Below, piece by piece: positions 1 through 64,000 of a DNA stretch of 64,000 nucleotides. The translations under genes and the position numbers were made by a program. The stretch covers positions 186,001-250,000 of the forward strand of contig NZ_JAEPJQ010000002.1 in NCBI RefSeq assembly GCF_016827605.1. Reading direction: 5' to 3'. This stretch comes from Hyunsoonleella ulvae (GTDB lineage: Bacteria > Bacteroidota > Bacteroidia > Flavobacteriales > Flavobacteriaceae). The notes below the pieces were generated by a model that had not been told where the DNA came from, searched no databases, and saw only the letters and a list, made by a program, of their open reading frames with translations. Positions within the stretch are counted from its first letter, which is position 1; each line of letters starts with the position of its first letter.

Positions 1-1
1 G

Positions 2-601
2 GCCGTGGTAGAATTAAAGCATCTTGCCGAAATGTTCAAGACCATTTTAAATAATACCACCTATGCAGAGCGTTGCTTAACAATGGCAGACCAAATAGAC
101 AGCGCCATTAAAGAATATGCTATAATAGAGCACAAGGTTTTTGGCAAAATGTATGCTTTTGAAGTAGATGGCTTTGGAAGTCAATTATTATTAGAAGAGT
201 CTACAATCCCAAATTTAATGTCCCTACCCTACATTGGTGCTTGCGATATAAACGACCCCGTTTACCAAAATACCAGAAAGTGGTTGCTTAGTGAGTGGAA
301 TCCTAAATTTGTAAAAGGCGAATTTACCGAAGGTAATGGCAGTACCCATTATTTTGAACCACCAAAACGCATTTGGCCCTTAAGCACAATTTCTAGAGCA
401 TTAACAACAGAAGATAAAGAAGAAATACTGTTTTGCGTAGAACAAATAAAACGAAGTAACGCAGGTACAGGTTTTATTCATGAATCGTATTTACCAGACC
501 ACCCCGAAGATTTTACACGCCCTTGGTTTTCATGGGTAAACACGTATTTTGGAGAGATGATATTAATTCTGCTTGAAAAACACCCTGAATTACTTAGTTA
601 G
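2..601 (+). CDS. GH125 exo-alpha-1,6-mannosidase, C-terminal part (cut by window edge)
   Basis: This is the C-terminal end of a family GH125 (DUF1237-type, metal-independent) alpha-mannosidase. The frame is open to the left edge, so the true start lies outside; the GTG at position 5 is not a credible start. Recognisable GH125 blocks are the stretch around LMSLPYIGACD, the TRKWLLSEWNP segment, the EGNGSTH loop, the IWPLSTISRALT helix and the late segment AGTGFIHESY...FTRPWFSWVNTYFGE. The family removes alpha-1,6-linked mannose, which would act on the 6-arm of high-mannose N-glycans alongside the GH92 and GH38 enzymes in this window. It ends 6 bases before the next gene and probably shares its transcript. 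Confidence 0.9.
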   Translation, partial: AVVELKHLAEMFKTILNNTTYAERCLTMADQIDSAIKEYAIIEHKVFGKMYAFEVDGFGSQLLLEESTIPNLMSLPYIGACDINDPVYQNTRKWLLSEWNPKFVKGEFTEGNGSTHYFEPPKRIWPLSTISRALTTEDKEEILFCVEQIKRSNAGTGFIHESYLPDHPEDFTRPWFSWVNTYFGEMILILLEKHPELLS

Positions 602-607
602 AAAATT

Positions 608-2926
608 ATGAAAAACTGCAAAAAAACCACAGCACTTTTAATTATTCTAATTGGTTTAAATATGAGTTTAACCTCATGTAAAAACCATGCAAAAAGTAAT
701 ATATCTGTTGCAACCAACATCCCGACAATTGATGAAATTTCAGGGAAATGGATAGCATCAGATACTATGGCAATAGAGCCTTCTATACGCAATTTTAGAG
801 GGCAAGCACTACTTAATCGTGATGTAACATCGGTAAGTTGGTTTGTGTCTGCGCCATTTTCTGGCGGACACCACACAGGTACACTAAAAATTAACGGTAT
901 AACACCCGAAGCATCACACTTTCGTTGGCAACCCTATCAAGCGTTAAGAAAAGCTACTGTAAATGGTATTGAAATACACAGCACCACACGAATGCTTGTA
1001 GAGGACAATGCTATAATGTGGGAAATAGACATCACAAACAAAGACAACGAGGAGAAAAGTGTCCAGATAGATTTAGATATGATAGGCTACATAAGCCAAT
1101 ATGAAGATGGTAAGTGGAATTGGTGGTATCCATACCCAGACTGGGATGGAAAAAGGTCTGAGCATCGTAACCCAGCCATAGAAGGCATGCGAAAGCACAT
1201 TACTTCAAATCGCACAGAACAAGAAACAAATTGGCCTAAGGATAACGCTATTCTTAACTCCCCACATTTTAGCACACATAAAGAAGCGCAAAATATTTAT
1301 ATCCAAGATAAAAACACCCCAGCAATTTCTGCATTTTCGTTGGTAACTAAACCCGACAGTCTATCCGTTAGAAACTGTGGTGGTAACGCCAAATGGAACG
1401 TAACGTTAGCTTCAGGAAAATCAAAAACCATCAAATATTTTTTATCCTACAATAACAACCTAGAAACCCTTAAAACCCAAACACAAAACTGGCAAAATAC
1501 CTTTGATACCACATTTGCATCAATAAAAACAAAATGGGAAGATAAATGGCAAAATTTATTTAAACCTAATAATAACTTAGTTTCAGGGTGCTTTCCTGTT
1601 TTAGAAACCAACGATGAAAAGGTAAAAAGAGTGTATTATACCGGTGCTACAACCCTACTCTATTTATTAAACACCAACCTACCAGAACACAAACGTGTGT
1701 ATTTAACAGGAGGCCCAAGATGGGGCGCTACAACAACTTTCTTCTGGGACATTGCCATTTGGTCTGAACTTTGGGCAGTGGTAGACCCAGAAATGATGAA
1801 AGAACACATTATGGCCTGGATAGAAATAGACCCAAATTTGCATTATGGCAAAGACAATTTGGGAGGCAATGGTGTAGGTAATGGCTATTCCGCTAATTAT
1901 TGGTGTTTGTTCAGAATTATACGTGCGTACATAGCAACCACGGGAGATTATGAGTTTTTAGATACAAAAATAGGAGCAAAAACAGTTATGGCGCATTTAG
2001 AATCTTATGCCCTGAACTGGCAAAACCTCTCTAATTACGGTAAAAAAGGGTATGAAAACGAATTGTACCATCTTGCCGATTTTGGTGCAAACCCAGCAAA
2101 TTTGTTAGAATGCGTCCCAACCTACGTACACATAGTACCATCATTTAATATTGGCTATGTATGGATGATGCGAGAAACCGCTAAATTACATTATCAAAAA
2201 AATAATATAGCTAAAGCCAAAGCACTAGAAGAACAGGTAAAAAGCATGACGCAAAGTATTCTTAAATTATACGCTGGCAAAGGGGTTTGGAATAGCTTAT
2301 ATCCTAACAACAAAACAGTAGAAGTACGTCATGTACTGGATTTTATTTACTTCGGAAAATATCTAGCCAACGATGTAAGTTTAGAGATACGTAATGAAAT
2401 GATGGATTTTCTTAATACAGAATTAAGAACAGATTCATGGATGAGAGCACAGTCCTTAAAAGATATTGCGGCCAAAGATTCAGACAGACCAGACCATGGG
2501 CCTTTAGGTAGTTTTGATGGTTGGATTCCAGAAGTTATGGATGCCATGAGCAATATGGACTACACCACTGATGCATTAGCATTTTACAGAGCTATAGAAC
2601 CCGTTACTCACGAAGGCAGTTGGGCGCAAGCAAGAGAACTGTGGGGCGAGGACAAATTAAATAAAACCGCAAGAGTACGTATAGCAGACCGTGGATGGAA
2701 TAACCGCGAGAGTTCATCTGGTATAGGAATATCTCAGGTAATGCTAAAAAACTTCTTTGGCTTCTATCCAGAAATACACAATGCACCGCTTTTAAATTAC
2801 GATACTTGGCCAATTAATGGTAAGGCAACCTTGCACCACGTATTTTACGAGAACGACTATTATCGTATTGAATTTATAGATAACAAACCCGTTATGGTTA
2901 AAGAAGAACCCGCAACACATCCATAA
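608..2926 (+). CDS. Six-hairpin (alpha/alpha)6 glycoside hydrolase, lipoprotein, family not assigned
   Basis: This is a 772-residue lipoprotein with a signal peptide and lipobox ending in LTSC at about residue 24. An N-terminal beta-rich part (to about residue 330) precedes a helical catalytic part. The helical part has FFWDIAIWSELWAVVDPEM at about residues 378-396 and repeated aromatic and acidic helices (the segments around DHGPLGSFDGW and ARELWGEDKL), as in six-hairpin glycosidases of the GH37/GH63 type. I cannot place it in a numbered family. It directly follows the GH125 gene by 6 bases and precedes the LacI-GH38 module, so a role in mannose trimming, or in removing glucose caps from immature N-glycans (the GH63-like activity), is plausible but inferred. 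Conserved acids suggest an active enzyme. Confidence 0.6.
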   Translation: MKNCKKTTALLIILIGLNMSLTSCKNHAKSNISVATNIPTIDEISGKWIASDTMAIEPSIRNFRGQALLNRDVTSVSWFVSAPFSGGHHTGTLKINGITPEASHFRWQPYQALRKATVNGIEIHSTTRMLVEDNAIMWEIDITNKDNEEKSVQIDLDMIGYISQYEDGKWNWWYPYPDWDGKRSEHRNPAIEGMRKHITSNRTEQETNWPKDNAILNSPHFSTHKEAQNIYIQDKNTPAISAFSLVTKPDSLSVRNCGGNAKWNVTLASGKSKTIKYFLSYNNNLETLKTQTQNWQNTFDTTFASIKTKWEDKWQNLFKPNNNLVSGCFPVLETNDEKVKRVYYTGATTLLYLLNTNLPEHKRVYLTGGPRWGATTTFFWDIAIWSELWAVVDPEMMKEHIMAWIEIDPNLHYGKDNLGGNGVGNGYSANYWCLFRIIRAYIATTGDYEFLDTKIGAKTVMAHLESYALNWQNLSNYGKKGYENELYHLADFGANPANLLECVPTYVHIVPSFNIGYVWMMRETAKLHYQKNNIAKAKALEEQVKSMTQSILKLYAGKGVWNSLYPNNKTVEVRHVLDFIYFGKYLANDVSLEIRNEMMDFLNTELRTDSWMRAQSLKDIAAKDSDRPDHGPLGSFDGWIPEVMDAMSNMDYTTDALAFYRAIEPVTHEGSWAQARELWGEDKLNKTARVRIADRGWNNRESSSGIGISQVMLKNFFGFYPEIHNAPLLNYDTWPINGKATLHHVFYENDYYRIEFIDNKPVMVKEEPATHP

Positions 2927-3008
2927 TTTCATCACTCGATTTAGAAAATCACTAGTGTTAAAATCGGTATATTTCTTCTAGAAATTCAAATTTTATGGAA
3001 AACTTTTA

Positions 3009-3016
3009 TATATTTG
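3009..3016 (+). promoter_or_regulatory. Candidate -7 box (TATATTTG) of the first LacI gene
   Basis: TATATTTG matches the Bacteroidota -7 consensus TAnnTTTG exactly and lies 28 bases before the TTG start of the LacI gene. The palindromic operator candidate begins one base later, so a bound regulator would sit on the transcription start region. No clear -33 TTG was seen. Confidence 0.5.
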
Positions 3017-3017
3017 C

Positions 3018-3029
3018 TTAACCGGTTAA
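3018..3029. promoter_or_regulatory. Operator candidate 1a, TTAACCGGTTAA
   Basis: A perfect 12-base palindrome with a central CG, the usual LacI-family arrangement, 15 bases before the LacI start. The same sequence with a shared TTGC on its left recurs at 4081-4092 before the GH38 gene. It probably mediates autoregulation of the LacI gene. Confidence 0.7.
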
Positions 3030-3044
3030 ACTAAACAAATTCAC

Positions 3045-4061
3045 TTGAAAAGCATTTCCCTCAAAGATATCGCTATTGCATTAAATCTGTCTAAGACAAC
3101 AGTGTCTTATGTCATGAACGACAGAGGCGATGAAAAAAGGGTTAGCAAGGAAACACAAGATAGAATAAAACAGTATGCTCAAGCGCACAGCTACAAACCC
3201 AATCAATTAGCAAGAAGTTTAAGCTTAGGAAAAAGTAATATGATAGGCTTAATTGTGCCTAATATATCCGATAGCTTTTTTGCTCAAATAGCCAGACGCA
3301 TTGAAAAAAAAGCAGAAAAACTGGGTTATAATGTGGTGTTTAGTAGTACAGGCGAATCCCCAGAAAGAGAATCAAAAATCATACAGTCTATGTTAGATAG
3401 GCAGGTAGATGGTCTTATAATAGTATCTAGTGAAAAAAACCACGACGATATTTTAAAATTAAAAAAAGGGAACTTTCCTTTTGTAATTGTGGGTAGAAAA
3501 TATGCAGATATAGAGACCAATGTTGTAGCCTTAGAGGATAAGGAAGGTGTGACTTCTGCTGTAGAACTACTCATAGATAACGATAGAAAACACATAGGTT
3601 TTATAACCATTTCCTTAGAGCTAGATTCTATAAAAGACCGCTTAAAAGGTTATAAAAAAGCACTTAAAAATAAAGACATTACCTATAACACCAATGTTGT
3701 TAAACACGTAACTTACAATAATGTAGAAGCCAGTCTTAAAGAAGCTATGCAAGAGTTGGTGCATCAAGAAAAAGTAGATGGTATTGTATTTGCCACGCAC
3801 TATTTAGCTGAAGAAGGGTTGCGTTTATTAAAGCTTAACAACATAAATGTACCTGAAGAAGTAGCCATAGTAAGTTTTGGAAAAGATAGAGGATTTGATT
3901 TGTTTGACCCTCCCCTAACGTCGGTAGATTTCCCCATAATAGAAATGGGAGATACCGCTGTAGACTTATTATTGGATGCTATTGAAAACCAAGTCGTCTC
4001 AACAAAAAATATAATAATGAAAACCAAACTGGACATAAAGCAATCTTGTGGAAGCATTTAA
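3045..4061 (+). CDS. LacI-family transcriptional regulator (module 1)
   Basis: This 338-residue DNA-binding regulator has an N-terminal LacI helix-turn-helix (ISLKDIAIALNLSKTTVSYV), a hinge helix PNQLARSL at about residues 52-59, and a periplasmic-binding-protein-like effector domain. The start is TTG at 3045, chosen because translation then begins exactly at the conserved helix 1 and no ATG fits. It lies between two identical copies of TTAACCGGTTAA. It is clearly related to the LacI gene at 57435-58460. Two positions that are Asp in that paralogue and commonly contact sugar effectors in the family are Gly here (G150 in FVIVGRK, G279 in IVSFGK), so its effector may differ. Likely targets are itself and the GH38/GH92/kinase/isomerase operon that follows. 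Confidence 0.92.
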   Translation: MKSISLKDIAIALNLSKTTVSYVMNDRGDEKRVSKETQDRIKQYAQAHSYKPNQLARSLSLGKSNMIGLIVPNISDSFFAQIARRIEKKAEKLGYNVVFSSTGESPERESKIIQSMLDRQVDGLIIVSSEKNHDDILKLKKGNFPFVIVGRKYADIETNVVALEDKEGVTSAVELLIDNDRKHIGFITISLELDSIKDRLKGYKKALKNKDITYNTNVVKHVTYNNVEASLKEAMQELVHQEKVDGIVFATHYLAEEGLRLLKLNNINVPEEVAIVSFGKDRGFDLFDPPLTSVDFPIIEMGDTAVDLLLDAIENQVVSTKNIIMKTKLDIKQSCGSI

Positions 4062-4080
4062 TTTTTATTTAAAAAATTGC

Positions 4081-4092
4081 TTAACCGGTTAA
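4081..4092. promoter_or_regulatory. Operator candidate 1b, TTAACCGGTTAA
   Basis: The second perfect copy of the 12-base palindrome, in the 57-base gap between the LacI stop and the GH38 start, 26 bases before that start. The flanks are partly shared with copy 1a (TTGC before, ACTAAA after with a one-base shift). It is placed to control the GH38-GH92-ROK-isomerase operon. Confidence 0.7.
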
Positions 4093-4118
4093 CTAAATAC
4101 TATTTAAGATAAAACAAT

Positions 4119-7100
4119 ATGAAACTATTAAAATTTTTATGCACCATTACCCTACTAGCAGGTATAAGTCTAGATATTTCGGCACAGTCAAAATATATAA
4201 ATGGCTATGGTAAAGCTGTTTCAGGGGTAAACTTTGCGTACCCTTCCCCCCACTCCTACAACGACCCGTGTTATTTAACAAGAGCCACCAAAGATGTAGG
4301 CCCTATGGAATGGGAAACCGTTGCCATACCAGAAAATCATACAGGTAAAACTGTATCCTTTATCTGGGTGTACGGCATGGATGTAACTCCAAATAGTGAA
4401 GCATTTGATTTATCTGTGAATAACCAAAAAGTATTAACTTTTAATAACCCTGTTTCTACAGAAGAAAAGTCACGTACCATTCAAGGTAACAATGGGGTAT
4501 CACTACAGTTTATCCAATCTATGGTAGATTCCAACCGAGATGAAATGGGCTATGCCGTTCTTACATTGCCAACAACCATGGTAACCCTAGGGCAACCCGT
4601 ATTATTAAAAATTGGTGGCGTACCCAACAATAGCAGTGCGTGGTACATGACCTTTAAAATATCCCCAAAAAACGCTTTTAATGCCTACCAATTAAAGGCT
4701 GTAAAAAAAGAAAACGACAAACTTTTTAGCGTAGTACGTTTTAGTCAAGTTCATCTAGGAAAACCCTTAAATGCCAAATTAATAGTAGAAGGAAAATCTA
4801 AAAAGGTAAAACTAAAAACAGGACTTAACGAAATAGATTTTTTAGTACCAAAAGTGGAAAGTCCTAAAACTGTAGAGGCACAAATACAATATGGTAAATT
4901 AACCGAAAAAATTTCTGTAGCACTGCAACCAATTAAAGAATGGACGGTTTATTTGGTACAGCATAGCCATACCGACATTGGTTACACACGACAACAATCT
5001 GAAATTTTAGCAGAGCATTTAAGGTATATTGATGATGCTTTGGACTATTGCGACCAAACAGACCACTACCCAAAAGAAGCACAATTTCGTTGGACCTGCG
5101 AAGTCGCTTGGACGGTGCGCGAATACATCAATAGTCGCCCTAAAGCACAAGTAGACCGTCTTATACAACGTGTAAAAGAAGGTAGAATTGAGGTAACAGG
5201 GATGTTTTTAAACTACTCTGAAACTATTGATGAAACCGCATTAGCGATTCAACTACAAGCCCTTAAAAAATTTAAAGCTAAAGGTATAGACGTAACAACA
5301 GCAATGCAAAACGATGTAAATGGTATTGGCTGGTGTATGCCAGATATGTACGAAGATACAGGAGTAAAATACTTAACTATGGGTGTCCATGCGCACAGGG
5401 CAAGACTCCCGTTTAATAAACCTACCTCCTTCTGGTGGGAATCGCCATCAGGAAAAAGGCTTTTAGCTTATAGAAGTGAGCACTACATGCACGGTAATGC
5501 GCTAAGTTTGGTATCAGGAGAAATGGATGTATTTGGTAGCAACCTCTCTAAATACCTAGACAAACTAGAAGACAAAACCTATCCTTTTGATAGGGTGGCA
5601 TTTCAGTTTTCGGGATACACCACAGATAACTCCCCACCTTCAACCAAAGCCTGCGATATCATTAAAAAATGGAACGAAACTTACGAGTGGCCAAAACTAA
5701 AATCTGCCTTAGCCAGCGAGTTTATGGTGCACATCGAAAAAAACCATCCAGATGATATAGAAACAAAAAAAGTTTCTTGGCCAGATTGGTGGACCGATGG
5801 TTTTGGCTCTGCCATGAAAGAAACCAAAGTGCTTCGTAATAGCTACTCGCAAATGTTAGCTACCATGGGATTATTGTCTATGGTACAAACATCGGGTGGA
5901 GACATACCAGAACAAATACATGACGAAATAAGAAACTGCTATGACAACCTATTGCTTTATAGCGAACATACTTTTGGTGCCTCAGAAAGCATCAGGGACC
6001 CATATAGCAAAAACACGATGGACCAATGGAGCCAAAAATCCTCTTATATATGGTCTGCCAACCAACAGGCCAATTTATTAAGAGAAAAGGCCATAGGTTT
6101 AATTCAGCCCCATGTAAAAGTCCCAAAAGCACCATCAGTAACAGTTTTCAATACTTTAAATTGGTCTAGAAGCGGTATAGCCGAAGTCTTTATAGATTAT
6201 GATATTTTGCCTCTAAACAAAAAAACAAGTATTGTAGATAGTAACGGTAACGAAATACCGTCGCAAATTATAAGGCAACGTGCAGAAGGTACGTATTGGG
6301 CGCTATGGGTAAAAGACGTACCTCCAATGGGATACGCCACTTATACCATTAAAGTATTAGATGAAAAAGCACCGCCTAGAACTAAAAAACTACCCGCTAC
6401 AAAACAGTTTGAAAATGCTTTCTACAACATACAAATAAATGAAGCAGAAAAGGGTATTACAAGTATTTATGATAAAACCCTGAATAAGGAATTGATAGAT
6501 ACACAAAGCCCACATGCACTTGGAACTATTATTTATGAAAGGATACGCAACAGAAGGGATTTAGAACGATTAACAGGTACTAGAAGAGATACCGTTTTTA
6601 AACCCCTTAACGAAAAACACTATAAGTTTTCTAGCTTTAAAATTGAAAAAGTTACAGATGGCGCTATTTGGAAATCTGTAATTTGTAAAGCACAACTTCC
6701 CGAATGTGCAGAAGAAGCTTCAGGAATAACTATAGAAATTCGTTTACATCATCATAAAAAAGAAATAGAATTTTTATACAATATGAAAAAGCTTGACATC
6801 ATTGAACCCGAAGGTGTGTATGTAGCATTTCCGTTTTCAAATGATAAAGCGCAATTGGTTTTTGAAGCGCAAGGTGGTGCGGTGCGTCCGGGCATAGACC
6901 AATTAGCAGGTTCTGCTTCAGACTGGAATACCATTCAAAATTATGCCTCTGTAAAATCAGACGATTCGCAAATTGTATTTTGTAGCGAAGACACACCACT
7001 GGTGCAGTTCGGCGGTATAAATACAGGGCGATATTACTATAAAAACCCCATAAAAAACAAAGGCCATATTTACTCGTGGGTACTTAATAATTATTGGGTA

Positions 7101-7529
7101 ACCAACTTTAGAGCTAGCCAGTTTGGAGAGTTAAACTGGAAATATCAAATTACTTCATCAGAGAATAAATCAAACACCTTTGCTACCAAATTTGGTTGGG
7201 GTAACCGCGTACCATTTGTAAGTAAAGCAAATAGTGGTAAAGAAAAATCGAAGAACAATCAGGTTTCAGAATCCTTGATAGACCTAAATATGGTGGACAA
7301 TTTACTATTGGTACACGCACGCCCAACAGAGGCCAACGACGGCGTTATTCTACACCTACGTGAAACAGAAGGCGACCATGCCATTTTAGATATCAATAAA
7401 TTTCTTGAAAACCCTGGTATTAGCGAGGTATACCTCGTAAACAGTTTAGGCGAAAAAATTGAGAAACTAACCGCTCCCTTCTTGGTAGAGCATTTTGAAA
7501 CACGATTTATTCTTTTAAAAACAAAATAA
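4119..7529 (+). CDS. GH38 alpha-mannosidase, secreted, large form
   Basis: This 1136-residue glycoside hydrolase of family 38 has a signal peptide (cleavage near DISAQ, about residue 23). An N-terminal beta domain of about 270 residues precedes the catalytic domain. The HSHTDIGYT motif holds the expected zinc ligands H282/H284 and D286. NDVNGIGW at about residue 399 supplies the probable nucleophilic Asp. A middle three-helix region (about residues 500-640) and a long C-terminal beta-sandwich region follow, as in the family. The enzyme would hydrolyse alpha-mannosidic bonds of N-glycan arms, probably in the periplasm. The GH92 gene follows after one base. It differs greatly from the 950-residue GH38 at 54506-57358, so the two probably cut different linkages. 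Confidence 0.92.
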   Translation: MKLLKFLCTITLLAGISLDISAQSKYINGYGKAVSGVNFAYPSPHSYNDPCYLTRATKDVGPMEWETVAIPENHTGKTVSFIWVYGMDVTPNSEAFDLSVNNQKVLTFNNPVSTEEKSRTIQGNNGVSLQFIQSMVDSNRDEMGYAVLTLPTTMVTLGQPVLLKIGGVPNNSSAWYMTFKISPKNAFNAYQLKAVKKENDKLFSVVRFSQVHLGKPLNAKLIVEGKSKKVKLKTGLNEIDFLVPKVESPKTVEAQIQYGKLTEKISVALQPIKEWTVYLVQHSHTDIGYTRQQSEILAEHLRYIDDALDYCDQTDHYPKEAQFRWTCEVAWTVREYINSRPKAQVDRLIQRVKEGRIEVTGMFLNYSETIDETALAIQLQALKKFKAKGIDVTTAMQNDVNGIGWCMPDMYEDTGVKYLTMGVHAHRARLPFNKPTSFWWESPSGKRLLAYRSEHYMHGNALSLVSGEMDVFGSNLSKYLDKLEDKTYPFDRVAFQFSGYTTDNSPPSTKACDIIKKWNETYEWPKLKSALASEFMVHIEKNHPDDIETKKVSWPDWWTDGFGSAMKETKVLRNSYSQMLATMGLLSMVQTSGGDIPEQIHDEIRNCYDNLLLYSEHTFGASESIRDPYSKNTMDQWSQKSSYIWSANQQANLLREKAIGLIQPHVKVPKAPSVTVFNTLNWSRSGIAEVFIDYDILPLNKKTSIVDSNGNEIPSQIIRQRAEGTYWALWVKDVPPMGYATYTIKVLDEKAPPRTKKLPATKQFENAFYNIQINEAEKGITSIYDKTLNKELIDTQSPHALGTIIYERIRNRRDLERLTGTRRDTVFKPLNEKHYKFSSFKIEKVTDGAIWKSVICKAQLPECAEEASGITIEIRLHHHKKEIEFLYNMKKLDIIEPEGVYVAFPFSNDKAQLVFEAQGGAVRPGIDQLAGSASDWNTIQNYASVKSDDSQIVFCSEDTPLVQFGGINTGRYYYKNPIKNKGHIYSWVLNNYWVTNFRASQFGELNWKYQITSSENKSNTFATKFGWGNRVPFVSKANSGKEKSKNNQVSESLIDLNMVDNLLLVHARPTEANDGVILHLRETEGDHAILDINKFLENPGISEVYLVNSLGEKIEKLTAPFLVEHFETRFILLKTK

Positions 7530-7530
7530 A

Positions 7531-10248
7531 ATGAAACACAAGTTTTTAATAGTAGTAATAGCATCCATAGCGCAATTTGCGTATTCAGGCTCGAAAAACA
7601 TTGCTACAACAGCTAAAGCATCGGCTTCTTCTTCTATCAATGAATCCTATCATCATCAAAATATAAACGATAATGTTATAGCCATTGCCGATAATGGCAA
7701 CTGGTTGGCCAACAAAGATGAGGCTTGGATAAAACTTACTTGGGAAACATCGCAATGGGTTAATAAAGTGGTTATTTACAATTATCCCACCTCAGAAGGA
7801 AGAGTACTAAATGGTACTTTAGAATTTAGTGATGGTAGTACTATGGCCGTAGAGTTGCCCGAAGATGGTACTGCAAAAGCCGTTACTTTTTCAGATAAAA
7901 AAGTAGCGTTTGTACGCTTTCTTATTAATGATGCAGTAAATGAAAACGCTGGTCTTTCGGAAATTGAGGTATTCTCATCCCCTAATCAATATAAAGAACC
8001 CGTAGAGTGGGTTGACCCTTTTATTGAAACAAACAGAGGTCGCTTTTTTCTATTTGCAACAGGCTCCAGACCTTATGGAGTTACTTGCTCTGCGCCTATG
8101 ACCAAAAACTGGAATAACGGTGGAGGTGGATACGCCTATTTTTCTGATGAAATATTAGGCTTTCCGCAAATCCATGCATGGACACTTTCAGGTTTAAACC
8201 TTATGCCAACATTGGCGAGTGTAAACCCTACTCTTGGCGAAAACGCCTGGAAATCTAAATTTAAACATGACGATGAAATAGCACAACCGGGATACCATCG
8301 TGTTTACTTACCAGACAGTAAGGTTTGGGTGGAGCAAACCTCCACTGATAGAGTTGGCTTTTACCGTTTTAAATGGACAGAAAACACAGAAGCCCAAATT
8401 TTACTTTCGCTAAGTGGATTATTGGGCAACAGCCGAATGACCAATGCAGATGTGAAGAAAATCAATACGCAAGAATATGAAGGCTCAATTAGTTCTGTAG
8501 ACAGAGCATATAATGTTGGCCCTAAGGATGTGAAAATTTATTTTGTTGTTCAATTAGACAAACCATGGAAAACATTAGAGGGTTGGGATGGCAAAGAGAG
8601 GTTTCAAGACATTAAAACCCTAAAAGGGAACGAGGCTGGTATGTCTTCCATACATCATGTAAAAGCTGGAGAAGAAATACAAATGAAAATTGCCATTTCT
8701 TACACAAGCATAGAAAATGCAAGGAATAATCTAAACACAGAATGTACCACTTGGGACTTCAACAAAGTAGCTGAAGATAGTAGAAATATATGGAACGAAT
8801 GGCTACATAAAATTGATGTTGAAGGAGGCACAGTAGCACAGCGCATTAAATTCTACACCGATTTATGGCATGTGCTATTAGGAAGACATCGTATAAACGA
8901 TGTTAACGGCGACTACCCAGATAGAACCACAGGCGAAAAAACCAATACAGGAAATTTAACCGATGGCTTTGTAACCGACGCCAATTTTCTTATAAAAAAT
9001 CCAGGGTTAGATTCAGAAGGAAAGGTTAAGCATAATATGTATAATTCAGATGCTTTTTGGTTAACACAGTGGAATTTAAATGTGCTTTGGGGCTTGGCGT
9101 GGCCAGAGATTCAAGATGATATGGCTTCATCAATGGTAGCCTATTCCAACAACGGTGGTTTGCTTCCTAGAGGCCCATCAGGAGGAGGATATTCTTTTAT
9201 TATGACGGGATGCCCAGCAACCAACCTTATTGTAAGTGCTTTTATGAAAGATATTTTAACAAAAACTGACCATGAAAATGCATTTCAACAAATAAAAAAC
9301 AACCATTTCCCTGGAGGTATGATGGGAGGTGGAAAGTTCTTTGCACACGACCTTGAGTTTTATGATAAAAACGGCTGGTGGCCTAACAATGCAGGTATTA
9401 CTATTGAGGCATCGTTTCAAGATTGGGGAGCGGCCCAAATGGCTAAAAAGTTAGGGAAAACAGAAGACTACAATTACTTTTTTAAGCGTTCGCAGTCTTG
9501 GAAAAAATGTTACAATCCAGAACAGAAATTATTATTCCCAGTAGACCCTAAAGGAAAGTATGTACATGAAGACCCACTAAAAGGATGGGGTTATGTAGAA
9601 GCAAACGCGTGGCAAGCCACATGGGGCGTGTCGCATGATATCCCTACTTTATCAGCGCTTATGGGAGGCGATAACGAACTCATAAAAAAACTAAACTACG
9701 CCTTTGAGAAGGAAGAAGAAAACAGTTTTGTACACAGCTATGGCTCAGGACATATTAGTTATGCCAACCAACCAGGATGTTCTAACGCACATGTATTTAG
9801 TTATGCTAATGCGCCTTGGTTAACCCAATACTGGGTGCGCAAGGTTAATGAGAAAGCCTACGGCGGAATTACGCCAGATTTAGGTTATGGCGGACACGAT
9901 GAAGACCAAGGACAAATGGGAGGTGTTAGTACTTTAATGTCTATCGGGCTATTTAATATTATCGGTACAGAATCGCAAACCCCATACTACGAAATTACAG
10001 CACCGGTTTTTGATAAAATTTCTATTGCTTTAAATAATGACTATTACAAGGGAGATAAGTTCGTTATCAAAACCTACAATAATAGTAAAGAGAATTGTTA
10101 CATTAAAAAGGCAAAACTAAACGGTAAAAAACTTAAAAACTTCTGGTTTTTACATGAAGATTTTGCAAAAGGTGGAACCTTAGAAATTTGGTTATGCAAC
10201 AAACCAAATAAAAAATGGGGAACCAAAACACCGCCTCCAGTAAATTAA
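7531..10248 (+). CDS. Divergent GH92-family alpha-mannosidase with N-terminal discoidin-like domain
   Basis: A 905-residue secreted protein (signal peptide to about residue 19). Residues about 20-150 resemble an F5/8 type C (discoidin-like) domain, with the WIKLTWETSQWVNKVVIYN segment and a final FVRFLINDAVNENAGLSEIEVF. The rest is GH92-like: EWVDPFIETNRGR replaces the usual VNPFIGTGG...PGA block. The probable acid Glu is kept in EANAWQATW (about residue 690), and the Asp-bearing segment is GHDEDQGQMGG (about residue 792) in place of GNEDCGQMSAW. It is the most divergent of five GH92 homologues here. Calcium and mannose contacts in the altered N-terminal block may differ, so linkage or substrate specificity could be new. 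Confidence 0.8.
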   Translation: MKHKFLIVVIASIAQFAYSGSKNIATTAKASASSSINESYHHQNINDNVIAIADNGNWLANKDEAWIKLTWETSQWVNKVVIYNYPTSEGRVLNGTLEFSDGSTMAVELPEDGTAKAVTFSDKKVAFVRFLINDAVNENAGLSEIEVFSSPNQYKEPVEWVDPFIETNRGRFFLFATGSRPYGVTCSAPMTKNWNNGGGGYAYFSDEILGFPQIHAWTLSGLNLMPTLASVNPTLGENAWKSKFKHDDEIAQPGYHRVYLPDSKVWVEQTSTDRVGFYRFKWTENTEAQILLSLSGLLGNSRMTNADVKKINTQEYEGSISSVDRAYNVGPKDVKIYFVVQLDKPWKTLEGWDGKERFQDIKTLKGNEAGMSSIHHVKAGEEIQMKIAISYTSIENARNNLNTECTTWDFNKVAEDSRNIWNEWLHKIDVEGGTVAQRIKFYTDLWHVLLGRHRINDVNGDYPDRTTGEKTNTGNLTDGFVTDANFLIKNPGLDSEGKVKHNMYNSDAFWLTQWNLNVLWGLAWPEIQDDMASSMVAYSNNGGLLPRGPSGGGYSFIMTGCPATNLIVSAFMKDILTKTDHENAFQQIKNNHFPGGMMGGGKFFAHDLEFYDKNGWWPNNAGITIEASFQDWGAAQMAKKLGKTEDYNYFFKRSQSWKKCYNPEQKLLFPVDPKGKYVHEDPLKGWGYVEANAWQATWGVSHDIPTLSALMGGDNELIKKLNYAFEKEEENSFVHSYGSGHISYANQPGCSNAHVFSYANAPWLTQYWVRKVNEKAYGGITPDLGYGGHDEDQGQMGGVSTLMSIGLFNIIGTESQTPYYEITAPVFDKISIALNNDYYKGDKFVIKTYNNSKENCYIKKAKLNGKKLKNFWFLHEDFAKGGTLEIWLCNKPNKKWGTKTPPPVN

Positions 10249-10267
10249 TCATTTAAGAAACATTACA

Positions 10268-11203
10268 ATGAAAAATATAGCCATTGGAGTAGATGTTGGT
10301 GGAAGCCATATAAGTTGTATGGGTTTCGATTTAGAAAGCAAACAATTACTGCCAGAAAGTTTTGCCGAAAACTGTGTAGATAATCATGCCATGCCCAACG
10401 ATATTATAAATGCTTGGGGTACGGTAATTAAAAAAACTATCAATAAAATTGGAGTAAATAACCTTGCAGGTATAGGTTTTGCAATGCCAGGACCTTTTGA
10501 TTATGTAAACGGGGTATCTTGCTTTAACGGACAAAACGGTAAATACGAACATACATACGGCATGAATGTTAGAGAGCGCTTATTAGAATTTTTAAATATA
10601 TCGCAACCCCTAGAAATTAGATTTATTAATGATGCTACTGCATTTGCGCTTGGCGAAGCCAAATTTGGAAAGGCAAAAACCTACCAATCTGTCCTATCCA
10701 TTACTTTAGGAACTGGATTTGGTTCTGCATTTATAAAAAACGGAGTGCCTGTTGTAGATGGTAATGAGGTACCAAAAGGCGGATGCCTGTGGCATTTACC
10801 ATTTGAAAAAGCTACGGCAGACGATTATTTCTCCACACGCGGATTAATCAATAGGTTTGAACAAAAAACGGGGTACAAATCTATTGGGGTAAAGGACATT
10901 GTAGATTTATGTGAAACAAATCCAGATGCCAGAGAACTCTTTGCTGATTTTGGCAAAAACATAGGTGTTTTTCTAACCCCTTGGATACAAAAATCGAGCA
11001 TAGATATAATAGTACTTGGAGGTAATATTTCTAGAGCTTATTCTTTATTTGGAGAGGCTATGCAAACCTATTTTAATAGTGAAGGTATCTCTGTGGAAAT
11101 CGTGGTATCCGATTTAAAAGAAAAATCGGCATTTATGGGAAGTGCTGTCTTAATCGATGATAAAATTTATGAAAAGATACTTCCTATTTTACAAAAAATG
11201 TGA
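10268..11203 (+). CDS. ROK-family sugar kinase (candidate mannose or glucose kinase)
   Basis: A 311-residue cytoplasmic kinase. It has the N-terminal phosphate-binding motif IGVDVGGSHI, the catalytic FINDATAFALGEAKFG segment (Asp at about residue 125), the LSITLGTGFGSAFI phosphate/adenosine motif and a C-terminal IIVLGGNIS motif. The Cys-rich zinc motif seen in many ROK proteins (CxCGxxGCxE) is missing; GGCLWHLPFEKATADDYFS stands at that place. ROK kinases phosphorylate free hexoses at C6. With a mannose-6-phosphate isomerase two genes downstream, mannose is the most likely substrate, but glucose or GlcNAc cannot be excluded. It follows the GH92 gene by 19 bases in the module 1 operon. Confidence 0.85.
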   Translation: MKNIAIGVDVGGSHISCMGFDLESKQLLPESFAENCVDNHAMPNDIINAWGTVIKKTINKIGVNNLAGIGFAMPGPFDYVNGVSCFNGQNGKYEHTYGMNVRERLLEFLNISQPLEIRFINDATAFALGEAKFGKAKTYQSVLSITLGTGFGSAFIKNGVPVVDGNEVPKGGCLWHLPFEKATADDYFSTRGLINRFEQKTGYKSIGVKDIVDLCETNPDARELFADFGKNIGVFLTPWIQKSSIDIIVLGGNISRAYSLFGEAMQTYFNSEGISVEIVVSDLKEKSAFMGSAVLIDDKIYEKILPILQKM

Positions 11204-11250
11204 TTACTAAATCTTAAACTCAAAGTTTACTAAAATAAATTTAATGATAT

Positions 11251-12552
11251 ATGAAATATTTTAATCTAATTGTGTTATGTCTTTTAATAAGCTGTAAATC
11301 AAATACAAAAAAAGAAAACACAGTACTAAAAGAACAAATTAAGACCAATGAATACTTTGCGTTTACCAAAGAAAAAGCGCTTAAAGTAGTTAAAACCGGA
11401 TTTAATGCTGGAGACAGTTATGGCGAGGTTTGGATACGCGATTACAATACATTTATAGAGCTATCTGCAGAAGTATTCCCAAAAGAAGCCCTAAAGGAAA
11501 ATTTACGTGTGTTTTTTAGGCTTCAAAGAGAAGACGGCAACATTATTGACGGGTTTATACCAAAAGAAAAGGCTGTACAAACCAAAGATGGCTACACCTA
11601 CATTTTTACAGATTTAGAGCCCAATTATGCAGGTCAAAAAAACGATGTAGAAACCGACCATGAATCCTCTCTAGTTCAAGCTGTTTATAAGTATGTAAAG
11701 AAAACAGGCGATACTGCATTTTTAAATGAAACTATAGGAGGCAAAACTGTAACACAGCGTATGGAATGGGCTATGCAGTTTTTGTTAAACCATCGCTGGA
11801 GCGATAAACACGGACTAATTTGGGGTGCTACCACAGCAGATTGGGGCGATGTACAACACTGTCATCCTTGGGGCGTTTACATTACCGAAGACACCAAATA
11901 TGCTATAGATATTTACGATAATGCCATGATGCTTGTTGCACTAGATAATATGATGGCTATAGCCCCACAGTTAAAACAAAAGTGGCAACCTATAAGACAG
12001 GGTATCGCGCAAAATACCATGAAACATTTATGGGACGATAAAAACCAAAAGTTTATACCACATGTATATTTAGATGGTTCGCCTTTTCCAGAAGATTTTA
12101 ACGAAAACAACATTTACTATCACGGAGGTACAGCCCTAGCCATAGAAGCAGGACTACTTTCAAAAGAGCAAATAAAAGTGTCTTTAGATAAAATGATTGC
12201 CAATGTAAACGCATCAGGAGCAGGCTCTATAGGTTTAACATTATACCCTGCCTACCCCGATGGGTCGTTCGAAAACAAAGGCATGTTCCCGTATAGTTAC
12301 CAAAACGGTGGAGATTGGACGTGGTTTGGTGCCCGTATGATTCAGCAACTTGTTGAAAACGGATTTATTGAAGAGGCCTATCAACAATTACAACCCATGG
12401 TAAAACGCGTTAAAGATAATGATGGTTTTTACGAATGGTACACTATAAAAAACACACCTCAAGGGTCTGGAACATTCCGTGGTTCTGCAGGCGTACTTTA
12501 TAAAGCCATACAGCTATTAGAAAATTATTCACACGATAAAACAATTGAATAA
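11251..12552 (+). CDS. Six-hairpin glycosidase-like lipoprotein, family not assigned
   Basis: A 433-residue lipoprotein (lipobox LLISC, about residue 15). The whole mature part looks like one (alpha/alpha)6 barrel. Visible features are [20 protein letters not shown] at about residues 54-73, the acidic segment [44 protein letters not shown], and the C-terminal [13 protein letters not shown]. The RD pair in the first helix hairpin recalls GH125 and amylo-1,6-glucosidase-like enzymes, but I cannot give a family. It sits between a sugar kinase and mannose-6-phosphate isomerase, which suggests it releases a hexose from the N-glycan. The next gene starts 8 bases before its stop, which implies translational coupling. 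Confidence 0.6.
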
Positions 12553-14332
12553 CTACAAAATCATGAACCATACAACACTAAGAAAATCAGACCAATACTT
12601 ATTGCCTCAAAAAAAACAAGAATCTCTTGTTGGGATGTACGACTTGTATCCTTCAATAAGCTTAGAGTCGGGAAAAATTGCATCAGACATCAACAGTTTG
12701 GTAGATGAGCTGGACAACCAAAAAACGATTATCATTGATGGCTATATTGGTGTGTTTTACGATAAGATAAAAACACAAATAACTGAGGCATTTAAAAGCA
12801 AAGGAAAAGATGTCGCGTGGTTTGACGCTGATAAAGCCTTAAAGCCAGAAGCAGAAATTGATGCACTGATAGCACCTTTTCTTGGAGGAGACGACCCCAT
12901 TTTTGGAAAGCGCACAACACTACAGCTGGAAGATTTTTTCAATAAGGAAAGACTAGCCCAATTTAAACCAAATACTAATGCCGATGTAAACATCATTATA
13001 GGTGTAGGAGCCAGTTTAGCTGGATGGGAAGGTACTTTGGTATATATAGATTTACCAAAAAACGAGCTTCAATTTAGAGCCAGAGCAAAAAGTGTATTAA
13101 ATATTGGAGCCACCAAGACAGATGCTATTAAACCCATGTACAAACGCTACTATTTTGTAGATTGGATAGCACTAAATAAACATAAAAAAGACCTATTACC
13201 CCAAATAGATTATTTTGTAGATGAGCAACGTATAGACCATATCACTTGGATGAAAGGAAACGATGTTAGAGATGGTTTAAAAGCGATGTCTCAAAACATG
13301 TTTAGAGTGCGTCCTTGGTTTGAACCAGGAGCATGGGGAGGGCAATGGATTATTGATAAGATTGATGGGCTAAACAAAGATGTAATTAATTACGCTTGGT
13401 CTTTTGAATTAATAGTTCCTGAAAATGGGTTGTTGTTTGAAAGCGATGGCAATCTTTTAGAAATATCCTTCGATTGTTTAATGTTTCAAGAACATCATGC
13501 AGTAATGGGCAAGCATGCAAACCAGTATGGTTATGAATTTCCACTTCGTTTCGATTTTCTTGATACTTTTGATGGGGGGAACCTATCCATACAATGTCAT
13601 CCGCATTTAGATTATATGAAGGAACATTTTGGAGAACCCATTACCCAAGAAGAAACCTATTATATTTTAGATGCTGGGGAAGATGCAAAATGCTACCTAG
13701 GATTTCAAGAGGATATCAACCCTGAAGCTTTTGAAGCAGATTTAAAGTATAGTTTTGAAAACAAAAAGGAAATAGATATTACAAAACACGTGCAGGTTCA
13801 TGACTCTAATAAGCACGATTTGTTTTTAATTCCTCCGGGAACAATTCATGGTTCTGGTACAGATAACCTTGTGCTAGAAATTAGTGCAACCCCTTATATT
13901 TTCACATTTAAAATGTACGATTGGTTACGTGTAGATTTAGATGGAAAACCAAGACCGATAAATATTGAACGCGGTATGGAAAACCTTTCCTTTGAACGTA
14001 AAGGAGATTATGTAAAAGAGAAATTAATTTCGCATCCGTATGTTTTAGAACAAGGAGACGATTGGACATTGTATCACTTACCAACGCATGAGAAACACTC
14101 GTACGATGTACACCGCTTTCATTTAAAAACTAATGTAGAGGTTAAAACTAACAACCTTTGCCATGTACTATCTTTAGTAGAAGGTAAAAGCATTATAGTT
14201 GAAACTGAAAATGGTATGCGCCAACGTTTTAATTACGCCGAAACCTTTGTAATTCCGGCTAATGCAGGTTCGTACAGGATTATAAATGAATTAGATACTG
14301 AAATTATGGTTGTGAAAGCCTTTATGAAATAA
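12545..14332 (+). CDS. Class I mannose-6-phosphate isomerase with N-terminal degenerate kinase-like domain
   Basis: This 595-residue protein is nearly twice the length of simple class I isomerases. Residues about 55-235 look like a P-loop uridine-kinase-type fold, but the loop reads [10 protein letters not shown] and lacks GKS/T, so nucleotide binding is probably lost. The isomerase part follows, with the zinc-site motif [11 protein letters not shown] (about residues 345-355), YILDAGEDA, and [19 protein letters not shown]. It converts mannose 6-phosphate to fructose 6-phosphate, linking the upstream kinase to glycolysis. The start overlaps the previous stop by 8 bases; an ATG at 12563 is an alternative. 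It is the last gene before a strong hairpin. A second, short isomerase lies at 35930-36904. Confidence 0.85.
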
Positions 14333-14355
14333 AGCCATATTTCAGTTAATATATT

Positions 14356-14388
14356 AAAACCCCCATGATTTAAAATCATGGGGGTTTT
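14356..14388. terminator. Bidirectional rho-independent terminator
   Basis: A near-perfect inverted repeat, AAAACCCCCATGATTT on the left and AAATCATGGGGGTTTT on the right, with A/T tracts on both sides. It lies between the convergent isomerase (plus) and PNGase F (minus) genes and can serve both strands. Confidence 0.9.
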
Positions 14389-14423
14389 ATTATCCACTCT
14401 ATCTAGAGCAAGTAAAACTATAT

Positions 14424-15509
14424 TTAATTACTCACTATTGGTGCATCTATAGGTGTTTTACTTTTTACTACAACATAGGTAGAAATAGCATAAAAAGCAC
14501 CTGTTTGTCCTGATTGAGTACCCCCATCTGATACCCAATCTTCAAAATCGTATTCAAAATTAAATGTAACGTTAGAGTTAGATTTATCAAACTTATCAAT
14601 TCTTACAGGTACAGCCATTCCCGGGCACCACCCTGCCCTATCAGGAGCCCAATTACCACGTTGCGGATTTATTTTATTACTACCACAACCTATAGGTTTT
14701 AATTCGTGGGTAAATCTGGGGGCATTATCAATTTTAATTTCATGGGTTCTAAAACACCATTCTGCACAACCCCTACCATCGCTATCGGCAGGAGTGGCAT
14801 GTCCCCATCCAGAAATTACGGTTCTTAAATGCGTACTAAATGCATTACTAGGTATAGCTATTGTTTTTGTGAGGTCGAATCCAGCAGTACTACTTCCATA
14901 GGGAACACCTGCCAACGACAAGGCATTATAAGCAATAACTTCAGAAACCCCATAATACGGATAATCTGGCACGCCCTCTTCAAAATCGAAATCTACAGAT
15001 AAATTCCAGCCATCATCTCCCCAAGTTTCTATAAAAGCCCTTAATTCTACCTGGCCTTGTAGCATCGTCTTAAAATCTGTAACATCTATTTCAATACCTC
15101 TCGTTAATTGGGATGTATCAACACCATAAGGTGTTATATATCGTCCCAATTCAAACCACTTATTTGTTTTTTTATCTTTAACACTAATATTGGCATAAAC
15201 ATCCCAAATATTGCATCCTGCAGTAGGACAATCTAATTGTATAAACATTTTCACAGCTTTTACATTGGTATTGTCTTCATTTAAAGTAAACGTACTTACT
15301 TTACTTTGACTAAGACCAGCCCCAAATGCAATTCGCGTTTGGCTAAATGTTTTATAGTTAAGTGTTTCAAAATCTTGGGGCGGGTTGTCGTCCTTTGAAC
15401 CATCCCCACTATTTCCTACATCAGTACCACTACTACAATAACTAAAGCCTAAAATAAATGTAAAGCAAAAAGACAATTTTATAACCGCTTTAAAAAAAAT
15501 CTTATTCAT
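14424..15509 (-). CDS. PNGase F-type peptide-N4-(N-acetyl-beta-glucosaminyl)asparagine amidase, lipoprotein
   Basis: A 361-residue lipoprotein (lipobox ending FSYC, residue 25) with a Gly/Asp-rich linker. The mature part resembles Elizabethkingia PNGase F along its whole length. Shared blocks include the ECP-like Cys region before IWDVYAN (D103, equivalent to catalytic D60), IETW (E161 and W163, equivalent to E118 and W120), the SGWGHA loop, GCAEWCFRTH (E250, equivalent to E206) and GNWAPDRAGWCPGMAVP (R291, W294). The residue after the catalytic Asp, Arg61 in the Elizabethkingia enzyme, is Val here. It hydrolyses the bond between N-glycan and Asn, freeing the intact glycan; surface display is likely. 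It follows the SusC/SusD/lectin genes across a hairpin. Confidence 0.93.
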   Translation of the reverse strand: MNKIFFKAVIKLSFCFTFILGFSYCSSGTDVGNSGDGSKDDNPPQDFETLNYKTFSQTRIAFGAGLSQSKVSTFTLNEDNTNVKAVKMFIQLDCPTAGCNIWDVYANISVKDKKTNKWFELGRYITPYGVDTSQLTRGIEIDVTDFKTMLQGQVELRAFIETWGDDGWNLSVDFDFEEGVPDYPYYGVSEVIAYNALSLAGVPYGSSTAGFDLTKTIAIPSNAFSTHLRTVISGWGHATPADSDGRGCAEWCFRTHEIKIDNAPRFTHELKPIGCGSNKINPQRGNWAPDRAGWCPGMAVPVRIDKFDKSNSNVTFNFEYDFEDWVSDGGTQSGQTGAFYAISTYVVVKSKTPIDAPIVSN

Positions 15510-15600
15510 AATTTATTTTTTGATCAACTTTCTAAATCTGATTTTATTTAGAAAAAATAATTTTAAAGGATCTTAATAATTTGCAATACAGTTAGATAGC

Positions 15601-15646
15601 TTTGTATAAAAAAGAAGAACCTAGAAATAGGTTCTTCTTTATACAA
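15601..15646. terminator. Large hairpin between lectin lipoprotein and PNGase F genes (terminator or attenuator)
   Basis: The arms are about 20 bases: GTATAAA-AAAGAAGAACCTA on the plus strand pairs with TAGGTTCTTCTTTATAC around a GAAA loop, with a 3-A bulge. Read on the minus strand it follows the lectin gene stop and precedes PNGase F by about 90 bases. It may end or stabilise the SusC-SusD-lectin mRNA and lower PNGase F expression. Confidence 0.7.
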
Positions 15647-15674
15647 AACTAAAACTAACTCAAAACAATCTATC

Positions 15675-17546
15675 TTAATTGTTCCAAACTATACCGCGCA
15701 TTTCTCCATTATAATTTCCAGTTTCATCACTAAATTGAATACCTTTAACTCTATCTAATGGGAAATATGTTTGTAAATTAGGCTCTGTACCATCAATATC
15801 TGCATCAAGTTGACCAACAGAACGTACTTCATCCCATCTTCTAAAATCTTTAACGTAACCATTTATCTTAGCTCCAAAAGCATTACCTATCCATGTTTCT
15901 CCCCAAACTGAATTTAGAGGTACACCAATATCTTCCTGTTGTGAAACCATTTCTCCGTCAACATAAATTGCTGTTGTCCTTGCAGTATCGTCATGAACAA
16001 TAGCTATATGTTGCCAAGTACCAGATTTAATTGTTAAAGCTGGATATGTAGGGCCAGTATAATTTGCAATAGCTTCAATGTATGTGAAGTTCCAACCTCC
16101 TCCAGCATTGAGTAGATTTTCCTCAGATAACTCTTGGTATCCATTAAGTCTTAAACCTAAAGTATTGTTCCCAAAAATGTCTCCCCAACCAAATGTAGGT
16201 AACTCTAAAGTTTTAATCTTTAAGTCAAACTCATATGTATAATCTCCTGTAGGGGTGTAATTAGGAGTCATTCTAAATCCTACCGCATTAGGGTCCTCAC
16301 TATCAATATATATTCCATCTGCTGGTCCTACCAAATTAGCATTTATTAAATCAATCTGTGCAGATAAAGCAGCAGCTGCATCATCTAAAGCCGATTGTCT
16401 TGTTTCATTGGCCACAACATCACTAGCACCAGTAAGTAAACTATCAATATAATCTATAGTGCCTACAGGATAGTCACCATCCATATCTCCTTCTACAACC
16501 GTAGCTCTAAAATCTAACAATTCTTGAATAGCTGCATTAATATTATCATAGTTAAGTACAATTATTGGTGGTTCTGACACCCACTCTACACTTCCATTAA
16601 GTGTTGCTGTGCTATTCCCTACTATATCTGAAAAACTACTACCTAAATCGGATCCAAATGGAAAATAAGCTTCTAAACCTGATTCTGTTCCATCTACAGA
16701 ACTACCAAGATTACCTTGAATTGTTGCCTGATCTAATTCTTGATTCCATACTTTAAACTCTCTTACCAATACATTACTAGAACGATCTGTCCAGGTTGGT
16801 CCATTACCAATTAAAAAAGGTACGTCTGTTGCCGCAGGTATACCATCTATAGTAGTAACAAGTGCTCCATTAACATAAAACTTTTGCCCTGAACCTGAAT
16901 TAGTATAGGCAATATCCAGCCATTCTCCTGACTTAAGAGTTCCCGGACCTGCTCCAGCCACTACCCAACCAGAGGCTGTCCCAGCTACCAATTGCAATGA
17001 ACCATCACCAAAATACCTTGCTGTCATTCCATTGTTAGGAAGTGCTTCTGATGAAAGTAAATTATTAAGTCCCGTACCACTAAACGCATTCAAATCAACA
17101 ATATAAATTTGAGCCTCTATAGTTGAAACCCCAAACACAATCTGTTTGATGTTATCTGACAATTCTATTCCTGCCCCTACTCCATGTTGAATCCAAGGTA
17201 AGGCTACAGAAACCGTACTTGTTAAAAACTTATCGATTGCAGCGTTTAATTTAACTACAGCATCATCTATATCTGCTTGTGATTTAGAGGATTCTATACG
17301 TTTGTATATCCAATTCACAACATCCTGAAGGGCGTCTTTCGATCCAGGTTGAAAATCTCCAGCGTTGATACCTTCTACGCTGGTTGCTATCAAATTTTCT
17401 GCCTCAGCTATTCTTGCTTCTAGTTGGGCTATATTAAAATTCTGTACAGTTGCGTCGTCGTCATTGGCACAGGATACTGTAAAAAACACCACTATTAACG
17501 GTAACACAAATGCTACTTTTTTTAAGTTGTTTAATATCTTCATCAT
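15675..17546 (-). CDS. Surface glycan-binding lipoprotein with two LamG/concanavalin A-like lectin domains (SusE-position)
   Basis: A 623-residue lipoprotein (lipobox TVSC before ANDDDA). It has two similar halves. Each begins with a short helical FIVAR-like segment (about residues 38-112 and 330-405, each with a DxAxxxLxxxID pattern) followed by a LamG/ConA-like beta-sandwich (about 120-320 and 405-620). Each sandwich ends in a TE..L..YFP segment plus a FSD..GN motif. It occupies the position where SusE/SusF-type binding proteins follow SusD. A role in holding N-glycans or glycoproteins at the cell surface is inferred from position and domains. It starts 8 bases after the SusD stop, so it shares the susCD transcript. 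Confidence 0.82.
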   Translation of the reverse strand: MMKILNNLKKVAFVLPLIVVFFTVSCANDDDATVQNFNIAQLEARIAEAENLIATSVEGINAGDFQPGSKDALQDVVNWIYKRIESSKSQADIDDAVVKLNAAIDKFLTSTVSVALPWIQHGVGAGIELSDNIKQIVFGVSTIEAQIYIVDLNAFSGTGLNNLLSSEALPNNGMTARYFGDGSLQLVAGTASGWVVAGAGPGTLKSGEWLDIAYTNSGSGQKFYVNGALVTTIDGIPAATDVPFLIGNGPTWTDRSSNVLVREFKVWNQELDQATIQGNLGSSVDGTESGLEAYFPFGSDLGSSFSDIVGNSTATLNGSVEWVSEPPIIVLNYDNINAAIQELLDFRATVVEGDMDGDYPVGTIDYIDSLLTGASDVVANETRQSALDDAAAALSAQIDLINANLVGPADGIYIDSEDPNAVGFRMTPNYTPTGDYTYEFDLKIKTLELPTFGWGDIFGNNTLGLRLNGYQELSEENLLNAGGGWNFTYIEAIANYTGPTYPALTIKSGTWQHIAIVHDDTARTTAIYVDGEMVSQQEDIGVPLNSVWGETWIGNAFGAKINGYVKDFRRWDEVRSVGQLDADIDGTEPNLQTYFPLDRVKGIQFSDETGNYNGEMRGIVWNN

Positions 17547-17554
17547 ATATTTTT

Positions 17555-19093
17555 TTAAAAATTACTATTCATCAAACCGTTAGATTTAGTTCTGGTATCT
17601 GCTGTATCCCACCATACTTTAATATCCATTCTATCTGAATCTATTGTATTTTGACTTGCTGGCATAAATTGCTGCTCCAACTCATGTGCATTGTCTGGAT
17701 ATCTTATACGCTTAACATAAGTTCCTGAAGCAACAGAAGAAGCACTACTTACCCCATCAATTGGTAAGGTTAAATCTGGATAGTCCGTTCTTCTAAAATC
17801 TGCCCACGCTTCTTTTCCGTTAGGGAAATTAGAAATATATTTTTGAGTAATTAACTGTTTTAGTTGGGCTTCATTAGATCCTGATAAGGCTGGCAACTGA
17901 TCGATATAAGCTGTGGCATCTGCTGGATCTACTCCTACAAACTCCATAGATGCTCTTACACCTTCTTGCATTAACGATGTAGGATCACCACCTGTCCACC
18001 CTCTCAGTGCTGCTTCTGCTTGTAAAAATAATACTTCAGTATACAGCATTACCGGTTGATAATGATCGATCTCTCCATCATCTCCTGAAAATCCGATGTA
18101 ATTTGTATCTGCATTCAGTGTTGCAAAATCGTTAGCATCTACCGGTAAAATATTATAACCATTGGCTACACCTTCTAAACGGTCACTACCAAACATTGGA
18201 GAACTGTCTTTGTAGGAAAACCAAATTCTAGCTCGCGGGTCTTCCATTGAAGTTTCAGAATACATAAAATCTAAAAATGTTTTAGAACATCTTATGTTAT
18301 CCCAGAACACCGCCATATTCCTAAGGTAATCGTAGAATCCTCTACTCCACGCTGGAATATGCGCTACGTCTGCATTACTTTGCATAACACCTGCATTTAT
18401 AGCAGCTACAGCTTCCGTTTGGGCTTTTCCGGGATCTACATTAGAAATACGCATAGCCATTCTTAATCTTAATGAATTTCCAAAGCGTTTCCATTTATCC
18501 AAATCCCAATTAAAAATTAAATCAGGACCTATTCCTGGTTCTTGTAGAGAAATTTGACTTGTATCGTTTGCGTCAATTGCATTCACTGCTGCTGTTACTC
18601 TATCGAATAAGTCATAATAAATTTCTTGTTGAGAATTATATGGTACGCTCTCTCCTAATCCAGCCCCGAAATATGGAATATCTCCATAATAATCGGTCAT
18701 TCTTGTCCATTCAGACGCTTCCCATATCTCTAAAACTTGCATTAAATTATTGTAGGCAGGATCTTCTCCATATACCCTCTGTAGTGTTCTAATGTCGGCT
18801 AAACCAATGGTGTACCATTCGCGCCATTTATTACCTACCCATCCATCTACATACTCATATCTACCAGATTCAAAACCAGAAATAGTATTGGCCCAATACT
18901 GTGAATAAAAGTCTGCAAATAGGTTTACATTTCTTTGATAATTATACACAGGTACTGTTACTATTATAGTAAATAACTGCCCTGGTTCTGGTGCTACAAT
19001 AGCATCCTTTTGGGTATTTATTTCCTCAAAGTCTTCTGTACATCCAACTAGTGTCAGTAGAATACTCAGTATTAAAATTATTGATTTTTTCAT
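17555..19093 (-). CDS. SusD/RagB-family outer-membrane glycan-binding lipoprotein
   Basis: A 512-residue lipoprotein (MKKSIILILSILLTLVGC, Cys at about residue 18). I chose the ATG at 19093 instead of an in-frame start at 19132, because it gives a clean lipoprotein signal and the longer form would start inside the SusC gene. SusD-type helical (TPR-like) features include YSQYWANT, WREWYTIGLADI, QVLEIWEASEWTRMTDYYGDIPY and the C-terminal region with LFLQAEAALRGW, KQLITQKYISNFPNGKEAWADFRRTDYPDL and VKRIRYPDNAHE. It is the lid of the SusCD import complex. It lies directly behind SusC, with 10 bases between stop and start. Confidence 0.93.
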   Translation of the reverse strand: MKKSIILILSILLTLVGCTEDFEEINTQKDAIVAPEPGQLFTIIVTVPVYNYQRNVNLFADFYSQYWANTISGFESGRYEYVDGWVGNKWREWYTIGLADIRTLQRVYGEDPAYNNLMQVLEIWEASEWTRMTDYYGDIPYFGAGLGESVPYNSQQEIYYDLFDRVTAAVNAIDANDTSQISLQEPGIGPDLIFNWDLDKWKRFGNSLRLRMAMRISNVDPGKAQTEAVAAINAGVMQSNADVAHIPAWSRGFYDYLRNMAVFWDNIRCSKTFLDFMYSETSMEDPRARIWFSYKDSSPMFGSDRLEGVANGYNILPVDANDFATLNADTNYIGFSGDDGEIDHYQPVMLYTEVLFLQAEAALRGWTGGDPTSLMQEGVRASMEFVGVDPADATAYIDQLPALSGSNEAQLKQLITQKYISNFPNGKEAWADFRRTDYPDLTLPIDGVSSASSVASGTYVKRIRYPDNAHELEQQFMPASQNTIDSDRMDIKVWWDTADTRTKSNGLMNSNF

Positions 19094-19103
19094 GTTATTT
19101 TTT

Positions 19104-22100
19104 TTATAATTTAACGTTAAGGGCAAAACCATAGGTTCTTTCTACTGGTACAGGAGAGAAATCAACAGCCTGGGAACCAAAAGTGGAATTGTAAACCGTA
19201 TCTGGAACTGTTCCTGGTGTATTTCTATAAAGATAAAATAAATTTCTTCCCACTGCTGATATTCTTACTTCGCTTAAAATACCATTACCAATAGAACTTA
19301 GCACTGACTTAGGAAGTGAATATCCAAGAGATATTTCTCCCAGTTTCATAAACGAGGCATCGTAAATAAACTCCTCATCAATATTTGTTACTGATTGCCA
19401 GTATGCTTGAGGTGTTACAATGGTGGTATTGGTACTACCATCAGCTAAAACACCAGTAGGAACGAAAAATGGTTCTCTACCCAAACTAAGCGTCTTTGGA
19501 GTATTACCACTTCCTGTTGCTGACTGCTCAGTTAAAGATAAAATATCTCCACCTTGTTGCATTACCAACAATGCGTTTAAAGAAAAACCTTTGTAAGTAG
19601 CATTAACCCCAATAGATCCTGTAAAATCTGCCTGTACGTTACCTAGCTTAACATCTTGTTGACTGGTAGTAGGTAATCCGTCTGCTCCCACAATAACATT
19701 GCCATTATCATCAAGTTGATATGATGTTCCAAAAATATCACCATAACGCTCTCCTGGTAGACCACGTACAGTGGCTCCGAAAAAACGATGGAAACTATCA
19801 GGTTCATCTGCTATAAACTCTTCTATAGTACCAATATTTTTTGCAAAATTAAACGTTAAACCTAAATTGAAATCCTCAGTTCTAACTGGAACTACATTGG
19901 CATATATTTCGATACCTTCATTTCTAATTAAACCTAAGTTATCAATCCTAGAGGTAAACCCACCTGATTGCCCTGTTACTACAGGAATAATTTGGTTCCT
20001 TGTATCTTCTCGATATAAGGTAATATCAAATCCTATTCTATTTTTTAATAATCTAAATTCTAATCCTAATTCTGTAGTAGTTGAAATTTCTGGCTTCAAA
20101 TCAGGACTAACAGTTGCATCTGGAGTTGTAGTTGCCAAAAGCAAAAAGTTGTTTGGTGCTAATTGAAACACTGGATTTGTTTGGTATGGTTCAGTATCCT
20201 TACCTACCTCAGCCCAAGTTGCTCTTACTTTTAAATAAGATAACCAATCTGGGGTTTCAAACATTTCAGAAAGAATACCACTTAAACCTACGGAAGAATA
20301 GAAATATGAATTTGCATCTATTGGTAAAGCAGAAGACCAGTCATTACGAGCAGTAACATTTAAAAACAAATAATTCTTATATGATACATCGGCAAAACCG
20401 TATAAGGAATGAATCTCTCGTTCGTTAAATCTTTCATTAACACCAAATTCGGTAGCTGCATTTAAGAATAAATTATTTTCTGATGCTAGTTTACCGGAAG
20501 CAGCATTTAAACTTTCAAGACCACGACGCATGATGTTACCACCAGCACTTACACCAACAGTAAAATCTTCATTAATTTCTTTGTTATACGAAAGTAAAAA
20601 CTCTGCATTGTCTTCTTTGAAAAAGGATTCTGATGTATTTAAAGAAGGTGTGTTATTTGTAAATATTAAATCTTCATAACGGGCTCCACTTATCGCTTCA
20701 TATCTATAAACATCTAATCCATATTTAAGTTTTAGTTGTAAATCGTCAGTGAACTTAAAAGTGGTAGCTAAATAACCAAAAATTCTGTTACGTTCATCAC
20801 TATTAAAATTAGAAGCTCTTAAGAAATAAGGGTTTCGGTTATCTGCATTAGGGTTTTCCGTTAAAATTGTACTCGGTCCAAATAGGTATTCACGTGTTTG
20901 GTTATCTTGGAATACAAAACCTGGAGCCAAATCTTGTGTTCTTATATTAGCTGGCATCCCATTCCAATAAGACACACTACTGTAAACCCCAATTGTAGGT
21001 CTTCCAGCACCCTTAGTATTAATGTATGATACTTTTGCATCCACATTCATCCAAGGGTTAATATCGTAATTAGCTCTTAAATCAAAATTTAACCTGTCTA
21101 TATTGAATCCATCATAAATCCCTTCAGTTCTATCTTTAGAAATCGCAGCTTTAAAATTACCATCCTCTCCTCCTTTTGTAAGTATAATGTTATTTCTGGT
21201 ACTTACACCTGTCCTAGTAAAGTCTTCTAATAAATTAGATTCCGCCTGATATGGTAAAACCTCTCCCGTCCAAGCCACGCGTTCTACGCCATCAAAACGA
21301 GGTCCCCAAGACACTCTTGATTGTGGATCATAAACCCCATCTGTACCTTGACCATATTCTCTCTGTAAATCCAAGAAATATGCTGCTTCTGAGAATGTGG
21401 TTGAACCTGTGTAAGATATACCTAAGCCTTTAGATTTCGCTCCACTTTTTGTAGTAACCAGTACTACACCATTAGCACCACGCGAACCATACAAAGCTGC
21501 TGCTGGCCCACCTTTCAGTACTGAAATGGTTTCAATATCATCAGGGTTAATATCTAGATAACCGCCACCGTTTGATACACCGCCAAATAAGCCTTCAGCA
21601 TCTGTTGATGTATCTTCTGTGGAGAAAGGCACACCATCAATTACCCATAGCAAGTCATCATTTCCTGTTAAGGAACTTGTACCACGAATATCAATTCTAG
21701 GCTTACCTCCTACACCACCTGCAGAGGTAACATTTACACCTGCTGCCCTACCTTGAAGCGCTGATGTAACATTAGGATTAGCTGCTGCTGCAATGGTTTC
21801 AGAATCAACTTCCTGTACAGCATAAGACAGCGCTTTCTTCTCCTTTTTAATACCAAGAGCGGTTACCACAATCTCGTCTAATGCCTCTAAACTTTCTTCT
21901 AGAGTTACATTAATTACTGTTCGTGAATTAACAGCTTCTTCTTTTGTTACAAAACCAACATAGGTAAAAACTAGGGTTGCCGAGGAGCTAACTTCTATAG
22001 AATATTTTCCATCAAAATCAGTAGAAGCACCATTATTAGTACCCTTTTCTACAATATTAACGCCTGGTAGGGGTACCCCATTAGGGTCGACCACTGTTCC

Positions 22101-22184
22101 GTTTACAACCCCATTTTGCGCTTTTACTATGTTAGTGGATAATAAAAACACAAAAACTAAAAAGAATAATAATTTTTTCTTCAT
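19104..22184 (-). CDS. SusC/RagA-family TonB-linked outer-membrane transporter
   Basis: A 1026-residue TonB-dependent importer. It has a signal peptide (to about KAQ, residue 23), a carboxypeptidase-regulatory-like domain (GTVVDPNGVPLPGVNIVEKG, about 29-48), a TonB box region (LDEIVVTALGI, about 103-113), and a plug with the conserved RIDIRGTSSL and ISVLKGGPAAALYGSRGANGVV motifs. A long 22-strand-type barrel ends in an aromatic-poor FALNVKL. It imports the oligosaccharide delivered by SusD. It is the first gene of the minus-strand susCD-lectin transcript and is divergent from the NagB-LmbE gene. A candidate regulator site lies 81 bases before its start. Confidence 0.96.
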   Translation of the reverse strand: MKKKLLFFLVFVFLLSTNIVKAQNGVVNGTVVDPNGVPLPGVNIVEKGTNNGASTDFDGKYSIEVSSSATLVFTYVGFVTKEEAVNSRTVINVTLEESLEALDEIVVTALGIKKEKKALSYAVQEVDSETIAAAANPNVTSALQGRAAGVNVTSAGGVGGKPRIDIRGTSSLTGNDDLLWVIDGVPFSTEDTSTDAEGLFGGVSNGGGYLDINPDDIETISVLKGGPAAALYGSRGANGVVLVTTKSGAKSKGLGISYTGSTTFSEAAYFLDLQREYGQGTDGVYDPQSRVSWGPRFDGVERVAWTGEVLPYQAESNLLEDFTRTGVSTRNNIILTKGGEDGNFKAAISKDRTEGIYDGFNIDRLNFDLRANYDINPWMNVDAKVSYINTKGAGRPTIGVYSSVSYWNGMPANIRTQDLAPGFVFQDNQTREYLFGPSTILTENPNADNRNPYFLRASNFNSDERNRIFGYLATTFKFTDDLQLKLKYGLDVYRYEAISGARYEDLIFTNNTPSLNTSESFFKEDNAEFLLSYNKEINEDFTVGVSAGGNIMRRGLESLNAASGKLASENNLFLNAATEFGVNERFNEREIHSLYGFADVSYKNYLFLNVTARNDWSSALPIDANSYFYSSVGLSGILSEMFETPDWLSYLKVRATWAEVGKDTEPYQTNPVFQLAPNNFLLLATTTPDATVSPDLKPEISTTTELGLEFRLLKNRIGFDITLYREDTRNQIIPVVTGQSGGFTSRIDNLGLIRNEGIEIYANVVPVRTEDFNLGLTFNFAKNIGTIEEFIADEPDSFHRFFGATVRGLPGERYGDIFGTSYQLDDNGNVIVGADGLPTTSQQDVKLGNVQADFTGSIGVNATYKGFSLNALLVMQQGGDILSLTEQSATGSGNTPKTLSLGREPFFVPTGVLADGSTNTTIVTPQAYWQSVTNIDEEFIYDASFMKLGEISLGYSLPKSVLSSIGNGILSEVRISAVGRNLFYLYRNTPGTVPDTVYNSTFGSQAVDFSPVPVERTYGFALNVKL

Positions 22185-22265
22185 ACTAGTTTAATTTAAT
22201 CAGTTTAGAAATAGTTAAAAATTAAGTTTAAGTAAATGTTACAAAAAAGTTAAGAGCCTTAAAAG

Positions 22266-22281
22266 TTTTTCGACCAACAAC
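22266..22281 (-). promoter_or_regulatory. Candidate activator site facing SusC, GTTGTTGGTCGAAAAA
   Basis: On the minus strand this 16-mer matches the site at 22404-22419 at 14 of 16 positions and lies 81 bases before the SusC start. A binding site for the HTCS or LytTR regulator of this window is possible but not shown. Confidence 0.4.
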
Positions 22282-22403
22282 AGTGCATAAAAGCTAAAGG
22301 TTGAAAAAAATCTTCTAGAAAAGCCTTAACATATGATTTTTAAGGGTTTAATACATATATGCCAAAAACCTTTTCAGTTATGCATTTTAGACTAACGCCA
22401 TAA

Positions 22404-22419
22404 GTTGTTCGTCGAAATA
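22404..22419 (+). promoter_or_regulatory. Candidate activator site facing NagB-LmbE, GTTGTTCGTCGAAATA
   Basis: The plus-strand partner of the SusC-facing site. It ends 26 bases before the -7 box TAATTTTG (22446-22453) and 64 bases before the NagB start, a typical activator position. Confidence 0.4.
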
Positions 22420-22483
22420 ATAATTTATATTGAATAAGCACTGGCTAATTTTGCCGAAACAAATAATTTAAAGCAAACTTTAT

Positions 22484-24391
22484 ATGGTATCCTTAGCCTT
22501 CAAAAGACCCGGAATGTTTGAAGAAACCCGTTTTGAAAAAATCCACAATATTATTTTCAAAGATTCTATAGAACCTTCTATTCTTGTTGCTCGTGAAATA
22601 GCAGACCTAATAAGGGAAAAAGCAGCAAACAACAAATCTTGTGTTTTGGGATTAGCCACAGGATCTTCACCAATAAAAGTATATGAGGAATTGGTACGTT
22701 TACACAAAGAGGAAGGGCTTAGTTTTGCAAATGTAGTAACTTTTAATCTTGATGAATATTACCCAATGGATAAAGGGAACATACAAAGTTACTTTTATTT
22801 TATGCACGAACATTTGTTTAATCATGTAGATATTTTACCTGAGAACATCAACATACCTGATGGCAAAATAAGCACAGAAGACATACAACAATACTGTATT
22901 GACTATGAGAAGAAAATTAAAGCTGCAGGAGGCTTAGATTTTCAACTTTTAGGCATTGGAAGAACTGGTCATATTGGATTTAACGAACCAGGGTCTCATT
23001 ATAATTCTGGCACTAGAAGCATTACTTTAGACCATATAACCCGAGTTGATGCCGCCCCAGCTTTTTTAGGTATTAACAATGTCCCAAGAAAAGCCATTAC
23101 CATGGGGATTGGAACGGTAATGAGCGCCAAGCGTATAGTGTTACTAGCATGGGGAGGTAATAAGGCAGAAATCGTTCAAAAAACCATAGAAGGTACCGTG
23201 ACATCTGAAGTACCAGCAACATACTTGCAAAACCATAATAACACAACTTTTATTTTAGATGAGGCTGCTTCAACAGAGCTTACCCGTGTAAAAACACCTT
23301 GGTTGGTAACATCTTTAATATGGGACGAAGTGTTAAAACTTAAAGCTGTTGTATGGCTATCTGAACTTTTAAATAAGTCAATTCTAAAGCTAACAGATTC
23401 AGATTACAACAACAACGGCATGTCTGGTCTGCTTACCGAAGAGGGCACTGCTTATCATTTAAATATTAAAATGTTTAATAAACTACAGCATACCATTACG
23501 GGGTGGCCCGGAGGTAAACCTAATGCAGATGATTCTAAGAGACCAGAACGCTCATCACCAAAACGTAAACGTATAGTTATTTTTAGCCCGCACCCAGATG
23601 ATGATGTTATTTCTATGGGAGGTACTTTTGACCGATTGATAGAACAAGGGCACGAAGTTCATGTAGCATACCAAACTTCAGGCAATATAGCGGTTTCAGA
23701 CGAAGAAGCATTAAAATTTGCAGAAATAACTCAATCTTTATGTCCTGAGTGTGGAGAAACCAAAAATATCATCAACTTTTTAAAATCGAAAACCGAGAAT
23801 GATATTGATACTGAAGCCGTAAGACGGCTAAAAGGATTAATAAGGCGTAATGAATCTTTAGCAGCTACTAGATATTTAGAGTTAAACGATGAGAATGTAC
23901 ACTTTTTAGATTTACCTTTTTATGAAACTGGCACCATTAAGAAAAATAATATATCTGATGAAGATGTTTCCATAATGAAAACACTAATTGATGACATAAA
24001 ACCACATCAAATCTATGCAGCTGGGGATTTAGCAGACCCGCACGGTACACATAAGGTTTGTCTAGATGCATTGTTTAATGCTCTTGAAGAACTGAAACAA
24101 AATAAGTATATGGATGATTGCTGGGTTTGGTTATATCGCGGTGCGTGGCATGAATGGGAGTCTTACCAAATTGAAATGGCAGTTCCTTTAAGTCCAGATC
24201 AAGTACTTAAAAAGCGACGTGCCATATTCTATCATCAATCCCAAAAAGATGGGGTCATGTTTCAAGGGGACGACTCTAGGGAATTCTGGGTAAGAGCTGA
24301 AGATAGAAATCGCCTAACCGCAAAAAAATATAATGATTTAGGATTGGCCGATTATGCAGCGATAGAGGCATTTAAAAGATATCATTTTTAA
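22484..24391 (+). CDS. nagB: Glucosamine-6-phosphate deaminase fused to LmbE/PIG-L-type deacetylase domain
   Basis: A 635-residue two-domain protein. Residues about 20-290 are NagB-like: VLGLATGSSPIKVYEEL, TFNLDEYYPMD, GIGRTGHIGFNEPGS and the TMGIGTVMSAKRIVLLAWG block. Residues about 360-630 are LmbE/PIG-L-like, with the metal-binding IFSPHPDDDVISMGG motif at about 367 and AAGDLADPHGTHKVCLDALF. NagB turns glucosamine 6-phosphate into fructose 6-phosphate and ammonia. The added domain could deacetylate an N-acetylglucosamine derivative, so one chain might do both steps (inference). This would serve the two GlcNAc residues of the N-glycan core; no separate NagA was seen in the window. An ATG at 22514 is an alternative start. 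Confidence 0.88.
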   Translation: MVSLAFKRPGMFEETRFEKIHNIIFKDSIEPSILVAREIADLIREKAANNKSCVLGLATGSSPIKVYEELVRLHKEEGLSFANVVTFNLDEYYPMDKGNIQSYFYFMHEHLFNHVDILPENINIPDGKISTEDIQQYCIDYEKKIKAAGGLDFQLLGIGRTGHIGFNEPGSHYNSGTRSITLDHITRVDAAPAFLGINNVPRKAITMGIGTVMSAKRIVLLAWGGNKAEIVQKTIEGTVTSEVPATYLQNHNNTTFILDEAASTELTRVKTPWLVTSLIWDEVLKLKAVVWLSELLNKSILKLTDSDYNNNGMSGLLTEEGTAYHLNIKMFNKLQHTITGWPGGKPNADDSKRPERSSPKRKRIVIFSPHPDDDVISMGGTFDRLIEQGHEVHVAYQTSGNIAVSDEEALKFAEITQSLCPECGETKNIINFLKSKTENDIDTEAVRRLKGLIRRNESLAATRYLELNDENVHFLDLPFYETGTIKKNNISDEDVSIMKTLIDDIKPHQIYAAGDLADPHGTHKVCLDALFNALEELKQNKYMDDCWVWLYRGAWHEWESYQIEMAVPLSPDQVLKKRRAIFYHQSQKDGVMFQGDDSREFWVRAEDRNRLTAKKYNDLGLADYAAIEAFKRYHF

Positions 24392-24393
24392 CT

Positions 24394-25116
24394 CTAGTTT
24401 ATGTTATTAGGGTTTAATATTTTACCTTTAACCTCCTCAAGGTAAGATCTACCTATAACATACCTTAAACCCTCTATTTCAACACTATTGCCTTCTAAAA
24501 TATCTATTTTATCTATAGCTATCGTGTAAGATCTATGTATTCTTATAAAATTTTCTTTCGGAAGAAGTGCCGTGAAATCTGATAATGTGCTATGGATGAT
24601 ATATTTTCCAGTAGTTGTATTTATTTTTAAATAATCTTTTAACGATTCAACAGTAAGTATCTCATCCAAATAAATCTTTTTCATCTTCTTTTTATCAATC
24701 TTTATGAAAAGATGCTTCTTGGCCTTACTTGAATCCCCCAGATCTACCTTATTACTTTTACCCAACCTATTCTCAACCTTCCTTATAGCCTTAATAAACC
24801 TAGGAAACTCAATGGGTTTAACTAAATAATCAAGAACATTCAATTCGTAAGTTTCAACCGCAAATTCAGTGTAAGCTGTAGTAATAATGATTAAAGGAGG
24901 ATCTTTTAAAGTCTTTATAAAATTCAATCCATCCAATAAGGGCATATTAATATCTAAAAAAATAACATCCACTTTATGCTCCTTTAAAAACTCCAAAGCT
25001 TCTAGGGCATTGCTAAACGTATTTATTACTTCAAATCCATTTATTTGCTGTAAATAGTTTTTAATAACATTAATTGCCAAGGGCTCATCGTCAATTATTA
25101 AACATTTGGTACTCAT
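24394..25116 (-). CDS. LytTR-type response regulator
   Basis: A 240-residue regulator with an N-terminal receiver domain (IIDDEPLAINVI, phospho-acceptor Asp in VIFLDINMPLLDG at about residue 56, Lys in VLDYLVKPIEF) and a C-terminal LytTR DNA-binding domain (about 140-235, with ESLKDYLKI and FIRIHRSYTIAIDKI). Its start overlaps the stop of the sensor kinase gene by 4 bases, a typical two-component pair. It ends 2 bases from the convergent NagB-LmbE gene. The usual targets of this family are not known from the sequence; location inside the locus suggests it controls some of these genes. Confidence 0.93.
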   Translation of the reverse strand: MSTKCLIIDDEPLAINVIKNYLQQINGFEVINTFSNALEALEFLKEHKVDVIFLDINMPLLDGLNFIKTLKDPPLIIITTAYTEFAVETYELNVLDYLVKPIEFPRFIKAIRKVENRLGKSNKVDLGDSSKAKKHLFIKIDKKKMKKIYLDEILTVESLKDYLKINTTTGKYIIHSTLSDFTALLPKENFIRIHRSYTIAIDKIDILEGNSVEIEGLRYVIGRSYLEEVKGKILNPNNIN

Positions 25117-26177
25117 GCTACTCTTATTTTTAGTTTAGCTATAAAAATGTTATCCATTTCTTCAAATTCTAGGTTGTAATCATTTTCAGAATAACCTAGC
25201 GAAAGTCTTTTTCTAACGTTCTTAAGGCCTATACCTCCAGAATAGTTTTTTCCTGAATTTTGATTCATAATTGAAGGCATTGGGTTTGACACACTAAAGT
25301 ATAGAAAATCTTCTTTAATTTCGAATGAAATATCAATTTTAATATTACCAATGTTTTTGTTTACCCCATGTTTAAAAGCATTCTCAACCAAAGACAACAA
25401 AATAATTGGAGCAATTTTTTTGCCTTGTATATCTCCGGTAATTGAAACTTCTACTTGTAAAGACTTACTGTGTCTTATCCGCTCTAAATCCAGATAGTTT
25501 TGCACACATAAAATTTCCTTTTCCAATGTTTGCCTTCTTTGTCGTGTTTCATACAAAAGATAGCGCATAAGTTCTGACAACTTTAAAATTATTTTGGAAG
25601 TTTTCTTTGATTTCTCTAATGCAAGTGAATGGATATTGTTTAAAGTATTAAAGAAGAAATGAGGCGATATCTGGGCTTTTAAAAACATGAGTTCGGTTTC
25701 TAAATTTGCTTTCTCAAGTTCAGCCACTCGCCTATGTTCTTGCAGGTAATCTAACGTTATTTTTATGGCTGTTACAAATGTTATAACATATAGTTCGCCA
25801 ATCATCATATCAATAACATAGTTAAGGGATAGTGAATTAAGCGTTTCCGGACCTTCTGGCCATACATTCGTGCTTATTAAAATATATGTAAGATTAAACT
25901 TAACCAAAACCATGATAAAAATAGCAGTAAGTACAGATAAAACATATAATATATACTTTCTCTTGTAGACTAAAAATGGCATTAAAACAAAAATATTAAG
26001 GTAACATAACACCATGTGAATTGGGAAACCCAAGAGGTTTGTCTTCAAAGAATATATGTAATCCCCAAAGTAACTCCCCCATCTAAATGTGTTGAAAGAA
26101 AAATAAATCAACCAAAATATTAAATGAAATTTAAAGGGTAATTTATAATATTCCTTAGAGTTTAAAATCTTTACCAT
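25113..26177 (-). CDS. LytS/YehU-type sensor histidine kinase (His_kinase family)
   Basis: A 354-residue membrane sensor. Four hydrophobic segments lie in the first about 150 residues, followed by a short coiled coil (LEKANLETELMFLK). The His_kinase block LKAQISPHFFFNTLNNIHSLA has the phospho-acceptor His at about residue 174. The ATPase part has LIPI-like APIILLSLVENAFKHGV (N box) and GGIGLKNVRKRL (G box). It pairs with the overlapping LytTR regulator gene. There is no large extracellular sensor domain, so the signal may be in the membrane or come from a partner. It is divergent from the GH92 operon, sharing the 110-base gap 26178-26287. Confidence 0.9.
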   Translation of the reverse strand: MVKILNSKEYYKLPFKFHLIFWLIYFSFNTFRWGSYFGDYIYSLKTNLLGFPIHMVLCYLNIFVLMPFLVYKRKYILYVLSVLTAIFIMVLVKFNLTYILISTNVWPEGPETLNSLSLNYVIDMMIGELYVITFVTAIKITLDYLQEHRRVAELEKANLETELMFLKAQISPHFFFNTLNNIHSLALEKSKKTSKIILKLSELMRYLLYETRQRRQTLEKEILCVQNYLDLERIRHSKSLQVEVSITGDIQGKKIAPIILLSLVENAFKHGVNKNIGNIKIDISFEIKEDFLYFSVSNPMPSIMNQNSGKNYSGGIGLKNVRKRLSLGYSENDYNLEFEEMDNIFIAKLKIRVA

Positions 26178-26222
26178 GGTTTCCTTACTATTATTTTTTT
26201 GGGTGTTTAGCTTCGATTAGAT

Positions 26223-26238
26223 GTTGTCCGTCTAAATT
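26223..26238 (+). promoter_or_regulatory. Third copy of the candidate site, GTTGTCCGTCTAAATT
   Basis: It matches the NagB-facing site at 13 of 16 positions (11 of 16 to the SusC-facing one). It lies 49 bases before the first gene of the long GH92 operon and in the same orientation as that operon. No convincing -7 box was found between it and the gene. Confidence 0.3.
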
Positions 26239-26287
26239 TATTTGGGAGAATGATAAAATTATGAATTTTTACATTAACTGATTTTTT

Positions 26288-28537
26288 ATGAAGCATATAT
26301 TGCCGTGTTTGTTTTTGATTGTTTTGGTTTTTACTTGCAAAAATAAAAGTAAAGATTCTTTAAAAAATAGTGCTAAACCAAAATTAACCCATCTGGTAAA
26401 CCCTTTTATTGGAACAGGTGGGCATGGACATACATATCCTGGTGCCACTGTACCGTTTGGTATGTTGCAGGTAAGCCCTGTAAATGGAATATCAGCTTGG
26501 GATTGGTGCTCTGGCTACCATTATACAGATTCGGTAGCCATAGGTTTTAGCCACTTGGCACTAAGCGGAACAGGTATTGGAGATTTGGCTGACATATTGC
26601 TAATGCCCATAAACAAAGAGGTGGACTTGTCTCCCACACCTAAAGAACGAGATAGTCTAAACTATAAATCAAAATACGCTCATAGAAACGAGAACGCTTC
26701 TCCAGGATATTATCAAGTATATTTAGAAGACCATGATATTGATGTTGAATTAACAACTTCTCAGAGAACAGCATACCATAAATATACTTTTAAAGAAGGC
26801 GATAAACAATCGGTGGTCTTAGATTTAGGGTTCTCCATTAATTGGGATAAGCCTACAGAAACTGCGATACATATAGAAGATGCACAAACCATATCTGGCC
26901 ATAGATTTAGCACAGGTTGGGCAAAAAATCAAAAAGTGTTTTTTGTTGCTAAGTTTTCAAAACCTATAAAAAGTTCTAAGCTCTATGCAGATGGATTGCC
27001 AGAGGATTCCAAGTCTATAAAAGGACACAAAACAGCCTCTCAATTGGTTTTTGATAGTCAAAACACAAATCAACTTTTTGTTAAAGTGGCACTGTCTTCA
27101 GTAAGCGTGGAAAATGCTAAGAACAATTTAGATTCTGACGATTTTAACTTTGAAAACACTAAACAAAATGCAGAACATATTTGGGAAGCTTCATTACAAA
27201 ATATAAAGATTGAAACCCCTGTAGATTCCCTAAAAACAATATTCTATACTGCACTATACCACAGCCAATTGGCGCCAGTAACATTTAGTGATAAAAACGG
27301 AGCATTTAGAAAGGAAAATGACAGTATTGTATTGGCTCAGGATTACACAGCCTATTCCACACTTTCCCTATGGGATACTTTTAGGGCAGAACATCCCTTG
27401 CTAACACTTGTTGCTACAGAGAGAGTTTCCGATTTTATAAATTCCATGTTGGCTTACTACCAAACCAATAAAATTTTACCAGTATGGACATTATACGGCA
27501 ACGAAACCAATACCATGACGGGCTATCATTCCATCCCAGTTATCGTAGAAGCTTACCTTAAAGGCATTCGTGGGTTTGATGCCGAAAAAGCATATGAGGC
27601 AATGAAAACCACGATGATGCAGGATGAAAGAGGGTTAAACCACTACAAAACTTATGGCTACATTCCTTATGAGCTATTAGACGAGTCTGTAACCATTACT
27701 TTAGAATATGCCTACAACGACTGGTGTGTAGCACAAATGGCTAAGGCTCTAGGAAAAGACGATGACTATAGTTTCTTCTTAGAACGTTCTAAAGCATACA
27801 CCTATTTATTTGATAAAGACACTGGCTTTATGCGTGGCAAATCTAAAGATGGTAAGTCGTGGAACATGCCTTTCGACCCCAAACATTCAAATCATAGAGA
27901 ACATACAGATTATACAGAAGGTAACGCATGGCAACACAGCTGGTTTGTACCCCATGCAGTGGAAGATTTTATTAAGATGCATGGCAACAATGATATGTTT
28001 TCTACTAGATTAGAACAACTTTTCACAGAAAGCTCAGACATTACAGGGGACAATGTTTCTGTAGATATTTCTGGGCTTATAGGCCAGTATGCACATGGTA
28101 ATGAGCCTAGTCATCATATTGCTTATATGTTTAATAAAGCCAATAAACCATGGCGTACACAATACTGGGTAAACCATATTTTAAACACGCAATATAACAC
28201 AACACCAAATGGTTTAAGCGGTAATGAAGACTGCGGACAAATGAGTGCATGGTATGTGTTTAGTGCCATGGGATTCTATCCTATGAATCCAGCATCAGGT
28301 AACTATGAAATAGGAAGCCCTATTTTCGAGAAAACTACCATTAAATCAAAAGACAATAAAGTATTTATTATTGAAGCTGAAAATGTTTCGAATAAAAACA
28401 TCTATATACAATCAGCAACCTTAAATGATAAAGATTTTAATAGCACAATTATCTCTCACAAACAAATTCTAAACGGAGGCACTTTAAAGTTTAAAATGGG
28501 GCCAGAACCTAATAAATCCTGGGGTGTAAAAAATTGA
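26288..28537 (+). CDS. GH92 alpha-mannosidase, lipoprotein
   Basis: A 749-residue calcium-dependent exo-alpha-mannosidase of family GH92 with a lipobox (VFTC, residue 17). The full family pattern is visible: LVNPFIGTGGHGHTYPGAT and PFGMLQVSP (about 36-66), FSHLALSGTGIGDL, SLWDTFRAEHPL, a LEYAYNDW segment, EGNAWQ with the probable acid Glu544, and GNEDCGQMSAWYVFSAMGFYP with the probable base Asp648. The C-terminal beta-sandwich ends in the usual GGTLKFKMGPEPN block. It is the most canonical GH92 here and probably an alpha-1,2-mannosidase. It heads a nine-gene plus-strand operon. Its gap to the transporter gene is 3 bases. Confidence 0.95.
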   Translation: MKHILPCLFLIVLVFTCKNKSKDSLKNSAKPKLTHLVNPFIGTGGHGHTYPGATVPFGMLQVSPVNGISAWDWCSGYHYTDSVAIGFSHLALSGTGIGDLADILLMPINKEVDLSPTPKERDSLNYKSKYAHRNENASPGYYQVYLEDHDIDVELTTSQRTAYHKYTFKEGDKQSVVLDLGFSINWDKPTETAIHIEDAQTISGHRFSTGWAKNQKVFFVAKFSKPIKSSKLYADGLPEDSKSIKGHKTASQLVFDSQNTNQLFVKVALSSVSVENAKNNLDSDDFNFENTKQNAEHIWEASLQNIKIETPVDSLKTIFYTALYHSQLAPVTFSDKNGAFRKENDSIVLAQDYTAYSTLSLWDTFRAEHPLLTLVATERVSDFINSMLAYYQTNKILPVWTLYGNETNTMTGYHSIPVIVEAYLKGIRGFDAEKAYEAMKTTMMQDERGLNHYKTYGYIPYELLDESVTITLEYAYNDWCVAQMAKALGKDDDYSFFLERSKAYTYLFDKDTGFMRGKSKDGKSWNMPFDPKHSNHREHTDYTEGNAWQHSWFVPHAVEDFIKMHGNNDMFSTRLEQLFTESSDITGDNVSVDISGLIGQYAHGNEPSHHIAYMFNKANKPWRTQYWVNHILNTQYNTTPNGLSGNEDCGQMSAWYVFSAMGFYPMNPASGNYEIGSPIFEKTTIKSKDNKVFIIEAENVSNKNIYIQSATLNDKDFNSTIISHKQILNGGTLKFKMGPEPNKSWGVKN

Positions 28538-28540
28538 TTT

Positions 28541-30418
28541 ATGAACGCTATTGACGTAACAATAATTGGAGTATATATTGTACTAACCTTAAGTGTTGGT
28601 ATTTGGATTTCCAAAAGAGCCTCCAGAGGTTTGGATTCTTATTTTCTAGGAGGAAAAAGCATTAAATGGTACTATTTGGGGCTTAGTAATGGCTCAGGGA
28701 TGTTTGATGTCTCAGGTACTACATGGATGGTAGGCTTACTATTTCTCTACGGAGCAAAAAGTTTCATGATGATGTGGATGTGGCCTATTTTCAACCAAAT
28801 TTTCGTTATGGTATTTCTGGCCGCATGGATAAGACGGTCAAACATTATGACAGGTTCTGAATGGATTTTAACACGTTTTGGAGATGATAAACCCGGTAGG
28901 GTATCTCACCTCATCGTTGCTATATTTGCAATCATATCATCTTTGGGTTTTATTGCCTATTTCTTTGAAGGTGTCGGTAAATTTTTAACCATTATATTGC
29001 CATGGGACCTAACTATAATGCTCAATGGTTCTGTTTTTTTACCCTCGGATCAAAGTTATGCCCTACTAATTATTATTCTTACTACCATTTACACCGTAAA
29101 AGGAGGTATGTTTTCTGTTGTAGCAACCGAGGTGTTACAGTATGGTATAATGGTTTTAGCTGGCTTGTTGATAGCTACATATACTTTTATTTCTATATCA
29201 GATATTCAGCTTGAATCTATCATTTCAAAAGAATGGGGTACAGTATTTTTTGGTTGGGAACTTGATGGTTTTTGGGATGGGAAGTATGAGAAGTTTAATG
29301 ATTTAATAGACACACAAGGTTACAAAATGTTTGGGGCTTTTATTGGGATGTCTTTATTAAAAGGCTTCTTTGCCAGTATTGCTGGACCCACGCCAGGTTA
29401 TGATATGCAACGCATACTCTCCACACGATCCGTTAAAGAGGCGGCTTACATGAGCGGATTTACAAATTTGGTATTATTCATTCCAAGATATTTACTTATT
29501 ACAGGTGTTGTCATTTTAGGATTGGTATTTATAGCACCCGAGATGGCTATATCAAGCACCCTATCGATTAATGATTTAGAGATTATTTTGCCTAAAGTGA
29601 TAAACCATCACGTACCCGTCGGTATAAAAGGTATACTTTTAGCAGGCCTTTTGGCTGCTTTTATGTCTACGTTTTCCGCAGTAGTAAATTCCGCATCTGC
29701 TTACGTCGTAAATGATATTCATAAAAAATATTTTAAACCAAATGCAACGCCTAGATATTATGTACGAGCAAGTCATCTAGCTTCTTTTGGTATTGTTATT
29801 TTGGGTGTAATAATGGGCTTTTTCGCAGACTCCATAAATTCTATAACATTGTGGATTACTAGTGCTCTCTATGCTGGCTATGTTGCGGCCAATCTACTTA
29901 AGTGGATTTGGTGGCGCTTTAATGGCTGGGGCTATTTTTGGGGGATGACAGCTGGACTTTTAATAGCCACGCTACAATTTATTTTAGAGCAAAATCAAGA
30001 TAGCTTTCAAGTTGGCTCGTTTATGCACCAAATAGCAACTCTTCCTGTTATTTACGCTTTTCCGGCAATATTAGGAATCTCCTTAATCGGCTCTTTTTTA
30101 GGTACATTTTTAACACCTCCAACAAATATGGATACCCTTAAAAGTTTCTACACCAATGTAAGGCCGTGGGGTTGGTGGAATCCAGTTTTTAAAACGATTA
30201 AAGAAACTAATCCAATTTTTGAGAAAAATAAAGATTTTCCAATCGATATGTTTAACTGTATCATTGGTATTATTTGGCAATCCAGTATGATATTATTGCC
30301 TATTTACTTTATGGTGCGAGATTACTCTAACATGTTTTGTGTTTTAGTGCTGTTTGTAGTAACTTCTGTGATTTTAAAATTTACTTGGTTAGATAAAGTA
30401 AAGAAGTACAAAAATTAA
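28541..30418 (+). CDS. Sodium:solute symporter family (SSS) transporter
   Basis: A 625-residue inner-membrane protein with more than a dozen hydrophobic segments. Family signs are the N-terminal [39 protein letters not shown] region in order, the [13 protein letters not shown] segment, and [24 protein letters not shown] (Na+-site helix) at about residues 367-390. SSS carriers couple sodium to uptake of sugars or other small solutes. Its place between GH92 and GH130 suggests uptake of mannose or of the Man-GlcNAc core disaccharide that GH130 would need in the cytoplasm. The substrate itself cannot be read from sequence. Confidence 0.9.
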
Positions 30419-30426
30419 TTAAAAAA

Positions 30427-31395
30427 ATGAATGCTATTCCTTGGGAAGAAAGACCGTCAGGGTCCAAAGAGGTCGTTTGGCGTTATAGCCAAAACCCGAT
30501 TATTAATCGTGATGCCATTCCAACATCCAACAGCGTTTTTAATAGTGCCGTAGTGCCGTTTAAAGATGGTTTTGCAGGGGTGTTTAGATGCGATAATAAA
30601 GCTGTGCAAATGAACATTTTTGCTGGCTTTAGTGACGATGGCATCAACTGGAAAATTAATGAGAATCCTATAAATTTTGAAGCACACGACAAAGGACAGA
30701 TACTCGGAGATTACAAATACGACCCCAGAGTGGTATTTTTAGAAGACCGCTACTGGATTACTTGGTGCGAGGGTCACAATGGTCCTACAATAGGTATTGG
30801 CTATACCTTCGATTTTAAGGAATTCTTTCAATGTGAAAGTGCCTTTTTACCTTTCAACAGAAATGGGGTATTGTTACCTCAAAAAATAGATGGAAAATAT
30901 GCTATGATGAGTCGCCCAAGCGATAACGGTCACACCCCTTTTGGAGACATCTATATGAGTTACAGCCCCGATATGAAATACTGGGGAGAACACCGGCACA
31001 TGATGTCTCCCACCTCTTTTAAAGATAGTGCGTGGCAGTGTACAAAAATTGGCGCAGGCTCAGTCCCTTTTTTAACCAATGAGGGCTGGTTAATGTTTTA
31101 TCATGGCGTTATAAATACCTGCAACGGCTTTAGGTATGCCATGGGCTCTGCAATTTTAGATACAGACCAACCGCATATCGTAAAGTACAGAACACAACCC
31201 TATTTGCTCACACCATCTAAAACCTATGAACAAGTAGGCGATGTACCCAATGTTATTTTTCCATGTGCTTCGTTACAAGATTTAGAAAACGATAAAGTAA
31301 CCATTTACTACGGAGGTGCAGACACCGTTGTGGCCATAGCATTTGGTTACATAAGTGAAATATTGGCATTTACAAAAAACAATAGCATCATATAA
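30427..31395 (+). CDS. GH130 beta-1,4-mannoside phosphorylase (Man-GlcNAc type candidate)
   Basis: A 322-residue cytoplasmic five-bladed beta-propeller enzyme. There is no signal peptide. GH130 blocks visible are the first-blade [37 protein letters not shown] (catalytic Asp at about residue 99), [22 protein letters not shown] and [15 protein letters not shown]. Enzymes of this family split beta-mannosides with phosphate to give mannose 1-phosphate. In an N-glycan locus the natural substrate is Man-beta-1,4-GlcNAc left after GH85 and mannosidase action. It precedes the CBM9-like gene by 6 bases. Confidence 0.9.
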
Positions 31396-31401
31396 AAAAG
31401 A

Positions 31402-32466
31402 ATGAGATTAATAGCATCAATACTTGCTCTTTTGAAAAAAGGCTTATGGAACATAAGTCTTTTTTTTCTTGGGCTACCAATATATAGTTGCGTGCAAAAT
31501 AATATACCCACTACTCCCAAAACATACATAGCAAATTTTGTTGATGAACCCATAAAAATTGATGGTTTCGGGAATGAAACATCTTGGAAAAACGCTCCAT
31601 ATTCCGATATGTTTATTGATATAGAAGGTATTAAAAAACCAAAGTACAACACACAAGTAAAAATGCTTTGGGATACCCATCATATTTACTTTTTTGTTAA
31701 AATGGAAGCCCCTCACGTTTGGGGTAACCTAAAAAAAAGAGATACCATCATTTTTCACAACAATGATTTTGAAATTTTTATTGACCCCGATAACGACAGC
31801 CATAATTATTACGAATTTGAATTTAACGCCCTAAACACCGTTTGGGATTTGTTTTTAACAAAACCATACCGTGATGGTGCATTAACGCTCAACGATTGGG
31901 ATGCCAAGGGTTTAAAATCCGCTGTTTATATTGATGGTACATTAAATAATCCAAATGATACAGACAATGGATGGCGTATTGAAATTGCTATACCACTCAG
32001 TGCTTTTAAAACTTCTTATTTTGAAACTATTGATTTATCAGACACCTTTTGGCGCATCAATTTTTCAAGAGTGCATTGGGATTTTCAACTAGACAACGGA
32101 ACGTACCAAAGAAAAACAAATGAAAAAGGAGAACTTTTGCATGAATACAATTGGGTATGGTCGCCACAAGGCGTTATTGCGATGCATCAACCCGAAACTT
32201 GGGGGTATGTTTATTTTTCAAAAGAAAATAAAAGTTTTACCATTCCTAAAGATGAGCACATCAAGTGGTATTTATCCGAATTACATAATGCTTTAAAACG
32301 CAAAACTATCACTATTGAAGACGTTAGTCAATCAAGGCAAATTCTGAATAAAACGATAACTCCTCACTACGACAATCATAAAACAGGCTATAATATTTGG
32401 GTGGAAAGCCCTTTTTCAAATACAACCATCATTATTAATCAACATGGTAAAATCATGGTAAAATAG
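31402..32466 (+). CDS. CBM9-like carbohydrate-binding lipoprotein
   Basis: A 354-residue lipoprotein (YSC at about residue 32, after a hydrophobic stretch). Residues about 40-265 form a family 9-like carbohydrate-binding domain: DEPIKIDGFGNETSWKNAPYS, VKMLWDTHHIYFFVKMEAPHVW, FEIFIDPDNDSHNYYEFEFNALNTVWD and a WRIEIAIPLSAF strand. No catalytic domain is evident; a C-terminal stretch of about 80 residues ends in a beta strand. It may bind glycans or be an accessory subunit for the GHL10-like protein next to it; both genes overlap closely (8 bases between stop and next ATG). Confidence 0.8.
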   Translation: MRLIASILALLKKGLWNISLFFLGLPIYSCVQNNIPTTPKTYIANFVDEPIKIDGFGNETSWKNAPYSDMFIDIEGIKKPKYNTQVKMLWDTHHIYFFVKMEAPHVWGNLKKRDTIIFHNNDFEIFIDPDNDSHNYYEFEFNALNTVWDLFLTKPYRDGALTLNDWDAKGLKSAVYIDGTLNNPNDTDNGWRIEIAIPLSAFKTSYFETIDLSDTFWRINFSRVHWDFQLDNGTYQRKTNEKGELLHEYNWVWSPQGVIAMHQPETWGYVYFSKENKSFTIPKDEHIKWYLSELHNALKRKTITIEDVSQSRQILNKTITPHYDNHKTGYNIWVESPFSNTTIIINQHGKIMVK

Positions 32467-32474
32467 TGTTCCAT

Positions 32475-33557
32475 ATGAAATCAATATATCAATTACTCAT
32501 CATCATTTTCATAGTAACAGTATCCTGTTCAAAAGAAAAAAAGGACATCAAAATTACTGAGACTGAAATCACACCACCGTTTAAGTATTGGGCTTGGTAT
32601 GGTGCTGCGGCTAATGTTGCAGATAGTATTCACATTAAACAATTCAAAAAATATACAAATTCAGGTATCGATGCCGTACTTATTGATACTAGGGCCGATG
32701 CCGATTATTTATCTAAAATTGCACCGTTAGCCATTAAGGAAGGTTTGGAAGTACACGCGTGGATGTTTACCATGAACAGACCGGGAGACACCACGGCACT
32801 AAAACACCCCGATTGGTATATGGTAAGCCGAAGTGGAAAATCGTGTTTTGACGACCGCCCTTATGTAGACTATTACCAATGGCTATCTCCCAGTCATCCA
32901 GAAGCCCGAAAACATATTTGGAGCTTAGTGGAAGGTTTAGCAAAAGTCGAAGGCATTTCCAGCGTACATCTCGATTATATAAGATATCCTGATGTGTATT
33001 TACCTGTAGGTTTACTTCCTAAATACAATTTAGTACAAAACGAAGAACTTCCCGATTTTGATTTTGATTATTCAGAAGCCTCGGTTAAAAAATTTGAAAA
33101 GCTATTTGGAAAAGACATTACAAAAGCTGAAGTACCAGCCATAGACATAGAATGGAAACAATTCAGGCTTAATGAAATTAAAGCGGTCGTAGATGGCGCT
33201 TATGATATAGCCCATAAACACGGTAAAAACCTAACCTCCGCGGTATTTCCCTATCCTGAAATGGCAGACCACATGGTGCGCCAACGTTGGGATAAATGGA
33301 ATATTGATGCAGTATTACCCATGATTTATAACAATTTTTACAATGAAGGTTTAGATTGGGTAGAATTTGCCACAAAGCAAGGACTTACAGATTTAAAAGC
33401 TAAACAAACCCAATTACATACAGGCCTGTATTTACCTGAAATGACTGATGATGAATTGGCAAAAGCCATTGCCATTGTAAAACAATCAGGAGCTTCAGGA
33501 GTCGCTTTTTTTGATATTCAAGAATCGCATTTTGCAGTAATTAAAGCGTCGCAATAA
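32475..33557 (+). CDS. GHL10/DUF187-like TIM-barrel protein, putative glycoside hydrolase, lipoprotein
   Basis: A 360-residue lipoprotein with lipobox VSC (residue 17). The ATG at 32475 was chosen over an in-frame GTG at 32466 because it begins the signal peptide. The barrel shows the GHL10-type signature: GIDAVLIDTRADADYL, LEVHAWMFTMNRPGD, SSVHLDYIRYPDVYLP with a likely catalytic or binding Asp, LTSAVFPYPEM and DAVLPMIYNNFY. The activity of such proteins is mostly unproven. It lies between a carbohydrate-binding lipoprotein, GH130 and a GH92, so an undescribed cut in the N-glycan core is possible (inference). Confidence 0.72.
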   Translation: MKSIYQLLIIIFIVTVSCSKEKKDIKITETEITPPFKYWAWYGAAANVADSIHIKQFKKYTNSGIDAVLIDTRADADYLSKIAPLAIKEGLEVHAWMFTMNRPGDTTALKHPDWYMVSRSGKSCFDDRPYVDYYQWLSPSHPEARKHIWSLVEGLAKVEGISSVHLDYIRYPDVYLPVGLLPKYNLVQNEELPDFDFDYSEASVKKFEKLFGKDITKAEVPAIDIEWKQFRLNEIKAVVDGAYDIAHKHGKNLTSAVFPYPEMADHMVRQRWDKWNIDAVLPMIYNNFYNEGLDWVEFATKQGLTDLKAKQTQLHTGLYLPEMTDDELAKAIAIVKQSGASGVAFFDIQESHFAVIKASQ

Positions 33558-33566
33558 TACTTATTT

Positions 33567-35849
33567 ATGAATAAGATTTGTATTTACATATTACTATTGA
33601 TTATCACGTTTTCTTGTAAATCTAAAACAGATGTAAAAGAAAACACCAAACCTCTAGTGGATTATGTGAATCCGTTTATTGGAACCGATGGCCCCGGAAA
33701 TACATATCCGGGCGCAAGCGAACCCTTTGGTATGGTGCAATTAAGTCCAGATATAGGTATTCCGGGTTGGGATAGGATTGCGGGCTACTTTTATCAAGAT
33801 TCCATAATCACGGGGTTTTCGCATACGCATTTGTCGGGCACTGGAGCTGGCGATTTATACGATATCCTAGTCATGCCAACCAATAGCAGATTTAATAAGC
33901 GTATTGAGGCGAATAATTTCAAACCCTATTCCACGTTCAGTCATCAAAAAGAAAAAGCATTCCCGGGATATTATACAGTCGATTTGTTGGATTATGGCAT
34001 AAAAGCAGAATTAACAGCCACAAAACGAGTAGGCATCCATCGGTACACCTTTCCCAAAGATGGCGATAGCCAAATACATATCGATTTGGGCTATGCCTTG
34101 AACTGGGATAAACCAGCAGAAACTTATATTGAAAAAGTAAACGATACGACGATTCAAGGCTATCGTATGTCCACAGGCTGGGCAAGAAACCAAAAAGTGT
34201 ATTTTCAAATGCTGTTTTCAAAACCTTTTGATACGCACCACTACTATAAAAACGATACGCTGAAAATTTACCCAATGAAGGGTAATACCAAAATGGTATT
34301 GAAATATCAAACCCTAGAAAATGACCAAATCATCATCAAAACAGGATTGTCTTCTACAAGTTGTGAGGCCGCGGCCCATGCCATAAAAATGGAAACCGTT
34401 GGTTTTGATTTCGATTATCAACAGGAAAAAACCACATTGGTCTGGGAAAATCAACTTCAAAAGATTAAGATTGAAACCCCAGATGAAGACAAAAAAAGCA
34501 TCTTTTATACCATGATGTATCAAAACATGCTGACGCCTAATTTGTTTAGCGATTATGGAGGTACCTATAAAACGGCCAATGATGAAAATGGACAACTAAA
34601 ATCTGGTATAAATCCCATTTCTAAAGCTGAAGGATTTAATAGATATGACACATTCTCCTTATGGGATACCTTTAGGGGCGCACACCCGTTACATACTATT
34701 TTACAGCCAAAACTGGTACCCTATTTCATAAAATCTTTGTTGGCACATTATAAAGAAACTGGCGAATTACCTGTTTGGTCCATGCAAGGCAGTGAAACCG
34801 ATATGATGATTGGTTATCATGCAGTCCCTGTAATTGTTGATGCTTATTTTAAGGGATTTGATTTTGACGCACAACTTGCTTACCAAGCCTGTAAAGAAAG
34901 TGCTATGGTTACTGATAGACAGATTAATGTTTACATGCAAAAAGGCTATATACCCGTTGATAAACACCACGAAAATTGGTCGGTTTCAAAAACCATGGAA
35001 TATGCTTATGATGATTGGTGTATTGCCATGTTTGCACAGTCATTAGGTAAACTTGAAGATTACAACTATTTCATAAGACGCTCTAAAAATTGGCAAAATT
35101 TACACAACGAAACCAATTCTTGGATGCAACCTAAAGATGAAAGGGGCAACTTTATCACACCATTTGTTCCCAAGGAGTACAGCCCCTACTTCTGCGAAAG
35201 CAATGCCTGGCATTATTACTGGTTTGTACCTCATGATGTGGAAACTTTAATTGCAAAAACAGGTGGCAAAGAACGTTTTGAACAAAAACTAGACTCCATG
35301 TTTACCTACTATCCTGAACCTACTGATAAATTACCTTTATTTAGCACAGGCATGATTGGGCAATATGCACATGGCAATGAACCCAGTCATCATGTGGCAT
35401 ACTTATATAATTTTATAGATAAACCATCCAAAGTGCAAAAATATATACGTCAAATTTTAGAAACGCAATACAAAAATGAACCAAATGGACATTGTGGGAA
35501 TGAAGATTGCGGGCAAATGTCGTCGTGGTATATCTTCAACGCTTTAGGATTTTATCCCGTTAATCCCGCCCAAAATGCCTATGCCTTAGGGTCGCCACTT
35601 TTTGATTCTGCTACCATTGTATTGCCAGATAAAAAACAGTTCAAGATTGTAGCAGAAAACAATTCAAAAGATAATATTTATGTGAAATCGATATGGCTTA
35701 ATGGAGAAACCCTTAATAGGAATTACATTACCCACAAAGAGATTTTGGCAGGCGGTACACTTAAATTTGAAATGAGTAATACTCCAAACTTAAGCAAAGT
35801 AGTTGAAAAGCTAAATTCGGCCAAGGTTTATGGTAATTTTCCATATTAA
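33567..35849 (+). CDS. GH92 alpha-mannosidase, lipoprotein
   Basis: A 760-residue GH92 enzyme with a lipobox (FSC, residue 17). The N-terminal block reads YVNPFIGTDGPGNTYPGASEPFGMVQLSP in order over about residues 32-60. SLWDTFRGAHPL, MEYAYDDWCIAMFAQ and FVPHDVE follow. The probable acid Glu544 lies in CESNAWHYYW, where the usual EGNAWQY Gly is Ser. The probable base Asp647 is in GNEDCGQMSSWYIFNALGFYP. The C-terminal GGTLKFEMSNTPN block is intact. It differs from the 26288 enzyme in the active-site loop, which may mean a different linkage (1,3 versus 1,2). It follows the GHL10-like gene by 9 bases. Confidence 0.94.
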   Translation: MNKICIYILLLIITFSCKSKTDVKENTKPLVDYVNPFIGTDGPGNTYPGASEPFGMVQLSPDIGIPGWDRIAGYFYQDSIITGFSHTHLSGTGAGDLYDILVMPTNSRFNKRIEANNFKPYSTFSHQKEKAFPGYYTVDLLDYGIKAELTATKRVGIHRYTFPKDGDSQIHIDLGYALNWDKPAETYIEKVNDTTIQGYRMSTGWARNQKVYFQMLFSKPFDTHHYYKNDTLKIYPMKGNTKMVLKYQTLENDQIIIKTGLSSTSCEAAAHAIKMETVGFDFDYQQEKTTLVWENQLQKIKIETPDEDKKSIFYTMMYQNMLTPNLFSDYGGTYKTANDENGQLKSGINPISKAEGFNRYDTFSLWDTFRGAHPLHTILQPKLVPYFIKSLLAHYKETGELPVWSMQGSETDMMIGYHAVPVIVDAYFKGFDFDAQLAYQACKESAMVTDRQINVYMQKGYIPVDKHHENWSVSKTMEYAYDDWCIAMFAQSLGKLEDYNYFIRRSKNWQNLHNETNSWMQPKDERGNFITPFVPKEYSPYFCESNAWHYYWFVPHDVETLIAKTGGKERFEQKLDSMFTYYPEPTDKLPLFSTGMIGQYAHGNEPSHHVAYLYNFIDKPSKVQKYIRQILETQYKNEPNGHCGNEDCGQMSSWYIFNALGFYPVNPAQNAYALGSPLFDSATIVLPDKKQFKIVAENNSKDNIYVKSIWLNGETLNRNYITHKEILAGGTLKFEMSNTPNLSKVVEKLNSAKVYGNFPY

Positions 35850-35929
35850 TGCATTAAAGTTCCATGTGTAGTCTAATACTTTATAAGTATTTTTACTAAG
35901 CAAAACGTTTAACTAACACATATAGATTT
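35850..35929. promoter_or_regulatory. 80-base gap before mannose-6-phosphate isomerase with an AAACGTTT palindrome
   Basis: The largest gap inside the GH92 operon. It holds AAACGTTT (35903-35910) with a central CG, resembling a weak LacI-type half arrangement, and could contain an internal promoter. No full -7 match was seen. Confidence 0.25.
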
Positions 35930-36904
35930 ATGGATTTATATCCACTAAAATTCACGCCACTTTTTAAATATAGAATATGGGGTGGCGAAAAACTAAAAAC
36001 AGTATTAAACAAAGATTACAAAGAAACCAACGTTGGCGAATCTTGGGAGATTTCGGGTGTAGAAAACGATGAAACTCTAGTGGTCGATGGGGCCTTAAAA
36101 GGTAAAACCCTTGAGCAACTCATCAATACCTTTAAAGGCGATATGGTTGGGAATAATGTGTATCAAAAATTTGGAGATACATTTCCGTTACTTATCAAAT
36201 TTATTGATGCCAAAACTCCGCTATCCATTCAAGTACACCCAAGTAACGACATAGCAAAAGAACGCCATAATTCCTTCGGAAAAAATGAAATGTGGTATGT
36301 TATGGAAGCTGATGATGATGCCGAATTAATTGTTGGTTTTGATAAAGAAATCACGCAAAAAGAATACAAAACGCATTTAGACAACAGCACTATTTTAGAA
36401 GTGATGCATCATGAAAATGTAAATCCAGGCGATACGTTTTATATCCCAACAGGAAGAGTGCATGCCATTGGTGCGGGCGTGATGTTGGCAGAAATCCAGC
36501 AAACTTCTGATATTACTTATAGAATTTATGATTACGACAGGGTTGATTCAAAAACAGGCTCAAAAAGAGAATTACATAACGATTTAGCTGTTGATGTAAT
36601 TGATTATGATGTACTTGATTCTTATAAAACATCATACGATTTAAATAAGAATACGTCAAATACACTAGTACATTCGCCATATTTTAAAACCAACATTATA
36701 GCTATAGATGGCGAAATGTCTATGGATTACAGCAACATAGATTCTTTTGTAATTTACATCTGCGTGGAAGGTAGCCTGAATATCCATTGCAACGGCACTG
36801 ATTACAACCTAAAAACAGGAGAAACCATTTTAGTGCCAGCAAGTTTAAACTCCCTTAAACTACAATCTGAAGATGCAAAAGTACTGGAAGTCTATTATCA
36901 ATAA
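35930..36904 (+). CDS. manA: Class I mannose-6-phosphate isomerase (short form)
   Basis: A 324-residue cytoplasmic isomerase of standard length. It carries the family motifs YRIWGG, WEISG, TPLSIQVHPSNDIAKERHNSFGKNEMWYV (zinc-binding Gln/His and Glu, about residues 96-124) and PTGRVHAIGAGVMLAEIQQTSD. It makes fructose 6-phosphate from mannose 6-phosphate. It is separated from the upstream GH92 by 80 bases and from the next GH92 by 4. It duplicates the reaction of the fused isomerase at 12545-14332, so the two halves of the locus each have their own copy. Confidence 0.93.
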   Translation: MDLYPLKFTPLFKYRIWGGEKLKTVLNKDYKETNVGESWEISGVENDETLVVDGALKGKTLEQLINTFKGDMVGNNVYQKFGDTFPLLIKFIDAKTPLSIQVHPSNDIAKERHNSFGKNEMWYVMEADDDAELIVGFDKEITQKEYKTHLDNSTILEVMHHENVNPGDTFYIPTGRVHAIGAGVMLAEIQQTSDITYRIYDYDRVDSKTGSKRELHNDLAVDVIDYDVLDSYKTSYDLNKNTSNTLVHSPYFKTNIIAIDGEMSMDYSNIDSFVIYICVEGSLNIHCNGTDYNLKTGETILVPASLNSLKLQSEDAKVLEVYYQ

Positions 36905-36908
36905 GATT

Positions 36909-39251
36909 ATGAAAATAAGAACATTATATAGCATTATTGGCTTTGTAGCACTTCTTTCGTGCAACACCAGCACAAAACAAGAAGACACCTGTTATGCCAT
37001 TGATACGACCACAAATTTGGTGGATTTTGTAAACCCGCTTATGGGTACAGATTCTTCTTTTGAACTATCCAATGGAAATACCTATCCTGCCATTGCAACC
37101 CCTTGGGGCATGAATTTTTGGACACCAATGACCTCAAAAATGGGAGATGGATGGACCTATAAATACGACGGAAATAAAATTAGAGGCATAAAGCAGACCC
37201 ATCAACCAAGCCCTTGGATAAATGATTATGCGGCCTTTTCGTTAATGGCCGTAACCGGCGATTTAAAGTTTCAAGAGGACGAGCGTCAATCTTGGTTTTC
37301 GCATAAAGCCGAAACAGTAAAACCACATCATTATTCTGTGTATTTGGCGGATTATGATGTTACTGCAGAAGTGACTCCAACAGAACGGTCAGCTCATTTT
37401 AAATTTACCTTTCCAGAGAATCAATCTTATATTTTATTAGACGGATTCTTTAAAGGTTCCATGGTAAAAATCATACCAGAAGAACGAAAAATTATTGGCT
37501 ACTGTCGAAATAATACTGATGGTGTGCCAGACAATTTTCATAATTATTTTGTAGCCGAATTTGATAAAGACTTTGAACTTACCCATACTTGGAGCGACAA
37601 CTGGGCACTTCAAGAAAATAGTAAAGAAAGTGAAGGCGAACACGTAGGAGCTATTGTTGGTTTTAAAACAAAACGTGGGGAAACTGTGCATGTAAAGGTA
37701 GCGTCCTCTTTCATCAGTTTAGAACAAGCAAAACTTAATCTAGATAGAGAAATTGGAGCCGATAGTTTTGAAACTACAAAAGCTAAAGCCAAAAACGTTT
37801 GGGAAAAGGAACTGGGTAGAATTAAAATTGAAGATGATAATATTGATAACATCCGTACCTTTTATTCTTGTCTTTACAGAGTGTTATTGTTCCCAAGGCA
37901 ATTATATGAAATAGATGCACAAAATCAAACGGTTCATTACAGCCCTTATAATGGCGAAGTGTTACCTGGTTATATGTTTACCGATAATGGATTTTGGGAC
38001 ACGTTTAGAGCGGTGTTTCCCTTTTTCAATTTGATGTATCCAGAACTGAATGCACAAATCATGGAAGGGTTGGCAAACACCTACAAGGAGTCTGGTTGGT
38101 TGCCAGAATGGGCAAGTCCAGGACACAGAGATTGTATGGTGGGCTCTAATTCGGCACCCAATATTGCAGATGCCTTTTTAAAAGGTGTTGATATGACGGA
38201 TACAGGTGTATTACTAGAAGCAATGTTAAAAAACGCCACAACCTCAGAAGGTAGACCTGTTTCATCTGGAGGTAACACCTTAAAATCTGTTGGGCGTGAA
38301 GGCATTGAATATTACAACAAATTGGGCTATGTGCCTTATGATGTTGGTATTAAAGAAAATGCGGCCCGAACTTTAGAATATGCCTATGCCGATTTTACCA
38401 TAGCACAAATGGCTGAAAAATTAGGAAAAGAAGATATAGCTGAGACATTTTATAAACGCTCGCTGAATTACAAAAATCTATTCGACCCAGAAACCCAATG
38501 GATGCGAGGTAAAAATGAAGACGGTACGTTTCAAAGTCCGTTTAATCCCCTAAAATGGGGCGATGCCTTTACCGAGGGGAATAGTTTGCATTACACATGG
38601 TCGGTTTTTCATGACATCAACGGACTCATGGAACTTATGGGCGGTAAAAAAGCATTTGAAAATAAATTGGACGAGGTATTTAATATGCCTCCAGATTTTG
38701 ATAATTCGTATTACGGCTTTACCATCCATGAAATTCGCGAAATGCAAATTATGAATATGGGTAACTACGCCCATGGAAATCAGCCCATTCAACATATGAT
38801 TTATTTGTATAATCATGCGAATGCATCATACAAGGCACAAGAGAAAGTGCGTGAAGTATTAACCAAATTGTATTCTGCTACACCAGACGGTTATTGTGGC
38901 GATGAGGATAACGGACAAACCTCGGCATGGTACGTATTTAGTGCTTTAGGGTTTTACCCCGTAACACCAGCAGTAAATGAGTATGTTATTGGTAGTCCGC
39001 TCTTTAAAAAGGCAACCGTTCATTTTGAAAATGGAAACACCTTGGTAATATCTGCACCGTCAAACTCAAAAGATAATGTTTACATCAACGGAGCATCCTT
39101 AAACGGAGAAGCTCACAATAAAACGTTTTTAAATTTTGAAACGCTAAAAGAAGGAGGCACATTAACCTTTGATATGAGCGCAACCCCTAATAAAGATTGG
39201 GCTAGTAATGATAACGCAGTACCTTATTCTTTGAGTCTGATAAAAAAGTAG
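36909..39251 (+). CDS. GH92 alpha-mannosidase, lipoprotein, variant active-site block
   Basis: A 780-residue GH92 enzyme. I chose the ATG at 36909, which begins a lipoprotein signal (ALLSC, about residue 18), instead of an earlier in-frame ATG at 36873 inside the isomerase gene. The N-terminal block is expanded: DFVNPLMGTDSSFELSNGNTYP with PWGMNFWTPMT instead of PFGMVQLSP. The acid Glu (about 556) is in EGNSLHYTW and the base Asp (about 667) is in GDEDNGQTSAWYVFSALGFYP. ARTLEYAYADF and the C-terminal GGTLTFDMSATPN are intact. The altered substrate loop suggests another linkage from its neighbours. Confidence 0.93.
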   Translation: MKIRTLYSIIGFVALLSCNTSTKQEDTCYAIDTTTNLVDFVNPLMGTDSSFELSNGNTYPAIATPWGMNFWTPMTSKMGDGWTYKYDGNKIRGIKQTHQPSPWINDYAAFSLMAVTGDLKFQEDERQSWFSHKAETVKPHHYSVYLADYDVTAEVTPTERSAHFKFTFPENQSYILLDGFFKGSMVKIIPEERKIIGYCRNNTDGVPDNFHNYFVAEFDKDFELTHTWSDNWALQENSKESEGEHVGAIVGFKTKRGETVHVKVASSFISLEQAKLNLDREIGADSFETTKAKAKNVWEKELGRIKIEDDNIDNIRTFYSCLYRVLLFPRQLYEIDAQNQTVHYSPYNGEVLPGYMFTDNGFWDTFRAVFPFFNLMYPELNAQIMEGLANTYKESGWLPEWASPGHRDCMVGSNSAPNIADAFLKGVDMTDTGVLLEAMLKNATTSEGRPVSSGGNTLKSVGREGIEYYNKLGYVPYDVGIKENAARTLEYAYADFTIAQMAEKLGKEDIAETFYKRSLNYKNLFDPETQWMRGKNEDGTFQSPFNPLKWGDAFTEGNSLHYTWSVFHDINGLMELMGGKKAFENKLDEVFNMPPDFDNSYYGFTIHEIREMQIMNMGNYAHGNQPIQHMIYLYNHANASYKAQEKVREVLTKLYSATPDGYCGDEDNGQTSAWYVFSALGFYPVTPAVNEYVIGSPLFKKATVHFENGNTLVISAPSNSKDNVYINGASLNGEAHNKTFLNFETLKEGGTLTFDMSATPNKDWASNDNAVPYSLSLIKK

Positions 39252-39257
39252 AACTCT

Positions 39258-41513
39258 ATGGCACATCTTAAATTAATTAATAATCTTTTACTATTACTAT
39301 TTGTTGTATTAGTAGGTTGTAAAGATGTGCCAAAACAAGATGTAGAGCAAGAGACTGCAACTACATCAAAAGACTTTACGCAATTTGTTAACCCATTTAT
39401 TGGTACTTCAAATTTTGGAACCACCAATCCTGGCCCTATCGCCGTAAGAGGTATGGCAAACGTATCCCCATTTAATGTCGCCGGTCCAAAAAATTTGCCT
39501 TTGGAAAAAGACAGTCGTTGGTTATCCACGCCCTATGTACATGAAAATACTTTTTTAACAGGGTTTAGTCATGTCAATCTCAGCGGTGTGGGGTGTCCAG
39601 ATTTGGGTGTTATTTTAGCAATGCCAACCACGGGAGATTTGGAGACCAATCACTTAAATTATGGGTCGACATATTCAAAAGAATCGGCCTCTGTTGGGTA
39701 TTACACCAACACACTTGATAAATATAATATTAAAGTAGAAGCCACAGCAACTACAAGAGTTGGCGTGAGCAAATACCACTTTCCAGCGGGGAAATCCAAC
39801 ATACTTTTAAATTTAGGTTTGGGCTTAACTAACGAAGAAGGTGCAATGGTAAAAGTGGTATCGCCCAATGAAATTGAAGGCATGCGCTCTGTGGGTTCAT
39901 TTTGCTATTACAAACCCGAAGAAGCATATCCTATCTATTTTGTAGCACGTTTTTCTAAACCTGCTGATGCTTTAGGTGTATGGAAAACCCCAAGAACTTA
40001 TGATGGCGTAGAAGGGAAATGGATGGGCTATAACGGAAAGCATCGCATCAAAGAAAATTATACTAAAGAAGTCGTTGGGGACAGTATTGGAGCGTATATG
40101 CGTTACAATTTTAAAACACCTACAGTGGTTGAAATGAAAATTGGTGTATCCTATGTAAGTATCGAAAACGCCAGGGAGAACTTAGAAAAGGAAACTGCAA
40201 ACAAAACATTTGATGCTGTTTTAGCTGATACGAAAACAGATTGGAATAATCATTTATCAAGAATTGAAGTTGAAGGCGGTACGGATGACGATAAAACCAT
40301 TTTTTACACAGCATTATATCACACGTTAATCCATCCCAATACTTTAAACGATAGTAATGGCGAATACCCAAAAATGAAAACTCGAGAAACTTTAAAAACC
40401 GATGGCACACGCTATACTACCTTTTCTTTTTGGGATACCTACAGAAATTTACACCAGTTGATGAGTTTGGTATACCCCGAACAACAATCTAATATGGTTA
40501 AAAGTATGTTGCAGATTTACGATGAATCTGGCTGGTTACCAAAATGGGAACTTAACGCTACCGAAACCACAACCATGGTAGGCGACCCTGCAGGAATTAT
40601 TATTGCGGATACATACTTAAAAGGTATTACCGATTTTGATGTTGAAAAGGCTTATGAAGCCATGACCAAAAGTGCAACCCAATTAGAAAACAATGCCTTA
40701 AGACCAGGATTAAAAGACTATATTGAAAAAGGCTATCTCACGACAAGTACCGTACATAGTGGTTCTGTTTCTACAACCCAGGAATATAATATTTCAGATT
40801 TTGCCATTGCGCAATTGGCTAAGGCCTTGGGTAAACAAGAAGATTATGAATTGTTTTCCAAAAGAGCCATATCCTACAGGAATCTTTACAGTGATGAATT
40901 CAAATTATTAAGACCCAAAAACGAAGATGGTAGTTGGTTAACGCCATACAATCCAGAATACGGAGCAAATTTTGTTGAAAACGTTGGCTTTATAGAAGGT
41001 AATGCGTGGCAATACACCTTCATGGTATCTCATGATACTAAAGGTTTAATTGAATTAATGGGAAGCGACGATGCTTTTGCTAACCAATTGGAAAATGTAT
41101 TTTCAAAAAACCAATTTGATATGGCCAATGAACCTGATATTGGTTATCCGTTTTTGTTTAAATACATAAAAGGTAAGGAATACAAAACAGATGCATTGGT
41201 ACAGCAACTTTTAAACACCTATTTTAAAAACACCCCAGATGGATTACCAGGAAACGACGACACAGGAACCATGAGCGCATGGGCGGTATTTTCAATGATG
41301 GGTATTTATCCTGTATCTCCTAGTGAACCTAGCTATGTTGTTTTTCCATCTAAATTTGATAAGGTTACTATTCACTTAAACAAGCCCTACTACAATAAAG
41401 AACGACTAATATTATCCAAACTATCCGCAAATAAAGGTTTTGAGGTTATGGTTAATGATAAGGTTTACAATGAGCATTTTATTTCGCATGCTTCGTTGAC
41501 TGGCAAGGACTAG
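39258..41513 (+). CDS. GH92 alpha-mannosidase, lipoprotein, C-terminus shortened
   Basis: A 751-residue GH92 enzyme (lipobox LVGC, about residue 21). It has FVNPFIGTSNFGTTNPGP and an inserted ARGMANV-like region, SFWDTYRNLHQL, STTQEYNISDFAIAQLA, the acid Glu (about 580) in EGNAWQYTF and the base Asp (about 668) in GNDDTGTMSAWAVFSMMGIYP. The usual Cys/Gly-Gln of the base motif is Thr-Gly-Thr. The protein ends HASLTGKD, before the GG.L.F.M...PN strand that closes the other four GH92 proteins, and no remnant of that strand is visible after the stop. It is the last gene of the operon, 29 bases from the convergent M81 gene. Confidence 0.92.
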   Translation: MAHLKLINNLLLLLFVVLVGCKDVPKQDVEQETATTSKDFTQFVNPFIGTSNFGTTNPGPIAVRGMANVSPFNVAGPKNLPLEKDSRWLSTPYVHENTFLTGFSHVNLSGVGCPDLGVILAMPTTGDLETNHLNYGSTYSKESASVGYYTNTLDKYNIKVEATATTRVGVSKYHFPAGKSNILLNLGLGLTNEEGAMVKVVSPNEIEGMRSVGSFCYYKPEEAYPIYFVARFSKPADALGVWKTPRTYDGVEGKWMGYNGKHRIKENYTKEVVGDSIGAYMRYNFKTPTVVEMKIGVSYVSIENARENLEKETANKTFDAVLADTKTDWNNHLSRIEVEGGTDDDKTIFYTALYHTLIHPNTLNDSNGEYPKMKTRETLKTDGTRYTTFSFWDTYRNLHQLMSLVYPEQQSNMVKSMLQIYDESGWLPKWELNATETTTMVGDPAGIIIADTYLKGITDFDVEKAYEAMTKSATQLENNALRPGLKDYIEKGYLTTSTVHSGSVSTTQEYNISDFAIAQLAKALGKQEDYELFSKRAISYRNLYSDEFKLLRPKNEDGSWLTPYNPEYGANFVENVGFIEGNAWQYTFMVSHDTKGLIELMGSDDAFANQLENVFSKNQFDMANEPDIGYPFLFKYIKGKEYKTDALVQQLLNTYFKNTPDGLPGNDDTGTMSAWAVFSMMGIYPVSPSEPSYVVFPSKFDKVTIHLNKPYYNKERLILSKLSANKGFEVMVNDKVYNEHFISHASLTGKD

Positions 41514-41542
41514 CCAAAATAATGTTCCGGGTATTAAGTTGT

Positions 41543-43108
41543 CTAATGTGATTGCTCAATCCACCGCACACTCAAATCAGGATTCTCCATTTCTTTATCC
41601 AAAGGAAACATAGGGCGTTTAATGCGCTTGTAGGGTAAACGTTCTATATCTTGGTCTACACCTCCAGGAGTTAGCGCCATTACCCAATCGCCACGCATGT
41701 TGTACAACTCTGGAACTAAATAGCCTATTTTAACAACTACAATATCTGTATCTCTGGGGTTTAAATCTAAATCGGTAAAGTCTTTTTCGTAATGATAAGG
41801 CTTACGCTTTTTAGTCACAATAACTGATATATTCCCTGTTTTAACCACAACTTCAACTTCGGCATTTTTATCACCTGTTTTAATTGCTGTAACTTCTCCT
41901 TCTAATAATACCGGAGATGCATATCTATTATCTACCTCAGCGCCTAAGTAGGCTTTTACCTTACCACCAACACCTACTTTTAATGCCTCCACAATTAATT
42001 TTGGTCCAGGAATAGAAGCATATATTAAGGACTTACCACCATCACTTTTAAATTCATCAATATTTAATAGTTCATTCAACGTCCATGTAACGTCCCCTGC
42101 TCCACCTGCAGTAGGATTATCTCCCATATCACTCAACATAAATGGTTTTTTATCGCTTTTCATAGCGGTTTCTATAGCTTCTTCAAATGGTAATGTAGGT
42201 GCTACAAATTCAAATTCATGGCGTGCATCCCAAAAACTTTGTGCTAACATTTCAGCGGATGCCTTTACGTCTTCTTTACCATCTCCCACTACCATAATAA
42301 CGGCATGGTTTCTGGGTTCGTCTGCCCACGCATAACCCACCCAAATACCTGCGTCAATAACGCCTTCTTTTAACGTTTGTGGTTCTACTTTAGCATACAA
42401 ACTTTTTCCTGGTTCTATACGCGTGCTGGTTTTCTCTCCTGGTAATAAAATGGGCACTGGAATCCATGCTTTATATTTTGGTTTACCTTTTCCTGACTTT
42501 AACCGCTCTATTAAATTAACTAATGCCCGTTCTTTAGATTCCATAGCATCTTCATGGGGCGCTAATCTGTAACAGGTCATTAAATCTGTTTCTCTAGCTA
42601 AGGTTTCAGATACATTACCATGTAAATCCATACAAGTAGAAATGACGCAATCATATCCTACAACTCCTCTAATTTGTTTTATCATATTACCTTCGGGGTC
42701 GTCTAATCCTTGTACGCTCATAGCTCCGTGAATATCAAAGAATAGTCCGTCATAAGGCAAATTCTTCTTTAAACTATCTAAAGTTTTCTTCATCAAAGCA
42801 TCATAGGCTTCTTTTGTAACAATACCTCCTGGTAAGGCATGCCCTTTTACCGCTGGAAAATATTGAGCCTGTTGCCTTAATGTATCTTTTGGCTCTCTTA
42901 AAAACGTAAAATATTGAAACACATCTTCTCCATAATACGCATGAAAGGCTTCTTCTGATGTTGTTGCTGGCGAAAATGTACTTGACTCAATTCCCAAACC
43001 TGTAATGGCTATTCTTGGAAGATTATCGGTTTCTTTGGTGCCTTTCTTACAACCAACGAAAACAACAAAAACAACAATTAAAACGGTTAGATGTATTAAT
43101 TTTTTCAT
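41543..43108 (-). CDS. M81-family (MlrC-like) metallopeptidase, lipoprotein
   Basis: A 521-residue lipoprotein (FVGC, residue 20). MlrC-type features are GIESSTFSPATTS (about residues 40-52), LFFDIHGAMSV (metal-binding Asp/His), CMDLHGNVS with a second metal His, APHEDAMESKERAL, and the C-terminal domain motif DMGDNPTAGGAGD. Most MlrC relatives are cytoplasmic; this one seems exported and membrane-anchored. Its substrate is unknown. A role in clipping the peptide left after glycan removal is only a guess. It is the last gene of the 13-gene minus-strand operon and follows CutC by 15 bases. Confidence 0.85.
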   Translation of the reverse strand: MKKLIHLTVLIVVFVVFVGCKKGTKETDNLPRIAITGLGIESSTFSPATTSEEAFHAYYGEDVFQYFTFLREPKDTLRQQAQYFPAVKGHALPGGIVTKEAYDALMKKTLDSLKKNLPYDGLFFDIHGAMSVQGLDDPEGNMIKQIRGVVGYDCVISTCMDLHGNVSETLARETDLMTCYRLAPHEDAMESKERALVNLIERLKSGKGKPKYKAWIPVPILLPGEKTSTRIEPGKSLYAKVEPQTLKEGVIDAGIWVGYAWADEPRNHAVIMVVGDGKEDVKASAEMLAQSFWDARHEFEFVAPTLPFEEAIETAMKSDKKPFMLSDMGDNPTAGGAGDVTWTLNELLNIDEFKSDGGKSLIYASIPGPKLIVEALKVGVGGKVKAYLGAEVDNRYASPVLLEGEVTAIKTGDKNAEVEVVVKTGNISVIVTKKRKPYHYEKDFTDLDLNPRDTDIVVVKIGYLVPELYNMRGDWVMALTPGGVDQDIERLPYKRIKRPMFPLDKEMENPDLSVRWIEQSH

Positions 43109-43123
43109 GCTCTAATTAGAATT

Positions 43124-43765
43124 TTATAATGTTCCTACAATTAATTTACCGTGATAGGCTTTGGCTTTAAACACACTATGCGCGTCCTCAAGATTTTGTT
43201 TTGTAATACCTCCGCAAGGCATGATTTCAAGATGACTTCCCTGAGCTACTTTCATCATTTGTAAGATTAATTCTTGTCCCTCTTGCCATGTTTGTCCTTT
43301 GCCCGAGGTTAATATCGTATCTATGCCTTTAATGTTCATCAATGCCTTAATTGTTTCAACGGGACTATCTACTGCGTCAATAGCTTTATGAATCGTTACT
43401 TTCATAGGTTGAGCTAGTTCAACTAGTAATTCAGTTCTTTTTAAATCCATCGTATTATTGTCGGTTGTAATCCCAAAAACAACGCCTTCAATACCTAATG
43501 ATTTACAAGTTTCTATTGCCTGTTTCATACTTTGAAATTCTTTTTCGGAATAATCAAAATTACCTTCTCTTCGTCTTATAATGACTCTAACTGGAATATT
43601 ACATTGCGTCGTAACCTCTTTTATCGTTGCGATATCAGGTGTTAGCCCATCTAAATCTAAACGTGCACAAAGTTCAATTCTATCCGCCCCTAGTTTTTCA
43701 GCTAGTAGTGCTTGTTGTAATCCCTCAACACAGGCTTCTTTTATGTATTTACTATTCAAATCCAT
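43124..43765 (-). CDS. cutC: CutC-family TIM-barrel protein
   Basis: A 213-residue cytoplasmic protein. CutC signatures are EACVEGLQQALLAEKLGADRIELCARLDLDGLTPD, IRRREGNFDYSEKEF, GVVFGITTDN, ILTSGKGQTW and IMPCGGIT, in that order. The family was named for copper homeostasis, but its enzymatic role is unclear and many genes occur in sugar-catabolic surroundings. It has no signal peptide. The gene starts 4 bases after the GH85 stop and is clearly co-transcribed, which favours a link to N-glycan catabolism over copper. Confidence 0.9.
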   Translation of the reverse strand: MDLNSKYIKEACVEGLQQALLAEKLGADRIELCARLDLDGLTPDIATIKEVTTQCNIPVRVIIRRREGNFDYSEKEFQSMKQAIETCKSLGIEGVVFGITTDNNTMDLKRTELLVELAQPMKVTIHKAIDAVDSPVETIKALMNIKGIDTILTSGKGQTWQEGQELILQMMKVAQGSHLEIMPCGGITKQNLEDAHSVFKAKAYHGKLIVGTL

Positions 43766-43769
43766 AACA

Positions 43770-45704
43770 TCATTTTAAACTCACTTTTTTCAGGGAGGGT
43801 CTACTGTTAGAGTTGTTTTTTGAAACGGAAACTACTTGAATTTCTATTGTTTTTTGATTTTTATTTATTTTGAAAGGTGCCACATAATAATCTGTACTTC
43901 GTGTTTTACCCAACCAGATTTTCTTACCGTTTTTAATTCGATATATATTGTGAAATTCAGCTTGTTTATCGCCTTCAATATGTACATACAATTCCACGCT
44001 ATCATCATGTTTAAAAGGTGCAATAGTCACTTTAGGCTTTTTAATGGCGGTATTGGATTTCTGTCTGATTGCCAATGCCCCAAGATATACCATATCTCCT
44101 TTGCTTCCTGAAAATTCGATTTCAATCTTAATAACTTTTAAACCTTTTAATTCTTCTAATAAATCAAAGGTATTTTCATTCCACACTTTATCTAATTTGA
44201 CATGAAATGCATGTTTTGAACCATGATTTGTATAAAGTACGTATTGTAATTTCCCAACGCCCTTGCATGCTATATTCAATACCTCCTTACCGGTTAGACT
44301 TAGTGCTGTTTTGTATAGCGGAATTTTAGATAGTTCAACATTCGTTTTAGCTTCTATTTTTACCGATGAACCTCCCGTATAGCTTTCATTAAAATCAAAA
44401 CCAATGTTAACCTTAGTAGTATCCACTTGCCATTGCCATGTGGGTAAAATATCTTGAATACTTAAATTATGCCATTCTGTATTGGATACTCTTTTTCCTT
44501 TTTCATTAAAAAAGCGCCCTAAGCCATAATTGAAATGGGTTGAAAATGGGAGTCTCTGAATAACCGAACGCGCAGGAATATATTTTGAAAAACCTTTCCA
44601 TTCTTTAGATTGCCACGCAGGAACTTCTTCCTTTAAAATGGTACCGTTCCAAAATTTTTGTTCTTCCTCATAAACCGATTCTGGTTGTTTGTCTTTGGCT
44701 ATATCAAAAGTAGAATTTGGCCAATATAAACCTATAGATGTTGTGTAAGGTTTTTCGTTTTTATATAAGCCTTTCCAGTTGGTTGGTGTTTTATAACTTT
44801 TGGATTGTACGTCAATACCAGAGTATAATTCCCACGGACTTCTACCCAAAGCTTTGGCACGTTTATGAGAATCTTCCAATTGTGTTTCACTCCAACCAAA
44901 ATCAATAAACATGATATCTGAACGCTTTTCATCTTCTTTTTGAAAATACATGCTGTTGTGGTGATTCAACTCGTCTTGCCAAATGACGCGTCCATCTTCA
45001 ATCATGGCGTCGTACCACATAATTTTTAGATGTCCGCTGGCTTTTTGTTGGTAATATTTTAAAAATTCTTGCATTAAGCGTGCCTCTTTTTCGCCCATAC
45101 CATGGGTTTCTTGATTGATAAACCAACCTTCAAATCCGTAAAGTTTGGCTACTTCAATTAATTTATCTGCTACTAGAAAATTACCGGTATCATCTTGCTG
45201 TAAAAACTGGTGCACCCATTCCTCTTTCCCTCCATACACATTGGGCGGAAAAAATACGGTTCCCAAAATTTCAACACCATTTAAGTGGGCAGATTCTATC
45301 CAAAAAGCAGTTGGTGTTACAATGATGCCTTCGCCAGCAGAACCTCCCCATTGTACCAAATAATCAATATACTGCCAATATGGAAAGGCATACTGCTCTA
45401 CTGTTTGAAACCCTTGGGAAGGGTGATTATTAGTAGTATATGGCGCAATTAAAGATATTACAGACGGCTCTGTACTTAATTCTGGATTGACTTGTGTGGT
45501 ACTATCAACAAATCGGTCTTGTATTGGTAGGTAACTTTTATTGAATTTAACATTGTTATCTTCATTGGGGCTCCATTTTAAAAGCTCATCAATAAACCAA
45601 TAAGAAGAGTAAGGCTGATGTTTTCCCATTCCACTCTGAGCACCAGAATAGTGAAAGACAGCAACTAAAAGTAGTGTCTGAAAAAGCATTTTTAATTGTC
45701 GCAT
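43770..45704 (-). CDS. GH85 endo-beta-N-acetylglucosaminidase (ENGase), secreted
   Basis: A 644-residue secreted enzyme (signal cleaved near YSGAQ, residue 23). GH85 features are the first barrel strand FPYWQYIDYLVQWGGSAGEG (about 107-126), WIESAHLNGVEILGTVFFPP, YGFEGWFINQET with the catalytic Asn197/Glu199 pair (the N-x-E arrangement of the family), IMWYDAMIEDGRVIWQDELN, DIMFIDFGW and LYSGIDVQ. C-terminal beta domains follow (about 420-644). It cuts between the two core GlcNAc residues of N-glycans, leaving one GlcNAc on the protein. It is the third gene from the end of the operon led by the second GH38 and provides a second way, besides PNGase F, to free glycans. Confidence 0.93.
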   Translation of the reverse strand: MRQLKMLFQTLLLVAVFHYSGAQSGMGKHQPYSSYWFIDELLKWSPNEDNNVKFNKSYLPIQDRFVDSTTQVNPELSTEPSVISLIAPYTTNNHPSQGFQTVEQYAFPYWQYIDYLVQWGGSAGEGIIVTPTAFWIESAHLNGVEILGTVFFPPNVYGGKEEWVHQFLQQDDTGNFLVADKLIEVAKLYGFEGWFINQETHGMGEKEARLMQEFLKYYQQKASGHLKIMWYDAMIEDGRVIWQDELNHHNSMYFQKEDEKRSDIMFIDFGWSETQLEDSHKRAKALGRSPWELYSGIDVQSKSYKTPTNWKGLYKNEKPYTTSIGLYWPNSTFDIAKDKQPESVYEEEQKFWNGTILKEEVPAWQSKEWKGFSKYIPARSVIQRLPFSTHFNYGLGRFFNEKGKRVSNTEWHNLSIQDILPTWQWQVDTTKVNIGFDFNESYTGGSSVKIEAKTNVELSKIPLYKTALSLTGKEVLNIACKGVGKLQYVLYTNHGSKHAFHVKLDKVWNENTFDLLEELKGLKVIKIEIEFSGSKGDMVYLGALAIRQKSNTAIKKPKVTIAPFKHDDSVELYVHIEGDKQAEFHNIYRIKNGKKIWLGKTRSTDYYVAPFKINKNQKTIEIQVVSVSKNNSNSRPSLKKVSLK

Positions 45705-45746
45705 AATGTACAGTTATATCTTTAATCTATGTTATCAACTTTAAAA

Positions 45747-46820
45747 CTACTGTTCATGAATTAACTTAAGCGAGGCTTTCATAAACCCCATAGCATAAGC
45801 CATACCCGCATACCATGGTCCATCGCAACTCATTTGTGGGGTATGGTCTGGAATCAAAACACCTTCGAAATTATTTTTCTTTAAAATTTCTAAAATCTTA
45901 AACATATCGATATCTCCTTCATCTACAAATACTTCGTGGTAATTTGGCACTTTGCCAACAACATTTCTAAAATGAATATAGGCTATCTTGCTTTGTTTGC
46001 TGTATTGGTCTGTAGCTTCGTATACATCGCCTTCAGTCATTTCAGATATGGTGCCCAAACAAAACTCTAGGTTGTTATTATCACTAGGTTTCATATCTAT
46101 TAAACGTTGATACATGTCAGGTTGATACACCAATCGTGGTGTGTTTCTAACATACGGCATTGGTGGGTCGTCTGGGTGGGCCGCCATCTTTACACCTGCC
46201 TCCTCGGCCACTGGTATCACATGGTCTAAAAAGTACTGTAAGCGCTCCCAAAGTATGGCATGCGACACTCTTTCTACAGTCCCTGCTGGTGCGTTATCAT
46301 CATAGACCATATTCCAAACCATACCGTTTGGAATAGGTGTTTCATCAACCGAACCTTCCATACCTACGGAAACCGCTCCACCGCGGGCAAATGGTTTTTC
46401 AACCCTACTGGATACGCCTGCCAAAGAAAAATTATAACCGAAGACAGGAATTCCTACTTTACCCACAATTCGAATTTGTTCTTTAACCAGCTCTATTTGT
46501 TGTTCCTTTTTAGGGCCATCTAAAAGAATATCGTGCCATATTGAGGGGTCAAAATTCTCAATAGCGTACCACTCTAGTCCATGACTATTAATTTCTGCTT
46601 TAATCTTTAAAAGCTCCTCCAAAGACCATAGTTCTCCGTTACCTGCTTTTCCCCAGCCTTTGTTTCCCCCTATGGGTTGGTTGGCGTTAGATTTACTATT
46701 ATCTGCATTCCCAAAATAATCTACCATGTGCACCACCACGTGTGTCGCTCCACATTGCTTTGCAAATTTATAATGCTGTTCGTTCAGCATGTGACGGTAT
46801 AGTCCGAATCCTAATTTCAT
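45747..46820 (-). CDS. Mannonate dehydratase family protein (UxuA-like)
   Basis: A 357-residue cytoplasmic TIM-barrel protein, somewhat shorter than the usual near-400-residue UxuA. Family features are MKLGFGLYRHML at the start, a YAIENFDPSIWHD region, MAAHPDDPPMPYVRNTPRLV (metal-binding His), LEFCLGTISEM, IHFRNVVGKVPNYHEVFVDEGDIDM and the end HTPQM. Mannonate dehydratase turns D-mannonate into 2-keto-3-deoxygluconate. Mannonate would arise if the sugar dehydrogenase and lactonase of this operon oxidise mannose. Some specificity residues, such as FGYNFSLAGVSSR in place of the usual CYNFMP, differ, so a related sugar acid is possible. Confidence 0.85.
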   Translation of the reverse strand: MKLGFGLYRHMLNEQHYKFAKQCGATHVVVHMVDYFGNADNSKSNANQPIGGNKGWGKAGNGELWSLEELLKIKAEINSHGLEWYAIENFDPSIWHDILLDGPKKEQQIELVKEQIRIVGKVGIPVFGYNFSLAGVSSRVEKPFARGGAVSVGMEGSVDETPIPNGMVWNMVYDDNAPAGTVERVSHAILWERLQYFLDHVIPVAEEAGVKMAAHPDDPPMPYVRNTPRLVYQPDMYQRLIDMKPSDNNNLEFCLGTISEMTEGDVYEATDQYSKQSKIAYIHFRNVVGKVPNYHEVFVDEGDIDMFKILEILKKNNFEGVLIPDHTPQMSCDGPWYAGMAYAMGFMKASLKLIHEQ

Positions 46821-46827
46821 CTTATTA

Positions 46828-48015
46828 TTATTTTTTGTTTAAAAATGTGTGGATATCCTCATCGGAATATCCACAATATTGCTTCAATATCTCTTCGGCA
46901 TGTTGGTTGAGTAAAGGTGCCGGTTTTTCAATTTTTTGTGGTGTTTCACTAAACTTCACAGGAAAGCCTGTAGTTTTTACAGTGCCCACCTTTGGGTGTT
47001 CGTACTCCAAAATCATGTCATTATGTTTTATCTGTGGGTCTTCTACCATTTCTTTAAAACTATTGACTTGCGAACACCAAATGTCTTCTGCCAACAATAA
47101 TTCTAACCATTCACTAGTGGTTTTGGTTTTAAAAACAGCATTAAAATCGTTTCGAATATTATCACGATTATCAATGATGTTATTCGATTTGTACTTCTCT
47201 GAATCATACTTGTCTAAACCAATGACTTGCGCTAGTCTTTGTACAGAATTCATCCCGATAGCAATGTAACCATCAGAAGTATCGTATAAACCATAGGGCG
47301 CACCCAACCAAGGATTTGGAATACCGCTTGCACTGCGCTCTGGATTTTCCCCTTTTAACAAAAAAGCTGTTATCTCTTGAATATGAAATCCTACTGCAGA
47401 ACTCAATAAATTAGCTTCAATTTTTTGTCCTTTACCAGTGACACTCCTTGAATAAATACCAGCTAAAACCGATTGCACAATAAACAAACTGGTTAATAAA
47501 TCGGCTTGACCTACTGCCGTAACCACGGGCAACCCATCTTTCTGTCCGTTTAAATAGGGAGCCCCACTTATGGACTGTGCCAGTAAATCCTGCCCTGGTC
47601 TTTTTAAATATGGTCCTGAAGCTCCGTATCCCGAGCTAGAGCAATATACTAATCCCGGATTCAGCGTTTTCATATCTTCATAACCCAAACCTAAGCGCTC
47701 CATTACACCAGGACGAAAATTTTCCAAAAGAATATCCGCCTTAGCAATTATATCTATTGCTATTTTTTTGCCTTCGTCAGATTTTAAATCGAGTGCTATA
47801 CTTTTTTTATTTCTATTGAAACTTATAAATGAGATACTCTCCCCTTCGGGATATAAATTCCCATAGGAATAATGACGCATCCAATCGCCTTTTACCGGTT
47901 CTATTTTTATGATGTCTGCGCCCATATCGCCCAACATTTGTGTAGCCCATGGCCCTTGTGCCAACTGCGAAAAATCGGCTACTACCAATCCTTTTAAAGA
48001 TCCGTGTTGTTCCAT
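46828..48015 (-). CDS. Class III CoA transferase (CaiB/BaiF family)
   Basis: A 395-residue cytoplasmic protein. It has the family N-terminus LKGLVVADFSQLAQGPWATQMLGDMGADIIKIEPVKGDWMRH in order (about residues 8-49), the LLENFRPGVMERLGLGYEDM block and CSSSGYGASGPY. The GQKDGLPVVTAVGQADLLT region holds the probable catalytic Asp (about residue 172). Such enzymes move CoA between carboxylic acids. A CoA acceptor in an N-glycan locus is unexpected. The gene follows the enoyl-CoA hydratase by 2 bases, so the two probably work together, and precedes the mannonate dehydratase. Confidence 0.92.
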   Translation of the reverse strand: MEQHGSLKGLVVADFSQLAQGPWATQMLGDMGADIIKIEPVKGDWMRHYSYGNLYPEGESISFISFNRNKKSIALDLKSDEGKKIAIDIIAKADILLENFRPGVMERLGLGYEDMKTLNPGLVYCSSSGYGASGPYLKRPGQDLLAQSISGAPYLNGQKDGLPVVTAVGQADLLTSLFIVQSVLAGIYSRSVTGKGQKIEANLLSSAVGFHIQEITAFLLKGENPERSASGIPNPWLGAPYGLYDTSDGYIAIGMNSVQRLAQVIGLDKYDSEKYKSNNIIDNRDNIRNDFNAVFKTKTTSEWLELLLAEDIWCSQVNSFKEMVEDPQIKHNDMILEYEHPKVGTVKTTGFPVKFSETPQKIEKPAPLLNQHAEEILKQYCGYSDEDIHTFLNKK

Positions 48016-48017
48016 GT

Positions 48018-48788
48018 TTATTGTTCCGACTTTTTAATAAACTTTTGAATTGACATTTGCGCTTCTTTATCTAAGTATAATTGTTTAACTGCAATGGCCT
48101 CTTCATTGATACGCTCTTCAAAAGGTATTGTTGTTAAACTCATATTTGCCAGACGCTTTAATTGTGCTATAGATTTATGAGGTCTTCTTGAAAGTTTCCC
48201 TGCAAAACCCATCATTTCGGTTAAAAAATTATCGCTGGAAAACACCTGATTAACCAACCCCCAATCTTTTAAGGTATTGGCATCGTATTGCCCTCCTAGA
48301 AACAACATTTCCTTTACTCGGTTTATGCCTATTTTTTGGATTAATCGTTGCGTGCCACCACCACCAGGAACTAAACTTAAAAATACTTCTGGTAGCCCCA
48401 TTTTTGCACTTTCAGATGCTACAATCATATCGCAAGCCAAGGCTATCTCACAACCACCACCAAGAGCAAAACCATTAACACCAGCTATCCAAGGTTTATG
48501 TGCATTTTCAATAGCATCATATAGTTGTTTCCCTTTTTCTTGAAAGGCGTCAAACTCTTCAGGGGTTTGGCTTCCGTATTCCTTAATATCGGCTCCTGCC
48601 ATAAATGCTCTACCCGTTCCAGTAATTACTGCAACATGATAGTCAGATTGGGCGTTAATCCGATGGATGCCTTCAATTATTTCATCCATCATCTCCCGAT
48701 TCATGGCATTTAATTGTGCTGGCCGATTAAATTTTAATACAGCAATGGCATCAGTAGTTTCAATGGTTATGGTTTTAAATGCTTTCAT
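48018..48788 (-). CDS. Enoyl-CoA hydratase/isomerase family protein
   Basis: A 256-residue crotonase-fold enzyme. The ATG at 48788 was preferred over an upstream one at 48902 because it lies 2 bases after the preceding stop and begins the domain (MKAFKTITIETTD). Seen are NRPAQLNAMNREMM, GTGRAFMAGADIKEYG (oxyanion-hole strand), AGVNGFALGGGCEIALACDMIVASESA, and FLSLVPGGGGTQRLIQKIG with the LP/LxPGGGGT active-site loop. Crotonases add water to, or isomerise, enoyl-CoA thioesters. Its substrate here is unknown. It forms a tight trio with the signal-less solute-binding protein upstream and the CoA transferase downstream. Confidence 0.92.
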   Translation of the reverse strand: MKAFKTITIETTDAIAVLKFNRPAQLNAMNREMMDEIIEGIHRINAQSDYHVAVITGTGRAFMAGADIKEYGSQTPEEFDAFQEKGKQLYDAIENAHKPWIAGVNGFALGGGCEIALACDMIVASESAKMGLPEVFLSLVPGGGGTQRLIQKIGINRVKEMLFLGGQYDANTLKDWGLVNQVFSSDNFLTEMMGFAGKLSRRPHKSIAQLKRLANMSLTTIPFEERINEEAIAVKQLYLDKEAQMSIQKFIKKSEQ

Positions 48789-48790
48789 AA

Positions 48791-49930
48791 CTAAACGGAT
48801 TTGTAATAGTCGTTTAACGTATTCATTATTGCCTCTGAACTCGTATCTTTTAATATACCATCGTGAATAATATCGGCACCCTGTTCTTGAAATGCATTCC
48901 AACCCGGATGTTGCGGACGTATATAAGCGTTTTCAATAGTCCATTTTGTATCATTAAAAAAGTCGTTACATAACACATTGTTAGTTTTGCTCTCCCAAGC
49001 AGTTTTACTTGCGGGTTGCCCATCGTTTTTGGTAAACACACCTTTTTGAACCTCAGCACTAGCTGCATAGTTGACATACTTTGAAGCTATTTCAGGATGT
49101 TTGGTTAAGGCAGATACCGCTAGCCCTACACCTCCCATAATCGTTGATATATCTTTTTGTAATCCCGTAGGGCTATTTGTAAAATGCACTAGGTTTTTAG
49201 TATACCCTTTCCGGGAATAATTGGTGTACCCAAATAGATAAGGCGAATAAATTATACTTTCTTCATTACCCATATTATCCAGTATCTGAATAGGATTCCA
49301 GTTTAAGGATTGGGGATGACTATGTTCTACATGAAATTTTATATCATCTAAAGCAGAAATACCAACTTTGGAATTAATTTTATTATTATCAATAAATCCA
49401 GAACCAAAATTTTGAGCACAAAGCGTTAAAAAAGTACACCAAATATCTGTTGGACAAAGTGCCCAAGCCACTGAAAACCCAGATGGTAACTTTTTATAAA
49501 ATGCTTTTAATTCCTCCTGATTTTTAGGTAAGCTCAGTTCCAAGCTATCTATAATATCTTTTCTGTAAGATGCCACTAAGGCTGCCGCATCTATTGGAGT
49601 GGCGTAAAAGTGGTCCTCGCAATTATAGATATCGAAGCATTTTCCTAAAGCCTGTTGTTTCAAGGCATCTAATGCTTCGGGGGTTATATAGTTTTCCAAC
49701 TGAAGTAGCAAGCCTTTTTTGTGGGCTTGCCCCATGTAGGGATGGTCTATGGTTATGATATCAAAATTTTCAATTAAATCTTCGATAGGTGTATCCCCAA
49801 ATTCCTTTAGGGAACGCACTTTCCAAGTGATATTGACATTTGGATTATTTTCTTGAAATGCCTTTGATGTAGCTATGAGTGGTTCATACCCTCTTGGATG
49901 GTCCCATGCTATGCCTTTTAATTCAATCAT
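48791..49930 (-). CDS. Solute-binding-protein-like protein (family 1 fold) without signal peptide
   Basis: A 379-residue protein resembling extracellular solute-binding proteins of ABC sugar importers: AIAWDHPRGYE-type start GIAWDHPRGYEPLI, FDIITIDHPYMGQAHKKGLLLQL, YATPIDAAALVASYRKDII, MGGVGLAVSALTKHPEIASKYVNYAAS and a KNDGQPAS segment. The ATG at 49930 begins directly at the fold's first strand, and no signal peptide or lipobox is encoded. No ABC permease or ATPase is in the window. It may therefore be a cytoplasmic ligand-binding protein or an enzyme-like relative. It sits 2 bases from the enoyl-CoA hydratase and 16 from the lactonase gene. Confidence 0.8.
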   Translation of the reverse strand: MIELKGIAWDHPRGYEPLIATSKAFQENNPNVNITWKVRSLKEFGDTPIEDLIENFDIITIDHPYMGQAHKKGLLLQLENYITPEALDALKQQALGKCFDIYNCEDHFYATPIDAAALVASYRKDIIDSLELSLPKNQEELKAFYKKLPSGFSVAWALCPTDIWCTFLTLCAQNFGSGFIDNNKINSKVGISALDDIKFHVEHSHPQSLNWNPIQILDNMGNEESIIYSPYLFGYTNYSRKGYTKNLVHFTNSPTGLQKDISTIMGGVGLAVSALTKHPEIASKYVNYAASAEVQKGVFTKNDGQPASKTAWESKTNNVLCNDFFNDTKWTIENAYIRPQHPGWNAFQEQGADIIHDGILKDTSSEAIMNTLNDYYKSV

Positions 49931-49946
49931 TGTTAACTCAATTAAA

Positions 49947-51035
49947 CTATAACCAGCAAATATTTACTGGTGTATTTACTTTAAATGTTGATTTTTTTTG
50001 AAGTGTGCCATCATTTGTATTTATCTCAAACACTACTAAGCTATTGCTATCCTGATTAGCGACTACAAGCCATTTGCCTTCAGGATGGATATTAAAGTCT
50101 CTTGGTGTTTTACCATAGGTACTTTGATGCCCCACAAGTGATAATTGCTTGGATTGGGCATCAATTTTAAAAATGGCAATGGTTTCAGAACCGCGATTGG
50201 ATGCGTATAAGAACTTCCCATTGGGATGCATTCGTATGGCCGCACCACCAATTGCCCCATCATGATTTTCAGGAATAAAACTTATCTTTTGAATGCTCTT
50301 ACTATCACTTTTCTTTACATCTACAACAAAAATCTCTCCTGTTAATTCTCCCAGTACATAGGCAAACTCTTGATTGTTATCCATAACCATGTGTCGTGCA
50401 CCACTTCCTGGCTCAATTGATATATCTAAAACTGGATTGCTCTGCCATTTTTGTTCTTTATCTTGCCATTGGTAGGCCTTTGCGGTATCTAAAGTTAAAT
50501 CTACAGCAAACATCTGATTGTCGGCAAAAGGGTATATCATGTGGGCATGTGCCGCTTCTTGCCGTTCTTTATTAGGACCAACACCTTCGTGCCGGATGTC
50601 TTGTGAATATGGATTAAGACTACCATCTGCGTTTATGGGATAGGATAAAATATTTCCTGACATGTAACTTGCCAGTACCAATTTATTTTCAATAATAGCT
50701 AGATGACATGCGTAATCGCCATTGATAGGCTGTGAATTAATAAGGCGTAAACCTCCATTATTTTCAATCTTATAGGCATGTACCTTTGGTTTGAGATTTT
50801 CTTGGGTTTCCTCAACCGCATAAAGGTATTTTTTGTCGTCAGAAATTACCAAGTAACTCGGATTTCGCTGTTTCGTATAGCTTTTTTCGGTAATTTCTCC
50901 TGTTTCTAAATTAAATTCAAAACACCCAATACCTTTTCCTTCTGGATTTTCTGCCGGAGTGCCTTGCCCCGTATAGCTTCCTGTATAAAAAACACCCATA
51001 CTTTGTAATGCAATTGTTATTAAAATTAGTTTCAT
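49947..51035 (-). CDS. Lactonase, 6-phosphogluconolactonase (YbhE/Pgl) family beta-propeller
   Basis: A 362-residue seven-bladed propeller. The N-terminus has a short hydrophobic stretch (LILITIALQSMGVFYTGSYTG), so export is possible but weakly supported. Family features are KGIGCFEFNLETGEI, NPSYLVISDDKKYLYAVEE, CHLAIIENKLVLASYMSGN, AAHAHMIYPFADNQMFAVDL, GSGARHMVMDNN and NPPHDFN-like TPRDFNIHPEGKWLVVANQDSN. It hydrolyses sugar lactones. Its start abuts the dehydrogenase stop, so in this operon the natural substrate could be mannono- or gluconolactone made by that dehydrogenase. Confidence 0.88.
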   Translation of the reverse strand: MKLILITIALQSMGVFYTGSYTGQGTPAENPEGKGIGCFEFNLETGEITEKSYTKQRNPSYLVISDDKKYLYAVEETQENLKPKVHAYKIENNGGLRLINSQPINGDYACHLAIIENKLVLASYMSGNILSYPINADGSLNPYSQDIRHEGVGPNKERQEAAHAHMIYPFADNQMFAVDLTLDTAKAYQWQDKEQKWQSNPVLDISIEPGSGARHMVMDNNQEFAYVLGELTGEIFVVDVKKSDSKSIQKISFIPENHDGAIGGAAIRMHPNGKFLYASNRGSETIAIFKIDAQSKQLSLVGHQSTYGKTPRDFNIHPEGKWLVVANQDSNSLVVFEINTNDGTLQKKSTFKVNTPVNICWL

Positions 51036-51839
51036 CTATTTATTCGTTTTTCTCGGAGGACGAGGGTCGTATTGAATCGTGTGGTTCATGTAGGCACCAT
51101 CGATGTACAAATCTGCCCCGTTGATATACTCTGCCATATCACTTGCTAAAAATGCCACGGTATTGGCTACTTCGGTAACATTACCTATTCGTCCAGATGG
51201 TATCCAGTCATGAAACTTCTCCCGTCCAAATTTGTTGATTTCTTCTCGGTTCATATTCGTTTCAATAGCTCCTGGCGCTACAGATACCACTCTAATGTTA
51301 TCTTCTGCCAACTCTAAAGACAGACATTTTGTAAACATCTTTAATCCTGCTTTTGCAGAACAATAATGAATCAATCCCTTTCTGGGAACCGTATCATGAA
51401 TTGAGGAAATATTTATAATAACACCGCCTCCATTATTTTCCATACGTTTTCCTGCTTCTTTAGCACATAAAAAAGGGCCTTTTAAATTGATGCCCATTAC
51501 CCTATCCCATTCGTCTTCTTCTAAATCTAAAACATGTTGAACGCTTTCGCTACCAGCATTATTTACAAGAATATCAATAGTGCCAATTTCGGCATCCATT
51601 TGACTGAACATATCCTTAACTTCGGAAGCTTTTGCCACATTGGCTTTTCCTATCCTTACCGTAACATTATACTTTGATGTTATCTCATCTGCTACCTCCT
51701 GTGCTTTATCTTTATTACTGTAATAATTGATAAATACATCAGCACCACACGCCGCCAATGCTTTACAAATTCCTGCACCGATACCTTGACTTCCTCCTGT
51801 TACTAGGGCTTTTTTGCCTTTTAAGTTAATTTGTGTCAT
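51036..51839 (-). CDS. Short-chain dehydrogenase, glucose 1-dehydrogenase-like
   Basis: A 267-residue SDR enzyme with the cofactor motif TGGSQGIGAGI (about residues 14-24), NNAGSE, active-site SSIHDTVPRKGLIHYCSAKAG (Ser, Tyr and Lys of the SDR triad) and PGAIETNMNREE. The INYYSN segment after strand 2, the HDTVP..HY..K order and the PGAI..N.E block match Bacillus glucose 1-dehydrogenases, so a sugar 1-dehydrogenase activity is likely. A mannose or glucose substrate would give the corresponding lactone for the adjoining lactonase. No gap separates the two genes. Confidence 0.88.
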   Translation of the reverse strand: MTQINLKGKKALVTGGSQGIGAGICKALAACGADVFINYYSNKDKAQEVADEITSKYNVTVRIGKANVAKASEVKDMFSQMDAEIGTIDILVNNAGSESVQHVLDLEEDEWDRVMGINLKGPFLCAKEAGKRMENNGGGVIINISSIHDTVPRKGLIHYCSAKAGLKMFTKCLSLELAEDNIRVVSVAPGAIETNMNREEINKFGREKFHDWIPSGRIGNVTEVANTVAFLASDMAEYINGADLYIDGAYMNHTIQYDPRPPRKTNK

Positions 51840-51845
51840 TGGCTT

Positions 51846-52277
51846 TTAATCTTTTTGGTTATTAAAACAAGCTGTTACCTTCTGTTTTAATTCAGCTATT
51901 TGCGTATCATTTAATTGAAAAAACTCAAAGTCTGATATATGTGTATCTGATTTTTCTACTATAATAATCTCGCTTCCTTCTTTCATAGCTATATTATGCC
52001 ACACATTGGCAGGAATATTATATGTGATGTTGGGTTTTAGTAATTCTGCTTCAAAGGTTACACTATCGCCTTCAATTTCAGCCCCAATTAATACGGCCTC
52101 TCCTTTTAATAGAATAAATACCTCATCGGTTAAAAAATGGACATCCAATTTTTTTATATTATCTATATGTTGCTCTGGCATATAGTTTAATTGTGCCACT
52201 TGCCAGCCCTCTCGTATTAAAAACGGATGGTATCCATTAGCTTCTACTTTGTACTGTTCTATAACGGTTGTGCTCAT
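51846..52277 (-). CDS. Small cupin-domain protein
   Basis: A 143-residue single-domain cupin. It shows a QLNYMPEQHIDNIKKLDVHFLTDEVFILLKGEAVL strand set, in order, with the first cupin motif (His and Glu), and IPANVWHNIAM with the second-motif His. It could be a sugar epimerase, isomerase or metal-binding sensor; sequence alone does not decide. It lies 6 bases from the dehydrogenase and 6 bases from the sugar porter, so it probably acts on the imported sugar or its lactone. Confidence 0.8.
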   Translation of the reverse strand: MSTTVIEQYKVEANGYHPFLIREGWQVAQLNYMPEQHIDNIKKLDVHFLTDEVFILLKGEAVLIGAEIEGDSVTFEAELLKPNITYNIPANVWHNIAMKEGSEIIIVEKSDTHISDFEFFQLNDTQIAELKQKVTACFNNQKD

Positions 52278-52283
52278 ATTATT

Positions 52284-53735
52284 TTAGTCTTTTGTTCTAT
52301 CTTGTTTCCAAGACATTTCTATCTCTTCTAATGTTTTGCCTTTTGTTTCTGGTACAAACTTCCATATAAACCAAATGGCTGGGAGTGTTAATGCGCCGTA
52401 TAAAAAGAAAGTCCCCGACGGTTTTATAGTTTCTATAAACACAGGGTTGGTAAGTGTGATAAAAAAACCTGTAACCATTAATGATAAACTACCAATACTT
52501 ACGGCTAAACCTCTAATTTTAGTGGGGAATATTTCGCTAATAATGACCCAAACAATAGGACCATAGGAAAAGGCAAAACATGCTACATACAATAATAATG
52601 GAATAATGACCAAACTAGAACCTAGGGCAAATAAGGTAGCTACACCAAACAATGAAATGGCGGCACCTATGACGCCAATTAGAAGTAATTTTCTTCTTCC
52701 GTAACGCTCAATATTCATAATAGCTACAAACGTGAAAATGGAATTTACCAATCCTACTAAAACCGCTCCCAAAAAGGAACTTTCTACACTTTTTATAGAC
52801 TCATTTAAAATATTTGGCGCAAAATACATGATGGCTGCAATTCCGCTTAAATGTGAAAACATTGGCAATAGAATACCTATTAAAAATGGTCGTCTTAAAT
52901 AGGGCTTTAGCAAATCTTTAAAACCTTGAGATTCTGATTTTACTACAGATTGTATCTCGTCCATTTGAGATTTAGCCATAAATTCTCCCATGGTTTTAAC
53001 CATAATGGCGTAGGCTTTATTTTCCTTACCATTTACCGCTAACCATCTTGGACTCTCTGGCACTAGGAATAACAGCACCAAGAACAATAATGCTATGGGA
53101 ATTTCTGTACCAAACATACCACGCCAAATTTCTTCTACAAATAACCAGTTCCAAAACCCTCCGTTTTCTTGCGTTACAACCCCAGCCACGTCTCCTGCCG
53201 CATTTAGTACCATCCAGTCCACTAAAAAGGCTAACAGAATACCTAGTGTTATTGAAAGCTGATATAGCGACACCATTTTTCCTCGCTTTTCGGGTAATGT
53301 TAATTCTGAAATGTATATGGGTGCTACAACTGACGTGATGCCTACGCCTATACCGCCTATGATTCTAACCACAACTAAAAATACAAATGAGTTTTTAGAA
53401 GATGCCGACATCCAATAGGCATTGTTCAAATCGCCTAAAAATTGAGGCGGTAACATAGAACCAAATGCAGAAAGCAACAAACATGCTGCTGCCACTATTA
53501 AGGCTTTTTTTCTACCAAACTTGTCCGTAATACTTCCCGAAATCACACATCCTAAAATGGTGCCCAAGAGTGCCGAAGACACGACCCACCCCAACATACT
53601 TGATGACAGGTTATATTGACTTTCTAGAAATGTGTTACATCCTGAAATAATGGCGGTATCGTACCCAAAAAGAAAGCCCCCAATGGTGGACACAAAGCTG
53701 ATGCCATAAACGTAAAATGATGTATTGGTTTTCAT
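52284..53735 (-). CDS. Sugar porter family (XylE-like) major facilitator transporter
   Basis: A 483-residue inner-membrane protein with 12 expected hydrophobic segments. Sugar-porter signatures are GGFLFGYDTAIISG (helix 1), SITDKFGRKKALIVAA, RIIGGIGVGITSVVAPIYISE, VPESPRWLAV (about 225-234), NIERYGRRKLLLIG and the terminal FVPETKGKTLEEIEM. Such carriers import hexoses or pentoses, usually with protons. In the operon it would bring unphosphorylated mannose to the dehydrogenase. It follows the RraA-like gene by 36 bases. Confidence 0.94.
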   Translation of the reverse strand: MKTNTSFYVYGISFVSTIGGFLFGYDTAIISGCNTFLESQYNLSSSMLGWVVSSALLGTILGCVISGSITDKFGRKKALIVAAACLLLSAFGSMLPPQFLGDLNNAYWMSASSKNSFVFLVVVRIIGGIGVGITSVVAPIYISELTLPEKRGKMVSLYQLSITLGILLAFLVDWMVLNAAGDVAGVVTQENGGFWNWLFVEEIWRGMFGTEIPIALLFLVLLFLVPESPRWLAVNGKENKAYAIMVKTMGEFMAKSQMDEIQSVVKSESQGFKDLLKPYLRRPFLIGILLPMFSHLSGIAAIMYFAPNILNESIKSVESSFLGAVLVGLVNSIFTFVAIMNIERYGRRKLLLIGVIGAAISLFGVATLFALGSSLVIIPLLLYVACFAFSYGPIVWVIISEIFPTKIRGLAVSIGSLSLMVTGFFITLTNPVFIETIKPSGTFFLYGALTLPAIWFIWKFVPETKGKTLEEIEMSWKQDRTKD

Positions 53736-53771
53736 AATTTATATTTAGTTAGTGTTGGTTTGGTTTTTCTT

Positions 53772-54476
53772 CTACATAATTCCAAATTTGTTGTAGGCAT
53801 CTACAGTACTCATCCCTTCTTCCAAAGCTTTTTTTACAAGTTGCTCTCCCCTTGCCTTTTCTATAGCTCCTGCAAACGCTTTTTCTTCTACTTCTTTTGG
53901 CACTACAACTACACCATCCCTATCTCCATAAATAATGTCGCCTGGATTTATGCGTGTACCTTCTATTTCTATAGGCACTCTATAATCTATTACTTTACCT
54001 CTTGGGCCTTGGTCCTGTGCATAGCCTCCGTAAGAAAATGTTGGGAAATTAAGATTTAAAACTTCGTTGGTATCTCTTGAATAGCCATGAAGTACAGCGC
54101 CTGCGGCCTTAAGTTTCATAGCGCGGGTACTCATTAATCCTCCCCATAGGGCATATCTAGGAGAAGACCCTGAGCAGATGTAAACTTCATCTTCTTTTAA
54201 ATCGTCTAAGGCTTCAAACATAATCCCGAATGGTTTTTTCATCATGGGGTTTTTGGTGTCTTTTACAGACTCTTCAAAAACATCGGCCTCTAAAACTGGC
54301 ATTGCTCTACCTATAACCACAAAATCTGTATTTAATGGTTTTATATTAGGCGGTAAAAATTGATGTTGATATCCCAACGTATCTAAAATATCGCCTACTA
54401 AGGCTACAAATAATTCTGACTTGGCTATGGCGAATAGCTCTTTATCATCATTCCAAATTTTATTAGTATTGCTCAT
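53772..54476 (-). CDS. RraA-family protein (aldolase/decarboxylase-like)
   Basis: A 234-residue RraA/MenG-like protein. The family core is GGLMSTRAMKLKAAGAVLHGYSRDTNEVLNLNFPTFS, in order, with the GxxxxxxA...G..G.V..G..RD pattern; the metal/pyruvate Asp lies in GYSRD (about residue 142). The segment GDIIYGDRDGVVVVP follows at about 195-209. Related enzymes split 4-hydroxy-2-oxoacids into pyruvate and an aldehyde or oxoacid. In this operon it could act on the 2-keto-3-deoxy acid made by the mannonate dehydratase, giving pyruvate (inference). No KdgK or KdgA-type genes were seen in the window. Confidence 0.85.
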   Translation of the reverse strand: MSNTNKIWNDDKELFAIAKSELFVALVGDILDTLGYQHQFLPPNIKPLNTDFVVIGRAMPVLEADVFEESVKDTKNPMMKKPFGIMFEALDDLKEDEVYICSGSSPRYALWGGLMSTRAMKLKAAGAVLHGYSRDTNEVLNLNFPTFSYGGYAQDQGPRGKVIDYRVPIEIEGTRINPGDIIYGDRDGVVVVPKEVEEKAFAGAIEKARGEQLVKKALEEGMSTVDAYNKFGIM

Positions 54477-54505
54477 ATCGTTTGATTACAAAATGTTAAT
54501 TCCTG

Positions 54506-57358
54506 TTACTTTAAAATTATTTTATAAGTTTCAATAGCATTGTGCCCAATGTCTATTTTAATATCTTTTCCACTTAAATTCAATGTTTCTGCGTCTTCTT
54601 CAATTAAATTAGTTTTTATAACTTTTGAAGCCTCTTTAGGTAGTGATATTGTGGGTTGACTGTCTTTACCATCTAGTTCTACCAACCTTAACACGAGAGC
54701 ATCTTCATCTTCTGCTTTCTTAATGGTAGTAACACGTACCATCGGATTGGAAATATCAAAAAAGCTCTTACTTTCAGGTAAACTACCCTCTTTATTCTTT
54801 GTTTTTTGAGAGCATACTTGAAGTGGATGATGTGCGTCATTACTAAACTTATACGCTATGGCATCACTTGCTTGATGTGATGTTATTGAAAATTCAAAAT
54901 GATGGTCTCCTGTTTGGTGGTACCAATTCCCTTCGCCATGACAACTTTTATGTGAAGCCATTAAAATACCTTGAAGTACGGTGTATTCAACAGATTCTCT
55001 GGTTGGGTCTATCCAATCTGCTACGGCCACACCAGAAGCTAAGGTAACTTGAAAACCATCCTTTTCTGAAGATATAAAATTCATAACCTCTCTTGGATGA
55101 ATCTCCACAGGCTTTTGGTCGTAAGTACCAACCCAAGACCAGCCTCTCGGTGCTTGTTTCATTTCAGATTTTCTAACTTCGGCTATGGCCAGAGGTACTT
55201 CGTATTTAATAGTAGTCTCTTCCATATCTAAAGGCAAAGCAAATCTAAACTCCCTGTTATGTGTGCCATCCCAATCTAAAATATCTATTGAAAAATCTAT
55301 TTTCTTAATATGATGATGCACTTTTATGTGTTGAACTATGTTGGCATGTTTAAACTTAACACGGTTTTCATAAAGTGTGTATACAGCACCATCATTCACA
55401 ATTTTCCAGTTACCTGTGTGTAAACTTGTTTTATCAAATCCGTCCATTTTTGGGGCTGTCATTTGTGTAAACTCTCCCGCACCATTCCCATCATATTTCA
55501 TTGAAAGTATATCGCCTCCAGCAAACCTTGTAGTCTTTACAACCTCTTTATTTGACTCTCTATCTAATAAATACGTCATACCACCTTTTCCTAATCGCAT
55601 TTCATAAAATTGATTCCATAGGGCATTAGGTTTTACAGTCTTGTTGACTTTAAATGTTTTTCTACCTTTCTTTAAGTAAAAGGTAGCATAGCCCAAAGAG
55701 GGTAATTTAGATGCTACAAACTCCAAAGTTCTTATACCCTTTTGCGTACTGATTTGAGACGGTACCACATTACCATTTTGGTCTATAACATAATAGTTGG
55801 AATTATCATTTAAAGCCACTTTAGCAGTTGCCTTTCTTTCCCAAGACAGGTCATTGTAAACCACCATCGCATTGTTGCGCTTGGTTTTCACATTACTTGA
55901 AATGGAGTGGATTGACTTTTCAATTAAACGGTCTGCTTCTGATGCCGAAAATTCCAATTTTGCACGGAAAATACTATCTGTAACATGTCCGTTTTTGCCA
56001 CCCCAACCGTGGTCTGGATAAATTGACGCTTCAAAAGCTTCCGAAAGTGCTTCTGATGGATAGTCTTTAAACGACCCTTTTAAAGTAGCATCAATTGAAG
56101 CAAAAATTTCTGCTGATGGTAATAAGCGCCCTGCTTTTCTTGAAGCTGTAATAGCCTTTGCGTGACCAGGTCCATGAATGTATGACCAAATGTTAGGTCT
56201 TTCGCCGTCTACAGTTTCAAATTTAGCTTCAGGTGTTTTTATTTCATTCATCAACGCTGTTACTGTGGAATGTCTAAGATTGGGCATTTTAACCCCAGTT
56301 TTCTTTAGAATTTCATTCCATTCTGAAACAATGTTTCCATAGTTGTTAGGTCCTGAAGCATCATTACTTATCACTATAGCAAAATGTGGTGGTAGGTTGT
56401 GTTCTTTATAATAATCGCTCCACATTTTTACTCTAGATTGCAATTTATGCATAGCTTCTATAGCATCTTGTTCAAAGAGCTTGTAGAACATAACCGCCCA
56501 GCCATAATTCCCAGGACTGTATGTTGGGATTTTCGAACCATCTGGAGAATACCAGTTATAAAAACCTTCTTTCATTCTAGATACAAATAAGTTCTCTATA
56601 CCAGATTTAGCCAGTACTTGTGCTGATTGCAACGTTCTTCCGGGCACATCTGTATTGTAAACAGTAACGGCATCTGCGCCTTCAAGGTTCTTTATAATCC
56701 AACGTCTTCCAAAATAGAGCTCACGAATTAACTGCTCGTCGGTTTGCATGCCTTCATAAGGCTGATTATAGGTTCCTCCCCATTTAAATCTTCCTTCCTG
56801 TGAACGTAATATAATCTCCTCTTTGCGCTCTGGAAATTCTTCTAAAAACTCCATTAAATCGAGTGTTTGCTCCATTCCAAAGTGGAAATTTTTATCGGTT
56901 TTCATAATATCTAAAGCAGGTGCTACGATATGATGAATACGCTCCTCCCTACACTTATCTGGTGTATCTACCCAGGCAATATCTTGATGTGATGATGAAA
57001 TAACATGCAACGTACCCTCACTAAAATAGCCCCAATCTGATGTTACTAATGGTGTAAATAATTGTTTAGAAGTATTTTTTCTTGATTTCCCTACAAAGGT
57101 TACGCTTTCGGGGGTGCCAAAAACGGGCAACCATACCCATGCTTTACCATCTTGTTGCTTTACTTCGGCGGTTCTTCCACTAGCAAAATCTAACCGTTTG
57201 TATATGTTAACATCATCAATATTTAAACTCGCCTTTGCCAGCAAATTCCCTGAAACTTCTTTATACTCATAAGGCTCTACATAAGTTATATTAATAGTGC
57301 TTTGCCCATAGGCTAACCCTACCATTAACATCAGCATTAAAAATGTATAATTTTTCAT
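54506..57358 (-). CDS. GH38 alpha-mannosidase, secreted
   Basis: A 950-residue family 38 enzyme with signal peptide (cleavage near AYGQ, residue 19). The catalytic domain shows VISSSHQDIAWVDTP (zinc ligands H124 and D126), FKWGGTYNQPYEGMQTDEQLIRE and VYNTDVPGRT with the probable nucleophile D237. Further blocks are IWSYIHGPGHAKA, EASIYPDHGWGGKNG, HVTDSIFRAKLEFSASEADRLI and the C-terminal beta domains. It heads the 13-gene minus-strand operon and lies 35 bases downstream of a palindrome also found before the LacI gene. It differs from the GH38 at 4119-7529, sharing mostly the catalytic motifs. Confidence 0.93.
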   Translation of the reverse strand: MKNYTFLMLMLMVGLAYGQSTINITYVEPYEYKEVSGNLLAKASLNIDDVNIYKRLDFASGRTAEVKQQDGKAWVWLPVFGTPESVTFVGKSRKNTSKQLFTPLVTSDWGYFSEGTLHVISSSHQDIAWVDTPDKCREERIHHIVAPALDIMKTDKNFHFGMEQTLDLMEFLEEFPERKEEIILRSQEGRFKWGGTYNQPYEGMQTDEQLIRELYFGRRWIIKNLEGADAVTVYNTDVPGRTLQSAQVLAKSGIENLFVSRMKEGFYNWYSPDGSKIPTYSPGNYGWAVMFYKLFEQDAIEAMHKLQSRVKMWSDYYKEHNLPPHFAIVISNDASGPNNYGNIVSEWNEILKKTGVKMPNLRHSTVTALMNEIKTPEAKFETVDGERPNIWSYIHGPGHAKAITASRKAGRLLPSAEIFASIDATLKGSFKDYPSEALSEAFEASIYPDHGWGGKNGHVTDSIFRAKLEFSASEADRLIEKSIHSISSNVKTKRNNAMVVYNDLSWERKATAKVALNDNSNYYVIDQNGNVVPSQISTQKGIRTLEFVASKLPSLGYATFYLKKGRKTFKVNKTVKPNALWNQFYEMRLGKGGMTYLLDRESNKEVVKTTRFAGGDILSMKYDGNGAGEFTQMTAPKMDGFDKTSLHTGNWKIVNDGAVYTLYENRVKFKHANIVQHIKVHHHIKKIDFSIDILDWDGTHNREFRFALPLDMEETTIKYEVPLAIAEVRKSEMKQAPRGWSWVGTYDQKPVEIHPREVMNFISSEKDGFQVTLASGVAVADWIDPTRESVEYTVLQGILMASHKSCHGEGNWYHQTGDHHFEFSITSHQASDAIAYKFSNDAHHPLQVCSQKTKNKEGSLPESKSFFDISNPMVRVTTIKKAEDEDALVLRLVELDGKDSQPTISLPKEASKVIKTNLIEEDAETLNLSGKDIKIDIGHNAIETYKIILK

Positions 57359-57393
57359 TTAATTCTTAGCTATTTAAATTTATTAATTGTCTT

Positions 57394-57409
57394 ACTAAAT
57401 CGGTTTAGT
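57394..57409. promoter_or_regulatory. Operator candidate 2b, ACTAAATCGGTTTAGT
   Basis: A 16-base near-palindrome (two mirror mismatched positions) with a central CG. It lies between the LacI stop and the GH38 start and is identical to the copy at 58469-58484. It is placed to control the 13-gene operon. Confidence 0.7.
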
Positions 57410-57434
57410 TTATTTCTAAAAAAACTCGCTAAAG

Positions 57435-58460
57435 CTATTTTTTTGTTCCGCAAGACCCTCTTACTTCTAGTTTTGTTTTTAAAACTTCTACTTGTGTTTT
57501 GGTCTTAACTGTACCCGCTATTTTATTTAAAAGTATATCTGTTACTGCTCTTCCAATGGCTTCAACAGGTTGCACTACTGCTGTAATTGGAGGTTCTACT
57601 ATATCAAAAGCACTTAGTTCATCAAAACTTACTATGGCAACGTCATCTGGTACATTTACGTCTAATTTTTTAAGTACCCGCAACCCTTGAGAGGCCAAAT
57701 AATGTGTTGAAAATACTATGGCATCAACGGGTTCTGCTCCCCGGAGTAAGTCTTTAATAGCGCTTTCTATTTCATTAAAATATTCTTCTCTACTAATCTC
57801 TTGTATATGGTCCTTATTCTGAACTAAATTATGACTTTTAAGCGCGTCGCAATAACCTTTTAAACGTTGGGCTATTGGTTCTAAGCCTGGTTTTAATGTT
57901 ACAAAACCTATACGTTTTCTTCCTAAGCTAAGTAGATGTTCTGTTACTTTTTTTGAACCATAGAAATTATCTACAATAACATGGTCTGTATCCATATCTG
58001 GATAATGCCTATCAAACAACACAAAGGGAAACTTTTCTTTCTTTAAAAAATCTATTTCCTTTTGATTTTTTTGGGTAGACGCAATCACTAATCCATCTAC
58101 TTGCCTATTAAGCATAGACCTTATAAGTTCTCCTTCAGTTTCAGGGTTTTCGTAAGAACTACTAAATAGTACTGTATAACCTTTTTCTTTTGCTTTTCTT
58201 TCAATAAAACCAGCTACTTTAGAGTAAAAGGTATCTGATATGTTTGGGATAATCAGCCCAATGGTTTCACTTTTACCCATACTTAAACCACGTGCTAACT
58301 GGTTTGGAATATAGTTATGCGCTTTGGCAAAGTCTATAATCTTCTGTTGGGTCTCTTGGCTTATCTTATTTTCATCGCCTTTTCCATTTAACACCAGTGA
58401 TACTGCCGTTTTAGAAACATTTAGTTCTTTCGCTACATCCTTCAAATATAATTTCTTCAT
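57435..58460 (-). CDS. LacI-family transcriptional regulator (module 2)
   Basis: A 341-residue regulator with the LacI helix-turn-helix (LYLKDVAKELNVSKTAVSLV), hinge PNQLARGL at about 52-59 and an effector domain. The two Asp that often contact sugar in this family are kept (D150 in FVLFDRH, D280 in IVSFDE), unlike in the module 1 paralogue. The recognition-helix residues differ from the paralogue at positions 19 and 22 (Ala/Leu versus Thr/Tyr), which fits the different palindrome found here. It lies between two identical operator candidates and probably represses itself and the GH38-to-M81 operon until an inducing sugar binds. Confidence 0.93.
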   Translation of the reverse strand: MKKLYLKDVAKELNVSKTAVSLVLNGKGDENKISQETQQKIIDFAKAHNYIPNQLARGLSMGKSETIGLIIPNISDTFYSKVAGFIERKAKEKGYTVLFSSSYENPETEGELIRSMLNRQVDGLVIASTQKNQKEIDFLKKEKFPFVLFDRHYPDMDTDHVIVDNFYGSKKVTEHLLSLGRKRIGFVTLKPGLEPIAQRLKGYCDALKSHNLVQNKDHIQEISREEYFNEIESAIKDLLRGAEPVDAIVFSTHYLASQGLRVLKKLDVNVPDDVAIVSFDELSAFDIVEPPITAVVQPVEAIGRAVTDILLNKIAGTVKTKTQVEVLKTKLEVRGSCGTKK

Positions 58461-58468
58461 AAAAATGA

Positions 58469-58484
58469 ACTAAATCGGTTTAGT
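58469..58484. promoter_or_regulatory. Operator candidate 2a, ACTAAATCGGTTTAGT
   Basis: The identical 16-base near-palindrome 8 bases before the LacI start. A TTTCTTTG on the minus strand (58496-58503), one base off the TAnnTTTG consensus, lies just upstream, so the operator would fall near the transcription start. Confidence 0.65.
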
Positions 58485-58570
58485 TTACTGTATTACAAAG
58501 AAAAGTAAATAGATTTTATTTTCAAAAAAAATTGCTTTCTAAATCATTTGTGGCATGAAAACAAGTATGT

Positions 58571-59884
58571 TTATATTTTTGGAGGTTGATTTAAATTAAC
58601 AAAAAAACCATACCATGTAATGTAAAAGAAACACATTAGAGGTAATACAAATGAAAAGTTAACCTCTGTAACACCTAATATGTCTGTATCTGAAACTCCA
58701 CTGCCTCCTAAATCTATAATCATACCTTGTAACTTTGGCATTAAAGCACCTCCTACAATGGCCATTACTAATCCAGCCGAACCTACTTTAGATTGTTCCT
58801 CGGTTAAATCTTTAAGGGCAATACCATAAATGGTTGGGAACATTAAAGACATACAAAAAGATACGCCAACTAATGCATACAAACCAACAACACCTTTAAT
58901 AAAAATGGTACCCAGCACAAAACACATGGCTAGTATGGCAAAAATCATGAGTAACTTACCTGAACCAATAAATCTTAACATATAAGTTCCTATAGCTCTT
59001 CCCAATGTGAATAAAATAAAAGCTACCATTTGATAATATCCAGCAGTTACGCTATCCATACCTATGCCCTCTGCATATTGGTAAATATAGGTCCAACACA
59101 TAATTTGTGCTCCCACATACAGTATCTGCGCCAGTACACCCAAAATATATTTCTTGTTTTTGAATAATACTGAAAATGTATTGCCCATACTTGGCATCTC
59201 CCCTTCTTCTCTAGCTTGGGGCATTTTACTCACTAAAAACAACACAAAAACACCAACCAGTACCAGACCAAGAATAACATATGGATTCCTAATGACCAGT
59301 AAATCTGAAGTTTTAATAAGAATTTTAGATGCTTCATCCAAAGCACTAAAATTTTCAATATCATCAGATTGTAGATTTTTAAGCACAAACTGTTGTGCCA
59401 CAAATAATCCCAATATGAGTCCTACTGGATTAAATGCTTGTGCTAGATTTAAACGTTGCGTAGCTGTTTCTTTTGGCCCCATAGCCAGAGCATAAGGATT
59501 TGCCGCTGTTTCTAAAAATGCTAGTCCGAAAGTTAAAATATAAAGTCCCAAACAGAAAAACCAAAATAGTTCTGTTGTGGCCGCGGGATAGAACAACAAG
59601 GCTCCAACGGCATATAGTCCTAATCCAATTAATATTCCTGTTTTATAAGAGTATTTCCTCATAAACATTGCCGCTGGTAGTGCCATACAAAAATAGCCTC
59701 CATAAAATGCCATTTGCACCCATGCCGCTTGTGAATTTGATAGCTCCAATACTTTTTTAAAGGCTTGAACCATGGGGTCGGTTACCGCATTGGCAAATCC
59801 CCACAGGGCAAATAAGGAGGTCACTAGAATAAATGGTATAACCATTTTTTTGGGAACAACTGGTGTCTTTTCTCTATGCGCCAT
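58571..59884 (-). CDS. FucP-type sugar major facilitator transporter
   Basis: A 437-residue inner-membrane carrier of the fucose/galactose/glucose:H+ symporter family. Features are the N-terminal PFILVTSLFALWGFANAVTDPMVQAFK (helix 1), AFYGGYFCMALPAAMFMRKYSYK, GLAFLETAANPYALAMGPKETATQRLNLAQAFNPVGLILG (about 130-170) and IVGGALMPKLQG. Bacteroidota use such carriers for mannose, glucose, fucose or GlcNAc. Its place next to the N-glycan operons suggests mannose or GlcNAc, but the substrate is inferred. It has its own upstream region with a near-palindrome and is separated from the LacI gene by 110 bases. Confidence 0.92.
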   Translation of the reverse strand: MAHREKTPVVPKKMVIPFILVTSLFALWGFANAVTDPMVQAFKKVLELSNSQAAWVQMAFYGGYFCMALPAAMFMRKYSYKTGILIGLGLYAVGALLFYPAATTELFWFFCLGLYILTFGLAFLETAANPYALAMGPKETATQRLNLAQAFNPVGLILGLFVAQQFVLKNLQSDDIENFSALDEASKILIKTSDLLVIRNPYVILGLVLVGVFVLFLVSKMPQAREEGEMPSMGNTFSVLFKNKKYILGVLAQILYVGAQIMCWTYIYQYAEGIGMDSVTAGYYQMVAFILFTLGRAIGTYMLRFIGSGKLLMIFAILAMCFVLGTIFIKGVVGLYALVGVSFCMSLMFPTIYGIALKDLTEEQSKVGSAGLVMAIVGGALMPKLQGMIIDLGGSGVSDTDILGVTEVNFSFVLPLMCFFYITWYGFFVNLNQPPKI

Positions 59885-59933
59885 AATGAATTTTAATAAT
59901 TGAATGTTTAATGAATCCCAAATATGTATTAAG

Positions 59934-59951
59934 CTGTATTAATTTATACAG
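59934..59951. promoter_or_regulatory. Near-palindrome CTGTATTAATTTATACAG upstream of the FucP-type gene
   Basis: An 18-base inverted repeat with one mismatched pair, 49 bases before the transporter start. On the minus strand CATATTTG, one base off TAnnTTTG, lies between it and the gene. It could be an operator; no second copy was seen in the window. Confidence 0.35.
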
Positions 59952-59997
59952 ACATATTGTTCAAATTCATGGAAATTTCAATTAAAGGAGAGCTAAA

Positions 59998-60028
59998 GGT
60001 ATCGATAGCTTGATAAGCTACTGATGCC
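59998..60028. terminator. Probable terminator after the HTCS gene
   Basis: The inverted repeat TAGCTT-GAT-AAGCTA with further pairing GG(T/C)ATC/GATGCC outside it lies 24 bases past the HTCS stop. On the minus strand it is followed by a short TTTAG tract, so termination may be moderate. Confidence 0.45.
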
Positions 60029-60051
60029 ATAAATGCTTAAAGCCTAGTTTA

Positions 60052-63000
60052 CTATTTAAGTAATTCGCTTGGAGAATACCCAAATTGTTTTTTAAAGACA
60101 CGGCTAAAATATAGTGGGTCATTAAAGCCGACTAAATCTGATACTTCTGATACATTATAACGTTTAGTTTTTAAGAGCTCGGCAGATTTTTTTAAACGGA
60201 TGGTTCTTATAAACTCATTAGGCGATAAATTAGTAAGCTGCTTAATTTTTCTATATAATTTCGAGGTACTCATAGCCATTTCGGTGGAGACGAAACTTGG
60301 TGTTAATTGAGACGAATTCATATTGGTTTCGATAATCTCTTTTATTTTAGATATCAAATCAATATCTATCTGCGAATGAGCTAAGGTCATCACATCACTT
60401 TCTGCCTCTCCTGAGAATTGTTGTTTTAACTCAAAACGTATTTTAATTACGTTTTCAATTCGAGATTTTAGTAAGGCGGGGTCAAATGGCTTTACCAAAT
60501 ACCCATCTACACCAATTTTATAGCCTTTAATCCTATTTTCATTTTCTGCTAAAGCTGTTAGTAAAATTACAGCCGTATGGCTCAGGTTTTCATCATTCTT
60601 AATGGCTTTAACAAATTTAAATCCATTCATTACAGGCATCATAACATCTACTACACACAGGGCAGGTTTCACTTTTTTACAGATTTCTAAACCTTCTTTA
60701 CCATTTTCAGCTTCATAAACTTTGTAATAATCAGATAAATAGTCTACGATGTATTGCCTTAATTCTGGATTATCTTCAATGACCAACACTTCGTGTTTTA
60801 TATCGGCATCAAAAATAACCTTGGTGTCTTTAACCCTTAGCAGCGCCTTAGGTTCTTCACTTGTAATACTTTCAAGTTGTTTTTGGGTATCTTCATTATC
60901 CAGCTCTAGGATTTCATCTAATGTATAGGCGTCTTTATTAACAGGTAACTCTACCGTAAAAACACTCCCTTGGTTGGGCTCGCTTTCTACGTTTATATTG
61001 CCTTTGTGGATTTCTACAAGTGCCTTTACTAAAGACAGCCCTATTCCCGTTCCTGTGGTGTTCTTTTTACTATTCCTCGCTTGATAAAATCTTGAAAAAA
61101 TCTTCTCTTGACTTTCTATTGGAATACCAATACCATCGTCACTAACTTCAATAATTAATTTATCCTTTTCATTATCTTTTATACCAATGAATAAATCTAC
61201 ATTGCCAAAATTGTTTGTAAACTTCATGGCATTGGATAATAAATTGTACAGGATTTTATTCAATTTGTCAAAATCCACCCAACACACAATGGCTTCATCT
61301 TCTGTATTAAAGTTGAAGTTTATGTTTTTTGATTCTGCTAACTCTACGAATGAGTAAAAGATACTTTTCGTAGTCTGCAATACGTCAACTTCTGAAACTT
61401 TTAATCTTAATTCGCCCGTTTCTGCCCTTCTAAAATCTAATATCTGGTTTACAAGCCTTAAAAGTCTATTTGCATTTTGATGAATTAAACTAATTTTATT
61501 TTTGGCACGTTGCCCGTTGTAATCTTGGTTTAATAGTTGTTTGGCAGGCCCTAATATTAATGTTAATGGTGTTCGTAACTCGTGGGAAATGTTGGTAAAC
61601 AAACGCAACTTTTCATTATTTAAGCGTTCATCACGTTCCCTCCTATCCTTTTCTAACAAAAGTTCTTGCTTTAAGCGAATACGGTATTTAATCTGCTTCC
61701 TTAAGAAATATATTAGTATGGAGAGCAATACTAAAACGATGATAAAAAACTGATAGGTTAGCCAAAACGGAGGCGCTATTGTAATGTTGTAGCTTGAAAC
61801 GTCACTCCAGTAACCATTGTTATTAGAAGCCTTTACTTGTAAGGTATATTTTCCTGGATATAGGTTAGTATACTGTATGGCTCTAGAATTACTGGTTGTT
61901 GTATTCCATTTATTATCAAACCCTTCTAGTTTATATTGGTACGTGTTTAAACGCTCATTGGCGTAAGAAGGGATTGAGAACTCTATTGAAAAATTCCGAT
62001 TTCCATAGGTTAATTCTACATTATTGTCATAATTTAAATCTTTATTTAAAACAATTTGATTATCAATTCTAACACCTGGTAATACTTCTTCGTTTTGTAT
62101 TTTAAATTCTGTTATTAAAGGTTTTGGTGCATTGGTGTTTTCTTTAATATCTACAGGAGAAAAATAAATAATGTCCTTATCGCCACCTATATAAATTCTT
62201 GTATTATCATATTGCAAAAACCCTCTTTTGTTTATGAGGTTAGAACGTACTCCGTTATTGATATGAAACGACCTATATTCATTTTTCTCAGGGATATATT
62301 TTACAATTTTGTTATAGTTCATATTTAACCATAAGCATCCGTTGATGTCGGTAGCTATATCGGTTATCCAACTATTTTTTAATTCTGAAGGGTCTTCCTT
62401 GGGTAAAAAATTATCTTTCTTGGCATCATAATAATTTAATCCCTTTCTTGTAGCTACCCAAACATTGCCGTTAACATCAACAATAATATCTTTTACTTTG
62501 TTATTGGATAAACTTTCTTTATTTACTTCATGTTTATAATGCCTAGTTTCTTTGGTGTGGGTATTATATTTAAAGACACCCTCTTCTGTGGCTAACCAAA
62601 CTATATTGCCTCTATCTGGAACAATTTTATTTACATCATTTAAGGCTTGTAGTTCGCTATTTATCTTAGAATATGTTTTTGTATTTAAATTATATTCTAC
62701 CAATCCTTCCCCTACAGAACCTATCAACAATTTTTCTTTTGATGTTTGATGAAAGGTTAATACTGGAGATGATGTAAACCCTACGTTTAAAAGTCTCTCG
62801 CGCTTTGTTTTTAAATTAAATGCTACAACTTTACCACTCCACAACCCAACATAAAAATCGATATTATTCACGGTGTAAATACTACTTATTTTCGTGTATT
62901 TATTTAATATTTGTGTGAAACCATTTTCATCTTTTAAAAATATCCCGTTGGAATGTGTTCCTATTAAAAGTTTGTCATTATACGTTTTAGCAAAGCAACT

Positions 63001-64000
63001 TATAATGGGGATACTACCTTTTGAAGTGAAATTTGCCTTTATGGTTTTAAATTGATTTTCGTAAGGGTCTAACTTATCAAGACCATTCTCTGTACCCACC
63101 CATAGTATTCCTGAATAATCGAAAAAAAGTGATAACACATAGTTATTAGCGAGAGAGCTTGTATTGCTAATATCTGGAACATATCGTTTATATGTATTAC
63201 GTTTTATCTCATCGATACTTTCACATTCAATGATACCGTTAGAGGTACCAAACCAATATTTACCATCTGGAGCAACTGTATAACACCTAAAGTACTCTCC
63301 TAAACCATCTTTGTGAAGCAAACGGAATTTAGCTTCTTGCTGGTTGTATTTATAAAGCCCGTCTTTGGTTCCTATATACAAATCATTTTGGTGGTCTTCT
63401 AGAATAAAATAAGCATCAGAGTCATTTTGTAATTCGCCTTTGGCAGGAAATAATCTATGGTTTAGTAACTGACTTATCTTATTGTTTTTATCTATGGTAA
63501 AACTAAAAACTCCCATATTGAATGTTGTAAACCATATTTTCCCGTTACTGGTTTGATATATCGACCTTATATTTTTTACACCTTCAATATCTACTTCATG
63601 AAATTTATCGTCTTTTTCATCATAAAAACAAATTCCATTTTGCATGGTACCTACCCATAATCTATCTGAATTATCAATAAAAACAGACCTGATTTTATCT
63701 CCTATTATTTTATTTTTTTCATTCTTATTGGCATGATAGGTTTTAAAAGTATGAGTAGATATATTATACTTTGTTAGCCCAAAATCTGTTGCTATCCACA
63801 GGTTATCATGTTTATCAATTACAATTTCTAGAATATCATCGCTATGTAAGTAATTAGGTGTGTTAACCTTACTTTGATAGGCCTTAAAATCGTAACCATC
63901 AAATCTATTTACACCTCCAAAAGTACCAATCCATAAAAACCCGTTACTATCTTGTACTATATCCCTAACCGAGTTATGCGACAATCCATTTATTTCATTG
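60052..64000 (-). CDS. Hybrid two-component system (HTCS) sensor-regulator, N-terminus cut by window edge
   Basis: At least 1310 residues of a one-piece sensor kinase and transcription factor. The frame is open to the right edge; a possible TTG at 63984 falls inside the typical GLSHNSV propeller start, so the true start lies outside. In order: two-component propeller repeats (many GFLWIGT/NLWIATDFGL-type blocks), a Y_Y_Y domain (about residues 655-730), a membrane helix (about 740-762), HisKA (NISHELRTP at about 798), HATPase (DDGIGIP, GTGIGLSLVKAL), receiver domain (VVDVMMPVMNG, Asp at about 1110) and an AraC helix-turn-helix (last 100 residues). HTCS proteins bind glycan fragments in the periplasm and activate cognate loci; the SusC operon is the likely target. 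Confidence 0.95.
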   Translation of the reverse strand, partial: NEINGLSHNSVRDIVQDSNGFLWIGTFGGVNRFDGYDFKAYQSKVNTPNYLHSDDILEIVIDKHDNLWIATDFGLTKYNISTHTFKTYHANKNEKNKIIGDKIRSVFIDNSDRLWVGTMQNGICFYDEKDDKFHEVDIEGVKNIRSIYQTSNGKIWFTTFNMGVFSFTIDKNNKISQLLNHRLFPAKGELQNDSDAYFILEDHQNDLYIGTKDGLYKYNQQEAKFRLLHKDGLGEYFRCYTVAPDGKYWFGTSNGIIECESIDEIKRNTYKRYVPDISNTSSLANNYVLSLFFDYSGILWVGTENGLDKLDPYENQFKTIKANFTSKGSIPIISCFAKTYNDKLLIGTHSNGIFLKDENGFTQILNKYTKISSIYTVNNIDFYVGLWSGKVVAFNLKTKRERLLNVGFTSSPVLTFHQTSKEKLLIGSVGEGLVEYNLNTKTYSKINSELQALNDVNKIVPDRGNIVWLATEEGVFKYNTHTKETRHYKHEVNKESLSNNKVKDIIVDVNGNVWVATRKGLNYYDAKKDNFLPKEDPSELKNSWITDIATDINGCLWLNMNYNKIVKYIPEKNEYRSFHINNGVRSNLINKRGFLQYDNTRIYIGGDKDIIYFSPVDIKENTNAPKPLITEFKIQNEEVLPGVRIDNQIVLNKDLNYDNNVELTYGNRNFSIEFSIPSYANERLNTYQYKLEGFDNKWNTTTSNSRAIQYTNLYPGKYTLQVKASNNNGYWSDVSSYNITIAPPFWLTYQFFIIVLVLLSILIYFLRKQIKYRIRLKQELLLEKDRRERDERLNNEKLRLFTNISHELRTPLTLILGPAKQLLNQDYNGQRAKNKISLIHQNANRLLRLVNQILDFRRAETGELRLKVSEVDVLQTTKSIFYSFVELAESKNINFNFNTEDEAIVCWVDFDKLNKILYNLLSNAMKFTNNFGNVDLFIGIKDNEKDKLIIEVSDDGIGIPIESQEKIFSRFYQARNSKKNTTGTGIGLSLVKALVEIHKGNINVESEPNQGSVFTVELPVNKDAYTLDEILELDNEDTQKQLESITSEEPKALLRVKDTKVIFDADIKHEVLVIEDNPELRQYIVDYLSDYYKVYEAENGKEGLEICKKVKPALCVVDVMMPVMNGFKFVKAIKNDENLSHTAVILLTALAENENRIKGYKIGVDGYLVKPFDPALLKSRIENVIKIRFELKQQFSGEAESDVMTLAHSQIDIDLISKIKEIIETNMNSSQLTPSFVSTEMAMSTSKLYRKIKQLTNLSPNEFIRTIRLKKSAELLKTKRYNVSEVSDLVGFNDPLYFSRVFKKQFGYSPSELLK

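Follow-up and report, generated by a model that had tools for sequence, protein, structure and literature searches.

Does a bacterium that takes apart N-glycans burn the released mannose by oxidation, without phosphorylating it? The question arises from a set of minus-strand genes in a 64,000-nucleotide stretch of Hyunsoonleella ulvae DNA (the window), five of which, for a sugar porter, an SDR, a lactonase, a mannonate dehydratase (UxuA) and an RraA-like protein, had been chained in a preliminary description into a route from mannose to pyruvate plus glyceraldehyde. We report here gene content, gene order, protein families, conserved residues and co-occurrence across genomes. We favor the reading that the genes form a conserved Bacteroidota operon that would free mannose from alpha-mannosides (here N-glycans) and oxidize it without phosphorylation.

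A tight gene run in an N-glycan locus

By window ORFs and Pfam scan, all five genes are present, full-length open and co-directional, and they do lie in one operon, a single tight minus-strand run (window 57358–41543) with intergenic gaps of 0–42 bases; the lactonase gene abuts that of the SDR, as described (49947–51035 and 51036–51839, gap 0). The run extends to GH38 upstream and to GH85, CutC and MlrC downstream. As a full account of 45747–54476, the chain falls short, ignoring four genes (cupin, SBP_bac_1 protein, enoyl-CoA hydratase and CoA-transferase family III), the last three of which make up a CoA-linked unit outside it. From upstream to downstream the features are:

57435–58460, minus strand: LacI-type regulator, directly upstream of the run, named from sequence reading (gap to GH38, 76 bases)
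54506–57358, minus strand: GH38 alpha-mannosidase, with which the run opens (PF01074 and PF17677 over cut-offs, PF07748 below)
53772–54476, minus strand: RraA-like protein, putative class II pyruvate aldolase, with predicted KDG cleavage (PF03737)
52284–53735, minus strand: MFS sugar porter, XylE-like (PF00083 and TIGR00879 over cut-offs)
51846–52277, minus strand: cupin tied to mannose-type operons (weak cupin_WbuC match below cut-off; solved relative 3d0j)
51036–51839, minus strand: classical SDR, glucose-1-dehydrogenase-like, putative mannose 1-dehydrogenase
49947–51035, minus strand: 7-bladed propeller lactonase (PF10282)
48791–49930, minus strand: sugar-binding-protein fold (SBP_bac_1), cytosolic, without signal peptide (PF01547)
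48018–48788, minus strand: enoyl-CoA hydratase/isomerase, ATG start at 48788 (listed ORF from 48902) (PF00378)
46828–48015, minus strand: CoA-transferase family III (PF02515)
45747–46820, minus strand: short putative UxuA-type D-mannonate dehydratase (PF03786)
43770–45704, minus strand: GH85 endo-beta-N-acetylglucosaminidase (PF03644)
43124–43765, minus strand: CutC family protein (PF03932)
41543–43108, minus strand: MlrC / M81 metallopeptidase family protein (PF07364, PF07171)

The run is more than a chance assembly, since much of its gene set recurs in similar order in other genomes; relatives of the LacI-type regulator occur in 15 of the 80 loci compared below. The N-glycan assignment is borne out by four GH92 genes (among the genes scanned), GH85, GH130, a PNGase F-like protein and a PIG-L-domain protein. 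For the usual kinase and isomerase of the preliminary description there are a ROK-family gene (10268–11203) and a domain of type I phosphomannose isomerase (35930–36904).

We infer every substrate and reaction of the route from sequence. The MFS porter would import mannose, the SDR, using NAD(P), would oxidize its C1 to give mannonolactone, whose ring the lactonase would open to yield mannonate, and the UxuA-type dehydratase would convert D-mannonate to 2-keto-3-deoxygluconate (KDG). The RraA-type aldolase could then split KDG directly into pyruvate and D-glyceraldehyde, or KDG could be phosphorylated and split by KDG kinase (KdgK) and KDPG aldolase (Eda), encoded on another contig; probably both ends are possible.

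The SDR exceeds the NCBIfam cut-off of the broad PRK07231 (231.1 against 215 bits), and S146, Y159 and K163, which we take to be the catalytic Ser-Tyr-Lys, are invariant in 25 sequences. We set aside the choice of its substrate from sequence: FabG ranked first in full-length and profile searches, while the C-terminal two thirds favor glucose dehydrogenases, with hits 2–8 being glucose 1-dehydrogenases or the close relative 8w0o (named only Dehydrogenase), behind 4ni5 (an SDR without assigned function) at the top and ahead of the best FabG in ninth place. In this part the SDR resembles the solved glucose 1-dehydrogenases 3ay6, 1gco and 1gee in the motifs NNAG-x-E, SS-[IV]-H-[DE] and PGA-[IM]-x-T-x-[MI]-N, where the five FabG chains compared have other residues; it departs from that family in scoring below the PRK08936 (glucose-1-dehydrogenase) cut-off (207 against 420 bits), and its activity on mannose is putative. 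The N-termini of its relatives suggest that the lactonase probably starts at an internal ATG, at residue 13, and would hence be cytosolic. The cupin has no Pfam hit. The dehydratase matches PF03786 with 186.8 bits (cut-off 23.7) and falls below the NCBIfam subfamily and equivalog cut-offs (156.5 against 191 and 126.2 against 199.55 bits); its H215, C254, H283, D325 and H326, presumably the UxuA metal site, are kept as in canonical UxuA (aligned with the proteins of loci L167 and L089). Elsewhere in the genome, a second UxuA of 391 aa with a full-length Pfam match is clustered with a 280-aa KduI-like protein, a UxaC relative and TRAP-like genes.

Mannosidase-linked and UxaC-linked loci

With the window's UxuA as bait, we fetched 80 loci, from 79 distinct genomes. 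Type A comprises the 45 with a close SDR (46 if L035 is included, which fell outside through an antisense ORF chosen over its SDR), and type B the eight in which a dehydratase of the same subfamily is accompanied by UxaC or an Nramp-like transporter; 27 "other" loci lie outside this contrast. Genes were counted from clusters of simple ORF calls and recounted by tblastn. The two counts agree on the sugar porter (42 of 45 type A loci), lactonase (37), SBP (27), CoA-transferase (26), KdgK (7) and Eda (7). GH38 occurs in 40 type A loci by clusters and 39 by tblastn, and enoyl-CoA hydratase in 26 and 27, respectively, the L033 copy having been grouped with lactonases. The cupin is found by tblastn in 42/45 type A loci (41 by clusters) versus none of the eight of type B. 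RraA is present, by both counts, in 44 of the type A loci, and in 43 inside the run proper, since that of L020 is part of a neighboring MR_MLE run. Two further loci, L032 and L037, have other type A genes and no SDR on the stretch examined. The eight type B loci contain no porter, lactonase or mannosidase-type gene of GH38, GH92, GH76 or GH85; four of them keep RraA.

All eight type B dehydratases share with that of the window a supported set of 25 rows in the tree (16 type A, 8 type B, 1 other), and in the RraA tree type B is mixed with type A, with weak support. Because of this mixing, the dehydratase and RraA look like a shared part and the upstream genes like an exchanged one. The A/B contrast has a raw Fisher p of 5e-8 that ignores kinship; the loci are not independent, being UxuA-baited and with just three A/B switches on the tree. 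The tree-corrected comparison of SDR type with mannosidase genes finds three switches on the best tree and one independent pair on supported branches, too few for any significance.

The oxidation of mannose via mannonate to KDG is the part of the earlier chain that locus comparison supports, and we consider it probable, because alpha-mannosidase genes accompany the SDR, lactonase, porter and cupin, whereas type B loci pair the dehydratase with UxaC, another SDR and an Nramp-like transporter. Two alternatives would change the entry. If the SDR were a fructuronate reductase feeding UxuA, with the lactonase incidental, the run would serve uronates, and type B loci do have SDR-type reductases between UxaC and UxuA; yet type A and type B SDRs are only ∼33% identical, the run has no UxaC (among type A only L004 does, ∼9 kb downstream), and the genome's 391-aa UxuA with its UxaC relative forms a separate cluster, so that gene content disfavors this alternative and makes it very improbable. 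A different N-glycan or alpha-linked sugar might instead be oxidized (glucose, N-acetylmannosamine, a pentose, or a methylated or deoxy hexose), the UxuA-like enzyme acting on its aldonate. The specificities of the SDR and porter are unpredictable from sequence, the highest-scoring NCBIfam model for the porter is XylE, under its cut-off, and the dehydratase scores under curated mannonate dehydratase cut-offs; we nonetheless regard this as unlikely, given that GH38, GH92, GH76 or GH85 is present in 43/45 type A loci and that six of the type B loci combine this dehydratase subfamily with UxaC, a setting in which mannonate is the expected substrate. Against mannose oxidation itself count the ROK-family gene and phosphomannose isomerase in the same locus, and the full-length UxuA elsewhere in the genome.

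The predicted fate of KDG and a CoA-linked unit

The window RraA, with PF03737 matched nowhere else in the genome, scores below the NCBIfam cut-offs of named aldolases (59 against 179 and 53.2 against 304.5 bits). Its G112, R134, D135 and E211 are invariant in 32 sequences and align (hmmsearch to 3noj) to Gly-101, Arg-123, Asp-124 and Glu-199 of the Pseudomonas putida HMG/CHA aldolase, residues to which the excerpted account of that enzyme assigns roles; all four equivalents are thus kept, whereas the substrates named in that excerpt are dicarboxylic and the aldolase's Arg-195 is Lys in the window protein (PMC5065237). In other operons, relatives of 58–78% identity stand with MR_MLE proteins, putative acid-sugar dehydratases, accompanied in L150 and L165 by an SMP-30-type lactonase and an SDR. 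Among RraA loci not picked by UxuA adjacency, UxuA or MR_MLE shares the run in only 6 of 14, a count that leaves out three matches of at least 50% already in UxuA-baited loci (L020, L036, L070) and two loci below 40% identity (L156, L157); of the 16 plasmid RraA matches of at least 50% listed, three were looked at. No gene for glyceraldehyde use was seen in the run.

KdgK adjoins Eda on contig C18, so the RraA step would be dispensable. The preliminary description had called that step the weakest link; this holds in that the route does not need it, less so in that the catalytic residues are kept and putative acid-sugar dehydratases are neighbors, and the chain's last step may fall to RraA or to KdgK/Eda. 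We put the chance that RraA cuts KDG at slightly under even. It is also quite conceivable that, after the same oxidation, KDG always passes through KDG kinase and KDPG aldolase, with RraA doing another job, such as acting on a side product or a different 4-hydroxy-2-keto acid. Consistent with this are the adjoining KdgK and Eda genes, Eda over cut-off in 75 of the 79 genomes, and L015 and L021, in which KdgK-Eda directly follows UxuA in operons that also contain RraA. Pointing the other way are the retention of RraA in nearly all type A and half of the type B loci, its place beside other putative acid-sugar dehydratases, and two draft bins (G319 and G342) with RraA at 74% and 61% identity and neither Eda over cut-off nor a clear KdgK; the four genomes without Eda are all metagenome bins by title, and the other two have weak or partial RraA hits only. 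Mutual exclusion of RraA and KdgK/Eda was not seen: RraA is also present in all seven type A loci that have KdgK and Eda nearby, and with close RraA in only two of the four Eda-less bins this comparison favors neither ending.

The SBP, enoyl-CoA hydratase and CoA-transferase genes are an accessory CoA-linked unit, complete in 26/45 type A and 0/8 type B loci. Nothing else in the run is as novel, and the same set is found again in other sugar loci. Read from the ATG at 48788, which lies 2 bases beyond the SBP gene, the hydratase has 256 aa, and the closest solved relative of the CoA-transferase is succinate-hydroxymethylglutarate CoA-transferase 9br6. The AlphaFold model of the SBP (pLDDT 91.8) best matches sugar-binding proteins in Foldseek (TM by query length 0.84–0.85 to 7ofy and 7yzs). 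By eye the SBP has no export signal, the protein beginning at the first strand (residues 2–9), and it has no permease or ATPase neighbors, being flanked by the lactonase, hydratase and CoA-transferase. In other Bacteroidota loci, the SBP adjoins a CoA-transferase in 14 of 15, and 14 of 15 have a crotonase or MaoC hydratase close by; in sister loci an unrelated MaoC hydratase takes the crotonase's place beside the same CoA-transferase and SBP. That two unrelated enoyl-CoA hydratase folds can stand in for each other is the chief indication that the reaction would be a CoA-ester (de)hydration. Speculatively, the trio might be a CoA-thioester branch of sugar-acid catabolism, used for mannose in this run and by loci linked to rhamnose or fucose in other places, in which branch the CoA-transferase would charge an aldonate or 2-keto-3-deoxy product, the hydratase would (de)hydrate the thioester, and the SBP would hold or hand over the polar substrate. 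We consider it distinctly improbable that the trio is the main carbon route, with the sugar acid CoA-charged, dehydrated as a thioester and cleaved, and UxuA a by-pass. The restriction of the whole trio to type A and its cohesion elsewhere would fit such a role; however, SBP is absent from 18/45 type A loci, the literature searched yielded no name for a CoA-linked sugar acid, and the trio could serve acyl decoration of the glycan instead. The CoA genes may also simply serve a process resembling beta-oxidation.

Comparison with known systems

If mannose oxidation is correct, a range of Bacteroidota, many of them marine by name, would burn the mannose of N-glycans or alpha-mannan oxidatively and spare the first phosphorylation, with an oxidative route beside the textbook kinase and isomerase and mannose entering in Entner-Doudoroff fashion; a sugar-acid aldolase role would also be suggested for this RraA subfamily. 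If the trio acts on sugar acids, it would represent a kind of sugar catabolism not found in the literature searched.

The mannonate dehydratase step and KDG are shared with the hexuronate pathway (UxaC, fructuronate reductase, UxuA, KdgK and Eda, as given in the excerpted source), which type B loci resemble (PMC12076931); the window run differs in having no uronate isomerase and in its entry, a neutral sugar oxidized at C1. UxuA- and RraA-family genes are adjacent or close in Paenibacillus sp. B2 and Agrobacterium sp. B1 as well, for which the authors, in the part of the paper available, propose hydration and cleavage of a lignin fragment rather than sugar acid breakdown (PMC12673573).

The closest known systems are the mannose oxidation of Thermoplasma and that predicted in haloarchaea. 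ManD is an enolase-type dehydratase and the Thermoplasma KDG aldolase is of the DHDPS-like type; the window gene set has a UxuA-family mannonate dehydratase instead of an enolase-type ManD, and Pfam scans found no DHDPS-like KDG aldolase in the run, which has the RraA-like protein instead. The mannose catabolism predicted for Natronoglomus mannanivorans likewise combines genes for mannose oxidation and mannonate dehydratase, beside mannanase genes, with KDG kinase and KDPG aldolase, and the legend of its compared clusters includes an RraA gene, labeled putative oxaloacetate decarboxylase and standing outside the scheme of the text, as far as the excerpt goes; that system is archaeal, acts on beta-mannan and has a semi-phosphorylative end (PMC10963439). 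The Thermoplasma acidophilum route, rebuilt in vitro from AldT, ManD and KDG aldolase, begins with a dehydrogenase and runs from mannose through mannonolactone, mannonate and KDG to pyruvate plus glyceraldehyde, with ManD as its dehydratase and lactone opening described as spontaneous in the portion of the report available (PMC6901390). The window differs from it in its UxuA-family dehydratase, its lactonase gene, its RraA-type protein and its placement in a glycan-degradation operon.

Operon layout and N-glycan setting

In the window, part of a 4.06-Mb genome, an unbroken minus-strand run of 13 genes, spaced 0 to 42 bases apart, extends from GH38 to MlrC, and a LacI-type gene lies 76 bases upstream of GH38. 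The order is GH38, RraA-like protein, MFS sugar porter, cupin, SDR, lactonase and SBP_bac_1 protein, followed by enoyl-CoA hydratase (ECH), CoA-transferase family III, UxuA-type dehydratase, GH85, CutC and MlrC. Genes placed by coordinate are:

54506-57358, minus strand, GH38
51846-52277, minus strand, cupin
43124-43765, minus strand, CutC family gene, flanked by GH85 and MlrC
41543-43108, minus strand, MlrC (M81)

All five genes named in the preliminary description (porter, SDR, lactonase, dehydratase, RraA-like protein) are found in the run, although four additional genes within its interval had gone unmentioned. Its placement in an N-glycan locus also holds, as the window carries GH92, GH130, PNGase F-like, PIG-L, phosphomannose isomerase and ROK-family genes. 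The run is best read as a conserved operon for mannose oxidation, via mannonolactone (SDR), mannonate (lactonase) and 2-keto-3-deoxygluconate (KDG; dehydratase) and from there, by a last step put forward tentatively, to pyruvate and glyceraldehyde. The CoA-linked unit in the run falls outside this scheme.

Immediately before the window (locus L172, contig C16:167000-186500) lies a second cluster, which lacks RraA. It comprises two GH38 proteins, an MGH1-like protein, a sugar porter, an SDR and another UxuA-like protein, of 346 aa, in whose PDH motif Gly takes the place of Asp.

Gene neighborhoods of the dehydratase

Using the UxuA-type protein as bait, we took the best 80 of 209 stretches encoding a relative, with flanks of up to 10 kb, and compared neighbor genes by tblastn and by ORF clustering (counts are from clustering, with differing tblastn values in brackets). 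Type A loci, defined by an SDR at 50% identity or more, number 45 (46) of the 80. Among the 45, RraA occurs in 44, the porter in 42, the cupin in 41 (42), the lactonase in 37 and GH38 in 40 (39), with at least one of GH38, GH92, GH76 and GH85 in 43; SBP occurs in 27, ECH in 26 (27), CoA-transferase in 26, and all three together in 26 by tblastn. KDG kinase (KdgK) and KDPG aldolase (Eda) are each found in seven. Type B loci, which lack a close SDR and carry uronate isomerase (UxaC), an Nramp-like transporter or both, number eight, six with UxaC and four with RraA; porter, cupin, lactonase, mannosidase, CoA genes and KdgK/Eda are found in none of the eight. The other 27 loci are of mixed content or cut short. 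Pfam confirmed one representative apiece of GH76, GH92, Nramp, KDPG aldolase, PfkB, UxaC and GH38.

The contrast in gene content, which relatedness limits (only three switches between A and B on the tree), suggests a single dehydratase subfamily supplied by either a mannose-type or a uronate set. All eight type B dehydratases fall with the window's protein in a supported 25-row set, and type B RraA proteins intermingle with type A ones, with weak support. The cupin is tied to mannose-type operons (by tblastn 42 of 45, versus none of the eight uronate-type loci), and may act as a mutarotase or in the handling of lactones.

Five loci (L045, L046, L050, L051 and L061) carry another set of porter, SDR and CoA-transferase immediately behind UxuA; in L046 and L051 a GH38 gene precedes it, and in L045, L046, L050 and L061 it adjoins GH92. 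CutC relatives occur in five of the 80 loci.

For the full-length SDR the best match is FabG, glucose dehydrogenases following closely. When the C-terminal two thirds are compared, 4ni5, an unassigned SDR, comes top; ranks 2-8 go to glucose 1-dehydrogenases or a relative whose name is simply Dehydrogenase, and FabG first appears in ninth place. The motifs NNAG-x-E, SS-[IV]-H-[DE] and PGA-[IM]-x-T-x-[MI]-N are common to the SDR and the glucose 1-dehydrogenases among these matches, and the five FabG chains compared depart from them; motif residues E98, H148, D149 and N197 are invariant across 25 type A SDRs. Short and divergent for a UxuA, the dehydratase scores under NCBIfam cut-offs but retains the canonical residues H215, C254, H283, D325 and H326. 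Another contig encodes a 391-aa UxuA matching at full length, beside a UxaC relative, a 280-aa protein that we take to be KduI-like and presumably TRAP-like genes; given this cluster, uronates seem to have a separate route of their own.

The RraA-like protein and the last step

The RraA-like protein, the sole PF03737 match in the genome, may be the KDG aldolase, an assignment that we rate slightly less likely than not. Residues G112, R134, D135, K207 and E211 are invariant in 32 RraA sequences. When aligned by hmmsearch with 3noj, the HMG/CHA aldolase, four correspond to Gly-101, Arg-123, Asp-124 and Glu-199, whereas K207 stands in place of Arg-195 (all five 3noj residues are described in PMC5065237). 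Fourteen RraA loci (at least 50% identity) were picked otherwise than by the UxuA bait: seven from genomes already known to carry UxuA somewhere, four from a sample of 395 Bacteroidota genomes (five with a match, including the source genome) and three from 16 listed plasmid matches. Several end at contig ends and the plasmid gene tables are incomplete; within these bounds, six (L149, L150, L153, L163, L165 and L089) have UxuA or an enolase-superfamily MR_MLE gene in the same run, and 10 have an SDR within it. The best cases, L150 (RraA, GH2, MR_MLE, SDR, SMP-30 lactonase) and L165 (RraA, MR_MLE, SMP-30, SDR), would each be a set of dehydrogenase, lactonase, putative dehydratase and RraA. Counted against the aldolase assignment are KdgK adjoining Eda on contig C18 of the source genome, Eda in 75 of the 79 distinct genomes behind the loci, and KdgK/Eda near RraA in seven of the 45 type A loci.

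RraA–SDR runs with RidA-like proteins occur in L149, L020, L153 and L166, the first three with MR_MLE; creatininase is Pfam-confirmed in L149, with look-alikes in L020 and L166. These runs apparently represent a different acid-degrading pathway. MlrC, which belongs to the run in the window, is also close to RraA genes in L156 and L157, where these are more distant (33-36%). Among solved structures the RraA-like protein is closest to 5ir2, which was deposited as 'Cellulase', a name at odds with its family.

The CoA-linked unit and known systems

No signal peptide was seen in the SBP-like protein, whose first modelled strand spans residues 2-9 (pLDDT 91.8) and whose model has the fold of sugar-binding proteins such as SmoF; judged from the model, it is probably cytosolic. 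A draw of 296 Bacteroidota genomes gave 26 with any match, 16 of them, including the source genome, nearly full-length. At 14 of the 15 other Bacteroidota loci CoA-transferase III adjoins SBP, and a nearby hydratase, either a crotonase or MaoC, is likewise present at 14 of the 15 (MaoC Pfam-confirmed for one representative). Sugar neighbors were named for three loci: a FucP symporter (above one cut-off) with a 2,4-didehydro-3-deoxy-L-rhamnonate hydrolase-like protein in L122; a RhaT-like symporter with an L-fuconolactonase-like protein (under cut-offs) in L131; and, in L124, the sole locus of the 15 that lacks CoA-transferase, a rhamnose isomerase-like protein along with a bifunctional rhamnulose-1-phosphate aldolase. 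FucP-like cluster members occur in eight and RhaT-like ones in five of 19 compared stretches. On two alphaproteobacterial plasmids SBP lies next to CoA-transferase or its hydratase partner, one also having ECH and a TRAP transporter, and on a Rufibacter plasmid SBP lies inside a SusC/SusD locus. The trio thus travels with sugar genes, and its hydratase may have either of two unrelated folds, which points to CoA-ester (de)hydration as its reaction. Among these sets (window 46828-49930 and L121-L135), some are in rhamnose- or fucose-linked loci.

The literature searched gave no described function for a cytosolic SBP–CoA-transferase III–hydratase set. Searches of a library holding a minority of subscription papers and no bioRxiv preprints found nothing linking mannonate and RraA in Bacteroidetes, nothing linking RraA, aldolase and KDG, nothing on CaiB/MaoC/Gfo in polysaccharide utilization and nothing under six aldonyl-CoA names. 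The accessible parts of the literature compared hold no description of the present operon, which is no proof of absence. Enzymes of Thermoplasma acidophilum are known to provide the chemistry from mannose to pyruvate and glyceraldehyde (PMC6901390), mannose oxidation in semi-phosphorylative form has been predicted in haloarchaea (PMC10963439), and UxuA lies near RraA in Paenibacillus and Agrobacterium, for which another proposal has been made (PMC12673573).
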